Both the position numbers and the translations under genes were made by a program. The notes under the pieces were generated by a model. That model saw only the letters and a list, made by a program, of their open reading frames with translations. It was not told where the DNA came from and did not search any database. DNA of 64,000 bases from Chloroflexales bacterium ZM16-3. GTDB lineage: Bacteria; Chloroflexota; Chloroflexia; Chloroflexales; Chloroflexaceae. The stretch covers positions 1 to 64,000 of the forward strand of contig RYFE02000027.1 of NCBI GenBank assembly GCA_004138175.2, read 5' to 3'. Below, piece after piece: positions 1-64,000 of this stretch. Positions within the stretch are counted from its first letter, which is position 1; every line of letters starts with the position of its first letter.

Positions 1-66
1 GGTGATTGGAATGAGGAATTAGATGCGATGGCCCTGCAAGTGGGACCCATTTGCAGCATATTTTGA
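1..66 (+). pseudogene. C-terminal end of a gene cut by the window edge, or a remnant
   Basis: The first 21 codons read GDWNEELDAMALQVG... and end in TGA, so the window may open inside a gene. Family unknown. The first 37 bases recur inverted at 35066-35102 with two mismatches, where the frame reads DWSEELDAMALP then stop. The right copy is only a short fragment because a stop lies just upstream of it, so both may be remnants rather than live genes. Confidence 0.35.
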
Positions 67-168
67 TCATGATAGCTATCAATTCAGGCTGAGGGAAGCG
101 GAAATGCCTGTTTCCTGATCTTGATTGTTTCTATTTGAGTGTTTGATTGGGATGAAAAACTAATCGCA

Positions 169-1323
169 CTATTTGGCACTCTCAAGGAACACAGGTATAT
201 TTTTTAAGTCCTCGTCGAAAGTTAGTAGTTCGCGATACATCCAGCCTTCTGCGTCCTGTGTGCGCACCATGACCCAGGTGCTGTCTTCATTTTTACCTAG
301 TATAGCCACTTCAGAGCCCAGTTTGTATACGCCAAGAACAGAAGCATTCTGGCTTGGATTTGAGCGCAAGTTAACATTATACAGCAAGCGAGCAGAAAAA
401 TTATGCAACAAAGCGACGGTAGGTGTAACTTCGGAAGTTCTAGCAAGAGTTGGTGCGATTATTTGTGACTGCACCGTCGCCTGTGGTGTGGTATTAGATT
501 TCCGAGAGGATTGTGATCCCGCTACTGCCATCATAATGAATAGTATCACGGCCAGCAACCACCAAAGGGCGGTCACCCCAGTACTATCAGATGTCTGCTG
601 TATAGGGGTATGTCGGAATAGTTTTTCAGGGGTGTGAAGATAAAGTGGAGAATCCTGACGCTTCACTGTGGGAAATGGTTTTGCAGCATGTGGTGGTAGG
701 GTTTGTACACCAGTGGTAATAGGGTGGGATTCTACCGATGACTGGCCTTTCTCGGCAAGAACTGTAACCTCCTGGCTCTCGTTGTCAGCATACACAAGTA
801 ACTGGTTATAGAAAGCATCACCCTGGGCTCCCGCAATGTGTACTGTGATAGATGTCTTCCCGGTACCAAACTGGCGAGGTGTCACTGTCAGTTCGGGAAC
901 TCTGCTCTCAATGCTACCTGGTCCACCGGTAACGGTTAGCAAGCCACTAGCGGTACCATCTTTCGCGAGTTGAAGGTATAGAATTCCCGGCGATACTTTT
1001 AGGTTACGAGGAGTTGATGCCTGGTCAGCGATGTGGGCAACAGCAAGCTGTACTTGGGCCTCACTCAGTCCGCGATTGAAGAGTACGTGAATGGTCAGCG
1101 CTCGTTGATCAGAGCTCGGATCATCCTTTAGGCTAGTGAGGGTCTTAACCCAGCGTACAAGCTCGGCTTCTAGGTTTGCCCCTGCAGGTAGATCTACGCT
1201 CTCCAGCAGTGCCCTAAGTGAGGCCGGCCTAAGCTGAACTTCTTTTTTGACGAGATCCGCGATACTCGGTAGGAGGGAGGCGAGCGCATCTACTTCGCTA
1301 GAGGGCAATCGTGAACTCTTCAT
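169..1323 (-). CDS. Membrane-anchored SH3b-domain protein, last gene of the TerY-P/CHAT operon
   Basis: A protein of 384 residues. The N-terminal ~100 residues are helical and look like an adaptor domain of the kind found in bacterial conflict proteins; I cannot name it. A beta-rich middle part follows (about 105-200), then one hydrophobic segment at about 250-270 (WWLLAVILFIMMAV). A C-terminal SH3b domain at about 312-372 carries the usual NLRSNPS and WVMVRT signatures. SH3b domains usually bind peptides or cell-wall material. The single helix would place the N-terminal adaptor in the cytoplasm and the SH3b part outside. It lies 34 bases after the kinase gene on the same strand, so it is probably co-transcribed with the phosphorylation triad and could be its membrane target or anchor. 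That role is inferred from position. Confidence 0.8.
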   Translation of the reverse strand: MKSSRLPSSEVDALASLLPSIADLVKKEVQLRPASLRALLESVDLPAGANLEAELVRWVKTLTSLKDDPSSDQRALTIHVLFNRGLSEAQVQLAVAHIADQASTPRNLKVSPGILYLQLAKDGTASGLLTVTGGPGSIESRVPELTVTPRQFGTGKTSITVHIAGAQGDAFYNQLLVYADNESQEVTVLAEKGQSSVESHPITTGVQTLPPHAAKPFPTVKRQDSPLYLHTPEKLFRHTPIQQTSDSTGVTALWWLLAVILFIMMAVAGSQSSRKSNTTPQATVQSQIIAPTLARTSEVTPTVALLHNFSARLLYNVNLRSNPSQNASVLGVYKLGSEVAILGKNEDSTWVMVRTQDAEGWMYRELLTFDEDLKNIPVFLESAK

Positions 1324-1357
1324 GGCGTCCTCGGTGGTTCTTGGTACGATCGCGGCG

Positions 1358-2746
1358 CTACCCTATATCGATCACCCGCAACAATCGCTTTTCTGACCCA
1401 AAGCTCAGGCGCGTGTTTAGCTGAAGCACGACATAGTCGTTACGTCCGACTGGGCGAACCTGGTCACTAAGCTGTTGCCAAATATGCTGGCTGGTGTTGT
1501 ATAGCCTGTAAACTCCATCAACCCAGCGTACTTCACCGACTATCGGGGTTTGTGCTTGTTTGCGGCTGAATGGCGGTAATGTGCCGCGCTCGATAAGATC
1601 ACTGAAGATTGGTAGCCCGTGGTAGAGTGCAACGGGACGTACACTTACAAAGTTACCGCGTGCGCGCTCCTCCATAAGCTCGATGGTGATCGGATGTGGC
1701 GTGCGTACCGACTGCCCGCAGAAGGGGCACTGGCGCCGTCCGGAGGGTTTCATCCAGTAGGGATAGAAGAAGGATTGACGGCAGCCGTGACATGCAATCG
1801 CCAAATCATATGCCTCTGCAATCGCTTGCTCCCACTGTAGTGCTTCGGGACGCTCTTCAGGCTGATGTAGGCCCGCAATCAAGGCCTGCTCTGTGAGGTA
1901 CTGAAGCTTTGGGGTGAGCGTGCGGTATGACAGGGCGCCTCTCTGATACAATGGGCGCCCAACTTCTGGTAGCCAATTGCTTCTATTCTGTACATGCTCA
2001 CTGAAGCAAGCATACTCACCATAGCTCAGACGGTCGTCATTTGCCTCGTCGTTTGGGTCGTGCGTTCGTACAGAGAGCATGACATTCCGAAACAGCAGCG
2101 TCCAGAGGATCAGCACTGCAAGGCTATGGCGGTCGGAGAGGTGGCTTGGCTGCGCCTTACCCATTACCACTTCGGGCGCGATAAAGCCGGGCATACCCTG
2201 AACTTGTGGTGGTAGGAAACCGCGGACCACAAGGCCGTCGAGATCGATAAGCACGACATCGCCGGTAGCTAGGCTTGCAAGAAGGTTGCGTGGGTGTATG
2301 TCAGCGTGGGCCATACCCTTTCCATGAATGGCACGGACTGCCGCTGCAGAGCCGCGAGCGATCTTGACGTAGTCAAGCCAGCTACGCTCCTGTTTGAACT
2401 GCTGTAGTGCGTCTCGAGCGCTATGAATCAGTTTGTACAGGGGAGCATGTGTGGTGTTGTCTACCAGCCGTGTTACAACGCCGACTGCTGGGTTACCGTC
2501 AAATTGTTGCACTATACCCAAGGGCCAGGCGAGAAATCGCGCGTCAGCACCCAGGCTTCGACCGAGATCAATGATTTGATGGAGGTGCCGCTGTTTGTCC
2601 GGCGATGGCTTGCGGTAGATCTTTACAACATATTTTCTGTCGACTGAAAAATAGACTGAACCCTCTCCACCTCGGAACACAATGTCTCCAACTATGAGTC
2701 GCTCGGGAAGGTTAGCGTTGCCCGGTGTGAGTATTGCGGTTGGCAT
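1358..2746 (-). CDS. Protein kinase-like protein with C-terminal zinc ribbon (TerY-P triad kinase)
   Basis: A protein of 462 residues. The N-lobe has a glycine-rich loop (GGEGSVY) and the lysine in VVKIYRK. The catalytic loop reads HADIHPRN instead of HRDxxxxN, and the metal-binding motif reads DLDG instead of DFG, so the key Asp and Asn residues remain. An APE-like motif follows (IAPEVV). Near residue 320 comes a zinc ribbon (CHGC ... CPFC), as in the TerY-associated kinases described in Ter-dependent and TerY-P systems. The ATG at 2746 has AGGAA upstream and overlaps the 3' end of the PP2C gene by 35 bases, which implies translational coupling. Kinase, phosphatase and vWA protein together form the TerY-P triad, tested as an anti-phage system in other bacteria. 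The substrate here is unknown. Confidence 0.87.
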   Translation of the reverse strand: MPTAILTPGNANLPERLIVGDIVFRGGEGSVYFSVDRKYVVKIYRKPSPDKQRHLHQIIDLGRSLGADARFLAWPLGIVQQFDGNPAVGVVTRLVDNTTHAPLYKLIHSARDALQQFKQERSWLDYVKIARGSAAAVRAIHGKGMAHADIHPRNLLASLATGDVVLIDLDGLVVRGFLPPQVQGMPGFIAPEVVMGKAQPSHLSDRHSLAVLILWTLLFRNVMLSVRTHDPNDEANDDRLSYGEYACFSEHVQNRSNWLPEVGRPLYQRGALSYRTLTPKLQYLTEQALIAGLHQPEERPEALQWEQAIAEAYDLAIACHGCRQSFFYPYWMKPSGRRQCPFCGQSVRTPHPITIELMEERARGNFVSVRPVALYHGLPIFSDLIERGTLPPFSRKQAQTPIVGEVRWVDGVYRLYNTSQHIWQQLSDQVRPVGRNDYVVLQLNTRLSFGSEKRLLRVIDIG

Positions 2747-3848
2747 TGTCGGGTTCCTGTCGAATGATGGCGACCAGCGTGCGATCGTCCCAATTACCCT
2801 GCGACTGAAAGGTGGCTAACCAGCGCAACATACCCGCTGCTCCCTGCGCAGGGCTTTTTGCCTGTTGAAGGTTGCGATGGATTGCACTCACTCTCTGGGC
2901 TAACTCCTGCTCGGCATTGGCAGCATAGAGCAGATCCGATGAAACACCATCAGTCATCAGGAAGAGTCCACGACACCTGGCTCCTACCCCGAGAGGTTGT
3001 ACGGCCAGATATTTCGTATAGTTTAGTGCAGTGATAGTATGAGTTGCCTGTGGATCCTCCGCATTGCTGTCGATCAGCGGCGGCCACGCTTCTTTCTCTC
3101 CATCCCACACGATGATTGCGCCGTCGCCCACCTGTCCGATTGCGCCCTGGCCAGTCTCAAGGTTAACTAGTGCTACCAGCGCAGTGCAACTAAGGTTTGA
3201 CGCATCCGCTTTGAAATGATCGCGAGCGTATGCTTGCAGCCCACGGTGGGTCAGATCAAAGGCTTTGCGGATGATCGCCTCGCAATCATTGCCGGAGATG
3301 TTGGACTTGGAGGGTACTGCAACGTGATTGCGGTGCCATGCGATCGATCCGCTGGTGCGGTGTACCTCTTCGAACGTAGCATTGCTCTCGTGCATTTCCA
3401 AGTGCCTAGCGGAATTAGCAGATAGTGTGTCGAGGGTCGCGATCATCTGCGCGACTAGTTCCCGGCGTACCTGTAGTGGGTGATCTACCACTTGGCTAAG
3501 AGCTAGTTTGGGATCCTCCACTGGCTCCGATCGGGTTGCCTTCTCATGTGGCAACAAGGCAACGAGAAGTTTCAGTATCTGGGCTGTCAGTGACTCGACG
3601 GCATAGGTTGCACCATAACGCGAGAGCGGTCTGCTACCGACGCCATCAGCGACAGCGACGGCAACCCATGCGTCGTACGAACGAATCATAAAGGCGTCAT
3701 CGCGCGGCAGTTGTTTATGAAGGTGTAGTTGTCCAACAGCGCTAGCTCCTATGATGAGATGGCCTGAGAGGGCGCTGTAGCCCATGATCCAGTCGGGATG
3801 AGTGTCTACAGGCGGCCTAAGAGCGCGATCACCGATGTGGATATTCAT
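2712..3848 (-). CDS. PP2C-family serine/threonine phosphatase (TerY-P triad)
   Basis: A metal-dependent phosphatase of 378 residues. The PP2C motifs are in order: VADGVGS near the N-terminus, GQVGDGAI in the middle, LMTDGVSSD, and NWDDRT near the C-terminus (the usual GxxDNxT position, here D for N). These carry the aspartates that bind the two metal ions. I chose the ATG at 3848 because it follows the vWA stop by seven bases with a GAGGG-like site; an upstream in-frame ATG at 3893 would overlap the vWA gene. It is the counterpart of the downstream kinase and presumably reverses its phosphorylation, by analogy with described TerY-P triads. Confidence 0.9.
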   Translation of the reverse strand: MNIHIGDRALRPPVDTHPDWIMGYSALSGHLIIGASAVGQLHLHKQLPRDDAFMIRSYDAWVAVAVADGVGSRPLSRYGATYAVESLTAQILKLLVALLPHEKATRSEPVEDPKLALSQVVDHPLQVRRELVAQMIATLDTLSANSARHLEMHESNATFEEVHRTSGSIAWHRNHVAVPSKSNISGNDCEAIIRKAFDLTHRGLQAYARDHFKADASNLSCTALVALVNLETGQGAIGQVGDGAIIVWDGEKEAWPPLIDSNAEDPQATHTITALNYTKYLAVQPLGVGARCRGLFLMTDGVSSDLLYAANAEQELAQRVSAIHRNLQQAKSPAQGAAGMLRWLATFQSQGNWDDRTLVAIIRQEPDNANRNTHTGQR

Positions 3849-3855
3849 AGCGCCC

Positions 3856-4611
3856 TCACGGGATGCGAATGAGATCGGGCGAGTACGCAACATCAGCCTG
3901 TGGATCGACAGGGTTGCTACCGACCTGCACGGTGTTGATAATGCTTTGCGTTACATAGTCGAACAGCGCGGCGAATGACTCTGCACGATCTAGGATGCGG
4001 AAAGCATAGATTGGTGCCGACTGTTGTCCAGACCGCGGCTGTGTGAAGGCGATCGCCTTGAGGGTGTCGTTGTCAGCATCGTCAGTACCGGCTGCGACGA
4101 TTAGCTGGGGTTTGATCGTGCCATGTGGTCGTCTGACAAGAGCATCTCGCACCGGCATCCAGAGCTGGTTCGTCCGTGCACCACGCTCATCAGTCGGCTG
4201 GCCGTCGGTTAACACGAACACAATCGGTCGCCAATCGCCCTTCTGGCCACCAAGAACCGGCCGGAGTACATGGCTGTCGATCGATGTAGTCAATTGTGTA
4301 AAGCCAAGGTCGAGCCTGGTCACCCCCTGAGCGGTGAGCTTAATCGTAGGAAATTGCGTGATTGGCACGAGACCATCGGTCAGCATACGGGCATCGCTCG
4401 CGAATGTAATGACGGCAATATGGGCGACATCACGTGCAAAGGGGTCTTCAGATACCTCCCGCTTGAGCCGCTCGATACCACGCTGTATAGACTCGATCTT
4501 GGATCCCTTCATACTGCTCGAACTATCAAGCATAAGGTAGATCGGCAGGCGTCGCTGACCACTTGAGGGCATTACCTCGGCCCAATTGGGTGCGTTCGAT
4601 TGATTCGTCAT
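3856..4611 (-). CDS. TerY-like von Willebrand factor A protein (TerY-P triad)
   Basis: A single vWA domain of 251 residues. The metal-ion-dependent adhesion site is complete: DSSSS near the N-terminus, the threonine in GVTRLD, and the aspartate in LTDGQPTD. There is no signal peptide, so it should act in the cytoplasm, as TerY does. It lies 24 bases after the CHAT/STAND gene and 7 bases before the PP2C gene, in one operon. In the triad the vWA protein is thought to be a scaffold or phospho-target of the kinase/phosphatase pair; that is family knowledge, not visible here. Confidence 0.9.
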   Translation of the reverse strand: MTNQSNAPNWAEVMPSSGQRRLPIYLMLDSSSSMKGSKIESIQRGIERLKREVSEDPFARDVAHIAVITFASDARMLTDGLVPITQFPTIKLTAQGVTRLDLGFTQLTTSIDSHVLRPVLGGQKGDWRPIVFVLTDGQPTDERGARTNQLWMPVRDALVRRPHGTIKPQLIVAAGTDDADNDTLKAIAFTQPRSGQQSAPIYAFRILDRAESFAALFDYVTQSIINTVQVGSNPVDPQADVAYSPDLIRIP

Positions 4612-4635
4612 AGTTGCTCCCTTATCACGCTAAGA

Positions 4636-7600
4636 TCACTCTTTCCAATCTGTTAGGTTGAGTACCTCTTCACGAACGAGATATGCAAGCATAGTCTCCA
4701 CTAGAGCTTCGATCTGATCGAGGTCGGCATTCACCCAGAGGTGGGCATGCTTGTGGCGCAGCTGACGCATAATCTCCCAATGGGATATGCCGGTGCTCCG
4801 GCACTGGTCAATAATGAGTGCAGCCTGATATAGCAGACGGCGGATCTGATCGGTGTTGAGGCGCGCCTCTTGGGTGTTGGAAGTGATCTCCTTCTCAAAC
4901 TGAATGATTGCCTGCTTAAGGCGGGCGAGCTCGGCATGGCGCTTGAGCTGAGGCCTGTCGAGTAGCAACTCGTTCCCCTCTGGTGCTAGGCCTGAAAGGT
5001 GATGACGCAGAGCGCCAACCTCACCGCAACAGAGCAATTCTAGTGCATCAAGCAAATTTATTATTCGTGCATCTTTACTCCAGCGGCTGGGCAGATCAAT
5101 GAATGCAGCACTAAGCTGTCTGGGGACATCATTCCACTGTGGTGGGAACGCCACAGCATGGGTGTGTTTATCCAGCCACTCGTGGTTAGAGGGATTCAGA
5201 CACCACGTATCGTAGGCCCCCCGATCGATCGCTATGATAAGACGGACAGCGCTGTTGGGCTGAAGCAACTGAGGGATTCGCCGCAACTGTGTGAGGCTAT
5301 TCACATTGTCGATCAAGATCACGACACGTCGTGGGAGTCCAGCGCTGTGCATGAGATCGACAAATAGGTGATGCTCACTATAGGGTGTCCTATAGGCAAA
5401 TTGTACTAGGAGTTGCATAAGCCAATCAGCACTACTTGGACGTATCTGATGGATGCATTCGGGCAGGCTATTATTCAGGTACGTGCGGCAGAGTTGGTTG
5501 AGCCGACTCGTATATTTGGGAGGCAGCCTATTTGCAGTCGAGGACCTCTTCCACTGTGTCTCAAGGAGCTTCATGTGAATCTCATCCAATTCGGCGAGAT
5601 CGTTAGACTGCATCGGAATTCGCTGGCTCAGTTCACGAATCACCCGCGTGTACGCCTGTGATGGGCTGATATCACGATTGGTGAGTTGTTCAAGATCGTC
5701 GATTTCTACTCGCACCGGCCCTATATAGCCACGAGTCTCGACGCTAGTATATTCGTCATCGAATGTGATGTTCTGAGAACTGGCTACAAAGCTCGCCTTA
5801 CGCAGATTCTGGTATTGCTGATAGAGCTGATCGTATACAGGTCTGCCTTCGATCTGGAGGCGCCACTTTTGAGAATCGAACCAGAAGTCGTGCTCTTGGT
5901 CAAAGCCCAATCTGACTTTAATATACACGACACTCGTACCATAATCGGCTTTGCATGCCATATCTCGACTTACCTGTCGCGTCGCCCAGTCTGCGAGATA
6001 TGATCCACCCACATTCCCATAGCCGTAGATTAGCAGGGGGCGGCTGCCGCCGACGGGAAGATCATCGGTAATGTAGTCCTGTATCAGGCGTGCTTGATCT
6101 TGATAGAAGATAGGATCTACATCGCCATGCCAGGCCTGGCTGTTTAGGGCAAGTTTCAGCGGGCGGCTAGGGGTAGGCACATCCCGGACGGTGTAACACG
6201 CACCGATATCGATACCAGTGAGAACCATTTCCAGTCGCTCGGCCAATGTGTTGCGACTCGCACCCGAAAGCCGAATGACGCGGTCAGCTAAATCGTACTG
6301 ATCGATCGTGCGCAGCCATCCCTCCACAGCCTCCAGCTGTATCCAGTTCGAAACCTCTTGGGGCTGCTCGCGACAAAGCAGTAGAAGCTCTTCTACCGAG
6401 TGTATTTCGGAACCATACATCAGGCGTAGAGCCGGCGGCTGTGGTGCGTGCCACTCAGCAAAAAGATCGACCTCACAGTGGCCGCTAGGCCCCATTATTT
6501 CTATAGAGCCATGTAGAATTATACCTGAATTTTGACCTGATAATGATACTATTAATACAGTTTCTTGCGCGTCTAAATCTTCAGCGGCCAGCGTCACCCC
6601 GACGAGGTCGCAATTCCAGCCCGTTATAGAGCCAAATACGGTAAGGCGCAGTACTGTGGGCTGCCCTGCACTGAGGTGCGGTGCAGAGAGATGCAATGGC
6701 TCGACTGTAAGTCTAACATTATTATTTGGCGGCTTGACGATTTGGATAGCAAGTCGGGCTGAGGCTTCAGGAAGCTGGAGTTCCATGAGTTTGCATAGGG
6801 CAATCTCTGTCTGTGCCAAGTCATAGGTAGTGTGTACATCTGCAAGAACGCCAGCAATTTGGGCGAGAAGCCCTAACGCGGTAGCGCTAAGTGTAGCTTG
6901 CGGGTCAAGCAATCGCTGTATTTCTGTCTCCGAGAGTGCCCCACGCCGCTGAATGGCCACAGCCAAGGGTTTGAGATAATCGAGGATGCTCGTTAGATCG
7001 AGGTGGGGCACGTCTGGATCGGCTGTATCTGATGGCACAGGCTTCTTAGTGCGGGAGGGCATCGAGAATAGCGGGCCGATTCTGGAACTACGATAGAAGA
7101 CCATCTGGTGCCACGAGGCGCTTTCCCACATTGTACGGCGGCTGGCAGCGACGGCCTCCTCAATGGTCTTACCATTAGATAGTGAGCGTAAGAGACTGCG
7201 AATAGGTGGCTGCGCCTCTACAATAGGAGGCTTCCCCTGAAAAGCAATAACTGCTGGAATACCAGCATTGGCAAGCTGCGAGCCAAGCGTCATCCCAGCC
7301 TCTGCAGGGTATGGGTCTAACTGACCAGCGCTCTCGCAAGCAACGAGAATAACGATCTTGGGTGGATGGGGCGCACCGGCAATCACATGTGTTATATCTT
7401 GTGCATTGATCCAGTGTGGCGCGCCATCTTTGTCCTCGAGACAGAGTGATGCCTGACCATTTCGTTCCTGTCCATGGGCAACGATATAGAGGATTGTAGA
7501 CTTTTGGCGCAGACGATTGGTAATAACTGCGAGCGAAGCATGACTATTGAGATCATTGTCGCCATCTTCATAGGCGATGATCTCTAGGTCGATATTATGG

Positions 7601-8169
7601 AAGGATTCCTTTACTCTACGCACTTCTCCATATATATCAATATGCGCGAGATTGTACCGATTGTTTCTGTCTTTCGGGCTAGAGATGACAACTAATGCAC
7701 GATGATGACGATCCTTGCCAGAACTATTTTTGTGTAGGTTGTCGCTCTTAACGACGCGGATAATCGAGACTCGCTCATCGACCGCAAGCGGATTGGTACC
7801 ATAGCTAACACTGCTTTGTTCAGGGAAAGTAATCGTCTCCCATTGTACTCTATGGAGTAATCCAGGCGTGGTATCAATATGAATCAGTAAGCAGAAATGA
7901 GCTCCTTTGACCTGAGCACTAGTATATGCCTTATCCCAGGCAGAGCGCAGTTTTGTGTTGCCAAAAATAGCTTGGGATAAAACACGACCATATTCGATGG
8001 GGACTGACTGCACGGCCAGAAGATCTTGATGCGAAATGATAACTTGCTCATTCGTAGCCAAGCGACGCCCCTCATAACCCGGCGACTCATAGTAATCTGC
8101 CGTGATGTCGTATATATCGCCCTCACGGGCTACGATGGTCAATTTAAGCTCGACAGCAGGTGGTGTCAT
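4636..8169 (-). CDS. CHAT-domain caspase-like protein with a STAND-like NTPase region
   Basis: A protein of 1177 residues. The N-terminal ~120 residues match the leader seen in other CHAT proteins (YGRVLSQAIFG, VQWETI). The CHAT protease follows at about 150-370, with catalytic His in VAHGQ (about 231) and Cys in VACESA (about 276). A central region with helices and beta sandwiches leads to an NTPase-like part: the P-loop position reads YGYGNVGGS (about 716), lacking the invariant Lys, while a Walker B-like strand (VVILIDNV, about 950) remains. The C-terminus is helical. It is the first gene of the operon with the TerY-P triad, so the simplest model is a caspase-like effector gated by phosphorylation. 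It shares the CHAT leader and protease with the WD40 protein encoded at 14373-18692 but has a different sensor half. Confidence 0.85.
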   Translation of the reverse strand: MTPPAVELKLTIVAREGDIYDITADYYESPGYEGRRLATNEQVIISHQDLLAVQSVPIEYGRVLSQAIFGNTKLRSAWDKAYTSAQVKGAHFCLLIHIDTTPGLLHRVQWETITFPEQSSVSYGTNPLAVDERVSIIRVVKSDNLHKNSSGKDRHHRALVVISSPKDRNNRYNLAHIDIYGEVRRVKESFHNIDLEIIAYEDGDNDLNSHASLAVITNRLRQKSTILYIVAHGQERNGQASLCLEDKDGAPHWINAQDITHVIAGAPHPPKIVILVACESAGQLDPYPAEAGMTLGSQLANAGIPAVIAFQGKPPIVEAQPPIRSLLRSLSNGKTIEEAVAASRRTMWESASWHQMVFYRSSRIGPLFSMPSRTKKPVPSDTADPDVPHLDLTSILDYLKPLAVAIQRRGALSETEIQRLLDPQATLSATALGLLAQIAGVLADVHTTYDLAQTEIALCKLMELQLPEASARLAIQIVKPPNNNVRLTVEPLHLSAPHLSAGQPTVLRLTVFGSITGWNCDLVGVTLAAEDLDAQETVLIVSLSGQNSGIILHGSIEIMGPSGHCEVDLFAEWHAPQPPALRLMYGSEIHSVEELLLLCREQPQEVSNWIQLEAVEGWLRTIDQYDLADRVIRLSGASRNTLAERLEMVLTGIDIGACYTVRDVPTPSRPLKLALNSQAWHGDVDPIFYQDQARLIQDYITDDLPVGGSRPLLIYGYGNVGGSYLADWATRQVSRDMACKADYGTSVVYIKVRLGFDQEHDFWFDSQKWRLQIEGRPVYDQLYQQYQNLRKASFVASSQNITFDDEYTSVETRGYIGPVRVEIDDLEQLTNRDISPSQAYTRVIRELSQRIPMQSNDLAELDEIHMKLLETQWKRSSTANRLPPKYTSRLNQLCRTYLNNSLPECIHQIRPSSADWLMQLLVQFAYRTPYSEHHLFVDLMHSAGLPRRVVILIDNVNSLTQLRRIPQLLQPNSAVRLIIAIDRGAYDTWCLNPSNHEWLDKHTHAVAFPPQWNDVPRQLSAAFIDLPSRWSKDARIINLLDALELLCCGEVGALRHHLSGLAPEGNELLLDRPQLKRHAELARLKQAIIQFEKEITSNTQEARLNTDQIRRLLYQAALIIDQCRSTGISHWEIMRQLRHKHAHLWVNADLDQIEALVETMLAYLVREEVLNLTDWKE

Positions 8170-8179
8170 GAGAACAATG

Positions 8180-8245
8180 TTTTTTTGCTAGTGCGTATGA
8201 ATGGCTGATGTATTATACAATCGCTTTGTTACCTGATACGGCCTC
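8180..8245 (-). promoter_or_regulatory. Possible promoter of the CHAT/TerY-P operon
   Basis: The gap between drmC and the CHAT gene contains a perfect TATAAT on the minus strand at 8212-8217, 43 bases before the ATG at 8169, in an AT-rich stretch unlike the flanking DNA. I see no good -35 box at the expected spacing. It suggests the operon can be transcribed apart from DISARM. Confidence 0.4.
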
Positions 8246-8264
8246 GCCCGCATCGATGATCGCC

Positions 8265-9047
8265 TTACCCCGGCAGGAGCCGCAGATACTCACCCTCGAT
8301 CATACGCTGGAAGTAGCTGACGACGGTCAGGGCCATGCTGCGGTCGCGCAGCAGGACGCCCATCTCGATGTTGCGCGCGCTAGCCGCCTCGGTCAGGTTG
8401 GCCGAGGTGATGAAGAGCGCCTCGTCATCGACGACCACGGCCTTGGCGTGGAGCACGGCCTTACCGGACTCGCCGATCTCCAGCGCGCGTGGGTCATAGT
8501 AGACCCGTGGCCGGCGCTGGCCGGGCCAGCCCTTGCTCCAGAACGTGTGCGCGAAGGCACTGACCAGGTGCTCGCTCTTGGTGGTGTCGTCCCATGTGCG
8601 CTGGATGTTGATCAGGATGTTGACCGTCAGCTCGGGGCGCTGTCCCATGCGCTTCGCCAGGGTGTCGAAGACCTTCGGCCCGTTGTGGTAGACGAAGCTG
8701 CTCAGCCAGACGCTGCGCTCGGCTGCGCCGAGCAGTTCGTCGTAGACCTGGCGGGTGTCGCGCGCGAAGATGCCATCCACCTTCAGGCCCGAGAGGACAA
8801 GATCGGGTTTGCGCTGGCGGGCGACGACCCGGTCGATGGCCCGCAGCGCTGCTGCCGCCCCGCGCGGGCTCATGCCGAGTGCGTGCAGTTCGTGGAGGGC
8901 GCTGGCCAGCGCCTCGGCGTTCTCGACGCGGCCGAGGGTAGCGTGCATGCCGGTGACGCTTGGCGTGAGAGTCAGGTAGCCGCTTTCCAGCGCCGCGATC
9001 AGCTTCGCGCGGGTGTCGGATGGCAGGTCGAGCAGGAGGTCGTTCAT
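8265..9047 (-). CDS. drmC: DrmC, phospholipase D-like DISARM protein
   Basis: A protein of 260 residues. The C-terminal half is a single PLD-type nuclease/phosphodiesterase domain with the HKD-like motif HAKAVVVDD followed by SANLTEAA. The upstream segment VWLSSFVYHNG is the usual first strand of this fold. DrmC accompanies DrmA and DrmB in DISARM. The ATG at 9047 overlaps the drmB stop as ATGA, so the two are coupled. A longer reading that starts at 9596 is antisense-type noise inside drmB and is not used. DrmC was reported to be dispensable for class 2 DISARM protection; whether that holds in class 1 is not shown here. Confidence 0.9.
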   Translation of the reverse strand: MNDLLLDLPSDTRAKLIAALESGYLTLTPSVTGMHATLGRVENAEALASALHELHALGMSPRGAAAALRAIDRVVARQRKPDLVLSGLKVDGIFARDTRQVYDELLGAAERSVWLSSFVYHNGPKVFDTLAKRMGQRPELTVNILINIQRTWDDTTKSEHLVSAFAHTFWSKGWPGQRRPRVYYDPRALEIGESGKAVLHAKAVVVDDEALFITSANLTEAASARNIEMGVLLRDRSMALTVVSYFQRMIEGEYLRLLPG

Positions 9048-10849
9048 AGGGTGGCCACGCCGGGTGTTGCGTCCGTAAAGAAGGCGGCGTCCTCCAGGCC
9101 GAGCACCGGGACGACCAGCGCCCGATCGAGGTAGTCGTTGCGCATCTCGCAGGAGGACTCGCCGACCAGCGCGCAGCCGTGGCATGCCGCGCCGAGCAGC
9201 CAGCGCCCCTCCAGCGCGTCGTCGGCGGTGTGCTGCGCGCAGATTGGGTCGTTTGAGCAGAGCATCGCGGTGCGCAGGGCGTGGTCGAGATGGTCTTCGA
9301 TCCCGCGCGCCTGCTGCACCAGGCCGCCGAGCGTGCCGCCCGAGTCGGGGCTGCCGGTGTAGAGCAGGATGCCGTAGCGCTGCCCCTCCTTGTCGGCGTA
9401 GATGCGCTCGCGGATCGCGCTCATCGGGTAGCCACAGCGCAGGGCCAGCGACTGGAGCAGCAGGTGCGAGAGGGTGTGCAGCAGGATGTAGGGGCCGCCG
9501 GGGAAGGTGTGCTGCACCTTGCGCTTCGCCTGCCACTGGTCGTGGCCGGCGCTGAGGGCAGTGATGCGCGCTTTCACCTTTTCCCGCGCCAGCCACACAT
9601 CCACGGCCTGCGCCCGCAGCTGGATGAAGATGCCCTCGCCGCGATTCTCGACCGCCGGGAACCAGCTCGGCTCGCGCGCGATCTCGGCGCGCTCCACGTC
9701 ATGGTCGTACTCGCCGTTGATGTCGGCCGTGATCGCCTCGAAGCGGGTGAAGCCAACCAGCGCCATGACTTCGCGCAGGCGGTGCAGCTGGTAGACCGCC
9801 GCGATGCCCGCGCTAACCTCGCTGTGCCGCCAGACTGCATCGGGCAGGCGGCGGGCGTGGAAGTTCTCGTTCAGCGGCACGTCGTCGCCGTAGCCCTGTG
9901 GCGCGGCCAGGATGGCGTCCAGTTCGACATGCTTGAGCGGCTTCTCCGCTGCCACCACGCCGCTCTTCTTGCGGGCGATGGCGGCCAACACATCGTCATC
10001 GCTGAACGGATCCAGGCGACCGGCAACCGCTGGATGGCTTTTCATCGCCGTGAGAACCGCGACGTTCTCGACGACCAGGAGATAATTCCATAGCTCCTGC
10101 ACCACCGTGTCGATCGTACTGTCGCGCTCCGGTAGCGAGAGGACGGTCAGCACCTGCGGGAAGTAGGCGTTGGATGCGGTGCGGATCAGCAGGCGGGCCT
10201 GCTCGGTGCAGGCTTCATTGCTGTTGGGGCCAAGCCAGGGTCGCCGTCCGCTACAGTAGCCCAGCGGCTTCAGGGTGCGGTCGGAGGCGTCGATCATGCT
10301 GCGCTGCTTGCCGCACTCGCAGCGCACCACCAGGTCGCCCAGGTCGCCGCTGGTGCCGCGCTCGTCGAGCCAGAGCTGGCGGTTACAGGGCGTGCTGCCG
10401 TGGACGAAGAAGCGCCAGTTGAGGTCGTCGATGTGGCCGTGCGAGCAGGCGGCCACGAAGCGCGTGGCGACCACGGGCAGGCCCGCGAAGCGGCCTTTGG
10501 TGAGCGCGATGCGCTTGACGAGGCGCCGTGAGCGGTTGCGCTCGCCGGGCTTGAACTCCTCCTGAACGACGAACCACTCGGGGAAGCGGTAGACGCCGAT
10601 CCCGATCGGTGCCGCGCCTGGGGTGTCGTCGGACGCGGGCGGCGCGTAGAGCTTCGGCAGCACCACGCCGGTCATGCGCTGGATCGTGCGCGACAGACGC
10701 GGCTCGACGATTTCCTCAAGTTTGCTGGTGTGCGGCCAGGCGTCCAGCCCGCCGATGATCGCCGAATGGCGCGGCAGGTCGAACAGCGCGCCCGGCCCGT
10801 AGGTGGTGAGGAGCTGGCCGCGCCGGAGCTGGCCGTGGGCTTTGGTCAT
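9044..10849 (-). CDS. drmB: DrmB, DUF1998-family DISARM protein
   Basis: A protein of 601 residues. It begins with the DrmB signature RRGQLLTTYGPGALFDLP and has several cysteine/histidine pairs that look metal-binding (CSHGH, CECGK, and a C-terminal CHGC ... C set in the DUF1998 region). DrmB works as a complex with the helicase DrmA and stimulates it in characterised DISARM systems. The gene starts one base after the drmA stop and overlaps drmC by four bases, so drmA-drmB-drmC is a tightly coupled core that has survived intact although the rest of the DISARM locus has been invaded. Confidence 0.93.
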   Translation of the reverse strand: MTKAHGQLRRGQLLTTYGPGALFDLPRHSAIIGGLDAWPHTSKLEEIVEPRLSRTIQRMTGVVLPKLYAPPASDDTPGAAPIGIGVYRFPEWFVVQEEFKPGERNRSRRLVKRIALTKGRFAGLPVVATRFVAACSHGHIDDLNWRFFVHGSTPCNRQLWLDERGTSGDLGDLVVRCECGKQRSMIDASDRTLKPLGYCSGRRPWLGPNSNEACTEQARLLIRTASNAYFPQVLTVLSLPERDSTIDTVVQELWNYLLVVENVAVLTAMKSHPAVAGRLDPFSDDDVLAAIARKKSGVVAAEKPLKHVELDAILAAPQGYGDDVPLNENFHARRLPDAVWRHSEVSAGIAAVYQLHRLREVMALVGFTRFEAITADINGEYDHDVERAEIAREPSWFPAVENRGEGIFIQLRAQAVDVWLAREKVKARITALSAGHDQWQAKRKVQHTFPGGPYILLHTLSHLLLQSLALRCGYPMSAIRERIYADKEGQRYGILLYTGSPDSGGTLGGLVQQARGIEDHLDHALRTAMLCSNDPICAQHTADDALEGRWLLGAACHGCALVGESSCEMRNDYLDRALVVPVLGLEDAAFFTDATPGVATL

Positions 10850-10850
10850 C

Positions 10851-13800
10851 TTACTCCTCCACCGGCTGGTTGTTGGCGTCGCGCAGGTACAGGTTCACGT
10901 CAGGCTCGACATCGCGCAGCGACCGGCTGGCGCGAAATTTACGGTGGTGTTCTGATTCGAACCCTTTGTCGAGGGTGTCACGCAGCAGCGGTTTGGCGGT
11001 GCTCTTCCCCTCGTACTGCTGGTATTGCACCGCCACGGGGGCCTGGATGTACGCGTCAACCACAGTCTGCCAGGAGTCGAGCAGGTCGACGATACGGTTC
11101 TGCACGGCGCGCAGGCGCTCGGCGCGCTCGTCGGCGGCGAAGTCTTGCTGGCTGACGCGCTCACGGAACACGCCGATGAGATACTGCTCCAGCGCTGTCC
11201 GCACCTGGGCAATCTGCTCCACCCCACCGGGCGGGCTGAGCTTTGGCTCGTGGTGGCGGGCGAGGGCCACCAGCGCGCCAGCGAAGCCACGATCCAGCGC
11301 ACGCGCCGAGAAGGGTGTGACGCTGGTGGCCTCCACCGCGCGGTAGAAGGTCTCGTGGTAGTGGCGGAAGCGCTCGTAGTGCGAGCGGTCGCGCGGCTTG
11401 TGGACGTTGAGCAGGGTGACGACTAGCCCCGGTCGTTGGTCGTCGCGGCCGACGCGGCTGGTGGCCTGGATGTACTCGGCGGTGAGCATGGGCTGGCCGA
11501 CGACGACCATCAGGCCGAGGCGCTGGATGTCGAGGCCGACCGAGATCATGTTGGTGGCCAGGGCGCAGTCGACGCGGTCATCGACGTTATGGAAGGGCGA
11601 CTCCAGCCGGCGGCGGGCCTCGGCGACCTGGTCGGTGGAGACCCGTGAGGTGAGTTCCAGCACGGCGCTGAAACGATTGCGGTCGGCGAAGAGGCCGCTG
11701 GCCTCGCCGACGCGCTTGCGCGCGCCGTAGCCCTTGACGGTGTTCTGTACCTCTTCTTCCAGGATGCGCCGCGCGCCGCCCAGCTCGCGCAGGTTGTTGA
11801 AGTAGCCGAGCACGGTCATGTACGGGTCGACCGGGTTGGCTTTGTTGCCCTCGCCGCCGGCGTCGTGGTAGGCCCGCTGCGCCGCCGCCATGAGCGCCAG
11901 CCAGGCTTTGCGCATCACGACCTTCGGGCTGCGGCCCTGCGCGGCGATGCCAACGTACTGGCGGGCGGGTGTCTCGCTGCGCGGTGCGGTGCGGGCGAAG
12001 AAGGAGTCGCGGCGATCTGGGCCGGGCGGTGGGAAGATATGCGTCAGAGGGCGGCCAAAGAGGGCCTGGATCTGTTCCTGGGCGCGGCGCACCGTGGCGG
12101 TCGAGGCGATGATCTTGGGGCGCACGGGTTTGCCGTCGATCTCGCGGGTGCAGAGCGCGTCGATGGCGGTCTCGTAGAGGCCGGCCATGGTGCCGAGCGG
12201 GCCGGAGATCAGGTGCAGCTCGTCCTGGATGATCAGGTCGGGCGGGGCGAGCGGCTGGCTGAGCAGCTGGCCGCGCTTGGGCTCGGACGCGGCGTAGAAG
12301 CCGGTGGCGTCGTGGCGATCCGCGCCGCCGAGCAGCGCGCCGCTGGCGCCCATCCAGGGCAGCGCGGCGAACTTATCGATGGTGGCGATCAGGAAGGCCG
12401 GCAGGCGGCGGTAAATCGTCTCATCGACCGCAATGATCGGCAGTGGGCGGTTGCGGCTGAAGTCACACGCGAAGTTGCTACAGACGATGCGCAGCTCGCT
12501 CGGCGCGTCGGCGTTGGGCAGCAGGCTGAACGAGGCGGGCGTGAAGCGCGTGTTGCACCATGGGCAGCTCTCCAGCGGAATCGGTGAGGGGTTGCCCTTG
12601 GGGTTGTTTTTGAAGCGGATCACCCGCGCGCGGGCCGTGTCCGGGCTCTTGTTCTTCTTCTCGCCCATGCTGTTGGGCGTGGCACCTTTGCCGACCCAGA
12701 GGCCGATCTCGAAGGGCCATGTGCCGTAGCGCTCGGGTGCCTGCGCGCGCTCAAGCTCCAGTGCGCAGATCAGGCTGGTCGCGCGGGCCAGCTGGTCGAG
12801 CGTCAGTAGGCGCAGCGTGTAGCGCATGATCACGCTGACGCCGGCGCCGGCCTTCCCGGCGTCGCCGGGGCAGCGGATGCGGCGCAGGACGATGGCGAAG
12901 GCGGCCAGCCCCAGGTAGGCCTCGGTCTTGCCGCCGCCGGTGGGGAAGAAGAGCAGGTCGACGCTACTGCGATCCTGGTCGCGCGGGTCGGCCAGGCCGG
13001 GCAGGTTGAGCAGGATGAAGGCCAGCTGAAAGGCCCGCCAGCGCGGGTGTGCGATGCCGTTGCGCGTGCGCAGGGCGCGGGCGACCGCGCGGTTGGCGGC
13101 GCGGAAGGCGTCGAGCGCGTCGGGCGACTGGACGAGCAGGTCGATGCCGCGCCCGATGCGCTGCGCGGCGATCTCGGCGTGGGTGACCAGGGTCTCGGCG
13201 GTCTCGCGCCGCGTGCCCTGGAGCTGCGCCGAGGCAGCCAACTGCCCGCCGAGCCAGTCGCGGTAGGTGGCGACCAGCGGGCGCAGCGCGGCTTCGACCG
13301 CCACGCCGTCCGCCAGCGCGCCCAGCGTATCCATGCCCAGCTCGACCCCCGGCACATCGACGGTGACGGTCTTCTCGACCGCGGCGCTGGGGATCCAGGC
13401 CGTGCAGAGGTGCCGACAGGCGCCGTTGATCAGCTCCCAGTCGGCGGAGACGCCGTGGCCGACGGCGTACTCGGGGATGCCGGCGTAGTGCAGGTCGGCC
13501 ACCATGCCGTCCCACTCCTCGGCCTGCGCGCCGCTCAGGTTGGGCCGGGGCACGAAGGGGACGGCGCTCTGGACCTCGATCTCGGCCTGGAAGGCGTAGG
13601 CCGGGTCGGGCGGGTCCTCAGCCGGCGTGCGGTGGTTGACCAGGTAGACCGAGACCGAGCGCGTGCCAGGGGGCAGCGGGAGATTGCGCCCGTGGATGCG
13701 GATCGGGCGCTCGATCACCTGATACTGGAGGCCATCGGAGTCGGGGACGTTCTTTGCCACCTGCGGCCCGCCGGTCAGCGTCAGCATCACCCGCTTCTCG

Positions 13801-14291
13801 CGCTGGGTGCGCTGCCAGACCTGCGCCTGCGCCTCGCGCGATCCATCAGCCGGAGTGCGCTGCTCGGCAATGGGCAATCCACCATCGGCTATCGGCAATG
13901 GCTCAAGCCGGTAGTCGCCCCAGCGCAGCGTGACCGCTAGCTCCTGGGCCTCGGCGGGTACCAGGAAGGTCAGGCCAATGGACGAGGGGAAGAAGCCCTT
14001 CTTGGCCGCGCGGCGGTCCTCGTTGGCCTCCTGGTCAAGGCCAGTCTGCTCGGCGACCTCCTCTGGCTCATCGTCCTCGTCGGGGTCGCTGCTCTTGTCG
14101 GCGGGCGTGCCGGAGGGGATGAGGAAGCCGGTCAGGTACCAGCTGGCAGGCCCTGGTTTGTTGGGGAGCTGCTCGGCGGCTAGGGCGTGTCCGGCCGATG
14201 GGCCGACCAGGTCGAGCTTCAGGGCCTCGACCAGCTGCGCGCGGGCGGCGAGGGTTGGCGCGGCGAGATCAGTTGTAGAGGTGGTCGTCAT
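10851..14291 (-). CDS. drmA: DrmA, DISARM superfamily 2 helicase
   Basis: A protein of 1146 residues from the ATG at 14291. Helicase motifs are clear: Walker A FFPTGGGKTEAY, the DExH-type motif IIQDELHLI, and the C-terminal helicase motifs ATNMISVGLDIQR and YIQATSRVGRD. A cysteine-containing insert (CPWCNTR ... CSNFAC) follows the first helicase lobe, as is usual for this family. DrmA loads on DNA with DrmB and is the core of DISARM. An upstream ATG at 14366 is possible, but homology with the duplicated start at 18704-18934 begins exactly at the chosen Met. The N-terminal ~180 residues contain a low-complexity acidic stretch (DPDEDDEPEE). Confidence 0.93.
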   Translation of the reverse strand: MTTTSTTDLAAPTLAARAQLVEALKLDLVGPSAGHALAAEQLPNKPGPASWYLTGFLIPSGTPADKSSDPDEDDEPEEVAEQTGLDQEANEDRRAAKKGFFPSSIGLTFLVPAEAQELAVTLRWGDYRLEPLPIADGGLPIAEQRTPADGSREAQAQVWQRTQREKRVMLTLTGGPQVAKNVPDSDGLQYQVIERPIRIHGRNLPLPPGTRSVSVYLVNHRTPAEDPPDPAYAFQAEIEVQSAVPFVPRPNLSGAQAEEWDGMVADLHYAGIPEYAVGHGVSADWELINGACRHLCTAWIPSAAVEKTVTVDVPGVELGMDTLGALADGVAVEAALRPLVATYRDWLGGQLAASAQLQGTRRETAETLVTHAEIAAQRIGRGIDLLVQSPDALDAFRAANRAVARALRTRNGIAHPRWRAFQLAFILLNLPGLADPRDQDRSSVDLLFFPTGGGKTEAYLGLAAFAIVLRRIRCPGDAGKAGAGVSVIMRYTLRLLTLDQLARATSLICALELERAQAPERYGTWPFEIGLWVGKGATPNSMGEKKNKSPDTARARVIRFKNNPKGNPSPIPLESCPWCNTRFTPASFSLLPNADAPSELRIVCSNFACDFSRNRPLPIIAVDETIYRRLPAFLIATIDKFAALPWMGASGALLGGADRHDATGFYAASEPKRGQLLSQPLAPPDLIIQDELHLISGPLGTMAGLYETAIDALCTREIDGKPVRPKIIASTATVRRAQEQIQALFGRPLTHIFPPPGPDRRDSFFARTAPRSETPARQYVGIAAQGRSPKVVMRKAWLALMAAAQRAYHDAGGEGNKANPVDPYMTVLGYFNNLRELGGARRILEEEVQNTVKGYGARKRVGEASGLFADRNRFSAVLELTSRVSTDQVAEARRRLESPFHNVDDRVDCALATNMISVGLDIQRLGLMVVVGQPMLTAEYIQATSRVGRDDQRPGLVVTLLNVHKPRDRSHYERFRHYHETFYRAVEATSVTPFSARALDRGFAGALVALARHHEPKLSPPGGVEQIAQVRTALEQYLIGVFRERVSQQDFAADERAERLRAVQNRIVDLLDSWQTVVDAYIQAPVAVQYQQYEGKSTAKPLLRDTLDKGFESEHHRKFRASRSLRDVEPDVNLYLRDANNQPVEE

Positions 14292-14344
14292 AGATGGTAT
14301 GCGTTCTGCTGAGCACTTGATTTCGTGGATGCGTGACCGTTCGG

Positions 14345-14370
14345 CCTGACACCTGACACCTGACACCTGA
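14345..14370. repeat. Three and a half tandem copies of a 7-bp unit
   Basis: The unit CTGACAC is repeated head to tail in the short gap between the CHAT-WD40 stop and drmA. It marks the junction where the CHAT gene abuts drmA and may be a scar of that insertion. Confidence 0.6.
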
Positions 14371-14372
14371 TC

Positions 14373-17300
14373 TCACCTAAGCAGCTTCAGGAAGTACACA
14401 CCGCCCCCGGTTCCCCCGGCGACCACCAGGCTACCATCGGCAGAGCAGGCGCAGGAGGTCAGGGCACTGTCAACGTGGAGTATGGCGAGTTGCCTTCCAG
14501 CGGCGCCCCACACCCGCACGGTCCGGTCATCTGAGGCGGAGACAATCGTGCGCCCATCGGCGCTGAGGGCGCAGCCCATCACCCCATCGGTATGACCGAT
14601 GAGGGTGGCGCGGAGGGTACCGGTAGTGGCGTCCCACACCCGCACGGTCTTGTCAGATGAAGCGGAGACGATGGTGCGGCCATCGGCGCTGACCGCGCAG
14701 CTCCACACCCAATCGGTATGGCCGGTGAGGATGGCGCGGAGGGTGCCGGTAGTGGCGTCCCACACTCGCACGGTCTCGTCAGCTGAAGCGGAGACGATGG
14801 TGCGGCCATCGGCGCTGACCGCGCAGCCCATCACCATATCGGTATGGCCGGTGAGGGTGGCGCGGAGGGTCGCGGTGGTGGAGTCCCACACTCGCACGGT
14901 CTTGTCACCTGAGGCAGAGACAATCATGCGTCCATCGGCGCTGACCGCGCAGTCGTTCATCACTGTGGTATGGCCGGTGAGGGTGGTGCGGAGAGTGCCA
15001 GTGGTGGCGTCCCACATCCGCACGGTATTGTCAGATGAAGCGGAGACAATCGTGCGCCCATCGGCGCTGAGGGCGCAGCCCTTCACCCCATCGGTATGAC
15101 CGATGAGGGTGGCGCGGAGGGTGCCGGTGGTGGCGTCCCACATCCGCACGGTCTTGTCAGATGAAGCGGAGACGATGACGCATCCATCGGCGCTGACCGC
15201 GCAGCCCTTCACCTTATCGGTATGGCCGGTGAGGGTGGTGCGGAGGGTGCCGGTAGTGGCGTCCCACACCCGCACGGTGTCATCCCACGAGGCGGAGACG
15301 ATGGTGTGGCCATCGGCACTGACCGCGCAGCCCCTCACCAAAGCGGTATGGCCGGTGAAGGTGGTGCGGAGGGTGCCGGTGGTGGCGTCCCACACCCGCA
15401 CGGTCCGGTCATCTGAGGCGGAGACGATGGTGCGGCCATCGGCGCTGAGCGCGCAGCCCATCACCGGAGCGGTATGGCCGGTGAGGGTGGCGCGGAGGGT
15501 GCCAGTAGTGGCGTCCCATATACCCACGGTGCTATCCCACGAGGCGGAGACGATGGTGCGGCCATCGGCGCTGACCGCGCAGCCAGCCACGTCAGCGGTA
15601 TGGCCGGTGAGGGTGGTGCGGAGGGTGCCGGTGGTGGCGTCCCACACCCGCACGGTTCGGTCATCTGAGGCAGAGACAATGGTGCGGCCATCGGCGCTGA
15701 GCGCGCAGCCCATCACCGGAGCGGTATGGCTGGTGAGGGTGGCGCGGAGGGTGCCAGTGGTGGCGTCCCATACCCGCACGGTCTCGTCAAATGAAGCGGA
15801 GACGATGACGCATCCATCGGCGCTGACCGCGCAGCCAGCCACCCCATCGGTATGGCCGGTGAGGGTGGTGCGGAGAGTGCCAGTGGTGGCGTCCCACACC
15901 CGCACGGTCTCGTCAGCTGAAGCGGAGACGATGGTGCGGCCATCGGCGCTGACCGCGCAGCCTATCACCGGAGCGGTATGGCCGGTGAGGGTGGCGCGGA
16001 GGGTGCCAGTGGTGGTGTCCCACACCCCCACGGTGTAATCAATCGAGGCGGAGACGATGGTGCGGCCATCGGCGCTGAGGGCGCAGCCCCACACCTCATC
16101 GGTATGGCCGGTGAGGGTGCGCACGATCCTGGAGTGGGGTAGGTCTGGAAGAAGTGCGAACGGGATTAGCGTGGGGCGGGGTAACACCTGAGCTAGCGCC
16201 TCGACCAGCGGTCGCAGCGGCTCCACATGGCAGAGGCGGCTGTACAGCGTCGCGGCGCAGGTCGCCTCATCCTCACTCGCGGCCAGTAGGTGGCTCGCGT
16301 TCACGAAGCTGCGGATCAGGATCGGCAATTCCGTATCATCGGGGGCGGCCTGACCGGCGGCGAGGAGATCCTGCTCCACCGCCAGCGGGCCGCGCAGGAA
16401 CGCCTTACGGGCCAGGTAGCGCAGATCCTTCACCAGCGCGACCAGCTCAGCCCCCCTGCCCGCGCCGACGAGGTGCGCGGCCAGGTGCTGCCACATATAG
16501 AGTTCGTCATCAGGGAGATCGGCCCAGCTTCCAGTAGTCGGATGGGAGGCGTCGAGCAGGGCTGCGTGCCACGCGGGCAGCTGCGCCTGGTGCTGATAGG
16601 TCAGGTGGGCGCGCACGACATCGTGCAGTCGGACGGTTCGTCGCGCAAGATCGAAGCTGAGCAGGAGCGACAGCCGCCCAAGCAGGCCACAGATCTCCTC
16701 GACCTCAAAATCATCGAGCCCGCCCGTCGCTCCCCACAGCTGCTCCAGGATCGCCAGGGGGATGTCCACATCCTCGGGGAAGATCGCCAGCTCGGCGTAG
16801 CGCTCGCGCTCATTGTCGCGGAGCAGATCCAGGCTGACACTCAGGGTGCTGGACACCGCCTGGGTGCGCTCGACCGCATTGCGAACATCAAAGGCGATCA
16901 GCCCGCGCCGGTCCAGGGCGGTGTTCATGTAGGCGAGCGCGTTGGCTAGGGACTGCTGCTGGCGCACGATTCGGTCGCGCAGGGCACCGTTGGTCAAGCG
17001 CAGCAGTAGGGGCCACTCGCCCAGGCGGGCCGCGAGTTGCCCTAGGGCCTCCTGCTGCGCTTCAGCCTGATCGACCCCCGAGCCGATCAGTGCGAGGGCC
17101 TCGGCGGCGCGCATCGCGTCCACAGCGATCTCGCGCGCCTGCGGCGGCAGGGTGTCGCTGTTGCGCGTCGTGATCAGACGGACGCAGCGCGGCCCGCCGC
17201 GCAGGAAGGGGTTAAGGTGCGCCGCATTCCAGACATCGTCGATCACCAGCAGGCAGCGCCGTGCGCCGAGGGCCTCGGCGAACTTGCTCGCCGCCGCCTC

Positions 17301-18692
17301 GACCGTGGCGAAGCCGGGGCGCTCGCCGCTCAGCGTTTCGATCAGATCCGCCAGCTTCGCGGCCAGGTCGCCGGGTACCTCGCCGAGCGTCACCCAGAGT
17401 GCGCCATCGGGGAATGCTTCGTCGACGCGTGGGTCGTGGCAGGCGGCACGGGCGAGCACTGTCTTGCCGTAGCCCCCGGCCCCGCGTAGCGCCGCGCTGA
17501 TCGCCACATGCTCAGACTCCTCAGCGACGAGCAGGGCGGCCACGATCTGCTCCAGCTCGGCCGGGCGGGCGACGAAATCCTCCGGCGGGGGCGGTGCCAT
17601 CTGGAGTCGCTGGCGGGCAGGTCGGTCATCTGCCCAGATCACCCCGTCGGTCAGGCGCGAGTAGAGCACTGGCATCCACCAGTCGCGCTGTCCCAGTACC
17701 TGTGTCCGCGCGGCGGCCAGGGCGTCTTCCACCTGTCCAGAGCCATGTAGCTCCTTGAAGAATGCGGCGGCCACCTGCTCCGCTGTCTCGATTGCGACGT
17801 CACCCTGCATTGCGATGACGGCGGGTATACCGACGGCGGTTAGCCGCGACCCAAGGGCGCGTAGGGCCTCGTCATCGTAGCCCCGCCCGGCGCTGCCGCA
17901 CGAGGCCAGGAAGATCAGCAGCGGTCGGCGCGCCAGGAGCCCGACCCGCTGGGCTAGCTCGGCGACCGTGACCGCGCGCCCCTGCCCCGTTGCATCCTCC
18001 AGAAAGACCGCCAGCTCGCCATCAGCACGCTGCGCGCCGTGGGCGGCAAGGAAGACGAGATCGGTATCGGCCAGCGCTGCGATGAGGCCATCCAACCCTG
18101 GCCCTGCCTGGCCCTGATCGCGCACCAGGCACGTCGTCGCCATGTCGCCCACGGCACCGCCGAGCCGCCGGGCCAGCGCCGGCGCATCAAAGCTCGCCAG
18201 GCCGAGTTTTGATGCATTGAGCGGGTCGGCGGCGGCGATGAGCAGGCGCAGCTGGGCGCGTGGCCGGAGCGTGATCGGGGCGAGGTTCTCACTGGCGGGG
18301 GTGCGCGAGAAGCGCAGACTCCCGTCGGCCATCACTGGGGTGTCGCTATCCGGGTCGCGCAGCGTCTCCCAGCGCAGCCGGTTCGTCAGGGCATCGTCCG
18401 CGCGAAGAACCAGCCGCACCCGCAGCGGTTCACCGCTGCCCTGCGCCCGCTGGCGGGCATCGCGCCAGCCGCGCCGAGCCTCAGCAGTGGCGAAGATCTG
18501 CTGGGCGAGCAGGCGACCATACGCCTCTGTGGTGGGCCACGTCGCACGCAGGGCTGTCTCATCAAGCGTCACTACGATCTGCTGGGCGAGGGTATTGAAG
18601 CCCGCGCTCCCGGCCTGCCGGAGCAGCAGGTCGAGCGTGTAGTCGCCAGTGCGCGACGGGAACAGGCGCAGCTCTAGCTCGGACATGGACAT
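14373..18692 (-). CDS. CHAT protease - NB-ARC NTPase - double WD40 propeller protein
   Basis: A protein of 1439 residues. The CHAT leader and protease occupy about 10-350, with His in LAAHGAQ (about 217) and Cys in LASCGSAG (about 265). A STAND NTPase of NB-ARC type follows, with P-loop GAGGYGKT (about 407) and Walker B LLVIDDVW, then a winged-helix and helical arm. From about 857 to the end lie fourteen WD40 units, enough for two seven-bladed propellers. The build is that of an NLR-like immune receptor: propellers sense a ligand, the NTPase oligomerises and the caspase-like domain is activated. That mechanism is inferred from the family. The gene sits inside the DISARM locus between drmMI and drmA, same strand, with an SD (GGAG) just before its ATG. 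Confidence 0.9.
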   Translation of the reverse strand: MSMSELELRLFPSRTGDYTLDLLLRQAGSAGFNTLAQQIVVTLDETALRATWPTTEAYGRLLAQQIFATAEARRGWRDARQRAQGSGEPLRVRLVLRADDALTNRLRWETLRDPDSDTPVMADGSLRFSRTPASENLAPITLRPRAQLRLLIAAADPLNASKLGLASFDAPALARRLGGAVGDMATTCLVRDQGQAGPGLDGLIAALADTDLVFLAAHGAQRADGELAVFLEDATGQGRAVTVAELAQRVGLLARRPLLIFLASCGSAGRGYDDEALRALGSRLTAVGIPAVIAMQGDVAIETAEQVAAAFFKELHGSGQVEDALAAARTQVLGQRDWWMPVLYSRLTDGVIWADDRPARQRLQMAPPPPEDFVARPAELEQIVAALLVAEESEHVAISAALRGAGGYGKTVLARAACHDPRVDEAFPDGALWVTLGEVPGDLAAKLADLIETLSGERPGFATVEAAASKFAEALGARRCLLVIDDVWNAAHLNPFLRGGPRCVRLITTRNSDTLPPQAREIAVDAMRAAEALALIGSGVDQAEAQQEALGQLAARLGEWPLLLRLTNGALRDRIVRQQQSLANALAYMNTALDRRGLIAFDVRNAVERTQAVSSTLSVSLDLLRDNERERYAELAIFPEDVDIPLAILEQLWGATGGLDDFEVEEICGLLGRLSLLLSFDLARRTVRLHDVVRAHLTYQHQAQLPAWHAALLDASHPTTGSWADLPDDELYMWQHLAAHLVGAGRGAELVALVKDLRYLARKAFLRGPLAVEQDLLAAGQAAPDDTELPILIRSFVNASHLLAASEDEATCAATLYSRLCHVEPLRPLVEALAQVLPRPTLIPFALLPDLPHSRIVRTLTGHTDEVWGCALSADGRTIVSASIDYTVGVWDTTTGTLRATLTGHTAPVIGCAVSADGRTIVSASADETVRVWDATTGTLRTTLTGHTDGVAGCAVSADGCVIVSASFDETVRVWDATTGTLRATLTSHTAPVMGCALSADGRTIVSASDDRTVRVWDATTGTLRTTLTGHTADVAGCAVSADGRTIVSASWDSTVGIWDATTGTLRATLTGHTAPVMGCALSADGRTIVSASDDRTVRVWDATTGTLRTTFTGHTALVRGCAVSADGHTIVSASWDDTVRVWDATTGTLRTTLTGHTDKVKGCAVSADGCVIVSASSDKTVRMWDATTGTLRATLIGHTDGVKGCALSADGRTIVSASSDNTVRMWDATTGTLRTTLTGHTTVMNDCAVSADGRMIVSASGDKTVRVWDSTTATLRATLTGHTDMVMGCAVSADGRTIVSASADETVRVWDATTGTLRAILTGHTDWVWSCAVSADGRTIVSASSDKTVRVWDATTGTLRATLIGHTDGVMGCALSADGRTIVSASDDRTVRVWGAAGRQLAILHVDSALTSCACSADGSLVVAGGTGGGVYFLKLLR
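14385..16126 (-). repeat. WD40-coding tandem repeat, 126-bp unit, 13 full plus 1 diverged copies
   Basis: Each unit encodes 42 residues starting LTGHT and ending TGTLRAT or TGTLRTT. The framework is almost invariant, also at the DNA level, while a few positions vary from copy to copy: the two residues after GHT, those around the next Val, and the residue in SASxDxTV. The last unit has diverged (LHVDSALTS) and closes the propeller. Such homogeneity points to recent amplification or gene conversion. Confidence 0.9.
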
Positions 18693-18703
18693 CGCGGGCT
18701 CCT

Positions 18704-18934
18704 TCAGTAGCCATAAAAGTGCGTAGAGGGCACAAAGAACAGCACGTGTAGATTGCTCCCGGCCCTTGTATTCATAATCGACGGGCAGTCAGTCATCTGA
18801 TGCTCCACAAACAGATCAGCCACGTAGTCGCCCGTGTCTAGCTTCAAGACCTCGACGATCTGGGCTCGGGCGGCGAGGGTGAGCGCGGCGAGATCAGTCG
18901 TGGAAGTTATCGTCATGGGGCTGGCCTTAAACAC
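18704..18934 (-). pseudogene. Chimeric small ORF made of the drmA start fused to unrelated sequence
   Basis: The frame encodes MTITSTTDLAALTLAARA..., matching the first ~26 residues of DrmA at 14291 in both protein and DNA (about 80 bases, roughly 80% alike). After the shared KLD the sequence departs to an unrelated tail with a TGDYVADL stretch that resembles TGDYTLDL near the start of the CHAT protein. It ends 11 bases before the CHAT gene, whose SD follows its stop. It looks like a recombination scar left when the CHAT-WD40 gene entered upstream of drmA. It might still be translated as a 70-76 residue leader. Confidence 0.7.
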
Positions 18935-18962
18935 GTGTAGCTGACAGCCTGCAAGGCGGAGG

Positions 18963-21092
18963 TCAGCGGCGAGTGCGGGTACGTGCGGTATTGATTGGCC
19001 GCCGTTTCACAGCCGCTCTGGTAGGTGGTTCTGAAGTAATCGACGCGGCCTCCTTGGGGGAAGACGCCCCGCTCACTACCGAGGTCGCAGTGGTGTTTGC
19101 CGATGGCGCGACACTGCTCAAAGAGTCACCCGCAGAGACGATGGCAGGGTGCGGCCAGATCGCCAGTGCGGCGCTGAAGAGATCCGCGCTCCGCTGCTCA
19201 ATCGCGGCTTCATCCCAGCTCTCTGGGAGGCTGAGGTTGAGGCACAGGCCATTGTACTTTCGGATCTCGGGTAGCTTCTTCGCCCATGGGCCATTTGAGA
19301 GCTTCGGGTTGAGCGAGCTGGTGACGATCGTCAGGTTGCCGATGGTGTGGATCAGGTTATTCCGCAGGCTCTTCGCCGCATCGGTGTCTGCACCAGAGGG
19401 GAGCTTCCAGCGGTCTTCCCACTTCTGCGGCATCAGATGCTCGATCGAGACCGTGCCGGTAATCTTGTGCGTGCTGGTTCGCGGGTTATACAGCTGGCGT
19501 TCGAGCGCCTCCAGGATCATGCGGGTGCGCTGCTGTACCAGCACCTTGTAGAGCGGGCGAGACATCCACGCCCTGCGGAAATCGTCGTCGCCGGGCCACA
19601 CCGCCGTATCGGCAGTCTGCTTGAGGAGGAACTGCCGAACCGCTGTCGCCGAGAAGTCATTGTCGGCGATAAGCTGGCGCACAAGACGGCGGAAGAGCTG
19701 GTTGTAGTTCTTCGGCGATAGCCCGCAGATGGCGCGCCGCACCAGGAACGACTCAAGATCGCCCATGATGGCGCGAATCTCTTGCTCCGCACCCGGGGCG
19801 GTGTGGCGACTAAAGACCTCCAGCATGAGCGAGAAGACGGTCGTGGTGTCGATCTGGGCCATGCGGGCGAAGAAGAGCGCCTCGCGAGAATCTTCGGGGA
19901 AGTTGTCGAAGCGCCGGTAGATGTCAGCGTAGCGCCGGAAATGGACGACTCGTGTATCAGCGGGTTGCTGCTGCGCGATCGCCCACCTGCGGTAGGTGCT
20001 GAACAGGTCCGTTACCAGCACATCCTCCCCGGTCACGAGCGTCAGGTAGTGCTGGAGGAAGAGGTCGATGCGCGGTCGCTTCAGACGGCCCTGCCGAACT
20101 TCTTCGCGCCAGCCTTGCTTCTGGTCGTCAAAGATCGCCCAATGCTTCGTGTAGAGCTGATCGACGGGCAGGCCGTCCAGATCCGCCATACGGAACAGAA
20201 AATTCTTCACCAGGTCGGCGGGGAGCAGCGGGGTGCCCAGCGCATTCATCGTCTCAAAGATCTGCTGGGCATCGTCGCTATTGTCTAGGTCGATCACGAC
20301 GAGTACCAGATCCTGCTTCATGGTCTGGTACAGCGCCTGCATGCGCTCCTTGAACGTAGGATTGCCGGGGTCGCCGAGCCACGCAAGGATAACGGCGTAG
20401 AAGTACAGATAGGCGTTCGGGAGCAGCGCGCCAATGCTCTTGAGCGCGATGATATGCGGATCGGCCTCTTTACGCTGGGCCGATGTCAGGTCGTCGTACG
20501 GGATGCTTCCCTCCACCTTGCCCCGTGCGGCGCGGAGGAGTAAGTAGCGTCGCACAACGGGATCGTCGTCGAGCCCAAACCCCTGGGGCATGACCGTCGG
20601 TAGTGTGTCGAGGCGGTAGGTGTGATAGATCCCAATCGGGCTCTGGGCCGTCATCACTCGCCTGAAGTGCTCCCGATCCGCATTGGTGGGCCAGACTTTG
20701 AATGCGTCATCGGGCCTCGCGTCGTCCTCAAGCAGATTCTTGGCCCACTTTTCAAACAGCTCTGGGTAGGTACCGACCGTATATTGCCTGGCGATATCGC
20801 GGAGGACGCAGATCAGCACCTGAAGGGTGGTCAGTCGCTGCTGTCCGTCGATGATCTCGCGGGAGTCCATGTCGCCGGTGGCGCTGCTGAGCCGGCTGAG
20901 TACCACCGCTCCGAGGAAGTGCGGTCGGCTGCCGCCGTTCTGGAGCCGCCATTCTGCGACATCGTGGATCGATTGCCAGAGCGGCTCCCAGTTGCCGTCC
21001 TCGTCCCAGACATAGGGCCGTTGGAAGAGCGGAGCGACGAGCCGGATAGATGGTGAGAAGATGTTGTCGAGGGTACGCTTGTTCGCCTGCAT
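18963..21092 (-). CDS. GmrSD-like DUF262/DUF1524 nuclease protein
   Basis: A protein of 709 residues. The N-terminal DUF262 domain has FQRPYVW and IIDGQQRLTTLQ, the signature associated with nucleotide hydrolysis. The C-terminal DUF1524 domain has the HNH-like motif SIEHLMPQ with downstream N-L-I-H-T-I-G-N-L. This domain pair is that of type IV restriction enzymes such as GmrSD and BrxU, which attack modified phage DNA. The ATG at 21092 is preceded by a strong GGAGGAG. The gene lies between the IS-truncated drmMI and the CHAT-WD40 gene, in the same direction, so it is either an insert or an accessory DISARM component that targets phages with modified DNA. Confidence 0.88.
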   Translation of the reverse strand: MQANKRTLDNIFSPSIRLVAPLFQRPYVWDEDGNWEPLWQSIHDVAEWRLQNGGSRPHFLGAVVLSRLSSATGDMDSREIIDGQQRLTTLQVLICVLRDIARQYTVGTYPELFEKWAKNLLEDDARPDDAFKVWPTNADREHFRRVMTAQSPIGIYHTYRLDTLPTVMPQGFGLDDDPVVRRYLLLRAARGKVEGSIPYDDLTSAQRKEADPHIIALKSIGALLPNAYLYFYAVILAWLGDPGNPTFKERMQALYQTMKQDLVLVVIDLDNSDDAQQIFETMNALGTPLLPADLVKNFLFRMADLDGLPVDQLYTKHWAIFDDQKQGWREEVRQGRLKRPRIDLFLQHYLTLVTGEDVLVTDLFSTYRRWAIAQQQPADTRVVHFRRYADIYRRFDNFPEDSREALFFARMAQIDTTTVFSLMLEVFSRHTAPGAEQEIRAIMGDLESFLVRRAICGLSPKNYNQLFRRLVRQLIADNDFSATAVRQFLLKQTADTAVWPGDDDFRRAWMSRPLYKVLVQQRTRMILEALERQLYNPRTSTHKITGTVSIEHLMPQKWEDRWKLPSGADTDAAKSLRNNLIHTIGNLTIVTSSLNPKLSNGPWAKKLPEIRKYNGLCLNLSLPESWDEAAIEQRSADLFSAALAIWPHPAIVSAGDSLSSVAPSANTTATSVVSGASSPKEAASITSEPPTRAAVKRRPINTARTRTRR

Positions 21093-21170
21093 CAGTGCTG
21101 CTCCTCCTTCAAAACGGTAAAGTGGTTCGATGGTCAGAACAACCATCTGGCTCCTAGCGGGGTAAATCGC

Positions 21171-21393
21171 TCACTCAAACATGTCTCGTGTGCCAATCTC
21201 AGGCTTTCCCTTCTTCCCCCGCTTCCCGCCCTTCGTCTTTGGCTTCGTCGCCCCCGCCAGCTTTTCTTCCAGGGCGCGCTGGGCGTTCAGCTCCAGCAGG
21301 CGGGCCAGCACCTCGTCGCGCACGGCGTCGGGCCAGCGGTAGCGATAGGGCTTCTTCTTGGTGCCCCACTCCTCCTCGTCGATCTCGTAGTCG
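21171..21393 (-). pseudogene. drmMI: Severed 3' end of drmMI
   Basis: The frame begins at the target duplication and encodes EIDEEEWGTKKKPYRYRW... through a lysine-rich tail to TRDMFE and TGA, 71 residues. If the insertion sequence and one target copy are removed, this joins in frame to the truncated drmMI upstream (…EFLLDY + EIDEEEWG). It has no start codon of its own here. Confidence 0.9.
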
Positions 21394-21410
21394 ATACCGC
21401 TGGGTAATTC
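21386..21410. repeat. Left end of the insertion sequence: 8-bp target copy plus 17-bp inverted repeat
   Basis: CGTAGTCG (21386-21393) is followed by ATACCGCTGGGTAATTC (21394-21410). The inverted repeat is matched perfectly at the right end. Confidence 0.92.
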
Positions 21411-23179
21411 CAGATCAGCGGCCCGCTCAGCCGAGGGATGCCACGAGGCGGGCAAAGGATGACTGGCGCGTGGTCGCCCGGGGGATGTCCTGTACCCAGG
21501 CGACCACCCGGACGATATTGATCGCAATCACCATGAGGATGTGCTGCAAATGCGTTTTCGCTTGCCCCCGATAGCGCGCAGAGCGCAATCCAAAGGCGCG
21601 CACCCCTTGCGACAGGCAGCCTTCAATGCCTGCCCGTGCCGCATACAGCTGTTTGAACGCCTCCGTGACCTGACGCACCCGCGCGCGCTGCAACGCTTCA
21701 TGCGGGTCACGCGGCTGCAGTTTCAGCGTGCGTGGCCCCGTCTTCGCCTGCGTGCAGCGCGGGCGCAACGGACAGGCTCGGCAGTCGTCCGGGTCGAACT
21801 GAATTGCGATCTCCGCCTGCCCCGCGCCCGGATTGGCGGTGCTGGGCCTCCAGCGCACACTCATCTTCCCGGCCGGACAGGTCACCTGCTGGAGGTCCCA
21901 ATCAATCGCAAAACAGCGGATATCCAGGCCATCCGGCTGACGGGCTTGCCAACTGGTGTCGCCCAGCACCGGCCCGACCACATCTACCCCCTGCTGCTGC
22001 TGGCTGTCCACCAGGATAGCAGCGGACACATAGCCGCTATCCACCAGATGCTCCTGCGGCAGCAGGTTCCGTGCGGCCAGATGGGTGTGGATCGTGTCCG
22101 TCACGCACACATCATTGGTCGTGGCCGGGGTCGTTTCCACGTTGGTGATCAGGTGCGGCTGATCGTCGTCACAGGTCTCGGTCAGATGCACCTTGTAGCC
22201 GGTCCAGGTGGTCGTGCGCTTGGTGGCAAAACGCGCCTCGGTCTCGTAGGGCGACCGGATCAGCTGGGCGTGGGGCGGCAGGTCGTCGTTGCTGCGCCAG
22301 CGCACGTCATGCGGCCCATAATACTGCTGCAGCCAGATCTGACGCAGCACCTGCACCGCCGGGCGTTGCCACAGCTCGGGCGGGGCATCGGGCGCATACA
22401 GCGCCTTCAGCAGCGCATAGCCATCCTGGCCGATGGTCGTTTCGAGCACCTGCCGGTCGGCCGCGGCCTTGGGCAGGCGGTACTCCTCGACCCGCACCGC
22501 GTAGCGTTCGGCCCAGGCCGGGTCGAGGTGGGTGGCCAACCATGCCGGGGCGGCATCGGCGAGGTCATTGAGGGTGGCGCGCAGGGTTTCGGCCACCAGG
22601 GTCATGCGGGTGAGCAGGCGCAGGTTCGCCAGGACATGGGTAGAATCACTCCGTTGACGCCCACGGGCCTGCAAAAAGCCCGCGTCGACCAGCGTGTCGA
22701 GCATGATCGTCAAGAGCCGCTCTTCGGCACCGGAAACCAGCAGCCGCGTGCGAAAATCACCCAGGATGGTGGCATCAAAGCCGGGGTCGTCGATGTCCAA
22801 CGCGAGGGCGTATTTCCAGTCCAGGCGGGCGCGCACCGCCTCGGCGGCCTCGGCATCACCCAGCTGCTCGATCTGCTGGAAGACCAGCACCAGGGCCAGG
22901 CGGGCCGGTGCCTCAGCCGGACGGCCACGATGGGCATACAGGTCGGCAAAATCCGGGTTGGTGAAGATCGGCCCAAGGGTCTCGTACATCGTCACATAGC
23001 GATTGCCCTTGGGAAAGGCGCGCTGGGCGGCCCGTGCCGTCGCATCCGGAATCATGTACCAGAGGGTTGGGTCAAGAGTCATCTGCGCACCTCCTGAAGA
23101 TATCACGCCATGCCGGTGTGGCCAGCGTAGCAGGTGTGTCAACCCAGAAGCCCGCCCATCACGAATTACCCAGCGGTAT
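21394..23179 (-). mobile_element. IS1182-like insertion sequence, 1786 bp, inserted in drmMI
   Basis: A complete element with perfect 17-bp terminal inverted repeats, one intact transposase gene and an 8-bp duplicated target (CGTAGTCG). The integrity of the ends, the gene and the target copies indicates a recent insertion. The family is assigned from the transposase sequence. Confidence 0.93.
21427..23082 (-). CDS. IS1182-like DDE transposase
   Basis: A protein of 551 residues from the ATG at 23082, which has AGGAGG eight bases upstream; an in-frame ATG at 23142 lacks such a site. The N-terminal half carries the typical family start (LDPTLWYMIPD) and a region ending ILGDFRTRL. Probable catalytic acids lie in RSDSTHV and LVDSGYV, and the third in AGIEGCLSQGVR followed by RYRGQAKTHLQ. 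A cysteine cluster (CRACPLRPRC) precedes the last. No frameshift is seen, so the element is probably active or was until recently. Confidence 0.93.
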   Translation of the reverse strand: MTLDPTLWYMIPDATARAAQRAFPKGNRYVTMYETLGPIFTNPDFADLYAHRGRPAEAPARLALVLVFQQIEQLGDAEAAEAVRARLDWKYALALDIDDPGFDATILGDFRTRLLVSGAEERLLTIMLDTLVDAGFLQARGRQRSDSTHVLANLRLLTRMTLVAETLRATLNDLADAAPAWLATHLDPAWAERYAVRVEEYRLPKAAADRQVLETTIGQDGYALLKALYAPDAPPELWQRPAVQVLRQIWLQQYYGPHDVRWRSNDDLPPHAQLIRSPYETEARFATKRTTTWTGYKVHLTETCDDDQPHLITNVETTPATTNDVCVTDTIHTHLAARNLLPQEHLVDSGYVSAAILVDSQQQQGVDVVGPVLGDTSWQARQPDGLDIRCFAIDWDLQQVTCPAGKMSVRWRPSTANPGAGQAEIAIQFDPDDCRACPLRPRCTQAKTGPRTLKLQPRDPHEALQRARVRQVTEAFKQLYAARAGIEGCLSQGVRAFGLRSARYRGQAKTHLQHILMVIAINIVRVVAWVQDIPRATTRQSSFARLVASLG

Positions 23180-23187
23180 CGTAGTCG
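23163..23187. repeat. Right end of the insertion sequence: 17-bp inverted repeat plus 8-bp target copy
   Basis: GAATTACCCAGCGGTAT (23163-23179) is the exact inverse of the left end, followed by CGTAGTCG (23180-23187), the second target copy. The truncated drmMI frame stops inside this repeat. Confidence 0.92.
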
Positions 23188-26100
23188 AGCAGGAACTCGC
23201 AGGCGGTGGGGATGTCCGACCAGCCGTAGGCGTCGAGCACCGCCCGGTCCATCGCCGCGTGCAGCTCGCGTAGCTCCGCGATCTCGGCGTCGTGCTCGTA
23301 GGGGTCGTGGAAGCGGTTGTAGGTCTTGGTCAGCCCCTCGTTGTTGCGCAGCATCAGCGCGGCGCGGTACTCGTAGTAGGCCTTGCCCGCCGCCTCTAGC
23401 GCCGGATGGCTCTCCCAGCCGACCGGGAAGGGGAAGGTCTCAAAGCAGTCGGATGGGGTGTAGCGGAGACCATCACCAATCGATGAACCGAAGAAACGAG
23501 CCCACATTTCATGTAAGCCAGATTGAAGTACACAGATAGCAGCATAGGTTCTGTAAGAAAAAATAGCAATCCCATGAGAGAAGACTACTCTGCCACTCAT
23601 AAAAGTGAACAGTGCATGCTGTGAATGTATTGAAGTAGCAATGACCCGATCAAGATTCGCTATTGCAGTATTGAGAGCAGGTCTTGTTTCCGCAAATCGC
23701 CACCAATACCGCTTATGTGCTTCGCGGTTCTTCTTCATGCGCTCCGGCTTGACTTTCGTTTCAATAATACTCATCAATTCCGGCCAGCCTTTTCGGCATT
23801 CAGCCTCGCTACGCTCACCAAAATTAATAACGTAGCGATGATGAGTATGGGTCGAGCTGTTATTGATCTCATCACCCCCAATGAATGGAAAGATAACTTG
23901 CTGATTTCCTGGATCTTCAGCAATCAATCGGTGCATCTCTTCAATCGAAGTTGCGCTACCTTCAGTGCCTGTATCATCAAACGTAAAACCTGCACCAAGG
24001 ACATAGTTTCCGTTAAAACTTTTGGCTGCATTTTGCGCCAGAAGTTGCGGATTATCACTAGCTCCGCGGTGAAATAAGAAGGCGCTAATCGTATCAGATG
24101 GCTGTCCATCAAGCAGTTTTGTGCTGGCGAATATACCTCTCACAGTGTGGATCACACTGACAATCACTGCCGCCTGTCCAGGCCATTTAACACGTTTTCG
24201 GGCACAATAGATCTCTCCTGCGTTAGTGCAGATCCAGTGCAACCCTGTGGATCGAGTATCACCCTGCGCGATCGTGTTAGTCGCAATTAGCCCGAATGTT
24301 CCATTTCGACGGATTAAGTTGAACGCTCGTCTGAAAAAGTGTGCTACCAGATCAGCGTTACTGTTGCTCTCTTCATGAAGAACTAACAACCAGTCGCGAA
24401 ACGCTTCACCAAAATTCGTTGACACCTTCTTTCCGCCCAAAAACGGCGGATTCCCCACCACCGCATCAAACCCGGGGTTTTCACGCTGAAACACCTCAGG
24501 GAACTCGATCTCCCAGTGGAACGGCACCAGCGGCAGTTCGGCGTGGCGCCACTCCTCCAGCCGTACCCTATATTGATCGACCTTGCCTTTGAGCACTGCT
24601 GCTGCGTACTCGGTTCGCTTTGCCTCGCGATCTTTATCTTTGCTGCCCTCGAAAAAGGCAGTAACTACAAGGTCACCGTAGAGCCGCACCTGCGCTAATT
24701 CATCCTGTGCATCGCGCCATAAGGCATTCAGCTCAGCGTCGCTGACCTGCTCGCTGGCGTGTCGGATCTGCGCGCGCAATTCAGCCGCACGAGCAATCTG
24801 ATCACGAACAGGAATGGTTTCGAGTCCGCCGCGAATGGACGCGTCACCCAGCCAGTGGAAGGACTCGATCTGGCGGCGCGACAGCCCGACCAGCGAGTCG
24901 CCGTGGCGCAGTGCGTGGTCCACGAAGGTCAGCGGGTGCTCCTTGGCCAGCGTGACCAGCCAGAGCGAGACCTTGGCCAGGTCAACCGCCGTCGGGTTCT
25001 TATCCACCCCGTAGAGGCAACGCTGGGCCACCAGCCGCCGGGCGTAGACCACCTCGTCCTCGTCGGGCGGGATGGGCGGCTTCTCGCCGTGGGCGTGCCA
25101 TGCCTCGATCAGCGCATCGCCAAGCTGGCGGCAGGCCTCGACCAGGAACGCGCCCGAGCCCATGGCCGGGTCGCAGATTTTCAGGTCGAGGATCTGGGCC
25201 GGGCGAGGTGGCTGGCCGTCGGGGCCGCGCAGGCGGGCCAGGATCGGCTCCAGCGTGGTGCGGACAATCGGCTCGGTCAGCGCCCGTGGCGTGTAGTGCG
25301 AGCCAGAGCGGCGGCGCTCGGGGCTGGGCTGGAGCACCATCGCCTCCGGCGGCACAATATCCGGCGTGGCGGCCGTGTCCAGCAGCGGGCGGAGCGCGGC
25401 GTGCAGGTCGGCGATGCTGGTAGCCGCCACCAGCGCCTTGCGCACGCCGTCGGCCGGCTTGCGATCCGCATGCTCTTGTAGCCACTGGGCACGCTTGGCC
25501 GGTGCGGTCGCCCGCAGGTCATCCAGGCTAATCGTCGTCGGCGCGCCGCCCTTCTTAGCCGCGCGGATAGCCAGCGACTGACCCTTCGCCGCCTCGATCT
25601 GGAAGCCCATCATCGTCTCGTAGACCGAGCCGATCTGCTCGACATCGAGCGCGCGGTAGGAGATGCGCTCGCCATCGAGCAGCAGCAGCTTTTCGAGCAC
25701 CTGATAGACCGTGCCATCGGGCACACGCGGCGGGATGATGCGCTGATGAAGCTGGCGCACCGAGTCGGCGGCGCGGCCCTCCAGGAAGGGGAAGCGGTTC
25801 GGGTCAAACAGCACCCCGTGGCGGCGCGGCAGGCGCAGGTCGTCGGCATCAACGCCATCATAGATCATGCGGAAGAGCACCAGCAGCTGCGCCCAGGCCC
25901 CATAGCGCTGCTGCATCGTATCGGGATAGCGCGCGGCGTCCTCGCGCAGCCGCTCGTAGAGCCCAGAGAGCGCGTAGCCCTGCTCCCACGTCGCATCCTT
26001 GGGGAGCATATCGCGCTCCTCGGTGTAGAGCAGGAAGATCAGGCGCAGGATGACGGTCAGCTGGGCGCGGTAGACATCGTCAGGGTTGTCGTGCAGCGGA

Positions 26101-26918
26101 GCATGTAAGAGTACGTCGCGGGAGTCGTCATTGGCGGCCTGGAAGCCGCGCAGCAGCGCGTAGAGCGCGTGCAGCACCTGCTCGGCCAGGCGCTCGCTGA
26201 CCTCGTTCTGAAACCTGCGGCTGTCGTCGAGCAGCGCGGCCAGTCGCTCGCTGCGCTGCATGGAGAGCAGGCGCTGCTCGCTGAGCAGCAGGCGCAGGGC
26301 GGCAAGGATCGGTCGGCCAGCGGTCTGCACCATATCGGCGACGCGGAAATCCAGCCAGCCGGAGCTCTCGCCGCGCGGGGCAGAGATCAGGCGCAGCGCG
26401 CTGCCGTTGAAGAGCAGCCCCGCGCTGACCCCGCTCTGGCGTAGTAGCCGCTCCATGCGCCCGTTGGCCGAAACCTCCAGGCGGCCATGCCCACGCGTCA
26501 CCCGGTCGAAGTCCTGGCCAGCGGGCAGCAACGTGACCAGCAGCTGCCAGGGCGTGGCGTTGGGCGACGACTCCAGCTCGCGCACCGCAAGGTCGGGCAC
26601 GAGCGTCTCGCCATACTCCAGCAGCGTCACCTGGAGCTCGGGCGGGATAGCCGAGACATGAACGCCCGCGTAGCCCTGCGGCGCGAAGCTCCAGCCCAGC
26701 ACGGTGCGGGCGAACTGGTGAAAGTCGGCGATCAGCGGGCCGGTGCCAGACTGTTCTGCGAGGCAGCTGACCAGCAGGCGCTGGCCCTCGATGTCGCTGC
26801 GCGGGAGGATCGCCCCGGCGCGCACCAGGGCCGGCGCGGAGACCACCAGTCCGGTCGGGCGCACAAAGCCGATCCATTCGAGATGCGCGAGGATCGCGGG
26901 GTCGAGGGGCTTCGCCAT
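23166..26918 (-). CDS. drmMI: DrmMI, class 1 DISARM adenine methyltransferase, truncated by an IS
   Basis: As it stands 1250 residues. The N6-adenine methyltransferase motifs are present: DPAMGSGAF (SAM binding) and GNPPFLGG (catalytic NPPF), followed by a target-recognition region. DrmMI modifies host DNA so that DISARM spares it. The ATG at 26918 overlaps the drmD stop (TGATG). The last ~71 residues were cut off by the IS; the frame now ends four codons into the element (DTAG, stop). The catalytic core and most of the C-terminal half remain, so activity may or may not survive; the lost part holds a lysine-rich tail. Loss of methylation would be dangerous if the nuclease side of DISARM is active. 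Confidence 0.88.
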   Translation of the reverse strand: MAKPLDPAILAHLEWIGFVRPTGLVVSAPALVRAGAILPRSDIEGQRLLVSCLAEQSGTGPLIADFHQFARTVLGWSFAPQGYAGVHVSAIPPELQVTLLEYGETLVPDLAVRELESSPNATPWQLLVTLLPAGQDFDRVTRGHGRLEVSANGRMERLLRQSGVSAGLLFNGSALRLISAPRGESSGWLDFRVADMVQTAGRPILAALRLLLSEQRLLSMQRSERLAALLDDSRRFQNEVSERLAEQVLHALYALLRGFQAANDDSRDVLLHAPLHDNPDDVYRAQLTVILRLIFLLYTEERDMLPKDATWEQGYALSGLYERLREDAARYPDTMQQRYGAWAQLLVLFRMIYDGVDADDLRLPRRHGVLFDPNRFPFLEGRAADSVRQLHQRIIPPRVPDGTVYQVLEKLLLLDGERISYRALDVEQIGSVYETMMGFQIEAAKGQSLAIRAAKKGGAPTTISLDDLRATAPAKRAQWLQEHADRKPADGVRKALVAATSIADLHAALRPLLDTAATPDIVPPEAMVLQPSPERRRSGSHYTPRALTEPIVRTTLEPILARLRGPDGQPPRPAQILDLKICDPAMGSGAFLVEACRQLGDALIEAWHAHGEKPPIPPDEDEVVYARRLVAQRCLYGVDKNPTAVDLAKVSLWLVTLAKEHPLTFVDHALRHGDSLVGLSRRQIESFHWLGDASIRGGLETIPVRDQIARAAELRAQIRHASEQVSDAELNALWRDAQDELAQVRLYGDLVVTAFFEGSKDKDREAKRTEYAAAVLKGKVDQYRVRLEEWRHAELPLVPFHWEIEFPEVFQRENPGFDAVVGNPPFLGGKKVSTNFGEAFRDWLLVLHEESNSNADLVAHFFRRAFNLIRRNGTFGLIATNTIAQGDTRSTGLHWICTNAGEIYCARKRVKWPGQAAVIVSVIHTVRGIFASTKLLDGQPSDTISAFLFHRGASDNPQLLAQNAAKSFNGNYVLGAGFTFDDTGTEGSATSIEEMHRLIAEDPGNQQVIFPFIGGDEINNSSTHTHHRYVINFGERSEAECRKGWPELMSIIETKVKPERMKKNREAHKRYWWRFAETRPALNTAIANLDRVIATSIHSQHALFTFMSGRVVFSHGIAIFSYRTYAAICVLQSGLHEMWARFFGSSIGDGLRYTPSDCFETFPFPVGWESHPALEAAGKAYYEYRAALMLRNNEGLTKTYNRFHDPYEHDAEIAELRELHAAMDRAVLDAYGWSDIPTACEFLLDYDTAG

Positions 26919-29900
26919 CAGTTTGTCTCCGGCCACAGGTAGATCAGCCCGACCGGCTCGATCCGGCTGGCGCGCACCTCATAGAAGGCGCGCACGCGAT
27001 CCGGCTCGCTGGACAGCTCGCGATCAAATAACGCCAGGCGCTGCTCCCAGGCGCGCTGGTCCAGGTCGAACTGGCGCTTCTCCTCCGGGTCGAAGCCGAG
27101 GGTCAGCTGCTGGTACGCACTGCGGCTCTTGGCGAGCTGCTCGCGCACCCGCTTGGCCTGCTGCTCAATCGTCGTGCGCAGCTCGGTCGCCTCCTGCTCA
27201 CCGCGCAGGCGCAGCTGCGCAATCGCGGCGGCGGCGGCCTGTTCAGCGCGCGGCACGAGCAGCGGTTGGAGGGACGCGACATCGGCGGAGGCCGTGCGGA
27301 GCAGGCGCTGCTGCGTCACCTGGCCCGGCGTCTGCTGGCCCGCCAGCGTCAGCGCCTGATCGAGCACCGCCAGCGTGCGCTGCTCCCCATCATCGCCATA
27401 GGCCCGCAGCGGCCCGCTGCGCTGCAAGGGGTCGATCCAGCGCGCGGCGACGCTCACGATCTCCTCGTGCAGGCGCTCCGCACCCTGGCCGTAGAGCGCC
27501 AGCCGCCCGAGCAGCATGACCCGTGGGATGGCATCGCTGGACTGGAAGAGGCAGGCCCGCGAGAGATCCTCGGTGAAGCCCTGGGCGCGGAAGCGGGCCA
27601 GCAGCCGCTGCGCGACCCGGTGTTCGAGGTGCAGGTGAACCGTCTCCTCGGTCAGCACCCCGGCGTCGGCGAAGATGACGGGCCGGATCGGAGCCTCGCG
27701 CCGCCAGTCGGTCAGACTCTGGTTGGCCGGGCGTGGCGCGCGCAGCGTATCAAGGGTCGCATTCCAGCTCGGGTCGGCGGCGGCGCGCTCGTTGAGCGCC
27801 GGCACCTGCCACGCCTCCTGGCCATGCACATCGGTTGTGCGCTGGAGCGGCGGCGCGCCGAGCATCTCCAGCGCGCAGGAGAGCGCCTGGCGGAAGGGCG
27901 CATCCTCAAAGCCGATCCAGGCATGCGACTTGGCCAGCAGCGTCTGGCAGCGCGCAATCTGCGCGTGGAGATCACGCGCCCGCTCGCGGGACACCTCCAG
28001 CTCGTCGTCCACGCTCTGGCGGCGCAGCGCATCCAGGTCGGCCTGCTCTAGCTCGCGCACCAGGTCAGCCGCATCGCGGTGGCGGATACCCTGGCGTAAT
28101 CGGCGCTCAATATCGTCGTCGATTACCTTGGAGAGGCTGCCCAGCTCACGCTTGATCGTTTCGGTCTTGCGCACCAGCACCTCCAGCACGCGATCTTCGA
28201 CGCGCTGCGGCAGCACGAAATAGTGACAGCGCACCTCCGGCGCGGGCTGGAGCTTGCGGTCGATACGGCCATTGCGCTGCTCGATGCGGCCAGGGTTCCA
28301 GGGCAGGTCGAAGTGGAACAGGTCGGCGCAGTGGGCCTGGAAGTTGAGGCCCTCGCGGGCGGCGTCGGTGGCCAGCAGGATGCGCAGCGGGTCGTGGGCC
28401 GGGTCCGTGTTAAAGCGTCGCTGGATCTCCTGCCGATGCGTGCTGCTAGTCAGGCCGTCGATCACTGCGATGCGCTCATCGGCCTGGTCGCTGCCCTCAA
28501 TTGCCTGCGAAAGGATGTTGAGCAAGAAGCGCTTCGTGCCCTCACGGTTCTCGGTGAAGATTAGCACCCGCCGGTTGTTCCAGCGCGGTGGAGGGCCGAC
28601 GGGGGACGCGCCAAACGGGGGCAGCGTGGGGCAAAGGTTCGTGCGAATCCAGTCGATCAGATAGGCCAGCTTGGCATCGGGGCGGTCGCGATGCTGCTCG
28701 GCGATCCGCTGCATCTGGTCGAGCAGGGCCTGCTCCTGGCGGCGCAGATCCTCCGCGTGGGCGGACTGCGGCGCCCCCGCCTCGCCAGCGACCGTCACCG
28801 CCGCCATCTCCGCCGCCTCCGCCGCCTCGTGCTCGTCGGCGGTCCACAGACCGCGCTCATCATCGGCATCGGGCGTCTGCGTGAAGAAGGTCGCGGCATC
28901 ATCAGCGGCGGCGGCTGCCGCAGCGTCCTGCTGCGCCCAGTGCCGCGCGACCGTCGCGCGATGCACCTTCAGGCTGCGCGCAAACGCCTCAATGGACGAG
29001 AGCAGGCGCTGCTGGAGCCCGACCGTGAGCAGCCCAGCGACGGCCTGGGCGCGGCGGGTGGCGTCGGCGAAGCGCTGGTCACGCAGGGTGCGGTAGGCAT
29101 CGAGCAGCTGCGACAGCACCAGCTCCGGCGCATCGGCGGGCAGGTCGCTCAGCTCCACGCGCACCACCACGCGGCGCGGGAAATCATCGCTGACGCTGCG
29201 GATATCCTCCTTGAGCCGGCGCACCATCACCGCATCCAGGGACTTCTTCCCGCGCACCTTCACCCCGCGCGTAAAGCGGATCGGGTCAAGCAGCTCCAGC
29301 AGCGTCGAGAAGCTATTGGAGTGGCCGTTGTGTGGGGTCGCGGAGAGAAACAGGCGATGCTCAAAGCGGCCGGCCAGGTCGCGGATGGCCTTCGTGAAGC
29401 CCGACTCGATCCCGTAGCGGCCACCGGAGGAAGGCGCGGCGTGGTGGGCCTCATCGAGCACCAGCAGGCTGCCGGGCAAAAAGGTGCCCAGCCACTCGCG
29501 CAGCGGATCGGCGTAGGTCGGGTCGCCCAGCAGGTGGTGGGAGACCAGGAAGCGGCTATGGGTGCGCCAGGGGTTGACCCCGAAGCCGCGCTCGCGGCGC
29601 ATACGGGCGAGGTAGGCGCGGTCGAGCAGCACGAAGACCAGCCCGAAGCGCTCCTCCAGCTCGGCCTGCCACTGCTCCAGCACCGAGGGCGGCGCGGCGA
29701 CCACGACGGTGCGCACCTTCTTGCGCAGCAGCAGCTCGCGCATGATCAGGCCGGCCTCAATCGTCTTGCCCAGGCCGGTATCATCGGCGATAAACAGATT
29801 GACCCGTGGCAGCAGCAGCGCCTTGCGCAGCGGCTCCATCTGGTAGGCATCGATCTTAATGCCGGCCCGGAAGGGAGCCTGGAACAGGGTCGGATCGGTC

Positions 29901-30202
29901 GCGGTCACACAATTCCAGCGCAGGGTATGCAGAAAGGCGGCGAAGCGATCCGCCGGGTCGAAGCCGCGCGTCGCCAGGTCGGGCCAGCCCTCCTCGTGGA
30001 GGATCTGCCGATCCAGCTCATAGTCCCAGAGCACCTCCAGCGCCTGGCCCTGGGCGTCATCGTCGGTGCAGGAGAGGCGCACGCGGCAGGTCTGGCCGGG
30101 CACGGTCGGCGGGACGACCGCATCGACCAGCCAGGTGCGCTGGCGCAGGTGGACCAGCTGGCCGACCTCGGGGGCGTGCAGCGGGAGATCGGCAGTCGTC
30201 AC
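26918..30202 (-). CDS. drmD: DrmD, SNF2-like helicase of class 1 DISARM
   Basis: A protein of 1094 residues from a GTG at 30202. SNF2/superfamily 2 motifs: DDTGLGKTIEAG (Walker A), VLDEAHHAA (DEAH), FLSATPHNG, then in the second lobe ATDAAREGLNFQ and RIEQRNGRIDRKLQ. The C-terminal third is helical with long coiled-coil segments. DrmD with DrmMI marks class 1 DISARM. The GTG start has AGGAG nine bases upstream and overlaps the stop of a short upstream frame as GTGA. The frame is open further upstream to an ATG at 30325, but that extension is cysteine-rich and unlike the family. Confidence 0.9.
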   Translation of the reverse strand: MTTADLPLHAPEVGQLVHLRQRTWLVDAVVPPTVPGQTCRVRLSCTDDDAQGQALEVLWDYELDRQILHEEGWPDLATRGFDPADRFAAFLHTLRWNCVTATDPTLFQAPFRAGIKIDAYQMEPLRKALLLPRVNLFIADDTGLGKTIEAGLIMRELLLRKKVRTVVVAAPPSVLEQWQAELEERFGLVFVLLDRAYLARMRRERGFGVNPWRTHSRFLVSHHLLGDPTYADPLREWLGTFLPGSLLVLDEAHHAAPSSGGRYGIESGFTKAIRDLAGRFEHRLFLSATPHNGHSNSFSTLLELLDPIRFTRGVKVRGKKSLDAVMVRRLKEDIRSVSDDFPRRVVVRVELSDLPADAPELVLSQLLDAYRTLRDQRFADATRRAQAVAGLLTVGLQQRLLSSIEAFARSLKVHRATVARHWAQQDAAAAAAADDAATFFTQTPDADDERGLWTADEHEAAEAAEMAAVTVAGEAGAPQSAHAEDLRRQEQALLDQMQRIAEQHRDRPDAKLAYLIDWIRTNLCPTLPPFGASPVGPPPRWNNRRVLIFTENREGTKRFLLNILSQAIEGSDQADERIAVIDGLTSSTHRQEIQRRFNTDPAHDPLRILLATDAAREGLNFQAHCADLFHFDLPWNPGRIEQRNGRIDRKLQPAPEVRCHYFVLPQRVEDRVLEVLVRKTETIKRELGSLSKVIDDDIERRLRQGIRHRDAADLVRELEQADLDALRRQSVDDELEVSRERARDLHAQIARCQTLLAKSHAWIGFEDAPFRQALSCALEMLGAPPLQRTTDVHGQEAWQVPALNERAAADPSWNATLDTLRAPRPANQSLTDWRREAPIRPVIFADAGVLTEETVHLHLEHRVAQRLLARFRAQGFTEDLSRACLFQSSDAIPRVMLLGRLALYGQGAERLHEEIVSVAARWIDPLQRSGPLRAYGDDGEQRTLAVLDQALTLAGQQTPGQVTQQRLLRTASADVASLQPLLVPRAEQAAAAAIAQLRLRGEQEATELRTTIEQQAKRVREQLAKSRSAYQQLTLGFDPEEKRQFDLDQRAWEQRLALFDRELSSEPDRVRAFYEVRASRIEPVGLIYLWPETN

Positions 30203-30432
30203 AGGGAGGCTCCTGGGCTGGGCGCGGCAACCACCGTGACGCAGAGCCGGCGCGATACGTCGCGGTCTTGCACATGCGTAACATACGCACGATAGCCTGC
30301 GAGCGCAGCGCACATGCGGACGCACACCATGACCATATGGGAAAGTCTGGAGGTCGAGAGGTGGCCATCAGTGGTGGTGATGGCTTCGTGTTGCTGGGGG
30401 TTGGCGCTGGCGGCGATGGGCGAAGCGGACAT
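30199..30432 (-). CDS. Small hypothetical protein coupled to drmD
   Basis: A frame of 77 residues (MSASPIAASANPQQHEAI...). I do not recognise it. The case for it is the GTGA overlap between its stop and the drmD start, the usual sign of translational coupling in this locus, and an AGGGG before its ATG. It contains a perfect 6-bp inverted repeat around 30275-30289 (TGCGTA/TACGCA). It could be a real leader gene of the DISARM operon or only a chance frame; its composition does not decide. Confidence 0.4.
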   Translation of the reverse strand: MSASPIAASANPQQHEAITTTDGHLSTSRLSHMVMVCVRMCAALAGYRAYVTHVQDRDVSRRLCVTVVAAPSPGASL

Positions 30433-30868
30433 GGGCGACCCCTGGCGGCAACGGCACCTCGCCACCAGAGGTAGCGCGGGCGCTGCGCTGGGCCGGGCCA
30501 GAAGCACCTTGCGTGGGGCGCATCGGGGTGCTACACTAGCAGGGCACAGCGCAAACGAATCGAATATCGTGCGACAGAACCCACTCACAGCTTGGCGGCA
30601 TCGGGTGGGTTTTGTGCGTGCTGGTGGCAAGTATAGCATGCTCAAGGCACTGATTGCCAGTGAACGGATCTTCAGAAACGACAACGCGGACATATGAGCA
30701 ATTTCTCAATGTATACCCCTGTGTACGAGAGCGCACCTATCGTCTGTCGCCCAAACATGCTATGCTGTGCGTACACCGCGAAGCGATACAAAGCGCATGT
30801 GAAGCGCAGGTAGCGCTGTAGCTCGACCACGCCGCACACTGACGTGCGAAACAAGAAAGGAAGGCTCA
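30433..30868. other. Intergenic region between the DISARM locus and the Phd-like gene
   Basis: Must hold the promoters for both directions. I see a hairpin at 30578-30613, a TATGCT at about 30770 that could serve the plus strand, and GAAAGGAAGG just before the ATG at 30869. Frames through it have no protein-like features. Confidence 0.5.
30578..30613 (+). terminator. Hairpin with T tract
   Basis: AACCCAC (30578-30584) pairs with GTGGGTT (30605-30611), followed by TT. It resembles the hairpin after rloB at 33602, including the preceding GCAAACGAA. Confidence 0.5.
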
Positions 30869-31240
30869 ATGCCTACCCGAACAAACCTGAACCTGAACGT
30901 CGATCTCCAACGAGGCGTCGTCCCCATCTCAAAAGCCGCGTCGTCCCTGGCGGCGCTGATCAAGCGCGCCAATGCAACCAGCCAGCCGGTGATCGTCACA
31001 CAGAAAGGCTACCCGACCGGGGTACTGCTCCCAATCGGGCTGTTCAGCGCACTGAAGGACCTGGTCGATGATCAGGGTGAGCCGGAGCCGACGTTTGAGC
31101 CAGAGACCGCTGACGAGATCGGGGATGCACTGGGCGCGTACGAATTACGACCTGACGCCGAGGACGCCGCGCCGCAGGAGACCACGGCCCCGAAGCAGCG
31201 GCGGCGCAAGCGAGCCGAGCCAACCGAGGTCGTCGCCTAA
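30869..31240 (+). CDS. Phd/YefM-family antitoxin-like protein without a visible toxin
   Basis: A protein of 123 residues. Residues ~15-55 read like the Phd/YefM DNA-binding fold: VVPISKAASSLAALIKRA, then QPVIVTQKGYPTGVLL. The rest is acidic and ends in a basic run (KQRRRKR). Phd proteins repress their own operon and neutralise a toxin such as Doc or YoeB. No toxin gene follows: the gene is closed by a strong hairpin and the next gene is rloA. It may be an orphan, or a regulator of the divergent DISARM operon or of RloAB. RBS GAAAGGAAGG. Confidence 0.75.
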   Translation: MPTRTNLNLNVDLQRGVVPISKAASSLAALIKRANATSQPVIVTQKGYPTGVLLPIGLFSALKDLVDDQGEPEPTFEPETADEIGDALGAYELRPDAEDAAPQETTAPKQRRRKRAEPTEVVA

Positions 31241-31261
31241 CCGCCAGCACTTCGAACGCAG

Positions 31262-31298
31262 ATCAAACGCGCCGCCCACACGGGCCGGCGCGTTTGAT
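31262..31298 (+). terminator. 13-bp perfect hairpin after the Phd-like gene
   Basis: ATCAAACGCGCCG (31262-31274) pairs with CGGCGCGTTTGAT (31286-31298), with an 11-base loop containing CCCACACGGG. The T tract is short. The same loop sequence appears in the hairpin at 54812. Confidence 0.75.
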
Positions 31299-31463
31299 AT
31301 TCCCGAAAGCTCACCTCCTTACACAGGCGCTCGCTACGCTCGGTCGAAGCTGCGGCCATTCTCTCGCTCATATCGAATATCATAGACTTTTTTGCGGATT
31401 TCCTGTAAAATTACGCATAGATTTAGTGGCTGTGCCGTAGCCATCAGGCTTGAGGACAAAACC

Positions 31464-32909
31464 ATGCTAATAGAATTTCGGGTCAAGAACTTTCGCTCAT
31501 TTCAGGATGAGCAGCGGATCAGCATGGCCGCGACGTCCGACACCGCCCTGCGGGAGGAGAACACTGCGCACGCTGCCACATTTAAGGGGCGGATTACCCG
31601 AAGCGCAGTGATCTACGGCCCCAACGCGTCCGGAAAAAGCAACGTGATCTTTGCCCTCGCCTTCGTACAGCTGCTGATGCTCACGGCGGTGAACAGCCCG
31701 CCGACCGCTGGCCGGCGGGCGATCGAGCACCCCTTCCTGCGCCCCTTCGCCCTCAACCCCGCCAACCGGGAGGCACCAACCGAGTTTGAGCTGACCTTTC
31801 TCCACAACGATGTCCGCTATCAGTATGGCCTCATCGTTGATCGGGTGAGCATCCACGAGGAGTGGCTCATCGCCTTCCCCAAGGGTCAGCCGCAGACCTG
31901 GTTCGAGCGCAAACTTCGCCCGGACGCGCGACCGATGCCAGCCGAGCGCCCACAACGCAGCTTGTTCGACTACATGGACGACGCTGGGCTACAGGCCAAC
32001 GACAGTGAGCGCTATGACTGGTACTTTGGCCCGCGCCTGAGCGGCGAGAAGCAGCGTCTGGCCGACCTCACGCGCGCCGACGTGCCATTCTTGGCTGCGG
32101 CCGCCACGTTTGGCAACCCCCAGCTGCGCGAGGTGTTCCTGTGGTTTGCCACCAAGCTCTCGGTGTTGAGCACGGCGACACACCCCGATCTTGAGGGCGA
32201 AACCGCCAGGCTTGCCACCCAGGACCCCGCGCTGCGCGAGCAGCTGCGCGCCCTGCTGGCCCAGGCCGACATCGGGATCGTAGACTTTACCACCCGCGAG
32301 ATCCCGGTCAACGAGGACCCCCAGGCGGTGATCGTCCCCGAGGAGCTGCGGAGCGTCCTGGCGACCATGGACTTCCAGCGTATCGAGGTGGCGATGGCAC
32401 ACCGCGCCCCGAACCTTCCGGAGGGCACCGCAACCTTTGCTGGCGACGACGAGTCGCTCGGCACCCGGCGGCTCTTCGCCATCGCGGGGCCGATTATCAC
32501 CGCGCTCCAGCGCGGCCACGTGCTCGCCGTCGACGAGATCGATGACAGCCTCCACCCGCTGCTCGTGCGTTGCCTGATCGCGCTCTTCCACAGCTCCGAG
32601 ACGAACCCTCACGGCGCGCAGCTGATCATGAACACGCATGACGTGACCCTCCTCGACTCGCGGCTCTTTCGCCGCGATCAGATCTGGTTTACCGAAAAGG
32701 ATGATCACGGCGTCTCGCGGCTCTACCCGCTGAGCGACTACCGCCCGCGGAAGGGCGAGGCCCTTGAGAAGGGCTACCTCCACGGGCGCTACGGCGCGGT
32801 CCCCTTCCTCAGCTCGTTTGGCTCACACCTGCATCGCCAGGATGAGGATCGCCCGCGTCCCCGCACGCGCATACGGAGCACGACGCCGGATGGCGAAACA
32901 ACCGCCTAA
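31464..32909 (+). CDS. RloA-like AAA ATPase (AbiL-type system)
   Basis: A protein of 481 residues. It opens with MLIEFRVKNFRSF, the standard start of OLD/SMC-like ABC ATPases, with Walker A GPNASGKS (about 52) and Walker B LAVDEIDDSL (about 354), followed by NTHDVTLL as the H-loop. With the RloB gene that overlaps it by 20 bases it forms the RloA/RloB (AbiLi/AbiLii-like) pair, known from restriction loci and abortive infection. ATP use by RloA is thought to control the RloB effector. I chose the ATG at 31464 because homology begins there. Confidence 0.85.
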   Translation: MLIEFRVKNFRSFQDEQRISMAATSDTALREENTAHAATFKGRITRSAVIYGPNASGKSNVIFALAFVQLLMLTAVNSPPTAGRRAIEHPFLRPFALNPANREAPTEFELTFLHNDVRYQYGLIVDRVSIHEEWLIAFPKGQPQTWFERKLRPDARPMPAERPQRSLFDYMDDAGLQANDSERYDWYFGPRLSGEKQRLADLTRADVPFLAAAATFGNPQLREVFLWFATKLSVLSTATHPDLEGETARLATQDPALREQLRALLAQADIGIVDFTTREIPVNEDPQAVIVPEELRSVLATMDFQRIEVAMAHRAPNLPEGTATFAGDDESLGTRRLFAIAGPIITALQRGHVLAVDEIDDSLHPLLVRCLIALFHSSETNPHGAQLIMNTHDVTLLDSRLFRRDQIWFTEKDDHGVSRLYPLSDYRPRKGEALEKGYLHGRYGAVPFLSSFGSHLHRQDEDRPRPRTRIRSTTPDGETTA

Positions 32910-33540
32910 GACGCCGCAGCGACGCGCGCGCTCTGCCGCCGAGCTTCGCCGCCCCGCACCAAGCAAGGCGGGGCGGCGGCTGATTCTGATCGTCTGCGAG
33001 GGCGACCAGACGGAGCACCGCTACTTCGACGCGATTCGGACCGCCGGCAGCCTGACCACCGTGAGCATTGAGATCGCGCCTGACGCCGGGCAGGCGCTCG
33101 CAGTGGTGGAGCGCGCCCGCACCCTGCGCCGCCTGCGGAGGCAACAGATCGAGGCGCTCCCGTACGACGAGATCTGGTGCGTCTTTGATCGCGAGGCGCG
33201 CAACGAGCCAGCGTCATTTCCGCGGGCCGTCGCCCTGGCGACCCGCGAGAAGTTTGGCCTGGCGATCTCCAACCCGTCGTTCGAGTACTGGTACCTGCTC
33301 CACTTCACCGAGACCAACCGGCCGTACCAAGATGCCGATGATCTGCTGGCCGACCTGCGCCGCCACCTCCCCGGCTACGAGAAGAACCACGCGCTTTTTG
33401 CGCGGCTACATCCGCAGACGTCGCTCGCCGGGAATCGTGCGGACCGGCTCTACGAGCGCCACCCGGATCGCGAAACCGACGCGTTCCCCAATCCCTCAAC
33501 GCTTGTCCAGCGGTTGGTGCGCCAACTGCTCGACCTCTAG
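32890..33540 (+). CDS. RloB-like protein, presumed nuclease effector of the RloAB pair
   Basis: A protein of 216 residues. A basic N-terminal tail leads to LILIVCEGDQTE, then EIWCVFDREARNE, then ISNPSFEYWYLLHF and a C-terminal helical part. These are the RloB family signatures; the acidic residues in CEGDxTE and VFDRE match a TOPRIM-like metal site. The ATG at 32890 lies inside the end of rloA with GGAG upstream. A plasmid-like terminator hairpin follows at 33602. Confidence 0.87.
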   Translation: MAKQPPKTPQRRARSAAELRRPAPSKAGRRLILIVCEGDQTEHRYFDAIRTAGSLTTVSIEIAPDAGQALAVVERARTLRRLRRQQIEALPYDEIWCVFDREARNEPASFPRAVALATREKFGLAISNPSFEYWYLLHFTETNRPYQDADDLLADLRRHLPGYEKNHALFARLHPQTSLAGNRADRLYERHPDRETDAFPNPSTLVQRLVRQLLDL

Positions 33541-33601
33541 GGGCACACGTCGCACGAGCTGGCGCTCTATACAGCACCTTAACCAGCCACTGCCGCAAAC
33601 G

Positions 33602-33640
33602 AACGCGCAACCCATGTCCCATGTGGGTGGCGCGTTTTGT
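33602..33640 (+). terminator. Hairpin terminator after rloB
   Basis: AACGCGC and ACCCA on the left pair with TGGGT and GCGCGTT on the right, followed by TTGTATTTCC. It has the look of the hairpins in the 48-61 kb cassette. Confidence 0.75.
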
Positions 33641-33698
33641 ATTTCCTGGCGACGTATGCGTGCGGAGAAAGACACGGCGGGCGACTTCGCAGACTCAC

Positions 33699-33813
33699 AT
33701 CATATGCGAAGTCTCCTCTCGCCCACACCGCATTGACAGGCCATGCCGGCTTCGCATATCATGTGCAGCACACCGGCATTTTCTCGTTGTCCCAGCTTCG
33801 CATATGATCTGCA
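33699..33813. repeat. Three copies of CTTCGCATATgAT upstream of the integrase
   Basis: One inverted copy at 33699-33711 (ATCATATGCGAAG) and two direct copies at about 33750-33762 and 33796-33813, the last with TCTGCA following. They lie within 130 bases of the integrase start, and a TTGACA at 33733 with TATCAT 18 bases on overlaps the second copy. They may be binding sites of the recombinase (core or arm sites) or operators that control it. Confidence 0.6.
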
Positions 33814-33825
33814 CCCGGAGCGCGC

Positions 33826-34860
33826 ATGCCACCTGAGCCGATTCCTGACTACCCGCCCCTGGCCGGCTTCCTCGCCGACCTCGCCGCCCGCAGCCGACCG
33901 GCCACCACCATCAGCGCCCGCCGGCTCGATCTGAGCCAGCTCATCCGCTGGTACGAGGCGGATCGCGCGCGGCCCTTCCGCCTGGAAGATCTGGCGGCCA
34001 GCGATATTGAACGCTGGATGATCGCCGGCGGGGTCGCTGCGAGCACCGGCAACCGCCGCAAAGCATCGCTGCGCGCCTGGGCCGCCTGGGCGATCCGCCA
34101 GCAGATCATCCGCGACGACCCGAGCCAAGATATTCAGGATGCCCGCCTACCGCAGCGCGAGGCCAAGTCGGTCAGCCCCGAGGCGATCGACGCCCTGCTC
34201 CGCGAGGCGCGGAAAGACCCTGATCTCCACCTGGCCCGCCGCAACGAGGCGATGCTCGACCTGCTCACCTTCGGCGGGATGCGCGTGGCCGAGCTGACCG
34301 CGCTCATCCTCGACGACGTGAACCTCAGCGCGCGCAGCGTGTTCATCCGCAACGGCAAAGGCGGGAAGTCGCGCTACATCTACCTCGACCCATCTAGCGT
34401 CGCCGTGCTGACGCGATACCTGAATGAAGCCCGCTTCGCCGACGGCGTGCCCGCCGCCGGCTCGCCTGACTCGCAGCAGCGCCTCTGGTTCCACCGGGTC
34501 GGCGCGCACGAGCGACCGGGGATCACCACCCGGGCGGTGCAGCTGGTCGTGCAGCAGATCGCGGCGCAGGCCGCACAGCTGGCGACCGATGACGCCGGCC
34601 GGACACGGCGCCAGGATGAGAAGGATGCGCTGCGCTTCCTGGCCGAGGAGCTGAAGATGGTGACGCCGCACACCTTCCGCCACAGCCTGGCCCGGCGCAT
34701 GGTCGAGGACGGCGTGGATCTGCCCGGCGTGGCCAAGGCGCTCGGCCACGCTCACATCAGCACGACCATGATCTACACCGTACCCGCCGAGGGGTCGCTG
34801 CGCACCGCCTTCCAGACCGGCGGCGCCCGTGTGCGGGGGCGCGAGCCGAACAAGCCGTAG
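33826..34860 (+). CDS. Tyrosine recombinase / phage-type integrase
   Basis: A protein of 344 residues. The N-terminal SAM-like core-binding domain spans ~1-100. The catalytic domain has all expected residues: Arg in GGMRVAEL (about 152), Lys in KGGKSR (about 178), HTFRH (about 281-285), His in LGHAHIS (about 307) and the nucleophile Tyr in MIYTV (about 316). It catalyses site-specific strand exchange and could have mobilised the defence island to its left, the cassette to its right, or just itself. GGAG precedes the ATG. The repeats just upstream are candidate sites. Confidence 0.93.
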   Translation: MPPEPIPDYPPLAGFLADLAARSRPATTISARRLDLSQLIRWYEADRARPFRLEDLAASDIERWMIAGGVAASTGNRRKASLRAWAAWAIRQQIIRDDPSQDIQDARLPQREAKSVSPEAIDALLREARKDPDLHLARRNEAMLDLLTFGGMRVAELTALILDDVNLSARSVFIRNGKGGKSRYIYLDPSSVAVLTRYLNEARFADGVPAAGSPDSQQRLWFHRVGAHERPGITTRAVQLVVQQIAAQAAQLATDDAGRTRRQDEKDALRFLAEELKMVTPHTFRHSLARRMVEDGVDLPGVAKALGHAHISTTMIYTVPAEGSLRTAFQTGGARVRGREPNKP

Positions 34861-35295
34861 CAGGCTCACGCCCTCCAAGGCGGAGTCTATGTTAAGGACA
34901 GCATAGGGCATGATCGGTTGCATATACTGGCTCATAGGGCTACGTATTCTTTGCTATCCATGTGCCCGGTGATACGCATTTTGAGTGTGGTTATATCATT
35001 TAGATTGGTTGCTAATGCGGCATCTTCATTGTAAAATCAGGTACATCTTTGAGTTCTTCGTTACGGCAGGGCCATTGCATCTAATTCCTCACTCCAATCA
35101 CCTATACGCGTAGTCTATGCCACGTAAAGGTATGGGTTGATCGGGCAAGCTACACGATTGCGGAATACTACCGGGATTTTTTCTCATTATCCGAGCGTAC
35201 CAGACGCCGCGGTAGCATATGCTCGCCGAGGAAAATGCCGACACAATGTAGAAGTAAGATGCGATAGCCCTGTTCGTTACGGGGGAGGCTAATCA
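34861..35295. other. Intergenic region with nested short repeats
   Basis: No gene is visible. TTCGTTACGG occurs directly repeated at 35057-35066 and 35273-35282. An inverted pair AGATGCrATrGCCCTG sits just inside: inverted at about 35067-35083 and direct at about 35257-35272. The left member belongs to the 37-bp sequence shared with the window start. The region is AT-richer than its surroundings. GGGGGAGG before 35296 is the RBS of the next gene. Confidence 0.6.
35066..35102 (-). repeat. Inverted copy of the sequence at the window start
   Basis: On the minus strand it starts GGTGATTGGAGTGAGGAATT and matches window bases 1-37 at 35 of 37 positions. The two copies point toward each other across 35 kb. 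Confidence 0.8.
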
Positions 35296-36768
35296 ATGAC
35301 ACAGACAGCCCTTCGCGACCTGCTTATCTTCCTCCCCGGAATTATGGGGAGTTCGCTGCGGCTCGATAATGTTGATTTGTGGGCTGTCTCTGGTCAGAGT
35401 GTCTGGCAGTTTTTCAAAACGGCCCCTAAACTGGGGAAGCGACTCCAGAAGCTCAAGCTCCGTGACGATGATTACCAGAAGTCGGATCTGGGTGACGGGA
35501 TCTCGGTCGGCGAGGTGATCATGGGCGATGCACTGGTCGCGCCCCTCCTAAGCATGGGTGGCTACCGCCCGATCATCACGCGCATTGCACACGACTTCGA
35601 TGGCGTGGTCACGGGCTCAGTACACGCACCACGCGACGAGGCCAACTTTTTCCCTTTCCCCTACGACTGGCGGCGCGACAACCGAGCCAGCGCCCTGCGG
35701 CTTAAGATGTTCATCGATCGTCAGCTCCCCAGGTGGCGCGAACACAGCGGCGCGAAGGATGCGAAGGTCGTCCTGATTGCACATAGTATGGGCGGCCTCG
35801 TCTCGCGCTATTACCTTGAGGCACTAGATGGCTGGAGTGACTGCCGCCTCCTACTGACGATTGCCACGCCTCATCGCGGTTCGCTCAATGCCGTAGATAC
35901 TCTCTCTAATGGGATCACGCTCTTTCCCTCCCTCACGCGAGTGATCCGTGATCTGACCTCAATCTACCAACTGCTGCCGATCTACGAGGCGATCACGGTG
36001 GGCGGGGCGCAAACCCGCGTGGCTGAGACCAACGCCCTTCCTGGTATCGACCAGAGCTGGGCCAAAGCGGCGCGCGAGGATTTTCACCTTGAGATTTATC
36101 GGCGTGCAAAGGAGAACCGGGCGATGGGCCGAAGCCAGCTCACAATCCCCTGGGTGGGTGTCCACCAGGATACCTTTCAGTCGGCATTTGTTGAGGATGG
36201 CCGGGTGATGATGAGCTACCATCTGCCCCCGATCATCGACATGGCTTTCGACGGTGGCGACGGCACAGTGCCGCGGGTCTCGGCAGTGCCAGCCGACTTT
36301 TCGAAGCAGGAGGAGGAGTTGTCGCGCTACTCGGCGCAACAGCACGGCTGGATCACCAATAACGAAATGACCCTCACGCCGCTGATCGAGAGCTTGCACA
36401 CTATCCTGTCGCCCGGCTCGCAGAACGTACTTGGCCGTGAGTCGGATCGGAAGCCCGCGATTAATCTGCGTGCCGATTCGGTGTTTGGGCCTGGCCAGCC
36501 CATCGTGCTGAGCCTCGCCGTGGAGAAGACTGAGCACACTTTGACGCTTGAGGCGCGGCTAGAGTCAACCACACCGAGCGCGAAGACGATAACGTCCAAG
36601 ATCGATGTGAAGCCCGGCGAGCGGATGTCCCTCAGCTTTACCGACGTGCCACCCGGTCTCTACCGGGTGGCGGTGCGCTCACGTGGGTTCAAAGGGCTTG
36701 CACCCGATCCGGTGCAGAGCTTGGTCGAACTGGTTGACGCTACAGCGGTTGAAGCGATGGATAGCTAA
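35296..36768 (+). CDS. LCAT/lipase-like alpha/beta hydrolase in the VMAP operon
   Basis: A protein of 490 residues. The N-terminus has IFLPGIMGSSL (oxyanion-side motif of lecithin:cholesterol acyltransferase-like lipases), then the nucleophile elbow AHSMGG (Ser about 164), a candidate Asp in GGDGTVP (about 319) and a candidate His in QQHGW (about 349). A C-terminal beta-sandwich-like region (370-490) has no catalytic motif. No signal peptide is seen, so it should act inside the cell. It is the first gene of an operon with VMAP, MoxR and vWA-NACHT-FGE genes, 16 bases before the next ATG. A membrane-lipid-attacking effector is the natural guess; not proven. Confidence 0.83.
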   Translation: MTQTALRDLLIFLPGIMGSSLRLDNVDLWAVSGQSVWQFFKTAPKLGKRLQKLKLRDDDYQKSDLGDGISVGEVIMGDALVAPLLSMGGYRPIITRIAHDFDGVVTGSVHAPRDEANFFPFPYDWRRDNRASALRLKMFIDRQLPRWREHSGAKDAKVVLIAHSMGGLVSRYYLEALDGWSDCRLLLTIATPHRGSLNAVDTLSNGITLFPSLTRVIRDLTSIYQLLPIYEAITVGGAQTRVAETNALPGIDQSWAKAAREDFHLEIYRRAKENRAMGRSQLTIPWVGVHQDTFQSAFVEDGRVMMSYHLPPIIDMAFDGGDGTVPRVSAVPADFSKQEEELSRYSAQQHGWITNNEMTLTPLIESLHTILSPGSQNVLGRESDRKPAINLRADSVFGPGQPIVLSLAVEKTEHTLTLEARLESTTPSAKTITSKIDVKPGERMSLSFTDVPPGLYRVAVRSRGFKGLAPDPVQSLVELVDATAVEAMDS

Positions 36769-36784
36769 GCCTGAGGAAAATGCC

Positions 36785-38881
36785 ATGCCCACAGCTAACC
36801 GCACATTTACTTGGCGCAAGACAGTCCCACAAGAGCTAGCCCAGTTCGCCATGCCTGATCTGTCAGAACATTTGCGCTGGCCACCCTATATCAGCCGGCT
36901 CGATCTGCTGGCCAACGAGGGGCGAGCCAGCGTTGTCCGCCAGTTCTACCAGCAGCTTCTCGGGCTCAAGCTTATCTATGAAGTCACCCCCTTCGATCCG
37001 CTGGACAGCGACGTCCAGCAGATCCGTCGGCCCAGCGAGATCCTGGCCAGCCGTGTCGGCACCTGTGTCGACCTCACGCTTCTCATGGCCGGAATGTGCC
37101 TAGCCGCCGACCTGTTGCCCCTAGTGGTGGTACTCGATGGGCACGCGCTCCTAGCTGTCTCGCTGACCAAAGGCCGCGCCGAGGCCCGCAACCTACCCCA
37201 TGTGCACGCGTTCGAGAACGGCCTGCTCCGCAACATCGATCATCTGCGCACGTGGGCAGATGACGAGGCGTACTTGCTGGTTGAGTGTACGGGCGTGGCC
37301 GCCAGCCAGGGTGGCCTCTCGCCACAAATGCCGGAGGGCGCAGGCCGCGACCGGCATGGCTACATGTCGTTCGACCGGGCGTGCGCGGCTGGTCTTGAAC
37401 AAATCGCGCAGCGCGCAGTCGCTAAGAATGTACAGGCCGGGACTAGCCAGCGGACGTTTCTTTTCGCTGCACACGTCCACGAGTTACAGCAGCGCGGATT
37501 CAAGCCGCTGAGCGATGCTGATCCGCCAGAAGTGATCGACCAGAGTGGGCACAATAATTTTGGCCAGGTCGGTACTATCGAACAGTTTATCGCTGGTGAC
37601 TATGTAGATGGAGATACGCTTACATTCGCCGGGCTCAGCGGAGCAGAGATAGCTGAGGCATTGCGGCGCATGAATGAGCGCCACCAGATATGGAATGCTC
37701 AGGTTGCCACCCTCTGCGCGATGCAGCTTGGTCTCTCGGTTGAAGCCATCTTTTACACTCAGTCGGCAACATGGAACCTGCCCCAGACGGTTGACATGGA
37801 TGCAGAGTCACCCCTCGAACTCTTTCGCCTCATTGTGCAAAAGCGCTACAACGACCGACCAAGTGATAGGGACTCACTGCTTGTCTTTGTCTGCGCTCTG
37901 GCATGCTCCAAGCTGATTAGTACCGATGACCAGCGACGACTCCATGACTGGGTTGATACTACCATTGAGCGTCTCGCAGAGACGCCTGCCGCGAGGGTTC
38001 GCCACACACAGCAGACCTACAGGCAGGCTGATGACATTGCGGCACAGGCCGAGCGCTACGCGCACGAGCCATTCTCGCTGCTGATTGACGTCGCGCCGAG
38101 CAGGGACGACCGTTATACGCTGCAAGTCCGCATCTTTCACCCCGCCGATATCGAGGCCAACCCACTTGACAGCACTACAGCCGACTTTACCGCTGACGAG
38201 CTACGCCAGGAGCTCAACGTGATACGGCGCAAGCTGCCGAGCTGGATCCGCTCCAGCGAGGGCGGCCTGCTCTTTGAGTTTCTGCTGCCCTTTGACCTCT
38301 TGGCTGAGCTTGAGGCTGGAGCATGGAAGCTCACTGACTGGCTATTCGAAGTCAAGCAGCGCTCGCCCGCAGATCTACCACTCGGGCAACTCCACCCGAT
38401 CATCGCACGCTGCTCCGATCGCACATCCGACGAGGAGCGCCAGTGGACGCGGCGCTGGCGTCAGTTCGAGCGGTGGCTGAGTGACCGGCAGCCAGAGATC
38501 GCTCCCCTACTGACTTGCCTGAACGATGACCACGCTTGCTATGTGTGTTATGAGAAGTGGCAAACAGAGAACCGCCTAGTCGGTGTGGTGATCGATGCCT
38601 TGCCCGACCCCGCGATACAGTGGGATGGGATCTTTGAAAAGATCCTCGAATCAGGACTGCCGGTTGCCCTCTGGCCAGCCCCGCGCCCAGAGGGCGCGGC
38701 CCTTCCCTCCTATAGTGAAGCTATTCTCCAAGATCAATCCGCCCGACTAGGCAACCTGCCGAGGGAGATCTGGGAACGACGTAAGAACCCCGCTATGGCA
38801 CATGAGGTCGCGGGACTGGTGCTGTTCTGGGATAATTACGACCGCCAGCCGCGACAGGTGCCATTTCAGGCACCGCAGTAG
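36785..38881 (+). CDS. VMAP-type protein: transglutaminase-like protease domain plus VMAP-C domain
   Basis: A protein of 698 residues. The N-terminal part has the transglutaminase-like cysteine protease pattern: GTCVDLTLLMAG (Cys about 94), then VVLDGHALLAV (His about 118). A variable middle contains repeats of EALRRMN-type helices. The C-terminal ~260 residues (RYTLQVRIF ... PSWIRSSEGGLLFEFLLP ... VALWP) match the VMAP-C domain of vWA-MoxR-associated proteins. In those ternary systems the VMAP protein is the effector or adaptor controlled by the MoxR ATPase and the vWA protein. The start is the ATG at 36785, after AGGAAA. Confidence 0.78.
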   Translation: MPTANRTFTWRKTVPQELAQFAMPDLSEHLRWPPYISRLDLLANEGRASVVRQFYQQLLGLKLIYEVTPFDPLDSDVQQIRRPSEILASRVGTCVDLTLLMAGMCLAADLLPLVVVLDGHALLAVSLTKGRAEARNLPHVHAFENGLLRNIDHLRTWADDEAYLLVECTGVAASQGGLSPQMPEGAGRDRHGYMSFDRACAAGLEQIAQRAVAKNVQAGTSQRTFLFAAHVHELQQRGFKPLSDADPPEVIDQSGHNNFGQVGTIEQFIAGDYVDGDTLTFAGLSGAEIAEALRRMNERHQIWNAQVATLCAMQLGLSVEAIFYTQSATWNLPQTVDMDAESPLELFRLIVQKRYNDRPSDRDSLLVFVCALACSKLISTDDQRRLHDWVDTTIERLAETPAARVRHTQQTYRQADDIAAQAERYAHEPFSLLIDVAPSRDDRYTLQVRIFHPADIEANPLDSTTADFTADELRQELNVIRRKLPSWIRSSEGGLLFEFLLPFDLLAELEAGAWKLTDWLFEVKQRSPADLPLGQLHPIIARCSDRTSDEERQWTRRWRQFERWLSDRQPEIAPLLTCLNDDHACYVCYEKWQTENRLVGVVIDALPDPAIQWDGIFEKILESGLPVALWPAPRPEGAALPSYSEAILQDQSARLGNLPREIWERRKNPAMAHEVAGLVLFWDNYDRQPRQVPFQAPQ

Positions 38882-38890
38882 GAGTTATGT

Positions 38891-39955
38891 ATGCGTGAAT
38901 GGCGTTTCTACAAAGGCACGGCGCGCAATGAGCCACTGCCCGCGCCCGAGGCAGGCCCGCCAATTCCGCCGGGCAGTCCCCTATACGGACTACCGGACGC
39001 GCCGCCCTGGCGCCGCTTCGATCTGCACAACCGCGACCGTCGGCGCGGCAAGGTGTTTCGTCCCGACGATGAGTTGATCGCGGTCGTCAATATGGCGATC
39101 TACCTGCGCCGGCCCTTGCTGATCACCGGTCGCCCCGGCACAGGCAAGTCGACTCTAGCATGGTCTATCGCCGAGGAGCTGGAACTGCCCTTGCTCCAGT
39201 GGCCAATTACGACGCGCACCACCCTCCAAGACGGGTTGTATACCTACGATGTGATCCGCCGACTCCAGGACGTGCAAATCTATGAGCGGCTGGCAGCCAG
39301 CGGTCCACACACGCCAACCGACGAGGAGCAGCCCCATAGCCAGTTTGATCCATCTCGTGAGATCGGCGAGTACCTAACCCTTGGGCCACTTGGGATGGCC
39401 ATGCTGCCCCCAGCCGAGGGGGCGCCGCCACTGCCGCGTGTCCTGCTAATCGACGAAATCGACAAGAGCGACATCGATCTACCAAACGACCTGCTTCATA
39501 TCTTCGAGGAGGGTGCGTTCGAGATTCGTGAGATCAGCCGCCATAAGAAGCTGGTACAGGCAGATACGGTCATGATTAGCACCCCTGACGGTGCCCAGGT
39601 GGCCGTGCAGGGCGATGGTAAGATCCGCTGCGCGGTCTTTCCGATTATCGTCATGACAAGCAATAAAGAGCGTGACTTCCCGCCCGCATTCCTGCGGCGC
39701 TGCCTGCGCTACGAGATGAAGGACCCCAGCCCTGAGGAGCTGGCGGAGATCGTGATCGCCCATCTGGGGACGGCAGTAGCGGTAGAACAGGTGGCCCGTA
39801 TCAACCAGTTTGCTGCGGAGCAGGTGAAAAACAACCTGGCAACCGACCAACTGCTCAACCTGCTGTACCTGCTTCGCCGTGAGGAGACGCTTGACCAGAA
39901 GCTCGTCGCGCAAATGACGGCGACACTGCTGAAAAACCTTGAGGCAGGCGCATGA
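38891..39955 (+). CDS. MoxR-type AAA+ ATPase of the VMAP system
   Basis: A protein of 354 residues with a single AAA+ module: Walker A GRPGTGKS (about 79), Walker B VLLIDEIDKSD (about 184) with the MoxR-typical insert before and after, sensor 1 IVMTSNKERDFPPAFLRR and a C-terminal lid. MoxR ATPases act as chaperones that remodel vWA partner proteins, usually by inserting metal or altering assembly. AGGAG precedes the ATG, and its stop overlaps the start of the vWA-NACHT-FGE gene as ATGA, so the two are made together. Confidence 0.92.
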   Translation: MREWRFYKGTARNEPLPAPEAGPPIPPGSPLYGLPDAPPWRRFDLHNRDRRRGKVFRPDDELIAVVNMAIYLRRPLLITGRPGTGKSTLAWSIAEELELPLLQWPITTRTTLQDGLYTYDVIRRLQDVQIYERLAASGPHTPTDEEQPHSQFDPSREIGEYLTLGPLGMAMLPPAEGAPPLPRVLLIDEIDKSDIDLPNDLLHIFEEGAFEIREISRHKKLVQADTVMISTPDGAQVAVQGDGKIRCAVFPIIVMTSNKERDFPPAFLRRCLRYEMKDPSPEELAEIVIAHLGTAVAVEQVARINQFAAEQVKNNLATDQLLNLLYLLRREETLDQKLVAQMTATLLKNLEAGA

Positions 39956-42900
39956 GCATTGCCGCTCTTGTGCGCGCCCTGGAGCAGATGAAAAGTGACC
40001 TGAGCGATGAGCAAATCGCTGAGGCGCTCTGGATGCTCCAGTACTTGCCCAACCCGACCGCGACGTCCGATACAGCAACTCCTCTCGCACCACAGGATGA
40101 AGGCGGTGGTGTAGAGTCTACTCAGGCGCAATTGTCATCCAAGATCAGAGATCGCTCCCCATCACAAAGCGACGCACAATTCCAGGAGACTGGGGACTCT
40201 GCTGGTAACCAGCGGCCAGACCAGAGTGTCCCTGAGCGGCGAGACGCCCCAGATGCCGACACGACCGATGATGCGAGGGCCGAGCTAAAGCAGCACGGGG
40301 GCCCATCGGTAGGTGCGTCGGGGGCGACGAGCGTCAGCATCTACGTGCCTGGTGAAGTGGCACTCCGTGACAGCCGTGCGTATGTGAGGTCGCTCCGCGC
40401 CCTCGACCGGCACGAGCGCTCGCGCCATCGTCAGTCATTAGACGAGCATGAGACCATCAGGCGGCTCCTCGAAGAGCGCGTTTTCTTGCCAGTCCAGCGT
40501 CCCGAGCGTGAGCGTTGGCTCGCGCTGCACCTAGTGCTCGACCATAGCCGATCAATGGGCATCTGGCACAAGCTGCGCGCCGAGCTACGCGCGCTCTTTG
40601 TGCGCCTGGGCGTCTTCAAGAATGTTCGCATCTGGGCGCTTGATGCGGAGAATAGCGCGCCGAAGTTGCGGCCCCTATCGCAGCAAGGGCACGCGGGCGT
40701 AAGTAACCTGCGCCCCTCCGCCCTAGTTGACCCAACCGGGCGCACTCTGGTGCTGGTGATTAGCGACGCCGTCTCGCCCGCCTGGCACGCAGGGGCTATG
40801 GCCGAAGCATTTGCGCAGTGGGGCAGGGTTGGGCCGACTGCCTTGCTCCAGGTGCTCCCGCAGCACCTCTGGCCGCGCAGCAGCCTGGGCAAAGGCTGGC
40901 AGGTGACCTTATTCGGTGCCGCCGGTGCGCCGAGCACCCGCCTCCGGATGCGGACACGTGGGCGCTCGGTGCGCGGGCGGCGCTTACCACTCGGTGTCCG
41001 CGTGCCGATCTTCGCCCTCACCCCCGACTCGTTCCACGACTGGTCTCGGATGGTGGCAGGCGTGCCAGGCGCGTCTGGAGTTGGCTATCATCTGGCGCTG
41101 CCTGTCACGAAAGGAGGCGACGCTGTAGCGCAGCCAGATCGGCTGATGACGCAGGCTGATGACGCAGAGGTAATCAAAGACTTTCTCCGAGCAACCTCGC
41201 CCACGGCCATCGATCTCGCCAAGCTACTCGCAGTGGCTCCCATCCTCAGCCTGCCGATTATTCGCACGATCCAGAGCCAGCTGATGCCTGCCTCTGGCCA
41301 GTCCCATCTGGCCGAGATCTTCCTGGGCGGGATTCTGCAGCCCCTGATATCCGACGACGATCCCGAGGAGACGATCTACACCTTTGTGCCCGGTGCCCGC
41401 GAGCTGCTCCTGAGTCATGCGGACCACCACGATACACGGTGCGCGTTCAAGGCGGTCTCAAGCTTCATTGAGGAGCAGGTCCGAAGCAGCTCGCGATTCC
41501 GCGCCTTCCTCGATGTGCCCGCAGGCGCGGACGACAGCCTCGCCGGCACAGTTCAAGCTGCCTTCGCCCATGCGACGGCCGCAGTGCTGCGCGACCTGGG
41601 CTACCACGATCTAGCCCTCGCCATGGTGGAGGCTCAGCGCCGCACGCAGCGCCCGTGGTTTGCGCGTGGCCACTCCCTCATAATTGGCGTCAGCGGATCG
41701 CTTCAGATGAAGCTGCCTAATGATCACCTTACCATAATCGAAGCCCAGACCGTCGCCGCTGTTCTGACAGATCCTGCCAATCCGCGCTACTTTACCGGTG
41801 CGCAGACCGGCAATATTTCTGTCAGCGATGTGTCCGGACGCGACCAGGTTGACCAGCAGATCAACCAACCTGCAGGAGGAGAGGCGCACGTCGGCGTGAT
41901 GGTTGGCTCTATCGGTGGCTACGTGCAGACTGGTGGGCTTGCGATTGGTGCGGTACACATCACCGTTGCGACGACCGGCCCAACCCTGAGCGATGAGGAG
42001 CGCCAGCTGCTCGCCCGCTACCTGCCGGCCATCCAGCAGAAGTATTGCCACCTGATGCTGCGCAACCGCGTCGCCCCCGAGCGCACCGGCAACGATGAGC
42101 GCGTCGTCCCTGAGCTCTACCTCGAAGAGGTCTACACCACCCTCACCACCGACGGCCCGGCGCGGATTGTGGTCGATGCCGAGCTTACGACGGCTGGACT
42201 GCGGAAGCGCCTCGCTGCGCTTGCGGAACATCCTGCGACCCCCGACCAGGTTGAGCCGCAGGATGTGCGCACCCTGGTCTATCGCCTGCTGACCCGCCGC
42301 ACAGCGGCGAAGGGCCGTGGTGCCCCGGCGCGCGATGACCTCGACGGCGCGGCGGAGGCGGCCTGGTCGCGTGACCCGCTGCCCGACGACACCCCGGCCA
42401 GCGCCCGCTTCCAGGTGCGCGAGACCCGGCCCGAGCTGGCGGTGGAGGCGCTGGCCCCGCAGGCGCTGGCCCCGCAGGCGCGGATCGTGCTCCTCGGCGG
42501 CCCCGGCAGCGGCAAGTCCACCGTGCTGCGCTATGTGGCCCTGCTCCTGGCCCAGTCCCTCGCACACGACACGCCCCCGCGCCTGCCCGGCTGGGGCGCG
42601 GCCCGCATCCCCTTCTTCATCCCCCTGGGCACGCTGAATGCGCAGCTTGATCAGACCGACGCCGCCGATGCTCTGATCGCCGCGCTGATGAGCGAGCTGG
42701 GCGGCACCGGCGACCTGCTGCCCACGGCGCAGGTGCGACATCTGCTCTTCGGCATGCTCCCGCGCACCATCCTGCTGCTCGACGGGCTCGATGAGCTCTC
42801 GGCGGAGGCGCGCCCCGCCCAGCCGACCGACCCGCGCAGCCGGGTGATCGCGGCGATCCGCCAGATCGCCCGCGACTACCCGGACACCGTGATCGTCGTC

Positions 42901-44940
42901 ACCTCACGCGAGCGCTCCTACCGCGCGCCGCGCGTCTTCCCCGCCGACGAGGGCTGGCAGACGCGGGTGGTGCAGCCCTTCGCCCGTGGCCAGGTGTGGG
43001 GCTTCCTCCAGCGCTGGTACGCGGCCATGGCCCGCGTCGGCGAGACGGGGGTGAGCGACGCGGGGGCGGCGCGGGCCGCGGCCGATCTCGGCGATCAGCT
43101 CGACGCCCAGCCGGCGTTGCGCCAGGCAATTGCCGCGACCGACCATGCCGACGGGCCGCAGCCGCCAGTCTCGCCCTTGCTGCTGACGATGCTAGCCATC
43201 CTGCACTACAGCCTCGGCGGCGAGCGCCTGCTAACCGAGCGCGCGCGGATCTACGAGCAGCTGGTGGTGCTGCTGCTGCACCGCTGGGAGCCGCGCCACA
43301 GCGACCCCTTTGTGAAGGGGCGCGACCTGGTGAGCCGGCTGAAAGACCCCCACGGCACGCGCGATGACGAGCTGCCGGATCTGAAGGGGGTCGACGATCT
43401 GCGCAGCATGCTGCATGAGGTGGCCTTCACGACCCACCGCGACGCGCCGGACGGCGAGAGCCGGGGCGTGATCGACGGCGACCGGCTCTTTGGCACCCTC
43501 AAGCGCTTCTTCTGGCACACCCACCGCTGTGAGGAAGCCCAGGCGACGGCGAAGGCCCAGCTCTTCCTGGCCGCGCTGAAGGATGAGGCCGGGCTGCTGG
43601 TGCCGCGCGACGAGCAGACCTACCAGTTTCCCCACCTCACCTTTCAGGAGTACCTGGCGGCCTGCCACCTGGCCGAGCACGAGGAGGGTGAGCAGGAGGC
43701 CTACGCCTGCTGGCAGGGGAAGGACGGCGACCGCTGGCGCGAGGTGATTCTGCTGATGATGGGGTGTTTACGTCGCCAGCGCAATGGCGTTCGGGTTGGT
43801 CGGCCCTGGCTCACCGACTGGCTGCTCGACACAAGCCGAGCGAAGACCCCAGCCCAGGCCCAGCGCGACGCCCTGCTGGCCGCCGACTGCTACAGCGATT
43901 TGGGCGGGCGGGCGGCACTCACCCGCTACAGCGAGGGGATTGAGGCGGCGCTGCGTACCGCGCTCGCCGCGATCCTCGTTCCCGTCGTGGTACCTGCGGG
44001 CCTCGCCGCCGCTGACCGCGTGCGCGCCGGGGTCATCTTGGGGGAGCTTGGCGACCCGCGCCCCGGCGTCTGTGATCTGCCGCCGCCGATGGTGGCGATC
44101 CAGGGTGGTAGCTTTGTAATCGGGAGCAGCGCGACTGAGGTAGATCATGCAAATAGGGTATACCGAGCGATAGGCGGATCGGATTGGGCAACCCAAGAGA
44201 TCAATGATCAACCCGTGGTGGTTTCATCGTTCGAACTGGCCCGCTACCCGGTGACGAACGCGCAGTTTCAGCAATTTATCGCCACTGGGGGCTACAACCC
44301 GGACGCATCCTGGTGGGATGTGGCCGGACGGGCGTGGCTGGCCCGCGAGGATCAGGCGACCACAGGACTCCAGCCATGGCAGCAACGCACGACAAAACGA
44401 CAACCCAGTTCTTGGGATGACCCGCGATTCGGGATCGCCCGCCCGAACCACCCGGTGGTTGGCGTCAACTGGTACGAGGCGACGGCATTCTGTACATGGC
44501 TAACGGCTCACCTGAATGATGGCTACACCTACCGTCTGCCGAGTGAGGCGGAATGGGAATATGCAGCGCGGGGCAGCGAGCGCCGGATCTATCCCTGGGG
44601 CGATACCGAGCCAGATGACGATCGCGCCAACTTCGATGGGCAGTACAATGGAACCAGTGCCGTCGGCTGCTTTCCGGCTGGGGCGACGCCAGGAACCGGG
44701 CTGTGCGACATGGCCGGGAATATCTGGGAGTGGACGCGCAGCGAATACCGAAATTACCCCTATGACCCGACCGATGGGCGCGAAGACGGGGCGGAGCCAG
44801 CACAAAAACAATTTACACTTCTCGGTGGCGCATGGTATAATCAACCGATCAACCTACGCGCGGCTAACCGTGCATACGAAACGGCTGAATACCATATTCG
44901 GGTTGTTGGTTTTCGATTTCTTCGGTACATTCGATTGTAA
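39952..44940 (+). CDS. vWA-like - NACHT NTPase - FGE-like (sulfatase-modifying) fusion protein
   Basis: A protein of 1662 residues. After a charged linker, a SAV_2336-type vWA-like domain (about 185-370) carries the metal motif DHSRS. A helical part leads to a glycine-rich beta stretch (about 610-665, NISVSDVSGRDQ). A NACHT-type STAND NTPase follows with Walker A LLGGPGSGKST (about 845) and Walker B ILLLDGLDELS (about 940), plus its helical arm (QFPHLTFQEYLAACHL). The C-terminal ~285 residues are an FGE/sulfatase-modifying domain: PVTNAQF, RLPSEAEWEYAARG, GNIWEWT, RVVGFRF. In conflict proteins this fold often serves as a ligand-binding sensor. As partner of MoxR it is the vWA arm of the VMAP ternary system, here fused to an NLR-like switch. 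Confidence 0.88.
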   Translation: MSIAALVRALEQMKSDLSDEQIAEALWMLQYLPNPTATSDTATPLAPQDEGGGVESTQAQLSSKIRDRSPSQSDAQFQETGDSAGNQRPDQSVPERRDAPDADTTDDARAELKQHGGPSVGASGATSVSIYVPGEVALRDSRAYVRSLRALDRHERSRHRQSLDEHETIRRLLEERVFLPVQRPERERWLALHLVLDHSRSMGIWHKLRAELRALFVRLGVFKNVRIWALDAENSAPKLRPLSQQGHAGVSNLRPSALVDPTGRTLVLVISDAVSPAWHAGAMAEAFAQWGRVGPTALLQVLPQHLWPRSSLGKGWQVTLFGAAGAPSTRLRMRTRGRSVRGRRLPLGVRVPIFALTPDSFHDWSRMVAGVPGASGVGYHLALPVTKGGDAVAQPDRLMTQADDAEVIKDFLRATSPTAIDLAKLLAVAPILSLPIIRTIQSQLMPASGQSHLAEIFLGGILQPLISDDDPEETIYTFVPGARELLLSHADHHDTRCAFKAVSSFIEEQVRSSSRFRAFLDVPAGADDSLAGTVQAAFAHATAAVLRDLGYHDLALAMVEAQRRTQRPWFARGHSLIIGVSGSLQMKLPNDHLTIIEAQTVAAVLTDPANPRYFTGAQTGNISVSDVSGRDQVDQQINQPAGGEAHVGVMVGSIGGYVQTGGLAIGAVHITVATTGPTLSDEERQLLARYLPAIQQKYCHLMLRNRVAPERTGNDERVVPELYLEEVYTTLTTDGPARIVVDAELTTAGLRKRLAALAEHPATPDQVEPQDVRTLVYRLLTRRTAAKGRGAPARDDLDGAAEAAWSRDPLPDDTPASARFQVRETRPELAVEALAPQALAPQARIVLLGGPGSGKSTVLRYVALLLAQSLAHDTPPRLPGWGAARIPFFIPLGTLNAQLDQTDAADALIAALMSELGGTGDLLPTAQVRHLLFGMLPRTILLLDGLDELSAEARPAQPTDPRSRVIAAIRQIARDYPDTVIVVTSRERSYRAPRVFPADEGWQTRVVQPFARGQVWGFLQRWYAAMARVGETGVSDAGAARAAADLGDQLDAQPALRQAIAATDHADGPQPPVSPLLLTMLAILHYSLGGERLLTERARIYEQLVVLLLHRWEPRHSDPFVKGRDLVSRLKDPHGTRDDELPDLKGVDDLRSMLHEVAFTTHRDAPDGESRGVIDGDRLFGTLKRFFWHTHRCEEAQATAKAQLFLAALKDEAGLLVPRDEQTYQFPHLTFQEYLAACHLAEHEEGEQEAYACWQGKDGDRWREVILLMMGCLRRQRNGVRVGRPWLTDWLLDTSRAKTPAQAQRDALLAADCYSDLGGRAALTRYSEGIEAALRTALAAILVPVVVPAGLAAADRVRAGVILGELGDPRPGVCDLPPPMVAIQGGSFVIGSSATEVDHANRVYRAIGGSDWATQEINDQPVVVSSFELARYPVTNAQFQQFIATGGYNPDASWWDVAGRAWLAREDQATTGLQPWQQRTTKRQPSSWDDPRFGIARPNHPVVGVNWYEATAFCTWLTAHLNDGYTYRLPSEAEWEYAARGSERRIYPWGDTEPDDDRANFDGQYNGTSAVGCFPAGATPGTGLCDMAGNIWEWTRSEYRNYPYDPTDGREDGAEPAQKQFTLLGGAWYNQPINLRAANRAYETAEYHIRVVGFRFLRYIRL

Positions 44941-44947
44941 ATACTCT

Positions 44948-45101
44948 TTGGCACGAATAAGTCCTGGGTTAAGCCGCAAAAGCGGGCGAAGCCGTATATT
45001 TATCCGTATTACTTTCGAGTTATTAGCGCCCGATTTTAGCAGCCGCTTCAAGCGCCGCCTGAAAGCGGCTGCTAACTTAACCCAGCGCTTATTCACGCCA
45101 A
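44948..45101. repeat. Nested inverted repeat between the intact and the broken FGE genes
   Basis: Outer arms at 44948-44973 and 45076-45101 share GAATAAG..CTGGGTTAAG with a few mismatches. An inner 13-bp perfect stem lies at 45036-45048 (TTAGCAGCCGCTT) and 45063-45075. The outer arms abut the 3' ends of two convergent FGE-encoding genes, so they may be shared 3' flanks of paralogues, a bidirectional terminator, or a small palindromic element. Confidence 0.7.
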
Positions 45102-47321
45102 CAAGTCTTTTTGTAGCGCTCCGCTCTGCGCCGGGTAGTCCTGGTGGCTGCTCGCCGTCCACTCCCAGACATTCCCGGCCAGATCGAGTGCCCCGCAGGC
45201 CGCCGCGCCGGATGGGCAGCAACCCACGGGCGCGGGGTGCCCCAGCTTACTCGCGTTGTAGATCGCCCGCTCGGGCGTCGGCTCTTCATCGCCCCAGGGG
45301 TATGGCCGACGCTACATCTGCGCGTCGTAGGCTGCCGCCGCCTCTCACTCGGCCTCGGTCGGCAGGCGCACCACGTAGCCCTCGGGGAGCACGTCCTGGA
45401 GCCACTCTGTGAGCCAGGCGCAGAAGGCCGTGATCTCGTACCAGGTCACGCAAATCACCGGCTGGTTGGGGACACTGTACTCAGCGTCGCCCCATCCCAC
45501 GGATTGGTGCGTTTGGCCTTCCACTTCCACTCCGCAGGCGTCCACCAGCGTTGGGCGCCTGCGCTGTAGCCCTCGGCCACAAAGGGCACGTACTGGGCGA
45601 CGGTGATCGGGTAGCAGCCCAGCCAGAACGCGGGAAGTTGGACGGTTGCCGAGGGCTGATCGTTCTCCCACCCGCCGATGCGATATGACCCCTCGCGCAC
45701 ATAGCACTAGTGGTCTGTCACCGTGAAGATGAGGAATGCAGTAGCACAGCATGTCGCACTCTGACGGGTAGAGTATTCATCATCATCATCGTGACGAGCC
45801 ACTAGTAGGGGCGATCCGCTGTGGTCGCCCCCGCCGGCGTCCCGAAGTCCGTGGTGCGCCGGGCCAGTTCCGCGTGCCACTGCGCCACATTGACCGGGAT
45901 GCGCGGGTCGCCCACCCTGCCGGCTAGCTCAGCGGCGCGCAGGCGCTCGGCGAAAGGGTGCCGCCGGAGTCTCGATGATCTGGGCGACGAGCGCGGCGGC
46001 CTCGCGATCACCAGGCACCTTCGCGAGCAGCGCATCCAGCTGTGTAATCGCCTGGTCAAACGCCCCGGCCTGAATCTGCGCCAGCACGGGGCCAAGCCGC
46101 TCACGCTGGCGGCGCGCCTCTGCTTCCTGGCGGGCCTGGGCGGCCTCCGCCACCTGTCGCTCCTCGACGGCCTGTATCGCCTGGGCGTGGAACAGCAGCG
46201 CCACTGCCTCCCGATCATCGGGAACCTCAGCCAGCAAAGACTCCAGATCGCGGATCGCCTCCGGCCAGGCCACGCGCTCGACCGCTTCTAGGGCCGCATC
46301 GTAGCGCTGCTTGCGGCGCTGTCGCCCCTCGGCCCAATCCCGATGTATCTGCGGGTCAGGGTAGCCGGGCTGGAGGCCAGCGAGCGCGGCTATCTGCGCC
46401 AGCACATCCTCCCAGCGGTCATCGCCACGCAGGGCGGCCAGGGCATCGTAGTGCCGCTGGAGGTCCGCCTGGCGGTGGGCCTCGGCCAGGCGTGCTCACA
46501 TATCCTGATAACCCGGATTCAGGTTCGCTTCAATCTGGAGCGGGCGGAGCGGGCGGAGCGGACGAGACGTCCGCTCCCTGAACCTCCCTCATCACAATGG
46601 GCTTCGTCATCGGCGGCAGAGCGCCGACCCCGATGGCCCGCGTGTGCAGCGCCCGCAGCAGCCGCGCAAGGCTATCGTCCGCAAACAGGTCAACCCAGTT
46701 CAGGTGGCGCAGCCGCTCGGGTGCCTCGCATGCATCGAGGCGCAGCGGGATCAGGTAGATCGCGTCCTCGGGCTGTTGCTCGACCACATCCAGCGCGAAC
46801 GCCAGCTCTTTTTGTACATAGCCCGCCTTGATGACCGAGCGCTGCGAGAGACAGACCAGCACGATATCCGACTCCCGCACCACTCGCGGGATCTCGACCT
46901 GCCAGCGCTGGCCCGGCAGCAGATCCTCGGCGTCGAGCCAGGGTGACGCCGGCGGTGCGTAGCCGCGCGTAGAGCTGGCGCACGGCGGGCTTGTCTTCGG
47001 AGGCGTGGCAGAGGAAGACACGCAGCGGGTATGCAGCCCCGGTTGCTACGGTGGGGTCTGCCGGGCGCGAGAGCGAAGGGGCGACGTACGGGGTGTCTGT
47101 CTGTGCCTCGTCATCGGGGAAATCTTCGACCGCCACGCCCCAGCCACGCAGGGTCGCCTTCGCGTAACGAATACCGTCGCGGGCCTCGCGGATGCCTGCT
47201 GCGACGGCTGGCGGGGCGTAGGCGCTTGTATGGGTTGCCCGCTGCACGAGTAGGGTCGCCAGGGTGGCGCGATGGGCCGCCAGCCGCGCATGAAGACTCT
47301 CAATGTCCTGGGGGAAGGCAT
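45093..47321 (-). pseudogene. Broken TIR - repeat-helical - FGE-like gene
   Basis: Pieced together over several frames. From ATG at 47321: an adaptor segment (SAYAPPAVAAGIREARDGI, KATLRGWGV); a TIR domain (LRVFLCHASEDKPAVRQLY ... DIVLVCLSQRSV ... YLIPLRLDACEAPERL) split near 46940; a helical repeat region (WPEAIRDLESLLAEVPDDREA and AFDQAITQLDALLAKVPGDREA); then an FGE domain (VRLPTEAE ... YPWGDEEP ... LAGNVWEWT). Damage: frameshifts near 47305, 46940, 45950 and 45495, a MITE-like insertion at 45710, and in-frame stops near 45345 and 45315 where family members have sense codons. TIR domains usually degrade NAD+ in defence. Several shifts fall in C or G runs, so part of the damage could be sequencing error, but the nonsense codons and the insertion argue for real decay. 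Confidence 0.82.
45710..45802. mobile_element. MITE-like element, 93 bp, TA target
   Basis: Ends GTGGTCTGTCAC and GTGACGAGCCAC form imperfect 12-bp terminal inverted repeats, each flanked outward by TA (the similarity extends to ACTAGT). It lies between the helical-repeat part and the FGE part of the broken TIR gene and interrupts it. Size and TA flanks fit a non-autonomous IS630/Tc1-mariner derivative; no full-length relative is in the window. Confidence 0.6.
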
Positions 47322-47343
47322 ACGACGATCCTCTGGTCAGCGC

Positions 47344-47893
47344 TCAGACGTCATTAGGCGAATCCGCGACGGTCACACCCCAGCCGCGCAGGGTGGCCTT
47401 GCAGGCGGCGATGCCGGCGCGGGCCGCGCGGATGCCGTGAGCGATGGCGGGCGGGGCGTAGGCGCTGCCGAGCATCGCCTGCTGAGTGAGCAGCGTGGCC
47501 AGCGTGGCGCGGTGGGTCTCCAGGCGCTCGCGCTGGGTGGTGACCGCGCGGGCGATGCCTGGGAGGAGGTGCCACTAGCGGGGGATGGGGAAGGACCACC
47601 GGGCGTGATCGTGATCGAGCCCAGGTTCGTGCCGACCGCCGCGCCGTACACCATCCCGCTGACATCGGTGCGGCCATCGGTGCCCTTGCACACATCGTTG
47701 CCGGCCACGTCACCCACGCCGACATCGCCGATCTGGCCCCCCGCGCCGAAGGCGAGCAGGGCCAGGCGCTCACGCTGGTCAGCCGGGAGAGCGGCGAACT
47801 GCTTCTTAAAGACGGCGCGGGCCGCGCGTCCGGTCCCCACTCGGCGGTCAGCGTGCGCAGGCGCGCGGCGAGCTGCTCGATATCCTGGCTCAT
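47344..47893 (-). pseudogene. Frameshifted adaptor-like protein
   Basis: From ATG at 47893: MSQDIEQLAARLRTLTAEWG, shift near 47835, then AARAVFKKQFAALPADQRERL, a glycine-rich stretch IGDVGVGDVAGND, VYGAAVGTNLGSI, shift near 47578, and a C-terminal segment ETHRATLATLLTQQAMLGSAYAPPAI...KATLRGWGVTV, stop at 47344. The C-terminal segment is closely related to the start of the neighbouring TIR gene, so the two proteins may have paired through it. The glycine-rich stretch resembles the one before the NACHT domain in the protein at 39952-44940. One of the shifts is in a G run. Confidence 0.72.
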
Positions 47894-47906
47894 ACCTGCC
47901 TGCGCA

Positions 47907-48187
47907 CTACCGCAGCTCCTCAGCAAGGAGCATGGCGAAGGCATCATCCGCGCTCACGCCGGTGCGATCGGCGTAGGCGGCCGCGATCTTCCAGGCGGTG
48001 GTTCGCAGCATCCCGCCCTTGCGATCCGGATGCAGGGAAGGATTCATCAGCACATACAGGTGGTGCGCTCCAGCTCTGCCGCCGCAGCGAACTCAGATAT
48101 GTTCAGGCCAACCTTCGCGATGCTATTGGCGAAGTCTGGCCTGAGCACAATCCGCTTGCGCGTCACACCTCCGGTTGTCGTGTGCAT
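47907..48187 (-). pseudogene. Small HTH (Cro/C1-like) regulator with one frameshift
   Basis: From ATG at 48187 the frame reads VTRKRIVLRPDFANSIAK, ISEFAAAAELERTT, and after a one-base loss near 48072 continues LYVLMNPSLHPDRKGG, AWKIAAAYADRTGV to a TAG at 47907. The helix-turn-helix would bridge the frameshift. It is the first gene of the decayed TIR operon, has a strong promoter, and probably regulated itself and perhaps the divergent cassette. Confidence 0.65.
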
Positions 48188-48214
48188 ACACAGTTTCTTT
48201 CACTACCATCAATA

Positions 48215-48242
48215 GTTATATGATTTCAATAACAGATGTCAA
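48215..48242 (-). promoter_or_regulatory. Sigma70-type promoter of the HTH/TIR operon
   Basis: On the minus strand TTGACA (48237-48242), 16-bp spacer, TATAAC (48215-48220), 28 bases before the HTH start. Confidence 0.75.
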
Positions 48243-48365
48243 CGGATCGCGCCGGCGTGGGCGCGACCTCGGCAATTAATCGTACCCGACGGTACTCCTG
48301 TTCGCCCACCGCACGAGCAAGGATTCGTTGCCTCCCTAGCCGCTGATCTCGATGCCCATCGAGAG

Positions 48366-48459
48366 GTGTTTTTACCGCATCAGGACGAGAAATATATACT
48401 TGACAATGAAGTTAGTTTGTGCTACAATACACATGGGCCAAAAAAGGCCAAAAAGCCGC
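48366..48459 (+). promoter_or_regulatory. Sigma70 promoter with leader, copy 1
   Basis: TTGACA at 48400-48405 and TACAAT at 48423-48428 with a 17-bp spacer. The surrounding ~90 bases are shared with copy 2 near 56420: an upstream TTTACC.CATCAGGACG box, the -35 to -10 block, and the leader ACACATGGGC. The leader holds GGCC-A6-GGCC, which could fold. It serves the operon starting at 48480. Confidence 0.88.
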
Positions 48460-48479
48460 TGTCAAAAAGGAAGCCGATC

Positions 48480-48908
48480 ATGAACCTCTCCCTCAACGCC
48501 ATCACCGCCGCCACCCAGGATCAGATCCGCGCGCTCCTGAACATCGACGACCTGACGACCCTGATGGGCTTCGAGACGGAGGGCGTCAACGCCATCCTGT
48601 TCCGCATCTTCTACGCGGGGAACGTGACGCCCGAGCGGGTGGCCCTGGCCGAGGCGGTGCTGGCCGAGTGCGGCGTCGCGGTTCCGCCGACCGTCACGAT
48701 CCAGAGCGTGCTGGACGCGATGGGTGCGATGTGGCCGCTCTACCAGCCGACCGAGGCCGCCTACTACGAGCGCCAGGCCTTCGCGGCTGCGGTCGCGCTG
48801 AAGGCCGGCCAGCCCGACGCGGCGCTGACCATCCTCGACGGCCCCGAGGGCGCGGGGATCGGCTGGGCGCTGACCGAGGAAGATCTGAAAGCCTCCCTCG
48901 CCGCCTAA
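48480..48908 (+). CDS. Hypothetical cassette protein
   Basis: A protein of 142 residues, not recognised. It is mostly alpha-helical by composition (ITAATQDQIRALLNIDD, GNVTPERVALAEAVLAECG) and acidic, without cysteine pairs or membrane segments. First gene behind promoter copy 1. The ATG at 48480 follows GGAAG; an upstream in-frame ATG would start inside the promoter and is rejected. A 10-bp perfect hairpin follows it. Confidence 0.75.
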   Translation: MNLSLNAITAATQDQIRALLNIDDLTTLMGFETEGVNAILFRIFYAGNVTPERVALAEAVLAECGVAVPPTVTIQSVLDAMGAMWPLYQPTEAAYYERQAFAAAVALKAGQPDAALTILDGPEGAGIGWALTEEDLKASLAA

Positions 48909-48926
48909 TCGCTGTTCCGCTCAGCT

Positions 48927-48950
48927 GCCCGCCGGCATTCGCCGGCGGGC
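48927..48950 (+). terminator. 10-bp perfect hairpin
   Basis: GCCCGCCGGC, loop ATTC, GCCGGCGGGC, then TTCGTATTCC. The next start lies 31 bases further on. Confidence 0.75.
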
Positions 48951-48981
48951 TTCGTATTCCCCAAAACAAGGAACTAAATCA

Positions 48982-49596
48982 ATGACCACCGAGCCTCTCA
49001 CCTGGGCGACCGCCCCGGCCGGCAGCGTGACCCTCGACGGCGGATGGAAGGGCTGCGGCTGCACGATCGTTGTCCCCGTCGGCGAGGAGTATGCGCAGGC
49101 CAGCGAGCGCTGCATCTACGACGGCGCGAGCCCCGAGCCGCTGCTGGGCGTGCTGGTGATCTCCCCCGCCACGCAACTGCTCATTGATGGCCTGAACCCG
49201 TTCGCGCGTGAGGACATCCCAGCCATCATCCGGGACGCGATGCACCTGGCACACAATATCGCCGGCCTGAACGACATGCAGGGCGGCATCGCGGTCGGCC
49301 TGGGCATCCTGCGCGATAACGGCTGGCTGCCCGATACGGCGACCTACGCACAGGTGGACGACCTGATCGCCACCCACTACGCCCGCGAGACCCCGGAGCA
49401 GGCGACCGGCAAGAAGCTGCGCACCATGGGCGCGGCGATCGCCGCCGGCGAGAACCCCGAAGACGTGTTCTCCTGGATGTCGGCGATGGGGCCGCAGCAG
49501 GACGATTTCGCGCTGCGCATCGCCCGCCGCGCCCAGCAGGCCACCGACATCAACGTCCCCGAGGCCCGCGGGCTCTGGCCACACATCTACGAATAA
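48982..49596 (+). CDS. Hypothetical cassette protein
   Basis: A protein of 204 residues, not recognised. The N-terminal ~60 residues are beta-rich with a CGC pair (GWKGCGCTIVV); the rest is helical and ends NVPEARGLWPHIYE. No transmembrane segment or catalytic motif. It lies between two hairpins in the plus-strand cassette and shows the same high-GC codon use as its neighbours. Confidence 0.75.
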   Translation: MTTEPLTWATAPAGSVTLDGGWKGCGCTIVVPVGEEYAQASERCIYDGASPEPLLGVLVISPATQLLIDGLNPFAREDIPAIIRDAMHLAHNIAGLNDMQGGIAVGLGILRDNGWLPDTATYAQVDDLIATHYARETPEQATGKKLRTMGAAIAAGENPEDVFSWMSAMGPQQDDFALRIARRAQQATDINVPEARGLWPHIYE

Positions 49597-49614
49597 TCGT
49601 CGCCGCCCTGTCCG

Positions 49615-49644
49615 AGCCCCGCGCACCGTGCGCGGGGCTTTTTG
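49615..49644 (+). terminator. 10-bp perfect hairpin with T tail
   Basis: AGCCCCGCGC, loop ACCGT, GCGCGGGGCT, then TTTTGATTC. GGAG and the next ATG follow within 25 bases. Confidence 0.85.
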
Positions 49645-49660
49645 ATTCCCTGGAGTCGCC

Positions 49661-50161
49661 ATGTACGTCCTGTCGGTTCAGCCTGACGTGGTGCGCCGGA
49701 TGCGGCCCGGCGACATCCCGCCGTCCATCATCGCCAGTCCGAGCACGAGCGGGCGGCGGCCGTTCGACCTCTGCTACAGCGCCGAACTCGCCGGGCCGTT
49801 CGATGTCGTCTACGACCCGTTCGTGGCCAGCCACACCCGCCGCTCCCTATGCATCACCGTGGACGCCTATACCGCAATCACCGCAGCCCAGGCCGCGCTG
49901 GAGATGGCCCGCCTGGAGGCGGCGGGCCGGCCGGCCTACGTCCACGCCAATATCCATCGCGCCCGAGCGAACGCCGCCGGGAAGGAGCCGGTGCCGATTA
50001 TCGCCATTCGCCGGGGGCGGCACGCGAAGCCGCTCTACGCGAACCACGTCCGGATCGCCGGCCCGGGCTGGCTCATCGCCTGCCCACAGCGCATGCTGCC
50101 CTGCTCGGCCAAGGTCTACCTCGTCATCCCCGCTGGCACCGACGTGAGCGTCGTTGCCTAG
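49661..50161 (+). CDS. Hypothetical cassette protein
   Basis: A protein of 166 residues, not recognised. Mixed alpha/beta. A stretch like AYVHANIHRARANAAGKEPVP is followed by repeated basic/aromatic segments. No signal peptide. The start is set by CTGGAG eight bases upstream of ATG. Fifteen bases separate it from radC, so the two are probably translated from one message. Confidence 0.75.
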   Translation: MYVLSVQPDVVRRMRPGDIPPSIIASPSTSGRRPFDLCYSAELAGPFDVVYDPFVASHTRRSLCITVDAYTAITAAQAALEMARLEAAGRPAYVHANIHRARANAAGKEPVPIIAIRRGRHAKPLYANHVRIAGPGWLIACPQRMLPCSAKVYLVIPAGTDVSVVA

Positions 50162-50176
50162 TCCCTGGAGCACCCC

Positions 50177-50854
50177 ATGCGCCGATCTCTCCGCGAACTC
50201 CCACTCGGCGAACAGCCGATCTACCGCCTGACGAATACTGGCCCATCCTCCCTCTCGGACGTGGAGCTGATCGCCATCCTCACCAACATGCCCGACCTGG
50301 CCGTCGCGGAGCGCCTCATCGACCACTTCGGCTCGCTGTCGGCGATCGCCAAGGCCGACCCGCGCGAGATCCGGCGGGTGGGCTTCGGCATCGGACAGGC
50401 GAAGTCCGCCCAGCTCGGCGCCGCCTTCGAGCTCGCCCGCCGCATCTTCTACGGCGGACACGACGAGCGGCTCCAGATCCGCAGCCCGGCCGACGCCAAC
50501 ACGCTGCTGCGCGCCGAGATCGGCGGCGCGGAGCAGGAGCACCTGGTCGTGATCTGCCTCGACACGAAGAATCGCGTGCTGAAGCTGCACACGGTCTATA
50601 TCGGCAGCGTCAACACCGCCGTGGTGCGGATCGGCGAGGTCTTCCGCGAGGCGATCCGGCTCAATGCGGTGGCCATCATTGTCTCCCACAACCATCCGAG
50701 CCAGGACCCGACGCCGAGTCCGGAGGACATCCTCGTCACCCGCCAGATCGTGGAGGCGGGCACCCTGCTCGATATCGAGTGTCTTGACCACCTGATCGTG
50801 TGCCGGTCGCGATTCACCAGCATGCGCGAGCGCGGCCTGGGCTTCACCAAATAG
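50177..50854 (+). CDS. RadC-family JAMM-domain protein
   Basis: A protein of 225 residues. An N-terminal helix-hairpin-helix-like part (DVELIAILTN, LSAIAKADPREIRRVGFG) precedes a JAB/MPN domain with the metal motif HNHPSQDPTPSPED (about 171-184). RadC-type proteins are frequent on plasmids, phages and next to defence genes; the biochemical role is unsettled. RadC is a regular companion of PRTRC cassettes. RBS GGAG before the ATG. Confidence 0.92.
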   Translation: MRRSLRELPLGEQPIYRLTNTGPSSLSDVELIAILTNMPDLAVAERLIDHFGSLSAIAKADPREIRRVGFGIGQAKSAQLGAAFELARRIFYGGHDERLQIRSPADANTLLRAEIGGAEQEHLVVICLDTKNRVLKLHTVYIGSVNTAVVRIGEVFREAIRLNAVAIIVSHNHPSQDPTPSPEDILVTRQIVEAGTLLDIECLDHLIVCRSRFTSMRERGLGFTK

Positions 50855-50868
50855 CGCGAGAGGTTCTG

Positions 50869-51300
50869 ATGCACTTCCACTACAGCGGCGGCGGCTTCCC
50901 GCTCCACCGCGCCGTGTACCGCACCGAGCGCATTGTTGCGCCAATCATCCCCACTGCGCAGCGGGTGCGCGAGCAGATGACGATGGCCGCCAAGGACGCC
51001 TTCGCCGCCGCACCGACCGAGGATGCGATCGCCAAGAGTCTCGCTGAGGCCGAGGCCGGCTACGCGGCGGTGCTGGCCGCATGGGAACTGGCCCCCTACG
51101 AGATCATCGTGTCCATCCCAGGGACGACCGCCCGCCACTACCTCCGCTACCAGAACGCCGTGCGCTTCCTGCGCCAGCTTGGCGTGCTGCGGCGGTGCGA
51201 CGGCTGCGAGCAGTGGGCCATCTCCTACGAGCCGCGACTCGACCCCGATGTGATCCTTTGCGACCGCTGTGGCTACACCAGCCTCAGCCTCTCGGAGTAA
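50869..51300 (+). CDS. Hypothetical protein with a zinc-ribbon-like C-terminus
   Basis: A protein of 143 residues. The C-terminal third has two cysteine pairs, CDGC and CDRC, about 30 residues apart, which fits a zinc ribbon. The middle is helical. The ATG at 50869 follows GAGAGG. It lies directly behind radC and nine bases before the next gene. No function is known to me. Confidence 0.72.
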   Translation: MHFHYSGGGFPLHRAVYRTERIVAPIIPTAQRVREQMTMAAKDAFAAAPTEDAIAKSLAEAEAGYAAVLAAWELAPYEIIVSIPGTTARHYLRYQNAVRFLRQLGVLRRCDGCEQWAISYEPRLDPDVILCDRCGYTSLSLSE

Positions 51301-51308
51301 CGAGCGCC

Positions 51309-51566
51309 ATGCCAAACATACCGCCCGCGACGAAGGAAGAGCTGCTCGCCGCCATGCGACGCTTCGACGCGGAGTTCCGCAGCCTGCCGCGCTGGGTGCG
51401 CTGGCCGACGAGGGCCGACAGGTTCGCGCTGCTTCACGACGGCAAGCGCTACCCGGTCAAGTTCATCATCAGCTTGGCCACGTCATATAGCGTCTCTGGC
51501 TTCTCGGGAGGCAATGAGGCCAATACCTACGTCGGCAAGCGCGGCTTGACGGTGATCACGCTCTAG
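51309..51566 (+). CDS. Small hypothetical protein
   Basis: A protein of 85 residues. A helical start (TKEELLAAMRRFDAEF) precedes RFALLHDGKRYPVKFIISLATSY. The last segment resembles the DGKRYPPKxxISLA pattern found at the N-terminus of some modification-dependent restriction proteins; I treat that as a hint only. Nothing catalytic is visible. Confidence 0.6.
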   Translation: MPNIPPATKEELLAAMRRFDAEFRSLPRWVRWPTRADRFALLHDGKRYPVKFIISLATSYSVSGFSGGNEANTYVGKRGLTVITL

Positions 51567-51592
51567 CCCGACCAACCTATCGCCAACCCAAG

Positions 51593-51616
51593 CCCGGCAC
51601 CGTGCCGGGTCTTTTG
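51593..51616 (+). terminator. Hairpin with T tail
   Basis: CCCGGC, loop ACCGT, GCCGGG, then TCTTTTGATTC, followed by GGAGG and the next ATG. Same loop and tail as the hairpin at 49615. Confidence 0.8.
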
Positions 51617-51635
51617 ATTCTCTGGAGGCAATTCA

Positions 51636-51959
51636 ATGACCGCCACATCGAACGACCGCCCCATCCGCCCGCTCGTCCATACGCTGATCAAGGCGCTCAC
51701 GCTGGATGTCTGGCCCTCCCACGCCACGCTGATGGACTTCGGTATTCAGACTCCCGCCCACTACGCAGCTATCCAGAAGGCGGTGCTGGCCACCCCCGAC
51801 CTGGATGCGCTGCGGCGCGAGCTCAACGAGATTCTGGGCAGCGGGCCGAAGATCACCGCCTGGGTGCGCCAGCGGGTGCCTGACGCGCCGGTCTTCGTCA
51901 CCGCCTGGGACGATCTCCCTCTGGGCGACGAGGAGCCCGCCGACGGCGGCGCGGAGTGA
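51636..51959 (+). CDS. Hypothetical protein coupled to parB
   Basis: A protein of 107 residues, not recognised, mainly helical with an acidic end. It has GGAGG before the ATG, and its stop overlaps the GTG start of the ParB gene as GTGA, so it likely functions with or regulates production of ParB. Confidence 0.75.
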   Translation: MTATSNDRPIRPLVHTLIKALTLDVWPSHATLMDFGIQTPAHYAAIQKAVLATPDLDALRRELNEILGSGPKITAWVRQRVPDAPVFVTAWDDLPLGDEEPADGGAE

Positions 51960-52942
51960 GCGCCGAGCAGGCAGCGGCACCGCCTCCCAAGCGGCGGTCG
52001 CGCAAGCGGGCCGCTGCCGACGAGCAGGCCGTCACGCATATCCCGGTCGCCGACGTGGCGACCGGGCTAAACAATCGCACCGTGTTCAATCCGCAGAAGC
52101 TGGCTGACCTCGCGGCGAGCATGGCCGAGCACGGGCTGGCCCAGCCAATCACCGTGCGGCCTCGCGGGGCAGGCAGGTATCAGCTCGTCGCAGGTGAGCG
52201 CCGGTGGCGGGCCGCCAAGCTCCTCGGCTGGAAGACGATCCCGGCCCTCGTGCGCGACCTGACCGACCGGCAGGCCCGCTCGATCACCCTGATTGAGAAC
52301 AGTCACCGCGAGGATGTCGATCCCATCGACGAGGCGCTGGGCTACCGGGCCTATATGGACGAGTTTGGGGTGGGCGAGGCCGAGATGGCCACCGCCGTGA
52401 ACCTGCCCAGCGTGCGGATCTATAAGCGGCTGGAGCTGTTGAAGCTGCGCGCCGACGTGCAGGAGCAGGTGCGGAAGAACCCGACCCTGCTGACCCTGTT
52501 CGACCTGATGACGATCCTCGATCACAACCGCCAGGCGCTGGCCCTGCGCGTGCTGATCAGCAAGAGCCGCCCGCCCAGCCTCGCGGAGTTCCGCCGCGTG
52601 GTCAACGACTTCAAGGGAGATCAGGACAAAGAGGACGGCACCCAGGGAGCCCTGTTTACCGCCGATCAGATCGCCGATATGTGGGTGGAGAAGTTTCAGG
52701 TCGCCGACCAGGCGGGGGAGCGCGCCCGGCGCGCGCGCCTGCCCATCGACGCCCGCTTTCCCGCCCCGCGGGTCAAGGATCGCCGCCAGTGGCTCGCCAA
52801 TCAGATGAAGGATTGGGCCGATGATCTGGCGGCGGCAGGGTACGATGAGGCGGCGGCGGCCATCTACACGCTCACTGAGCAGTGCATCAGAGACAACCGC
52901 CTCGAAGCCGACGAGAGCCAGTGGACGGAATATTTCACCTGA
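51956..52942 (+). CDS. ParB-like partition/PRTRC protein
   Basis: A protein of 328 residues from a GTG. The ParB/Srx-like N-terminal domain has LVAGERRWRAAKLLG (about 78-92) and IENSHREDVDPIDEA, followed by a helix-turn-helix region (VGEAEMATAVNLPSVRIYKRL). The rest is charged and ends in a helical tail. ParB-type proteins bind parS sites and act as CTPases in plasmid or chromosome segregation. A ParB-like protein is also a constant member of PRTRC cassettes. No ParA is present nearby, in line with a PRTRC-type rather than a classical partition locus. Confidence 0.88.
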   Translation: MSAEQAAAPPPKRRSRKRAAADEQAVTHIPVADVATGLNNRTVFNPQKLADLAASMAEHGLAQPITVRPRGAGRYQLVAGERRWRAAKLLGWKTIPALVRDLTDRQARSITLIENSHREDVDPIDEALGYRAYMDEFGVGEAEMATAVNLPSVRIYKRLELLKLRADVQEQVRKNPTLLTLFDLMTILDHNRQALALRVLISKSRPPSLAEFRRVVNDFKGDQDKEDGTQGALFTADQIADMWVEKFQVADQAGERARRARLPIDARFPAPRVKDRRQWLANQMKDWADDLAAAGYDEAAAAIYTLTEQCIRDNRLEADESQWTEYFT

Positions 52943-52957
52943 CCTACGCATGCGTCA

Positions 52958-52981
52958 TTCGCGACATGGTTCTGTCGCGAA
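52958..52981 (+). terminator. 9-bp perfect hairpin after parB
   Basis: TTCGCGACA, loop TGGTTC, TGTCGCGAA. No T tract directly behind it; CTTTTCTC follows about 15 bases later. Confidence 0.55.
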
Positions 52982-53023
52982 AGGCGCGCGCTGTGCTTTT
53001 CTCACACACAGGAGCCTACTGCC

Positions 53024-53476
53024 ATGACCGACCAGTCCCAGCTCGCCCACCTCGCCGCCCAGGCCCAGGTCGCGCAGGAGAGCCGCAACCAGCAGCGCAA
53101 GGTCGAGGAGGAGGGCCGCGAGATCGCGAGGCGGCGGGATACCGTCGCCCGCCAGCAGGAGATCTTTACCGACCTGTTCGGCCCGCGCATAGCCGCGCAG
53201 CTCGGGCTCACGTTCGTTTGGGACGAGCGCTACCGCTGCGCCGTTGGCCGCACGACCGTCGGCGGGGCGGAGCGGGTGCTGTACTACCAGAGCGACCGCG
53301 TGATGATCAACGATCCAGAGAACCGCAGCGGTGGACCGACCACCGGCTACTACGGCGGCATGGTGTCGCTGGAGGAGGCGCAGCACGTCGACCACTGCCG
53401 CGAGCGTGCCGAGCGACTGGTGCTGGCCCTGGCCGGGACGTTCCCGGCCGCGACGACCGACGAGGCACCGTCATGA
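53024..53476 (+). CDS. Hypothetical coiled-coil protein
   Basis: A protein of 150 residues. Residues ~10-50 are a charged coiled-coil (AQESRNQQRKVEEEGREIARRRD). A compact C-terminal part contains tyrosine/glycine-rich TTGYYGG. Not recognised. GGAG precedes the ATG, and its stop overlaps the next start as ATGA. Confidence 0.72.
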   Translation: MTDQSQLAHLAAQAQVAQESRNQQRKVEEEGREIARRRDTVARQQEIFTDLFGPRIAAQLGLTFVWDERYRCAVGRTTVGGAERVLYYQSDRVMINDPENRSGGPTTGYYGGMVSLEEAQHVDHCRERAERLVLALAGTFPAATTDEAPS

Positions 53477-53757
53477 GCCAGCGCCCGCCGAGGTCGCTGT
53501 TCCCCGACGGCGAAGACCTCCCCCTGTTCAGCGGGGCACCGCAGATCGTGCGGCTGCCCGAGCCGGAGCCTGCGCCTGCTCCTGCGCCGCCTCCTGAGCC
53601 GGCGCAGGAGCTGCCGCTCCTGGCTGCTATCGCGGCAGCTGGTAGCGCTGCGCCGCCGCCCGAAACGCCTCAGCCGAGGCCTGGAAGGTCATTGGCGCGT
53701 TCAGGTCGTAGGCCGCGCCGCCGCGTACGCCTGGGTCGGCGCGAAACGGGATCGTGA
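53473..53757 (+). pseudogene. N-terminal part of a proline-rich protein, cut off by the antisense insertion
   Basis: The frame encodes MSQRPPRSLFPDGEDLPLF, then a Pro/Ala/Glu-rich linker (EPEPAPAPAPPPEPAQE) and a short hydrophobic helix. From about 53627 it runs antisense through the end of the opposite-strand glycoside hydrolase gene and finishes in an arginine-rich, unnatural tail. Coupled by ATGA to the preceding gene. I read it as a real gene whose 3' part was displaced. Confidence 0.6.
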
Positions 53758-54763
53758 CCAGCCCCCAGCGCTGGGCATTAGGCCCCGACGCCGGCGGGAA
53801 GTCCTCGTACTTGAACCAGAAGAAGGTCGCCACATCGGTTCGTGCATCGAAGACTGAGGCGGCGTCGGCCAGGAAGCTGGCCTGATCAAGCCGGGTCTGC
53901 TTGGCGTAGGCCGCGTTGTATCCAAGCTCGGTAATCCACCACGCCCGGTCGGGGTCGAACGCATCGCGGATCTTCGCCAGCGCGGCCATCCGCGATGACA
54001 TCAACAGGCGATCGCCCAGGATGGCCCGCGCGAGCATCGGCGTGCTGGCGCGGATCTCGACCGGGTAGGGGTGGTAGCCGATGCCGTCCAGCGGCCACGC
54101 CGCGTGGTCGCGGTGGTAGGTCTGAAACGCCTCCGACTCGTAGATGCGCTGGAGGTAGGCGCCGTCGGAGATCCAGCCATCGGCGAACGGGGTGCCGGTG
54201 CCGGCCGGGTGGAGGCCGCCGAGGATAACGCGCGGCGTGGCACCCGGCCAGGTGGCGGCGTCTTGGTGCAGCAGGCGAAAGAACTTCGTGTGTAGCCGCG
54301 CCGCGATCGTCGCTGAGAGGCCGTTGCCGATGGGCGGGAGGCGGTTCTGCTCGTTGAGGATCTCGTAGGCGCTGATCAGGTGCTTCCAGCGCCGCGCGGC
54401 GGTCAGGGCGCGCTGGAGCCAGCGGCGCATCCCGGGCGAGGTGCCGCCGCCGAAGTTCGGGTCGTCGATGAACGGCCCGACGGCCAGGTCGAGCGGGTCA
54501 TGGCCATTGATCAGGCCAAAGCCGAGCAGCATCAGGATCTTGATGCCGTAGCGGGGCGCAAGCACGCTCACGAAGTGATCGTACGCCGCGATGTCGGCGT
54601 CGGGGTCGCTGCCGCAGTGCAGCTCGACGCGCACCCAGCGCGCCCCAAGCCCGGCCATCTGCGCCAGCATGCGCTCCTGCGCGGCGCGGTTCGGCTCGTT
54701 CGGCGCGCCGAAGAATGAGCCGAAATCATAGTAGGGGTCGCGGCCGACGATACCAAACTCCAT
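53627..54763 (-). CDS. Glycoside-hydrolase-like TIM-barrel protein, inserted antisense
   Basis: A protein of 378 residues. The sequence follows the GH-A clan barrel: WVRVELHCG on strand 2, the acid/base candidate in AYEILNEQNR (Glu about 137), GIGYHPYPVE, and the nucleophile candidate in WWITELGYN (Glu about 278), then FFWFKYED. It should cleave a beta-glycoside; no substrate can be named. There is no signal peptide, so it would be cytoplasmic unless released by lysis. It is the only minus-strand gene between 48.2 and 64 kb and overlaps the end of the gene at 53473, so it arrived as a cargo gene. AAGGTGG precedes its ATG. Confidence 0.78.
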   Translation of the reverse strand: MEFGIVGRDPYYDFGSFFGAPNEPNRAAQERMLAQMAGLGARWVRVELHCGSDPDADIAAYDHFVSVLAPRYGIKILMLLGFGLINGHDPLDLAVGPFIDDPNFGGGTSPGMRRWLQRALTAARRWKHLISAYEILNEQNRLPPIGNGLSATIAARLHTKFFRLLHQDAATWPGATPRVILGGLHPAGTGTPFADGWISDGAYLQRIYESEAFQTYHRDHAAWPLDGIGYHPYPVEIRASTPMLARAILGDRLLMSSRMAALAKIRDAFDPDRAWWITELGYNAAYAKQTRLDQASFLADAASVFDARTDVATFFWFKYEDFPPASGPNAQRWGLVTIPFRADPGVRGGAAYDLNAPMTFQASAEAFRAAAQRYQLPR

Positions 54764-54811
54764 GAGAGTCCACCTTTCCGATCGCTGATTGGTATCACCA
54801 CACTAGCACGT

Positions 54812-54847
54812 GCAGTGCCGCCCACACGGGCGGCACTGCTGCGTTTT
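54812..54847 (+). terminator. 12-bp perfect hairpin
   Basis: GCAGTGCCGCCC, loop ACAC, GGGCGGCACTGC, then TGCGTTTTGG and the RBS of the next gene. It lies between divergent genes, where no plus-strand transcript should need ending. That fits it having been the end of the plus-strand gene displaced by the glycoside hydrolase. Confidence 0.75.
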
Positions 54848-54857
54848 GGGGGATCGC

Positions 54858-56348
54858 ATGACCACGCCGATAGAGAAGCCGGTGCGCCGGTCGAAGGGCC
54901 GCGTTCCGCCGCCGAAGGTGCCCACACCGGCCCCCGCCGCACGCCCGCCAGCGCCGGCCCAGGCCGCCGATCCGCCGCCGGCCTGGAGGCTCAGGCCACC
55001 GCCCGCGCAGGAGCCTGCGCCCGCCCAGAAGTCTGCGCCGGCCAGCCGGCCGAAGACGCCGGCGATGCGAAAGCGGCAGAGCGGATCGCGGAAGCGCGGC
55101 GACCCGGCCGTCTCCGAAGACGAGATGACCCAGGCGCTGCACGCCTACCGCAAACGTGCCACCCGGCATCCGCAGGTGCCCGCCGAGTCGCCGGAGGCGC
55201 GCCGGCAGCGGAACTACCCCTGGTACACGAGAGCGGCATCGAACGCGAATATCTACCCCGACAAGCGCCTGCTCGACCCCATCCAGAAGCCGCTCGAACG
55301 GATTGGCCAGCGGCTCGGCGTGCGGCGCTGGCAGTTCTTCTCCGACTGGTTGGAGATCGTGGAGCTCTCACTCAAGCACATGCCCGGCCACCTGGCCTAT
55401 GCGAAGGCGACCGGCAAGACCCAGCCCTTTCCGCCCGGCACCCCACAGGATGAGATCGACCGCTGGATGAAGGTGTTTACCAGGTACGGCAGCAAAGAGG
55501 ATCAGGCCTTTGTCTATCAGCAGTTTCACGAGGCGTTCCACGCCCTGCTCGACGCGGCTGCGGACGGCATCTACGATTACGTCGGCAATGTGTATCAGGA
55601 TATGGAGCTGACTGATAAAACGTACTCTGGTCAGTTCTGGACACCAATGACGGTGGCCGTCCTCATGGCCGAGATGATGCAGCCGGCCCACGGTGTGTAC
55701 GAGAACATCTATCAGGCGCTGACCCACCCGGATAACATTGAGGGCCAGGCGCTGCTCCTATCGAGCGTGCTGTTTCAGCTTATCCCCCGGCCAGGCCAGG
55801 AGGCCGAGGACGCTTCCGTGGTGGCGGAGCTCAACAAGGGAGCGGGCGACTTCTTCTTCGAGCGGCTCCTGCCCGCCGCGATGCCCTACTACACGCCGGT
55901 CACCATTCAGGAGCCGTGCGTGGGCTCGGGCGTGATGCTGCTAGCCATCGCCGCCTGTGTGCCAGCGTGGATGAACCAGCTCGGATTGATTCAGTACTAC
56001 GGCCAGGATAGCGACATCATGTGCGTGCGGATGGCCAGCATCAACCTCATGATCTTTGGCCTGAACGGTTTTGGCTACCGCTGCTGGGAGGCCGCCCAGG
56101 AGCCCGATACGCTGGAGATTCTGAACGATCCGGCGCGCCAGGCGGAGTGGACAGCGATCCGCGCGAAGCTCGACGCCGAGCGCGAGGCGCAGCGGGTGGA
56201 TCAGGCCGCGATCCTCGCCCAGCGCACCGCCGCCGGCGTGGATGGAATGCACCTGGAGGTCGAGGATGTCACCGGCGCGGACGGTCGATCGAAGAAGAAG
56301 CGGTCTCTTAAGGATGACCACGGCAACACGCAGCTTGAGATGTTCTAG
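54858..56348 (+). CDS. N6-methylase-like protein lacking the NPPY motif
   Basis: A protein of 496 residues. Residues 1-90 are a Pro/Ala-rich disordered tail ending in basic residues. The fold resembles HsdM-type methylases: a helical N-terminal domain, then GQFWTPMTVAVLMAEMM (about 258) and EPCVGSGVML (about 352; DPxxGSG in active enzymes), then QDSDIMCVRMASINLMIFGL. The catalytic NPPF/Y expected after this is absent: the protein ends in a charged tail. It may bind SAM or DNA without methylating, or pair with another subunit. Plasmid-borne relatives of this truncated type exist; no restriction subunit is near. Confidence 0.75.
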   Translation: MTTPIEKPVRRSKGRVPPPKVPTPAPAARPPAPAQAADPPPAWRLRPPPAQEPAPAQKSAPASRPKTPAMRKRQSGSRKRGDPAVSEDEMTQALHAYRKRATRHPQVPAESPEARRQRNYPWYTRAASNANIYPDKRLLDPIQKPLERIGQRLGVRRWQFFSDWLEIVELSLKHMPGHLAYAKATGKTQPFPPGTPQDEIDRWMKVFTRYGSKEDQAFVYQQFHEAFHALLDAAADGIYDYVGNVYQDMELTDKTYSGQFWTPMTVAVLMAEMMQPAHGVYENIYQALTHPDNIEGQALLLSSVLFQLIPRPGQEAEDASVVAELNKGAGDFFFERLLPAAMPYYTPVTIQEPCVGSGVMLLAIAACVPAWMNQLGLIQYYGQDSDIMCVRMASINLMIFGLNGFGYRCWEAAQEPDTLEILNDPARQAEWTAIRAKLDAEREAQRVDQAAILAQRTAAGVDGMHLEVEDVTGADGRSKKKRSLKDDHGNTQLEMF

Positions 56349-56365
56349 TTCAGGGTTTACCACAT

Positions 56366-56394
56366 GAAGTGGGCTGGCCGATGCCGCCCACTTC
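56366..56394 (+). terminator. 9-bp perfect hairpin
   Basis: GAAGTGGGC, 11-base loop, GCCCACTTC, directly behind the methylase-like gene and ahead of promoter copy 2. Confidence 0.65.
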
Positions 56395-56416
56395 GTGCGG
56401 TACAACCGCTCGCCAA

Positions 56417-56513
56417 TGGCGTTTTACCTCATCAGGACGCCAAACAAATGATTGACAATGAAGCCGTTTTGTGCTACAATACACATGGGCGAAAAACCCA
56501 AAAAGCCGTTACA
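56417..56513 (+). promoter_or_regulatory. Sigma70 promoter with leader, copy 2
   Basis: TTGACA at 56452-56457 and TACAAT at 56475-56480, 17-bp spacer, with the same upstream box and leader as copy 1 at 48366. Here the leader stem is GGG-CGAAAAA-CCC instead of GGCC-A6-GGCC. It serves the second half of the cassette. Confidence 0.88.
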
Positions 56514-56538
56514 CCCGCGCCAAAAAGGAGTCTCCGCC

Positions 56539-56676
56539 ATGCGCGCTCGCATCCGCCGCTTCCTCCACCTGCGCCCCATCCGGATCGGGAATGCCACGGG
56601 CTGGGGCTGGAGCAACGACCGGTTCATCCTCGCCCACCTGGATCTCGGCGTCGGCCTGGCCTTCATCGTTCGCTGA
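56539..56676 (+). CDS. Small basic protein behind promoter copy 2
   Basis: A peptide of 45 residues: an arginine-rich start (MRARIRRFLHLRPIRIG), then a tryptophan/glycine turn (GWGWSNDRF) and a hydrophobic end. AAGGAG precedes the ATG, so translation is likely. Role unknown; it sits where copy 1 drives a 142-residue gene, so it is not the equivalent product. Confidence 0.6.
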   Translation: MRARIRRFLHLRPIRIGNATGWGWSNDRFILAHLDLGVGLAFIVR

Positions 56677-56709
56677 TCAGCATCATCGCATCACAAAGGA
56701 GCTACGACC

Positions 56710-57180
56710 ATGGGACGCTTCAAGAACTACCACGGCATGGTCGTCATGCACGCGGTCGAGGGGACGAACAAGGCCGGCGAGCTGCTGCGCGTCGAGCGCG
56801 TGGAGCGGCCCGAGGGTTCCACGCTAGGTGTGGTCTGGGTGCGCCAGCTGGTCAACGGCGTCGGGGTCAGCTCCGAGCAGTTCGGCGGCGAGCGGGCGGT
56901 CTACGCGGATCGCTTCTTCGCTCTGGCAGCCAAGAAGATCGTCGCCGCCCCCGCGCCCAGCGAGGGCGGCGAGGTGCCGGCCACGCCCGCCCGCGTGGCC
57001 ACGCCCGCCCCCGAGACGGTGCTGCTCGACCAGGGCGACGTGCAGGTCGTGATGGTCACCGGCAAGGCTCCCCGCTTCGAGGTTCGCCGCGCCGGGGTCG
57101 AGGTCGAGGTTGTGCCGGCCACCTCCGCGTGGCGGGCTGAGCAGAAGGCCCTCGTCGCCCGCTTCGCCGTCGCCGCCTAG
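56710..57180 (+). CDS. Hypothetical cassette protein with two beta-rich halves
   Basis: A protein of 156 residues. The first ~85 residues are beta-rich (GVVWVRQLVNGVGVSSEQFGG), then a Pro/Ala linker (VPATPARVATPAP), then a second small beta domain (VQVVMVTGKAPRFEVRR). Not recognised. AAAGGAG before the ATG; a perfect hairpin follows. Confidence 0.7.
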   Translation: MGRFKNYHGMVVMHAVEGTNKAGELLRVERVERPEGSTLGVVWVRQLVNGVGVSSEQFGGERAVYADRFFALAAKKIVAAPAPSEGGEVPATPARVATPAPETVLLDQGDVQVVMVTGKAPRFEVRRAGVEVEVVPATSAWRAEQKALVARFAVAA

Positions 57181-57205
57181 TCTCCCGTCGTTCATCGCCC
57201 GCCAG

Positions 57206-57231
57206 AAGCCCGGCCCTGAGTGGCCGGGCTT
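57206..57231 (+). terminator. 10-bp perfect hairpin
   Basis: AAGCCCGGCC, loop CTGAGT, GGCCGGGCTT, then TGGCG; the next ATG lies 22 bases on. Confidence 0.75.
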
Positions 57232-57253
57232 TGGCGTGCCCGAGGTTTCCCCA

Positions 57254-57934
57254 ATGAGCACATTCCGCTACTTCGACGAGGCGCTCAGCCTGGACGATGC
57301 CAAGAAGCTGCGCAAGCGGCTGGCGCTCCAGCACCACCCGGATGTGGTCGGCGACAGCGGCCAGGCGATGCGCGACATCAACACCGAGTTCGCCCGCTGG
57401 CAGCAGTGGAAGGAGCACCCGCCGATCCTGGTGGCCGCGCCGACCTCAAGCTGGGCCTCGCCCGACGACTGGTGGAGCGCGATCACCAACGCCACAGCGC
57501 AGGCCGCCGCGACGGTGGACCCGACGCCGCCGACGCCTTCGCGGGCTCCCAAGCCCACCAGGACGGCATCGTCGGCCAGCCCGACGCCCAGCCCGGCACC
57601 GACGCCGCGGCCGGCACCGACGCCGCGGCCCACCCGCACCGCCCGTAGCGCCGGCTCGACCGCCCCCGGCTCCGCCCAGCGCGAGGCCGACGATTACCAG
57701 GACGCCCGCAATGTCATCCCCGACCGGAACGGCCATCGGGCCTACGGGATCGTGACCATCCTCTACACCGCCTATCTGCGCGGCCTCGACATCGAGGCCA
57801 TCGAGATCCGCGGAGCCCACCCGCGCCACCAGATCCGCGAGAACGGATGGGTCGCCTACGAGCGACCGGCCACCCGCGCCTGGCAGCAGGAACGCCGCGA
57901 CCTGATCACCCGTGCCGCCGCGCACACCTACTAG
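57254..57934 (+). CDS. J-domain-like protein with Pro/Thr-rich linker
   Basis: A protein of 226 residues. The first ~50 residues fit a short J domain: helix LSLDDAKKLRKRLALQ, HPD at 28-30, helix AMRDINTEFARWQQW. A linker rich in Pro, Thr, Ser and Ala (about 85-140) leads to a compact C-terminal domain (IPDRNGHRAYGIVTILYTAYL ... IEAIEIRG). J domains stimulate Hsp70 ATPase; on plasmids they can recruit DnaK to replication or partition complexes. The partner is not visible here. Confidence 0.75.
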   Translation: MSTFRYFDEALSLDDAKKLRKRLALQHHPDVVGDSGQAMRDINTEFARWQQWKEHPPILVAAPTSSWASPDDWWSAITNATAQAAATVDPTPPTPSRAPKPTRTASSASPTPSPAPTPRPAPTPRPTRTARSAGSTAPGSAQREADDYQDARNVIPDRNGHRAYGIVTILYTAYLRGLDIEAIEIRGAHPRHQIRENGWVAYERPATRAWQQERRDLITRAAAHTY

Positions 57935-57955
57935 CTCCTGAAAGGGCAAACCGCC

Positions 57956-58576
57956 ATGACTGACACCACCTTCCGCTCCATCGTGCCCGTCGCCGGCGAC
58001 ATCGTTGCCGGGTCGCTGACCGACATGGCCCGCCAGAACGGCGGGAAGATCACGCCGCCCGAGCTTATCGTGCTGTTCGACATCTCCTACTCGATGAACG
58101 ACCGGGACGCCACCCTCCTCGACGGGCTGACCGCCAGCCGCTATCAGGCCGGCTGCGAGCAGTTGGCGATCATCCAGCGCAAGCTGCCCGGCAAGGTCGC
58201 GGTGATCGCGTTCAGCCAGGTCGTGACCGTCTGCCCGAACGGGGTACCGCCGGAGCCCGAGAGCACGACCAACCTGCGCGCCGCGCTGGAGAAGGCCAAG
58301 GGCGCGGACTCGGGCACCGTGCGCTTCGTGGTGATCAGCGACGGGCTGCCCGACGACCCCGGCGCGGCGCTGGAGCTGGCCCAGGCCTTCACGGGCAAGA
58401 TTGACACCGTGCTGGTGGGCAACCTGTCCGAGTACTACCGCGCCGGGGCGGTCGAGTTCATGACGAAGCTGGCCGCGACCACCGGCGGCACGTTCATGCG
58501 CGACGCCTCGGGGATGCGCGCCCTGGCCGAGGGCGTGATGCTGCTGCTCGGCGCGGGGCCGATCCAGCCGGCCTAG
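57956..58576 (+). CDS. vWA-domain protein of the cassette
   Basis: A protein of 206 residues, a single vWA domain with the metal motif FDISYSM (about 41), the threonine in STTNLRAAL and the aspartate in VISDGLPDD. No signal peptide. It follows the J-domain gene by 21 bases with AAAGGG before the ATG. It differs from the TerY-like vWA at 3856-4611 in sequence and context. vWA proteins are scaffolds in many multi-gene systems; its target here is unknown. Confidence 0.87.
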   Translation: MTDTTFRSIVPVAGDIVAGSLTDMARQNGGKITPPELIVLFDISYSMNDRDATLLDGLTASRYQAGCEQLAIIQRKLPGKVAVIAFSQVVTVCPNGVPPEPESTTNLRAALEKAKGADSGTVRFVVISDGLPDDPGAALELAQAFTGKIDTVLVGNLSEYYRAGAVEFMTKLAATTGGTFMRDASGMRALAEGVMLLLGAGPIQPA

Positions 58577-58593
58577 TCCGTTTCGGGTTCTCT

Positions 58594-58624
58594 GCGCCGG
58601 TCGCTGTGCGACCGGCGCTTTTCT
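58594..58624 (+). terminator. 10-bp perfect hairpin with T tract
   Basis: GCGCCGGTCG, loop CTGTG, CGACCGGCGC, then TTTTC. A good intrinsic terminator shape, yet the next RBS (CGGAGAG) follows at once. Confidence 0.85.
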
Positions 58625-58646
58625 ATGCCTTCGGAGAGCGCGCAAA

Positions 58647-59417
58647 ATGTCCACCCTCACCTTGACCATTGGCGGCACCGATGTGCGGTTCCGCTCCTCC
58701 ACCGCCCAGGGCGCGATTGACCGTTTCGCTGCCTGGATGCGCACCATCCGGCCGGAGTGCTGGCAGGTTGCCACCGACGTAGAAGCCGACGGGGCGCAGA
58801 TCAAGCTGCGCTACCGCCAGCAGGCCGCCGTCGGCGGGCCGGCCACCGACGCCTGGGTCGTCACCGTCTGGCAGGCCGAGGGCGGCATGGCCCACATCCC
58901 CGTCCACACCGACGCCGAGGATGCGCTGGCGAACTTCTGCCGCTGGCTGCCGCGCACCGGTGCCTGCTGGCAGGACCCGATCCCGGCGCAGACCCAGGTG
59001 ACGATCATCTTCCCCGACCCGGAGCGCGTCCCAAGCGAGCCTGGCGCCGACGACGTGACGAACGGCTGTCGCTGGCTCTACGCGCTGATCAAGGACCGCG
59101 AGCGGCTCGACCGTGAGCTGCGCCGCAGCCAGATGGCGCACACGACGGCGCTCTACCACCTCAACCGCAACGAGCTGCTCGACGCCCGCGAGGCGCTGGC
59201 CGCGCTCGACCTCCACGAGGGCCGCTTCGACTACGCCGTGCTGCCGGTCGCGATCCGCGCGGCCCTGGAGGCGGTCAGCGAGTCGGTGGTCCGCGATAGC
59301 GAGGGCGAGCTGCGCGAGAAGGTTCACGACCTCGCCGACGCCGTTGGCCTCGGCTGGAGCGAGGCCGCGTTGAAGGATATCACCCCGCCCACCATCCTCG
59401 GGCTGCCCATTGTCTAG
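58647..59417 (+). CDS. Hypothetical protein of the PRTRC-linked operon
   Basis: A protein of 256 residues, not recognised. The N-terminal ~130 residues are alternating beta strands and helices (LTLTIGGTDVRFRS, DAWVVTVWQAEGG). The C-terminal half is helical and charged (RWLYALIKDRERLDRELRRSQ, NELLDAREALAALDLHEGRF). It precedes the gene at 59437 by 19 bases, so they share a message with the PRTRC genes or a read-through from the vWA gene. Confidence 0.72.
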   Translation: MSTLTLTIGGTDVRFRSSTAQGAIDRFAAWMRTIRPECWQVATDVEADGAQIKLRYRQQAAVGGPATDAWVVTVWQAEGGMAHIPVHTDAEDALANFCRWLPRTGACWQDPIPAQTQVTIIFPDPERVPSEPGADDVTNGCRWLYALIKDRERLDRELRRSQMAHTTALYHLNRNELLDAREALAALDLHEGRFDYAVLPVAIRAALEAVSESVVRDSEGELREKVHDLADAVGLGWSEAALKDITPPTILGLPIV

Positions 59418-59436
59418 CCTACAGAAGGAGTCGTTG

Positions 59437-60192
59437 ATGCGACCGGTCACTGTGCAACTGTTCTACAAGAAGTCCATTCGGCTGGCCCCATACAACCAAG
59501 CTGAGGTCGGCGTGATCGTCACCCTGGAGGCCAACCCCGACGAGGCGGTGGATCCCGCCCAGCTCGCCGAGGCGATCAGCCCGGCATGGGCGCAGGTGCG
59601 GGAGTTCGTCCACGGCCAGGAGGATACGGCGATCCTGCGCTACCAGGATCTCAACCCGCACGAGCTACCCCAGGGGCGGCGCAGCGGGCGGGCGGCATTT
59701 ACGCCGGTGGCCCATGAGGTCGTCGACCGCCAGACCGATCAGGAGTCAGCGGATCGGATTGCCGGGGAGGCGGCGGCGCGGGTCGACCCCCAGCCCGCCC
59801 AGGCCGACTCGGGCTTCCCCGCCTGCGAGGATGCCGTGGCCCGCGAGGATGCCGCAGCCCAGCCGACCGGGCCGGAGCCGCCCAAGACGGCCGAGGAGGC
59901 GGCAGAGCGGTACTTCGTCCGCTACGGCGAGGCGCTCGGCGGCAGCGACCTGGCCGCCGTGCAGGCCTTCTTTGGCGAGGATGCGGCCCCGCTGGAGCTG
60001 CCGACCAGCATCGACGCGTGGCTGGCCCTGGCCACCCGCACCCGCGCCGCAATCAAGGCGCGCCAGGCCACCGCCGAACACCAGCAGCGGGTCGATGAGG
60101 CCAAGCAGACGCTGGTCGCCGCTGAGCAGAGGGCCGCGCCGCTTGGCCGGGCTCCGGCCCGCCGTGCCCCGCGCCTCACGCCGCAGAAGTAG
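59437..60192 (+). CDS. Hypothetical protein sharing a C-terminal domain with the PRTRC F-like protein
   Basis: A protein of 251 residues. The N-terminal ~75 residues form an alpha/beta domain (VTVQLFYKKSIRL, EVGVIVTLEANPDE). An acidic linker precedes a ~60-residue helical domain at about 155-212 (AAERYFVRYGEALGGSDLAA, VQAFFGED), which recurs at the C-terminus of the protein encoded at 60729-62042. The end is basic. The ATG at 59437 follows AAGGAG. It might be the PRTRC E position by order, but I do not see that family's sequence pattern. Confidence 0.75.
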   Translation: MRPVTVQLFYKKSIRLAPYNQAEVGVIVTLEANPDEAVDPAQLAEAISPAWAQVREFVHGQEDTAILRYQDLNPHELPQGRRSGRAAFTPVAHEVVDRQTDQESADRIAGEAAARVDPQPAQADSGFPACEDAVAREDAAAQPTGPEPPKTAEEAAERYFVRYGEALGGSDLAAVQAFFGEDAAPLELPTSIDAWLALATRTRAAIKARQATAEHQQRVDEAKQTLVAAEQRAAPLGRAPARRAPRLTPQK

Positions 60193-60200
60193 CCAGCCCA

Positions 60201-60229
60201 GGCCCGGCCGCGATCAGTGTGGCCGGGCC
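60201..60229 (+). terminator. 9-bp perfect hairpin
   Basis: GGCCCGGCC, 11-base loop, GGCCGGGCC; RBS CAGGAG and ATG follow within 27 bases. Last of the hairpin series before the overlapping PRTRC genes. Confidence 0.7.
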
Positions 60230-60255
60230 GCACCACATACAGGAGACTCACCCCG

Positions 60256-60792
60256 ATGGACGAAGACCAGATCGAAGAAGTCGCAGCCGAGACCGACGAG
60301 GCCGAGGCTGCACCCACCGAACCTGCCGTTGCCGACGCCGCGCCGGCGCTGATTATGGAGAACGCCACCACCTGGATCGTCCGCATCGAGGGCGTGGACT
60401 TCTCCATCGCCGCCGACACGCCCGAGCCACAGATCCGCGAGACGCTGTCCACGCAGTACCCCGGTGCCCGCGACGCCACGATCGCCTACGACAAGGTGCA
60501 GATTGACGGCCAACTGCACAAGCGCCTGACCTTCACCAAGCGGGGCGGCACCAAGGGCTGCCCCGTCGAGGATCTGCGCGTGCTGCTGATCACCGTGCCG
60601 CCCGTCACGCTGGCCACCATCCGCCGCGCCGGGAGCGTCTCGCCCGAGACCCGCGGCGGGCTCACGTTCGACCAGTTCCTGACCGTCCTGATCGACTCGG
60701 ACGGCGATATCGTCACACAGGAGGAGTTATGGCCACAGCTCGCCGCCCTGCCCCACTCGCTCGTCGTCGTGACCCTCGACGGGTCGCGGTAG
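60256..60792 (+). CDS. PRTRC protein C-like, ubiquitin-like protein with extensions
   Basis: A protein of 178 residues. The central part (about 35-100) follows the PRTRC C pattern: a beta start (TTWIVRIEGVDFSI), the helix/loop ETLSTQYPGARDATI, and a beta hairpin ending LTFTKRGGTKG. PRTRC C has been predicted to adopt a ubiquitin-like fold. Here it has an acidic N-terminal extension of ~35 residues and a C-terminal domain of ~75 residues not found in the usual ~70-residue form. There is no terminal diglycine; GGTKG is internal, so either conjugation is not by a processed tail or the JAMM enzyme trims it. CAGGAG before the ATG. Confidence 0.75.
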   Translation: MDEDQIEEVAAETDEAEAAPTEPAVADAAPALIMENATTWIVRIEGVDFSIAADTPEPQIRETLSTQYPGARDATIAYDKVQIDGQLHKRLTFTKRGGTKGCPVEDLRVLLITVPPVTLATIRRAGSVSPETRGGLTFDQFLTVLIDSDGDIVTQEELWPQLAALPHSLVVVTLDGSR

Positions 60793-62042
60793 CGTACCTG
60801 AGCCAGGTCTTCAAGCGCACCGTGCTGGTCGGCGGTGAGGAGGATCACATCAGCATCTCCACCGCCCGGCGCGCCGCCGAGCTCATCCAGTTCTACTGGA
60901 AGGACCTCTACGACGAGCACATCGCCGACCTGGCGGTCACGCCGGCCACCATGCTCGCCACCGTCGGCCTGTTCCTGGGCATGGCTAATCACGAACTCAT
61001 CGACCTCCAGGACTACTGGGAGATGCCGACCGGGGGAGCCGACCCGGTCGGCTTCTTTCTCACCCGGCTGGAGCGGCCGGCGCCAACCCAGGCGCTGGCC
61101 CAGATATTCGAGTCGCGATCGAATGTCTGGGAGCCGATGCCGATGAGCTACGGCCTCGACCTGCAGTGGCTGGCCGAGGTCGAGCCGAACGACCAGTTCG
61201 CCCTGCTCGCCCTGATCTGGCGGCTCTGGTCGAAGAACCCGGTGATGATGAACTATTTTGGCCACCTGGCCGACGACGCCTACGAACGCCTCGTAGACAG
61301 CGCCGATCTCCAGGAGCGTATCAAGGCGGTGCAGCCGCTGCCGTACCTCGACATCCCGCACGCCCGCGACGCCTTCTGGCTGGCCCTGGATATCGAGCTC
61401 GGGACGAGCGACCTGCACCCGGTCACGCTCGCCGAGGTGGTGAGCTATGCGATCGGCCAGACCGACAATCAGTGGGCCGCCCTGAGCTGTAATGATTTGA
61501 ACGAAGGCTACTTCGGCAATTACGGGATCGCATGGAACGACCCCGATCACGTGCGCCAGGTCAAAGCGCAGCAGGAAGAGGCCGAGGCGCTGGTGCAGGG
61601 CTTCTGGCAGGTGGCCGACGCGATCACCGAGCACCCGCCGCTCATCGGCGGGCTGGCCGAGGCGCTGCACGAGGTCACGGCGCTGGTGCAGGCGCTGCAC
61701 CCGAACCCCTACCGCGCCGCAGCGAAGGGCGATAGCGCCGATGCGGAGCGGCGCTACTTCGCCCGCTTCGCTGCGGCGCTGGGCGGCGGAGAGGATCTCG
61801 CCGCCGTGCAGGCCTTCTTCGGCGGGGAGCTCCTGGCGGTGGAGTCCCTGCCGACCACCGTGGAGGACTGGCTGCTGCTCACCGTGACGACGCACCTGGA
61901 GATCGCGGCCAGGACGGCGGTGGGCGCGCCCGGCTCATGCGATCAGTATCTTGCAGACCTGGAGGCGAACGATGGACATGCCAGAGCCGAAGCCCAAACC
62001 GAAGGTGCGAATCACGAAGCCGCCGCGACCAGGGCGGCGTGA
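60729..62042 (+). CDS. Probable PRTRC protein F-position protein with shared C-terminal domain
   Basis: A protein of 437 residues, overlapping the end of the ubiquitin-like gene by 64 bases but with its own AGGAGG six bases before the ATG. Mostly helical (IQFYWKDLYDEHIADLAV, NDQFALLALIWRLWSKNPV), with an Asn/Tyr/Phe-rich part (LNEGYFGNYGIAWND). Its C-terminal ~60 residues (about 339-394: AERRYFARFAAALGG, EDLAAVQAFFGGE) repeat the domain in the protein at 59437. The F label rests on its place between C and B in the cassette, not on recognised sequence. Confidence 0.65.
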   Translation: MATARRPAPLARRRDPRRVAVAYLSQVFKRTVLVGGEEDHISISTARRAAELIQFYWKDLYDEHIADLAVTPATMLATVGLFLGMANHELIDLQDYWEMPTGGADPVGFFLTRLERPAPTQALAQIFESRSNVWEPMPMSYGLDLQWLAEVEPNDQFALLALIWRLWSKNPVMMNYFGHLADDAYERLVDSADLQERIKAVQPLPYLDIPHARDAFWLALDIELGTSDLHPVTLAEVVSYAIGQTDNQWAALSCNDLNEGYFGNYGIAWNDPDHVRQVKAQQEEAEALVQGFWQVADAITEHPPLIGGLAEALHEVTALVQALHPNPYRAAAKGDSADAERRYFARFAAALGGGEDLAAVQAFFGGELLAVESLPTTVEDWLLLTVTTHLEIAARTAVGAPGSCDQYLADLEANDGHARAEAQTEGANHEAAATRAA

Positions 62043-62721
62043 GAGCCTGATCAGCGATGTGCCGCCGAAGCTCACGCTCCGGTTCTACGACGGGGCGATT
62101 GTCGCCGCGCGCAAGGTCGGCCGGCGCTGGTCGGAGTACTTCGTGGACGCCGGCGCGGTGCGCCAGGTGCTGGCCGGCGCACCGACATCCAGCGGCCTGC
62201 TCGGGCCGAACACGCTGGCCACCGGGCTGCGCGAGGGCGTGGCCTTCACCGTCGCGCTCATCGCGCCGCGCCGCGTCTTGGTGGCGATCGGCACGAAGAC
62301 CACACACGAGTTCGCCTTCGTCACCCCGCCGATCGTGTGGGCCGGCTGGGGTGAGCAGTACCGCATCTTCGCGCTGCATACCAGCGACCTGGCCAAGGGC
62401 TGGCCGACGAGCGACCGCATCACCCTGTACCACGCGCCGTTTGCGAACACCTACGCCAGCGGCGCGATCTGCTGGGGCAGCGGCCGACGGCCAGGGGTCG
62501 CCAGCCCGGCCACGATGGAGGCCGGCTTCACGATCTACGCCGAGGACTCCTTCTTTATCGCGTCCGCCATGTCCGCGCCGAGTGCGAAGTACGGCGGCGA
62601 CCTTGACAAGCTCTACGCCGCGCTACGCGGGCTCAAGGTCTACCCGAGTGCTGATCTCACGCCACAAGGAAAGCAGCTCAGCGATGTGCTGAGCGCGGAG
62701 GTATTCAGTGATTCTCTCTGA
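61972..62721 (+). CDS. PRTRC protein B-like, E2-like conjugating protein
   Basis: A protein of 249 residues. After a Pro/Lys-rich tail, the core has the PRTRC B pattern: PPIVWAGWGEQYRIFAL, then YHAPFANTYASGAICWGSG, with a single candidate catalytic Cys at about 167, then FTIYAEDSFF. PRTRC B is predicted to be an E2-like ubiquitin conjugase. The ATG at 61972 follows GGAGG; the frame is open from a TTG at 61951 without a better site. It overlaps both neighbours, as expected for a coupled cassette. Confidence 0.82.
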   Translation: MDMPEPKPKPKVRITKPPRPGRRESLISDVPPKLTLRFYDGAIVAARKVGRRWSEYFVDAGAVRQVLAGAPTSSGLLGPNTLATGLREGVAFTVALIAPRRVLVAIGTKTTHEFAFVTPPIVWAGWGEQYRIFALHTSDLAKGWPTSDRITLYHAPFANTYASGAICWGSGRRPGVASPATMEAGFTIYAEDSFFIASAMSAPSAKYGGDLDKLYAALRGLKVYPSADLTPQGKQLSDVLSAEVFSDSL

Positions 62722-63571
62722 TCTCGCCCGACAGATGACCCATCACCACGTCGCAAGCGTGGCCGATCCGGTGCCCGAGCGGCGCGGCATCAGCTACATC
62801 TGGGCCGGCAACGGCGTGTTCAAGTACGGGCGGAACGCGGACACCGAGGTGATTGTGCGCTGGGAGGACGGCTCCACCCCCGGCCTGCCCGACCTGGATG
62901 CCGCGATCGCCTGGGACGAGTGGCCCGGCCGGCTGCCCGGCGCACTGCTCGCCCAGGTGTTGGCCGAGGCACGCTTGGCCGAGGCCCCGAAGGGCGGCGA
63001 GGGCAGCGACGCGGCGGCGCTGGTGCCAGTCGAGGCGCAGTGGCTGGTCGTGCTCGACGACAACCATCAGCCGCGGCTGATGCGGCCCACGCAGACCGCC
63101 AGCCCGGCCCAGGTGCGCTACGAGCTGGAGGGCATGCCGTTCCTGCTCGACCTCCACAGCCACAACACGATGGGAGCCTTCTTCAGCCAGGTTGACGACC
63201 GGGATGACACCTGGCTCTCGGCCAGCGTGGTGATTGGCGACATCTTCGGCACGCCGACGATGTTGTGTCGGCTAAACGTGTACGGCGCGCGGCAGACGGT
63301 GCCGGCGCTGCTGCTGTTCGACGACCTCGGCCCGTTCAGCGACCTCTCCATGGCCCCCGAGACGGACGCCGACCCGCCCCTACCTCCCGGCGACCCGCGC
63401 GACCCGTGGACGAGCGTGCGCATGATGGTCGGGTGGCTGATCGAGGCGCTGGTCGATGCTGGCCTGTACCCGCTGACGAACCCGGCCGACCGGGCGCAGC
63501 TCGACGCGCAGCTCAATGCGGCGCTGGCGGCTGAGACGAAGGGGATTGACCATGCGCCACCTGCAGCCTGA
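62708..63571 (+). CDS. PRTRC protein A-like JAMM peptidase
   Basis: A protein of 287 residues from a GTG. A short N-terminal domain precedes the JAB/JAMM domain with a complete metal motif at about 150: HSH, seven residues, then SQVDD (HxHx7SxxD). This is the active pattern of deubiquitinase-like JAMM peptidases. In PRTRC it is expected to process or remove the ubiquitin-like protein. It overlaps the B gene by 14 bases and the ThiF gene by 20 bases. Confidence 0.87.
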   Translation: MILSDLARQMTHHHVASVADPVPERRGISYIWAGNGVFKYGRNADTEVIVRWEDGSTPGLPDLDAAIAWDEWPGRLPGALLAQVLAEARLAEAPKGGEGSDAAALVPVEAQWLVVLDDNHQPRLMRPTQTASPAQVRYELEGMPFLLDLHSHNTMGAFFSQVDDRDDTWLSASVVIGDIFGTPTMLCRLNVYGARQTVPALLLFDDLGPFSDLSMAPETDADPPLPPGDPRDPWTSVRMMVGWLIEALVDAGLYPLTNPADRAQLDAQLNAALAAETKGIDHAPPAA

Positions 63572-64000
63572 GATCGTGACCCCGTTCTGCATCCCCGAGC
63601 GGGACTTCCAGATCGTGGTGGTCGGATGTGGCGGGAACGGCAGCCAGATCGCGGGCGGACTGGGGCGGCTGTGCTACCACCTGCGCAGCGTCGCGCGGGC
63701 GCCGGCGGTCAACGTCGTGCTCATCGACGGCGACCGGTTCGCGCAGAAGAATGTCGGCCGCCAGCTGGCCAGGGTGCGGGACATCGGCGTGAACAAGGCG
63801 CAGGCGCTGGCGGCGCGGGTCAGCGCCGACTACGGCCTGCGGTTCGAGGCCATCCCCGAGATGCTGACCGACAAGATGCTCGGCGACCTGATCTCCGGCC
63901 AGGAAGACCCCGGGCGCGGGGCGAACCGCACAAACCTGATCGTGGTCGGCTGCGTGGACCGACCCGAGGCGCGGGCGATGATCCACAGCCAGCTCGCGAT
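63552..64000 (+). CDS. PRTRC ThiF, E1-like adenylating protein (partial, runs off the window)
   Basis: The first ~149 residues are visible. The Rossmann start VVVGCGGNGSQIAGGL (about 23-38) binds nucleotide. Next are VVLIDGDRFAQKNVGRQL and DIGVNKAQAL, which carry the Asp, Arg and Lys used in adenylation. IVVGCVDRPEARAMI follows. This is the E1 of the cassette and should activate the ubiquitin-like protein encoded at 60256. Whether an active-site Cys exists downstream cannot be seen. Confidence 0.92.
   Translation, partial: MRHLQPEIVTPFCIPERDFQIVVVGCGGNGSQIAGGLGRLCYHLRSVARAPAVNVVLIDGDRFAQKNVGRQLARVRDIGVNKAQALAARVSADYGLRFEAIPEMLTDKMLGDLISGQEDPGRGANRTNLIVVGCVDRPEARAMIHSQLA

What the first reader, a model, noticed from the sequence alone, without database searches (positions are those of the whole stretch)
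60256..64000. PRTRC ubiquitin-like cassette with an extended ubiquitin-like protein
The E1 (ThiF), E2-like, JAMM and ubiquitin-like genes overlap in one run, so a complete conjugation and removal set appears present. The ubiquitin-like protein carries an extra ~75-residue C-terminal domain and lacks a terminal diglycine, unlike a simple modifier. It may be cleaved by the JAMM enzyme after the GGTKG, or may act without conjugation. Given the growing set of bacterial ubiquitin-like defence systems, a role in conflict is worth testing.
Basis: partly seen in the sequence, partly recalled or inferred. Interest (0 to 1): 0.75.

Follow-up and report, generated by a model that had tools for sequence, protein, structure and literature searches.

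The report
Plasmid-type bacterial pro-ubiquitin system
A bacterial gene set related to one found on many plasmids encodes a ubiquitin-like tag with a 77-residue tail; comparison of 130 relatives suggests that the tail is a removable cap, cut off by the set's own metalloprotease to expose the glycine used for attachment, although this has not been tested at the bench.

Summary
It is a divergent PRTRC cassette, the "6d" operon of Iyer et al. 2006. E1 nucleotide-site motifs and cysteine, E2 cysteine and all JAMM metal/catalytic residues are present; residues 38-101 of the ubiquitin-like protein are predicted as a beta-grasp with G101 at the Gly76 position.

The new result concerns the tail. In 130 related loci the ubiquitin-like ORF either stops at G-x-K-G (0-7 further residues) or runs on 47-98 residues, never between. 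All 55 tailed proteins lie in loci with a JAMM gene; all 23 JAMM-less loci have tail-less proteins. In one Bacillales plasmid the ubiquitin-like domain is fused to the JAMM through GTTKG. Tails fall to random identity while the ubiquitin-like domain stays conserved.

Best explanation: a pro-ubiquitin whose variable propeptide is cut after GGTKG by the operon's JAMM, then activated by ThiF and passed to the E2-like protein. Targets are unknown. Precedents: archaeal pro-ubiquitin/Rpn11 and BilA/BilC. A defence role is not shown; PRTRC sets also ride on plasmids and a phage.

The parts
60256..60792 (+). ubiquitin-like protein with propeptide-like tail (PRTRC C position), 178 aa
   Evidence: ORF; homologues in six other genomes; own HMM of PRTRC C proteins E 8.6e-14; no Pfam or NCBIfam hit
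60367..60558 (+). beta-grasp (ubiquitin-like) domain, residues 38-101, ending in GGTKG
   Evidence: AlphaFold2 strand-strand-helix-strand-strand, pLDDT about 90; aligns with ubiquitin 1-76 and SUMO1 20-97, Z 5-6, rmsd 2.3-3
60544..60558 (+). GGTKG, predicted JAMM cleavage site after Gly101
   Evidence: 75 of 130 related ORFs stop at or within 7 residues of this point; K100 invariant and G98, G101 nearly so in 52 aligned proteins
60559..60789 (+). 77-residue C-terminal tail (predicted propeptide)
   Evidence: pLDDT 36-66; dN/dS about 0.83 against 0.36 for the domain, window versus G034; last 64 nt of the ORF overlap the next gene
60729..62042 (+). F-type protein, 437 aa, function unknown
   Evidence: same position and overlap in relatives; homologous among the six Chloroflexia-type loci; not demonstrably related to proteobacterial PRTRC F (hhalign probability 0.2)
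61972..62721 (+). E2-like protein (PRTRC B / Prok-E2_D), catalytic Cys167 at nt 62470-62472
   Evidence: TIGR03737 1.6e-13, PF14460 1.8e-12; Cys invariant in 146 sequences; weak UBC-fold matches, Ubc9 Z 3.7, UFC1 about 2
62708..63571 (+). JAMM/JAB metalloprotease (PRTRC A), GTG start
   Evidence: TIGR03735 2.8e-14, PF14464 1.1e-5; Glu109 and H150-S-H152-(x7)-S160-x2-D163 all present
63552..64000 (+). ThiF/E1-like adenylyltransferase (first part; ends at contig position 64469, or starts at 63516 if the upstream ATG is used)
   Evidence: TIGR03736 4.2e-36, PF00899 1.2e-10; GxGGxG, D, N/RQ, K, D and invariant Cys present
59434..60192 (+). upstream gene of the run (PRTRC E position), conserved in two relatives, no family match
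58647..59417 (+). upstream gene of the run, conserved in G034, no reliable family match
57956..58576 (+). VWA-like protein at the head of the run, also upstream of the cassette in G039
   Evidence: weak VWA match (TIGR03436 0.0012); homologue in L110
51956..52942 (+). ParB-family protein upstream (the 'PR' of PRTRC), about 7 kb away
   Evidence: PF02195 1.7e-27

Best explanation
A PRTRC-type (Iyer 6d) ubiquitin-like conjugation system whose modifier is made as a precursor. Proposed steps: (1) the 178-residue protein is translated with its C-terminal glycine buried behind a 77-residue propeptide [anatomy shown]; (2) the operon's JAMM metalloprotease cuts after Gly101 (GGTKG|CPVED) [inferred]; (3) ThiF adenylates the freed glycine and may carry it on its invariant cysteine, then passes it to Cys167 of the E2-like protein [residues shown, reaction inferred]; (4) the modifier is attached to an unknown target and the same JAMM can remove it [inferred; JAMM is also kept in 52 loci with a tail-less modifier]. 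The tail works as a fast-changing cap rather than as a conserved domain.
For: 130 loci holding both the ubiquitin-like gene and ThiF: tail and JAMM 55; no tail and JAMM 52; no tail and no JAMM 23; tail and no JAMM 0; no tails of 8-46 residues. JAMM-less loci are mostly shorter between the ubiquitin-like gene and ThiF (about 1.9 versus 2.6 kb). After removing near copies: 37/34/19/0; 11 tail changes and 9 JAMM changes on the ThiF tree; a rough simulation of independent evolution on that tree gives zero tail/no-JAMM rows in 0.4% (3 of 708) or 1.8% (1 of 57) of runs. Alkalihalophilus plasmid: ubiquitin-like domain fused through GTTKG to the JAMM; Metabacillus: it stops at GGAKG and the JAMM gene starts in an overlapping ATGA. 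Tails form 22 unrelated clusters among 37 and fall to random identity (0.18) where the ubiquitin-like domain is still 0.57 identical. Residue 100/101 falls on ubiquitin Gly76 / SUMO Gly97. Catalytic residues intact. Precedents: Caldiarchaeum pro-ubiquitin cut by its Rpn11/JAMM and refractory to E1 when uncut (PMC5654768); BilA opened by BilC (review PMC11354881).
Against: No experiment. The matched-pairs test on the tree has too few supported pairs to be significant, and the simulation rests on one quick, midpoint-rooted tree. Two same-order relatives read GTKA, not GTKG, at the junction, although bacterial cGAS conjugation also tolerates a terminal alanine (PMC10097602). The histidine that Iyer et al. 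called absolutely conserved in this E2 family is missing in the window and its nearest relative. Family scores are below NCBI's curated cut-offs. A JAMM elsewhere in the genome was not searched for in JAMM-less loci.
Confidence: 0.7

Rival explanations
1. The tail stays attached and the protein acts as a non-covalent ubiquitin-like scaffold; GGTKG is only structural and the JAMM cuts other proteins.
For: Within the window's order the tail keeps short conserved motifs (LTFxE, CxxL..LP, PLGW), more than a pure cap would need.
Against: 75 of 130 relatives stop at or within 7 residues of that point; tailed and tail-less proteins share the same G-x-K-G end; no tail occurs without JAMM; ubiquitin-like/JAMM fusion at the same junction.
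Confidence: 0.13
2. The cassette is a sulfur-carrier pathway: ThiF adenylates the C-terminal glycine, which becomes a thiocarboxylate used in a small-molecule or RNA modification, and the JAMM only matures the carrier.
For: ThiF-type E1 and ThiS/MoaD-like beta-grasp; a MoaD-type molybdopterin synthase chain is among the fold matches; JAMM with a carrier protein is known from siderophore operons (PMC1779556).
Against: An E2-like protein with an invariant cysteine accompanies the sets (146 sequences), as does an invariant E1 cysteine; no rhodanese, cysteine synthase or biosynthetic gene was identified beside the window's set among the genes scanned.
Confidence: 0.1
3. A host anti-phage system like Bil or CBASS Cap2/Cap3 (this concerns purpose, and could be true together with the precursor mechanism).
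For: Same enzyme classes; lies on a stretch rich in defence genes, including DISARM, AbiL-type and restriction genes.
Against: Single beta-grasp rather than the two of BilA, short E1 without a second adenylation domain (PMC11354881); PRTRC-type ThiF is found in 360 plasmid records, a Burkholderia phage and IMG/VR contigs, often next to ParB; no PADLOC hit for the E2-like protein or the JAMM.
Confidence: 0.2

Closest known systems
PRTRC system (NCBIfam TIGR03735/03736/03737 and related) = operon type 6d of Iyer, Burroughs and Aravind 2006 (PMC1779556)
   Same: Ubiquitin-like, F-position, E2-like, JAMM and ThiF genes in the same order; ParB nearby; G-x-K-G end of the modifier
   Different: Scores below NCBI cut-offs; modifier carries a 77-residue tail; the E2-like protein lacks the downstream histidine; the F protein is not demonstrably homologous
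Caldiarchaeum subterraneum pro-ubiquitin / Rpn11-like JAMM (PMC5654768)
   Same: Modifier encoded with a C-terminal propeptide next to a JAMM; cutting exposes the glycine that E1 needs
   Different: 9-residue propeptide, diglycine, archaeal E1/E2/RING cascade; here 47-98 hypervariable residues, single glycine, ThiF-type E1
BilABCD (reviewed in PMC11354881)
   Same: Bacterial E1, E2, JAMM and ubiquitin-like set; the JAMM opens the precursor's C terminus
   Different: BilA has two ubiquitin-like domains; BilD has inactive and active adenylation domains; BilB has a CEHH active site
Precursor ubiquitins of eukaryotes (SUMO, NEDD8, ubiquitin-ribosomal protein fusions)
   Same: Inactive precursor with C-terminal extension
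   Different: Processed by dedicated proteases that are not encoded in the same operon

Membership tests
PRTRC system / Iyer type 6d operon | ThiF-type E1 of the PRTRC family | tested here: met
   TIGR03736 E 4.2e-36, 124.5 bits, but below the curated 144.75 cut-off; invariant E1 residues
PRTRC system / Iyer type 6d operon | E2-like protein B with invariant cysteine | tested here: met
   TIGR03737 1.6e-13 (50.6 bits, cut-off 131.45), PF14460 over its cut-off; Cys in all 146 sequences
PRTRC system / Iyer type 6d operon | E2-like protein has a conserved histidine downstream of the cysteine | tested here: not met
   Histidine in 121 of 146, Ala at that column in the window; absent from L109, L110, L158 too, so not strictly defining
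PRTRC system / Iyer type 6d operon | JAB/JAMM protein A with HxH(x7)SxxD | tested here: met
   TIGR03735 2.8e-14 (53.1 bits, cut-off 101.8), PF14464; all residues
PRTRC system / Iyer type 6d operon | Small beta-grasp protein C with conserved C-terminal glycine | tested here: met
   Fold and own HMM 8.6e-14; glycine conserved but not terminal; no NCBIfam hit
PRTRC system / Iyer type 6d operon | Largely helical protein F | tested here: inconclusive
   Right position, no detectable homology to proteobacterial F; not folded
PRTRC system / Iyer type 6d operon | ParB-related gene in the neighbourhood | tested here: met
   ParB_N 1.7e-27 at 51956-52942
BilABCD | Modifier with two ubiquitin-like domains | tested here: not met
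   One confident beta-grasp; tail without confident fold
BilABCD | E1 with inactive plus active adenylation domains | tested here: not met
   306-residue ThiF with one adenylation domain
Pro-ubiquitin processed by a JAMM | Precursor extension C-terminal to the reactive glycine, JAMM in the same locus | tested here: met
   55 of 55 tailed members have the JAMM
Pro-ubiquitin processed by a JAMM | JAMM cuts after the glycine | not testable with these tools
   needs a biochemical assay

The most novel reading that the evidence does not exclude
The tails are not mere caps: each lineage carries its own swapped-in, fast-changing peptide that is released by the JAMM, or that marks uncut precursor, through its apolar, uncharged C-terminal tip, so the propeptide is a second, exchangeable functional part under conflict-like selection.
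Probability: 0.12. Interest if true: 0.75.

Novelty: new variant of a known kind. Interest (0 to 1): 0.5.

Why it matters
PRTRC sets are on hundreds of large plasmids, including Pseudomonas, Xanthomonas and Vibrio ones, yet the papers found that name them show no biochemistry in their titles or abstracts. The survey gives a sharp, cheap prediction: the JAMM is a maturase as well as a possible deconjugase, the reactive end is G-x-K-G, and short-form members are natural pre-processed controls. It would give conjugation studies the right mature C terminus to work with, and suggest that JAMM-matured pro-ubiquitin is widespread in bacterial mobile elements.

Tried and rejected
Tail as a conserved second ubiquitin-like or other domain: low confidence in the model and no cross-lineage homology. 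Tail as an ORF artefact of the overlap with F: rejected, since the tail is kept in six other genomes and only its last 64 nt overlap F. Solved structures by sequence: none for the ubiquitin-like or E2-like families, only ThiF for the E1. Foldseek alone gave no E below 0.001 for either model. Relatives of the window's own proteins in IMG/VR: none found; the proteobacterial ThiF profile found 47 loci. Chloroflexia homologues came through the genome search and were left out of the fold jobs, whose rule admits only the window and listed loci, so the tail model lacks its best relatives. A 16-sequence ThiF alignment was too diverse for the scan. Matched-pairs tree test: uninformative. tRNA attachment site: no tRNA gene in the window.
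Full report
CHECK OF THE OBSERVATION. The run is real. In order on the + strand: VWA-like 57956-58576, unknown 58647-59417, E-position gene 59434-60192, ubiquitin-like 60256-60792, F-position gene 60729-62042, E2-like 61972-62721, JAMM 62708-63571, ThiF 63552 (or 63516)-64469. The last five overlap successively. Family hits: PRTRC_ThiF 4.2e-36, PRTRC_B 1.6e-13, PRTRC_A 2.8e-14, with Pfam ThiF, Prok-E2_D and Prok-JAB; all three PRTRC scores lie below NCBI's cut-offs, so this is a divergent member. The ubiquitin-like protein has no Pfam or NCBIfam hit but matches an HMM of PRTRC C proteins built here, in which the window sequence was one of the seeds (8.6e-14). Six other genomes of the class keep the ubiquitin-like (with tail), F, E2-like, JAMM and ThiF genes.

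CATALYTIC PARTS. In 16 diverse ThiF proteins the glycine motif, the nucleotide-binding Asp, Asn and Gln, Lys, the second Asp and a cysteine (C228 in the window) are invariant. In 147 aligned JAMM cores H, H and D are invariant and Glu (93%) and Ser (99%) nearly so; the window has all five. The E2-like cysteine is invariant in 146 sequences (Cys167, nt 62470), but the downstream histidine described for this E2 family by Iyer et al. is Ala in the window and missing in its nearest relative. Its model (mean pLDDT 77) finds UBC folds among the few rows of the structural second look, weakly (Ubc9 Z 3.7, TSG101 2.8, UFC1 about 2), mixed with unrelated folds.

UBIQUITIN-LIKE DOMAIN. Residues 36-100 overlay ubiquitin 1-76 and SUMO1 20-97 with Z 5-6. 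Z of this size alone proves little, but many of the top rows are ubiquitin, SUMO and a molybdopterin-synthase subunit, and the end of the match puts residue 100/101 at the reactive glycine.

THE TAIL. I collected PRTRC loci from bacterial genomes (80), IMG/VR contigs (47), plasmids and relatives of the window's genome, located the ubiquitin-like domain, JAMM and ThiF with HMMs iterated on these sets, and measured residues after G-x-K-G. Of 130 loci with both the ubiquitin-like gene and ThiF: 55 tail+JAMM, 52 short+JAMM, 23 short without JAMM, none tail without JAMM. Tail lengths are 0-7 or 47-98. JAMM-less loci mostly have about 1.9 kb rather than about 2.6 kb from the ubiquitin-like gene to ThiF, so the gene is missing rather than overlooked. 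The end motif is GTKG in 105, GAKG in 7, GSKG in 5. In Alkalihalophilus pBpOF4-01 the domain is fused through GTTKG to the JAMM; in Metabacillus pB218 it stops at GGAKG with the JAMM starting in an overlapping ATGA. These two, and Paenibacillus (ends KKG, no JAMM seen in the stretch), are not among the 130.

RELATEDNESS CONTROL. After collapsing near copies (37/34/19/0), the ThiF tree needs 11 tail changes and 9 JAMM changes; the supported-branch pair test has too few pairs to decide. A rough simulation of independent evolution gives an empty tail/no-JAMM cell in 3 of 708 runs, or 1 of 57 with margins near the observed. I treat the association as good but not overwhelming; the exact coincidence of stop codons with G-x-K-G and the fusion are separate lines.

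EVOLUTION OF THE TAIL. The 37 non-redundant tails fall in 22 BLAST clusters. For loci with ThiF 0.5-0.6 identical, the ubiquitin-like domain is 0.57 identical and the tail 0.18, the value for shuffled tails. Window versus G034: dN/dS 0.36 in the domain, 0.83 in the tail. In one close pair (G046, G044) the tail is instead more conserved than the domain. Within the window's order the tail keeps weak motifs. Across lineages the last eight residues are more apolar and half as charged as random tail windows; why is unknown.

MECHANISM. The most economical reading is a pro-ubiquitin capped by a changeable propeptide that the operon's JAMM removes, then E1 activation and E2 transfer. Shown: anatomy, residues, association. 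Inferred: cleavage, activation, conjugation. Close precedents exist: Caldiarchaeum pro-ubiquitin is refractory to E1 until its Rpn11/JAMM removes nine residues (PMC5654768), and BilC opens BilA (PMC11354881). Iyer et al. (PMC1779556) described the operon type and a highly conserved terminal glycine, and proposed JAB processing for phage TAPI and fused ThiS/MoaD; the passages read there do not mention tails in type 6d.

FUNCTION. Unknown. The window's stretch carries an integrase and defence genes; PRTRC-type ThiF elsewhere is on 360 plasmid records, IMG/VR contigs and Burkholderia phage BgVeeders33, whose copy is complete and tailed. This favours a benefit to the mobile element, but no test here separates maintenance, counter-defence and defence.

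LIMITS. Loci were gathered with a mainly proteobacterial ThiF profile; 20 loci gave no ubiquitin-like call and are not counted; HMMs were trained on the sets they score; JAMM elsewhere in the genome was not excluded for JAMM-less loci; the literature library is open-access only.

Noticed in passing
window 9047-14366 (-) and 23169-26936 (-): DISARM-type genes: DrmB, DrmA (PADLOC 1e-82, 5e-280) and a large MmeI/Eco57I-type methylase.
   Followed up: no
window 31392-33540 (+): AbiL-type pair: AbiLi/AriA-like ATPase and AbiLii/RloB protein, beside a phage integrase at 33826-34860.
   Followed up: no
window 36683-44940 (+): VMAP-C protein, MoxR-like AAA and a NACHT-FGE-sulfatase protein in a row; looks like a conflict-type ternary system.
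   Followed up: no
window 14376-18692 (-): 1,439-residue WD40-repeat protein between DISARM genes and a type IV restriction-like protein at 18966-21146.
   Followed up: no
L162 (Burkholderia phage BgVeeders33) 2731-7217: A 33-kb sequenced phage carries a complete PRTRC E-C-F-B-A-ThiF run with a tailed ubiquitin-like protein and an extra 61-aa ORF after it.
   Followed up: partly
tails in L029-L161, e.g. L060, L055, L135: Unrelated tails share an apolar, uncharged tip; several Oxalobacteraceae tails end in ..VAA or ..AA, resembling C-terminal degrons; the L135 tail resembles a zinc ribbon.
   Followed up: partly
L111 and L114 (genomes G046, G044): Junction reads GTKA instead of GTKG, so the reactive residue would be alanine.
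   Followed up: no
L009/L112 and relatives G044, G046, just upstream of the ubiquitin-like gene: A conserved 151-155 aa protein, by eye Rad52-like, sits in front of the cassette.
   Followed up: no
L004 14356-17103 (-): TPR-repeat protein with many near-identical repeats downstream of the cassette, NB-ARC-like by eye.
   Followed up: no
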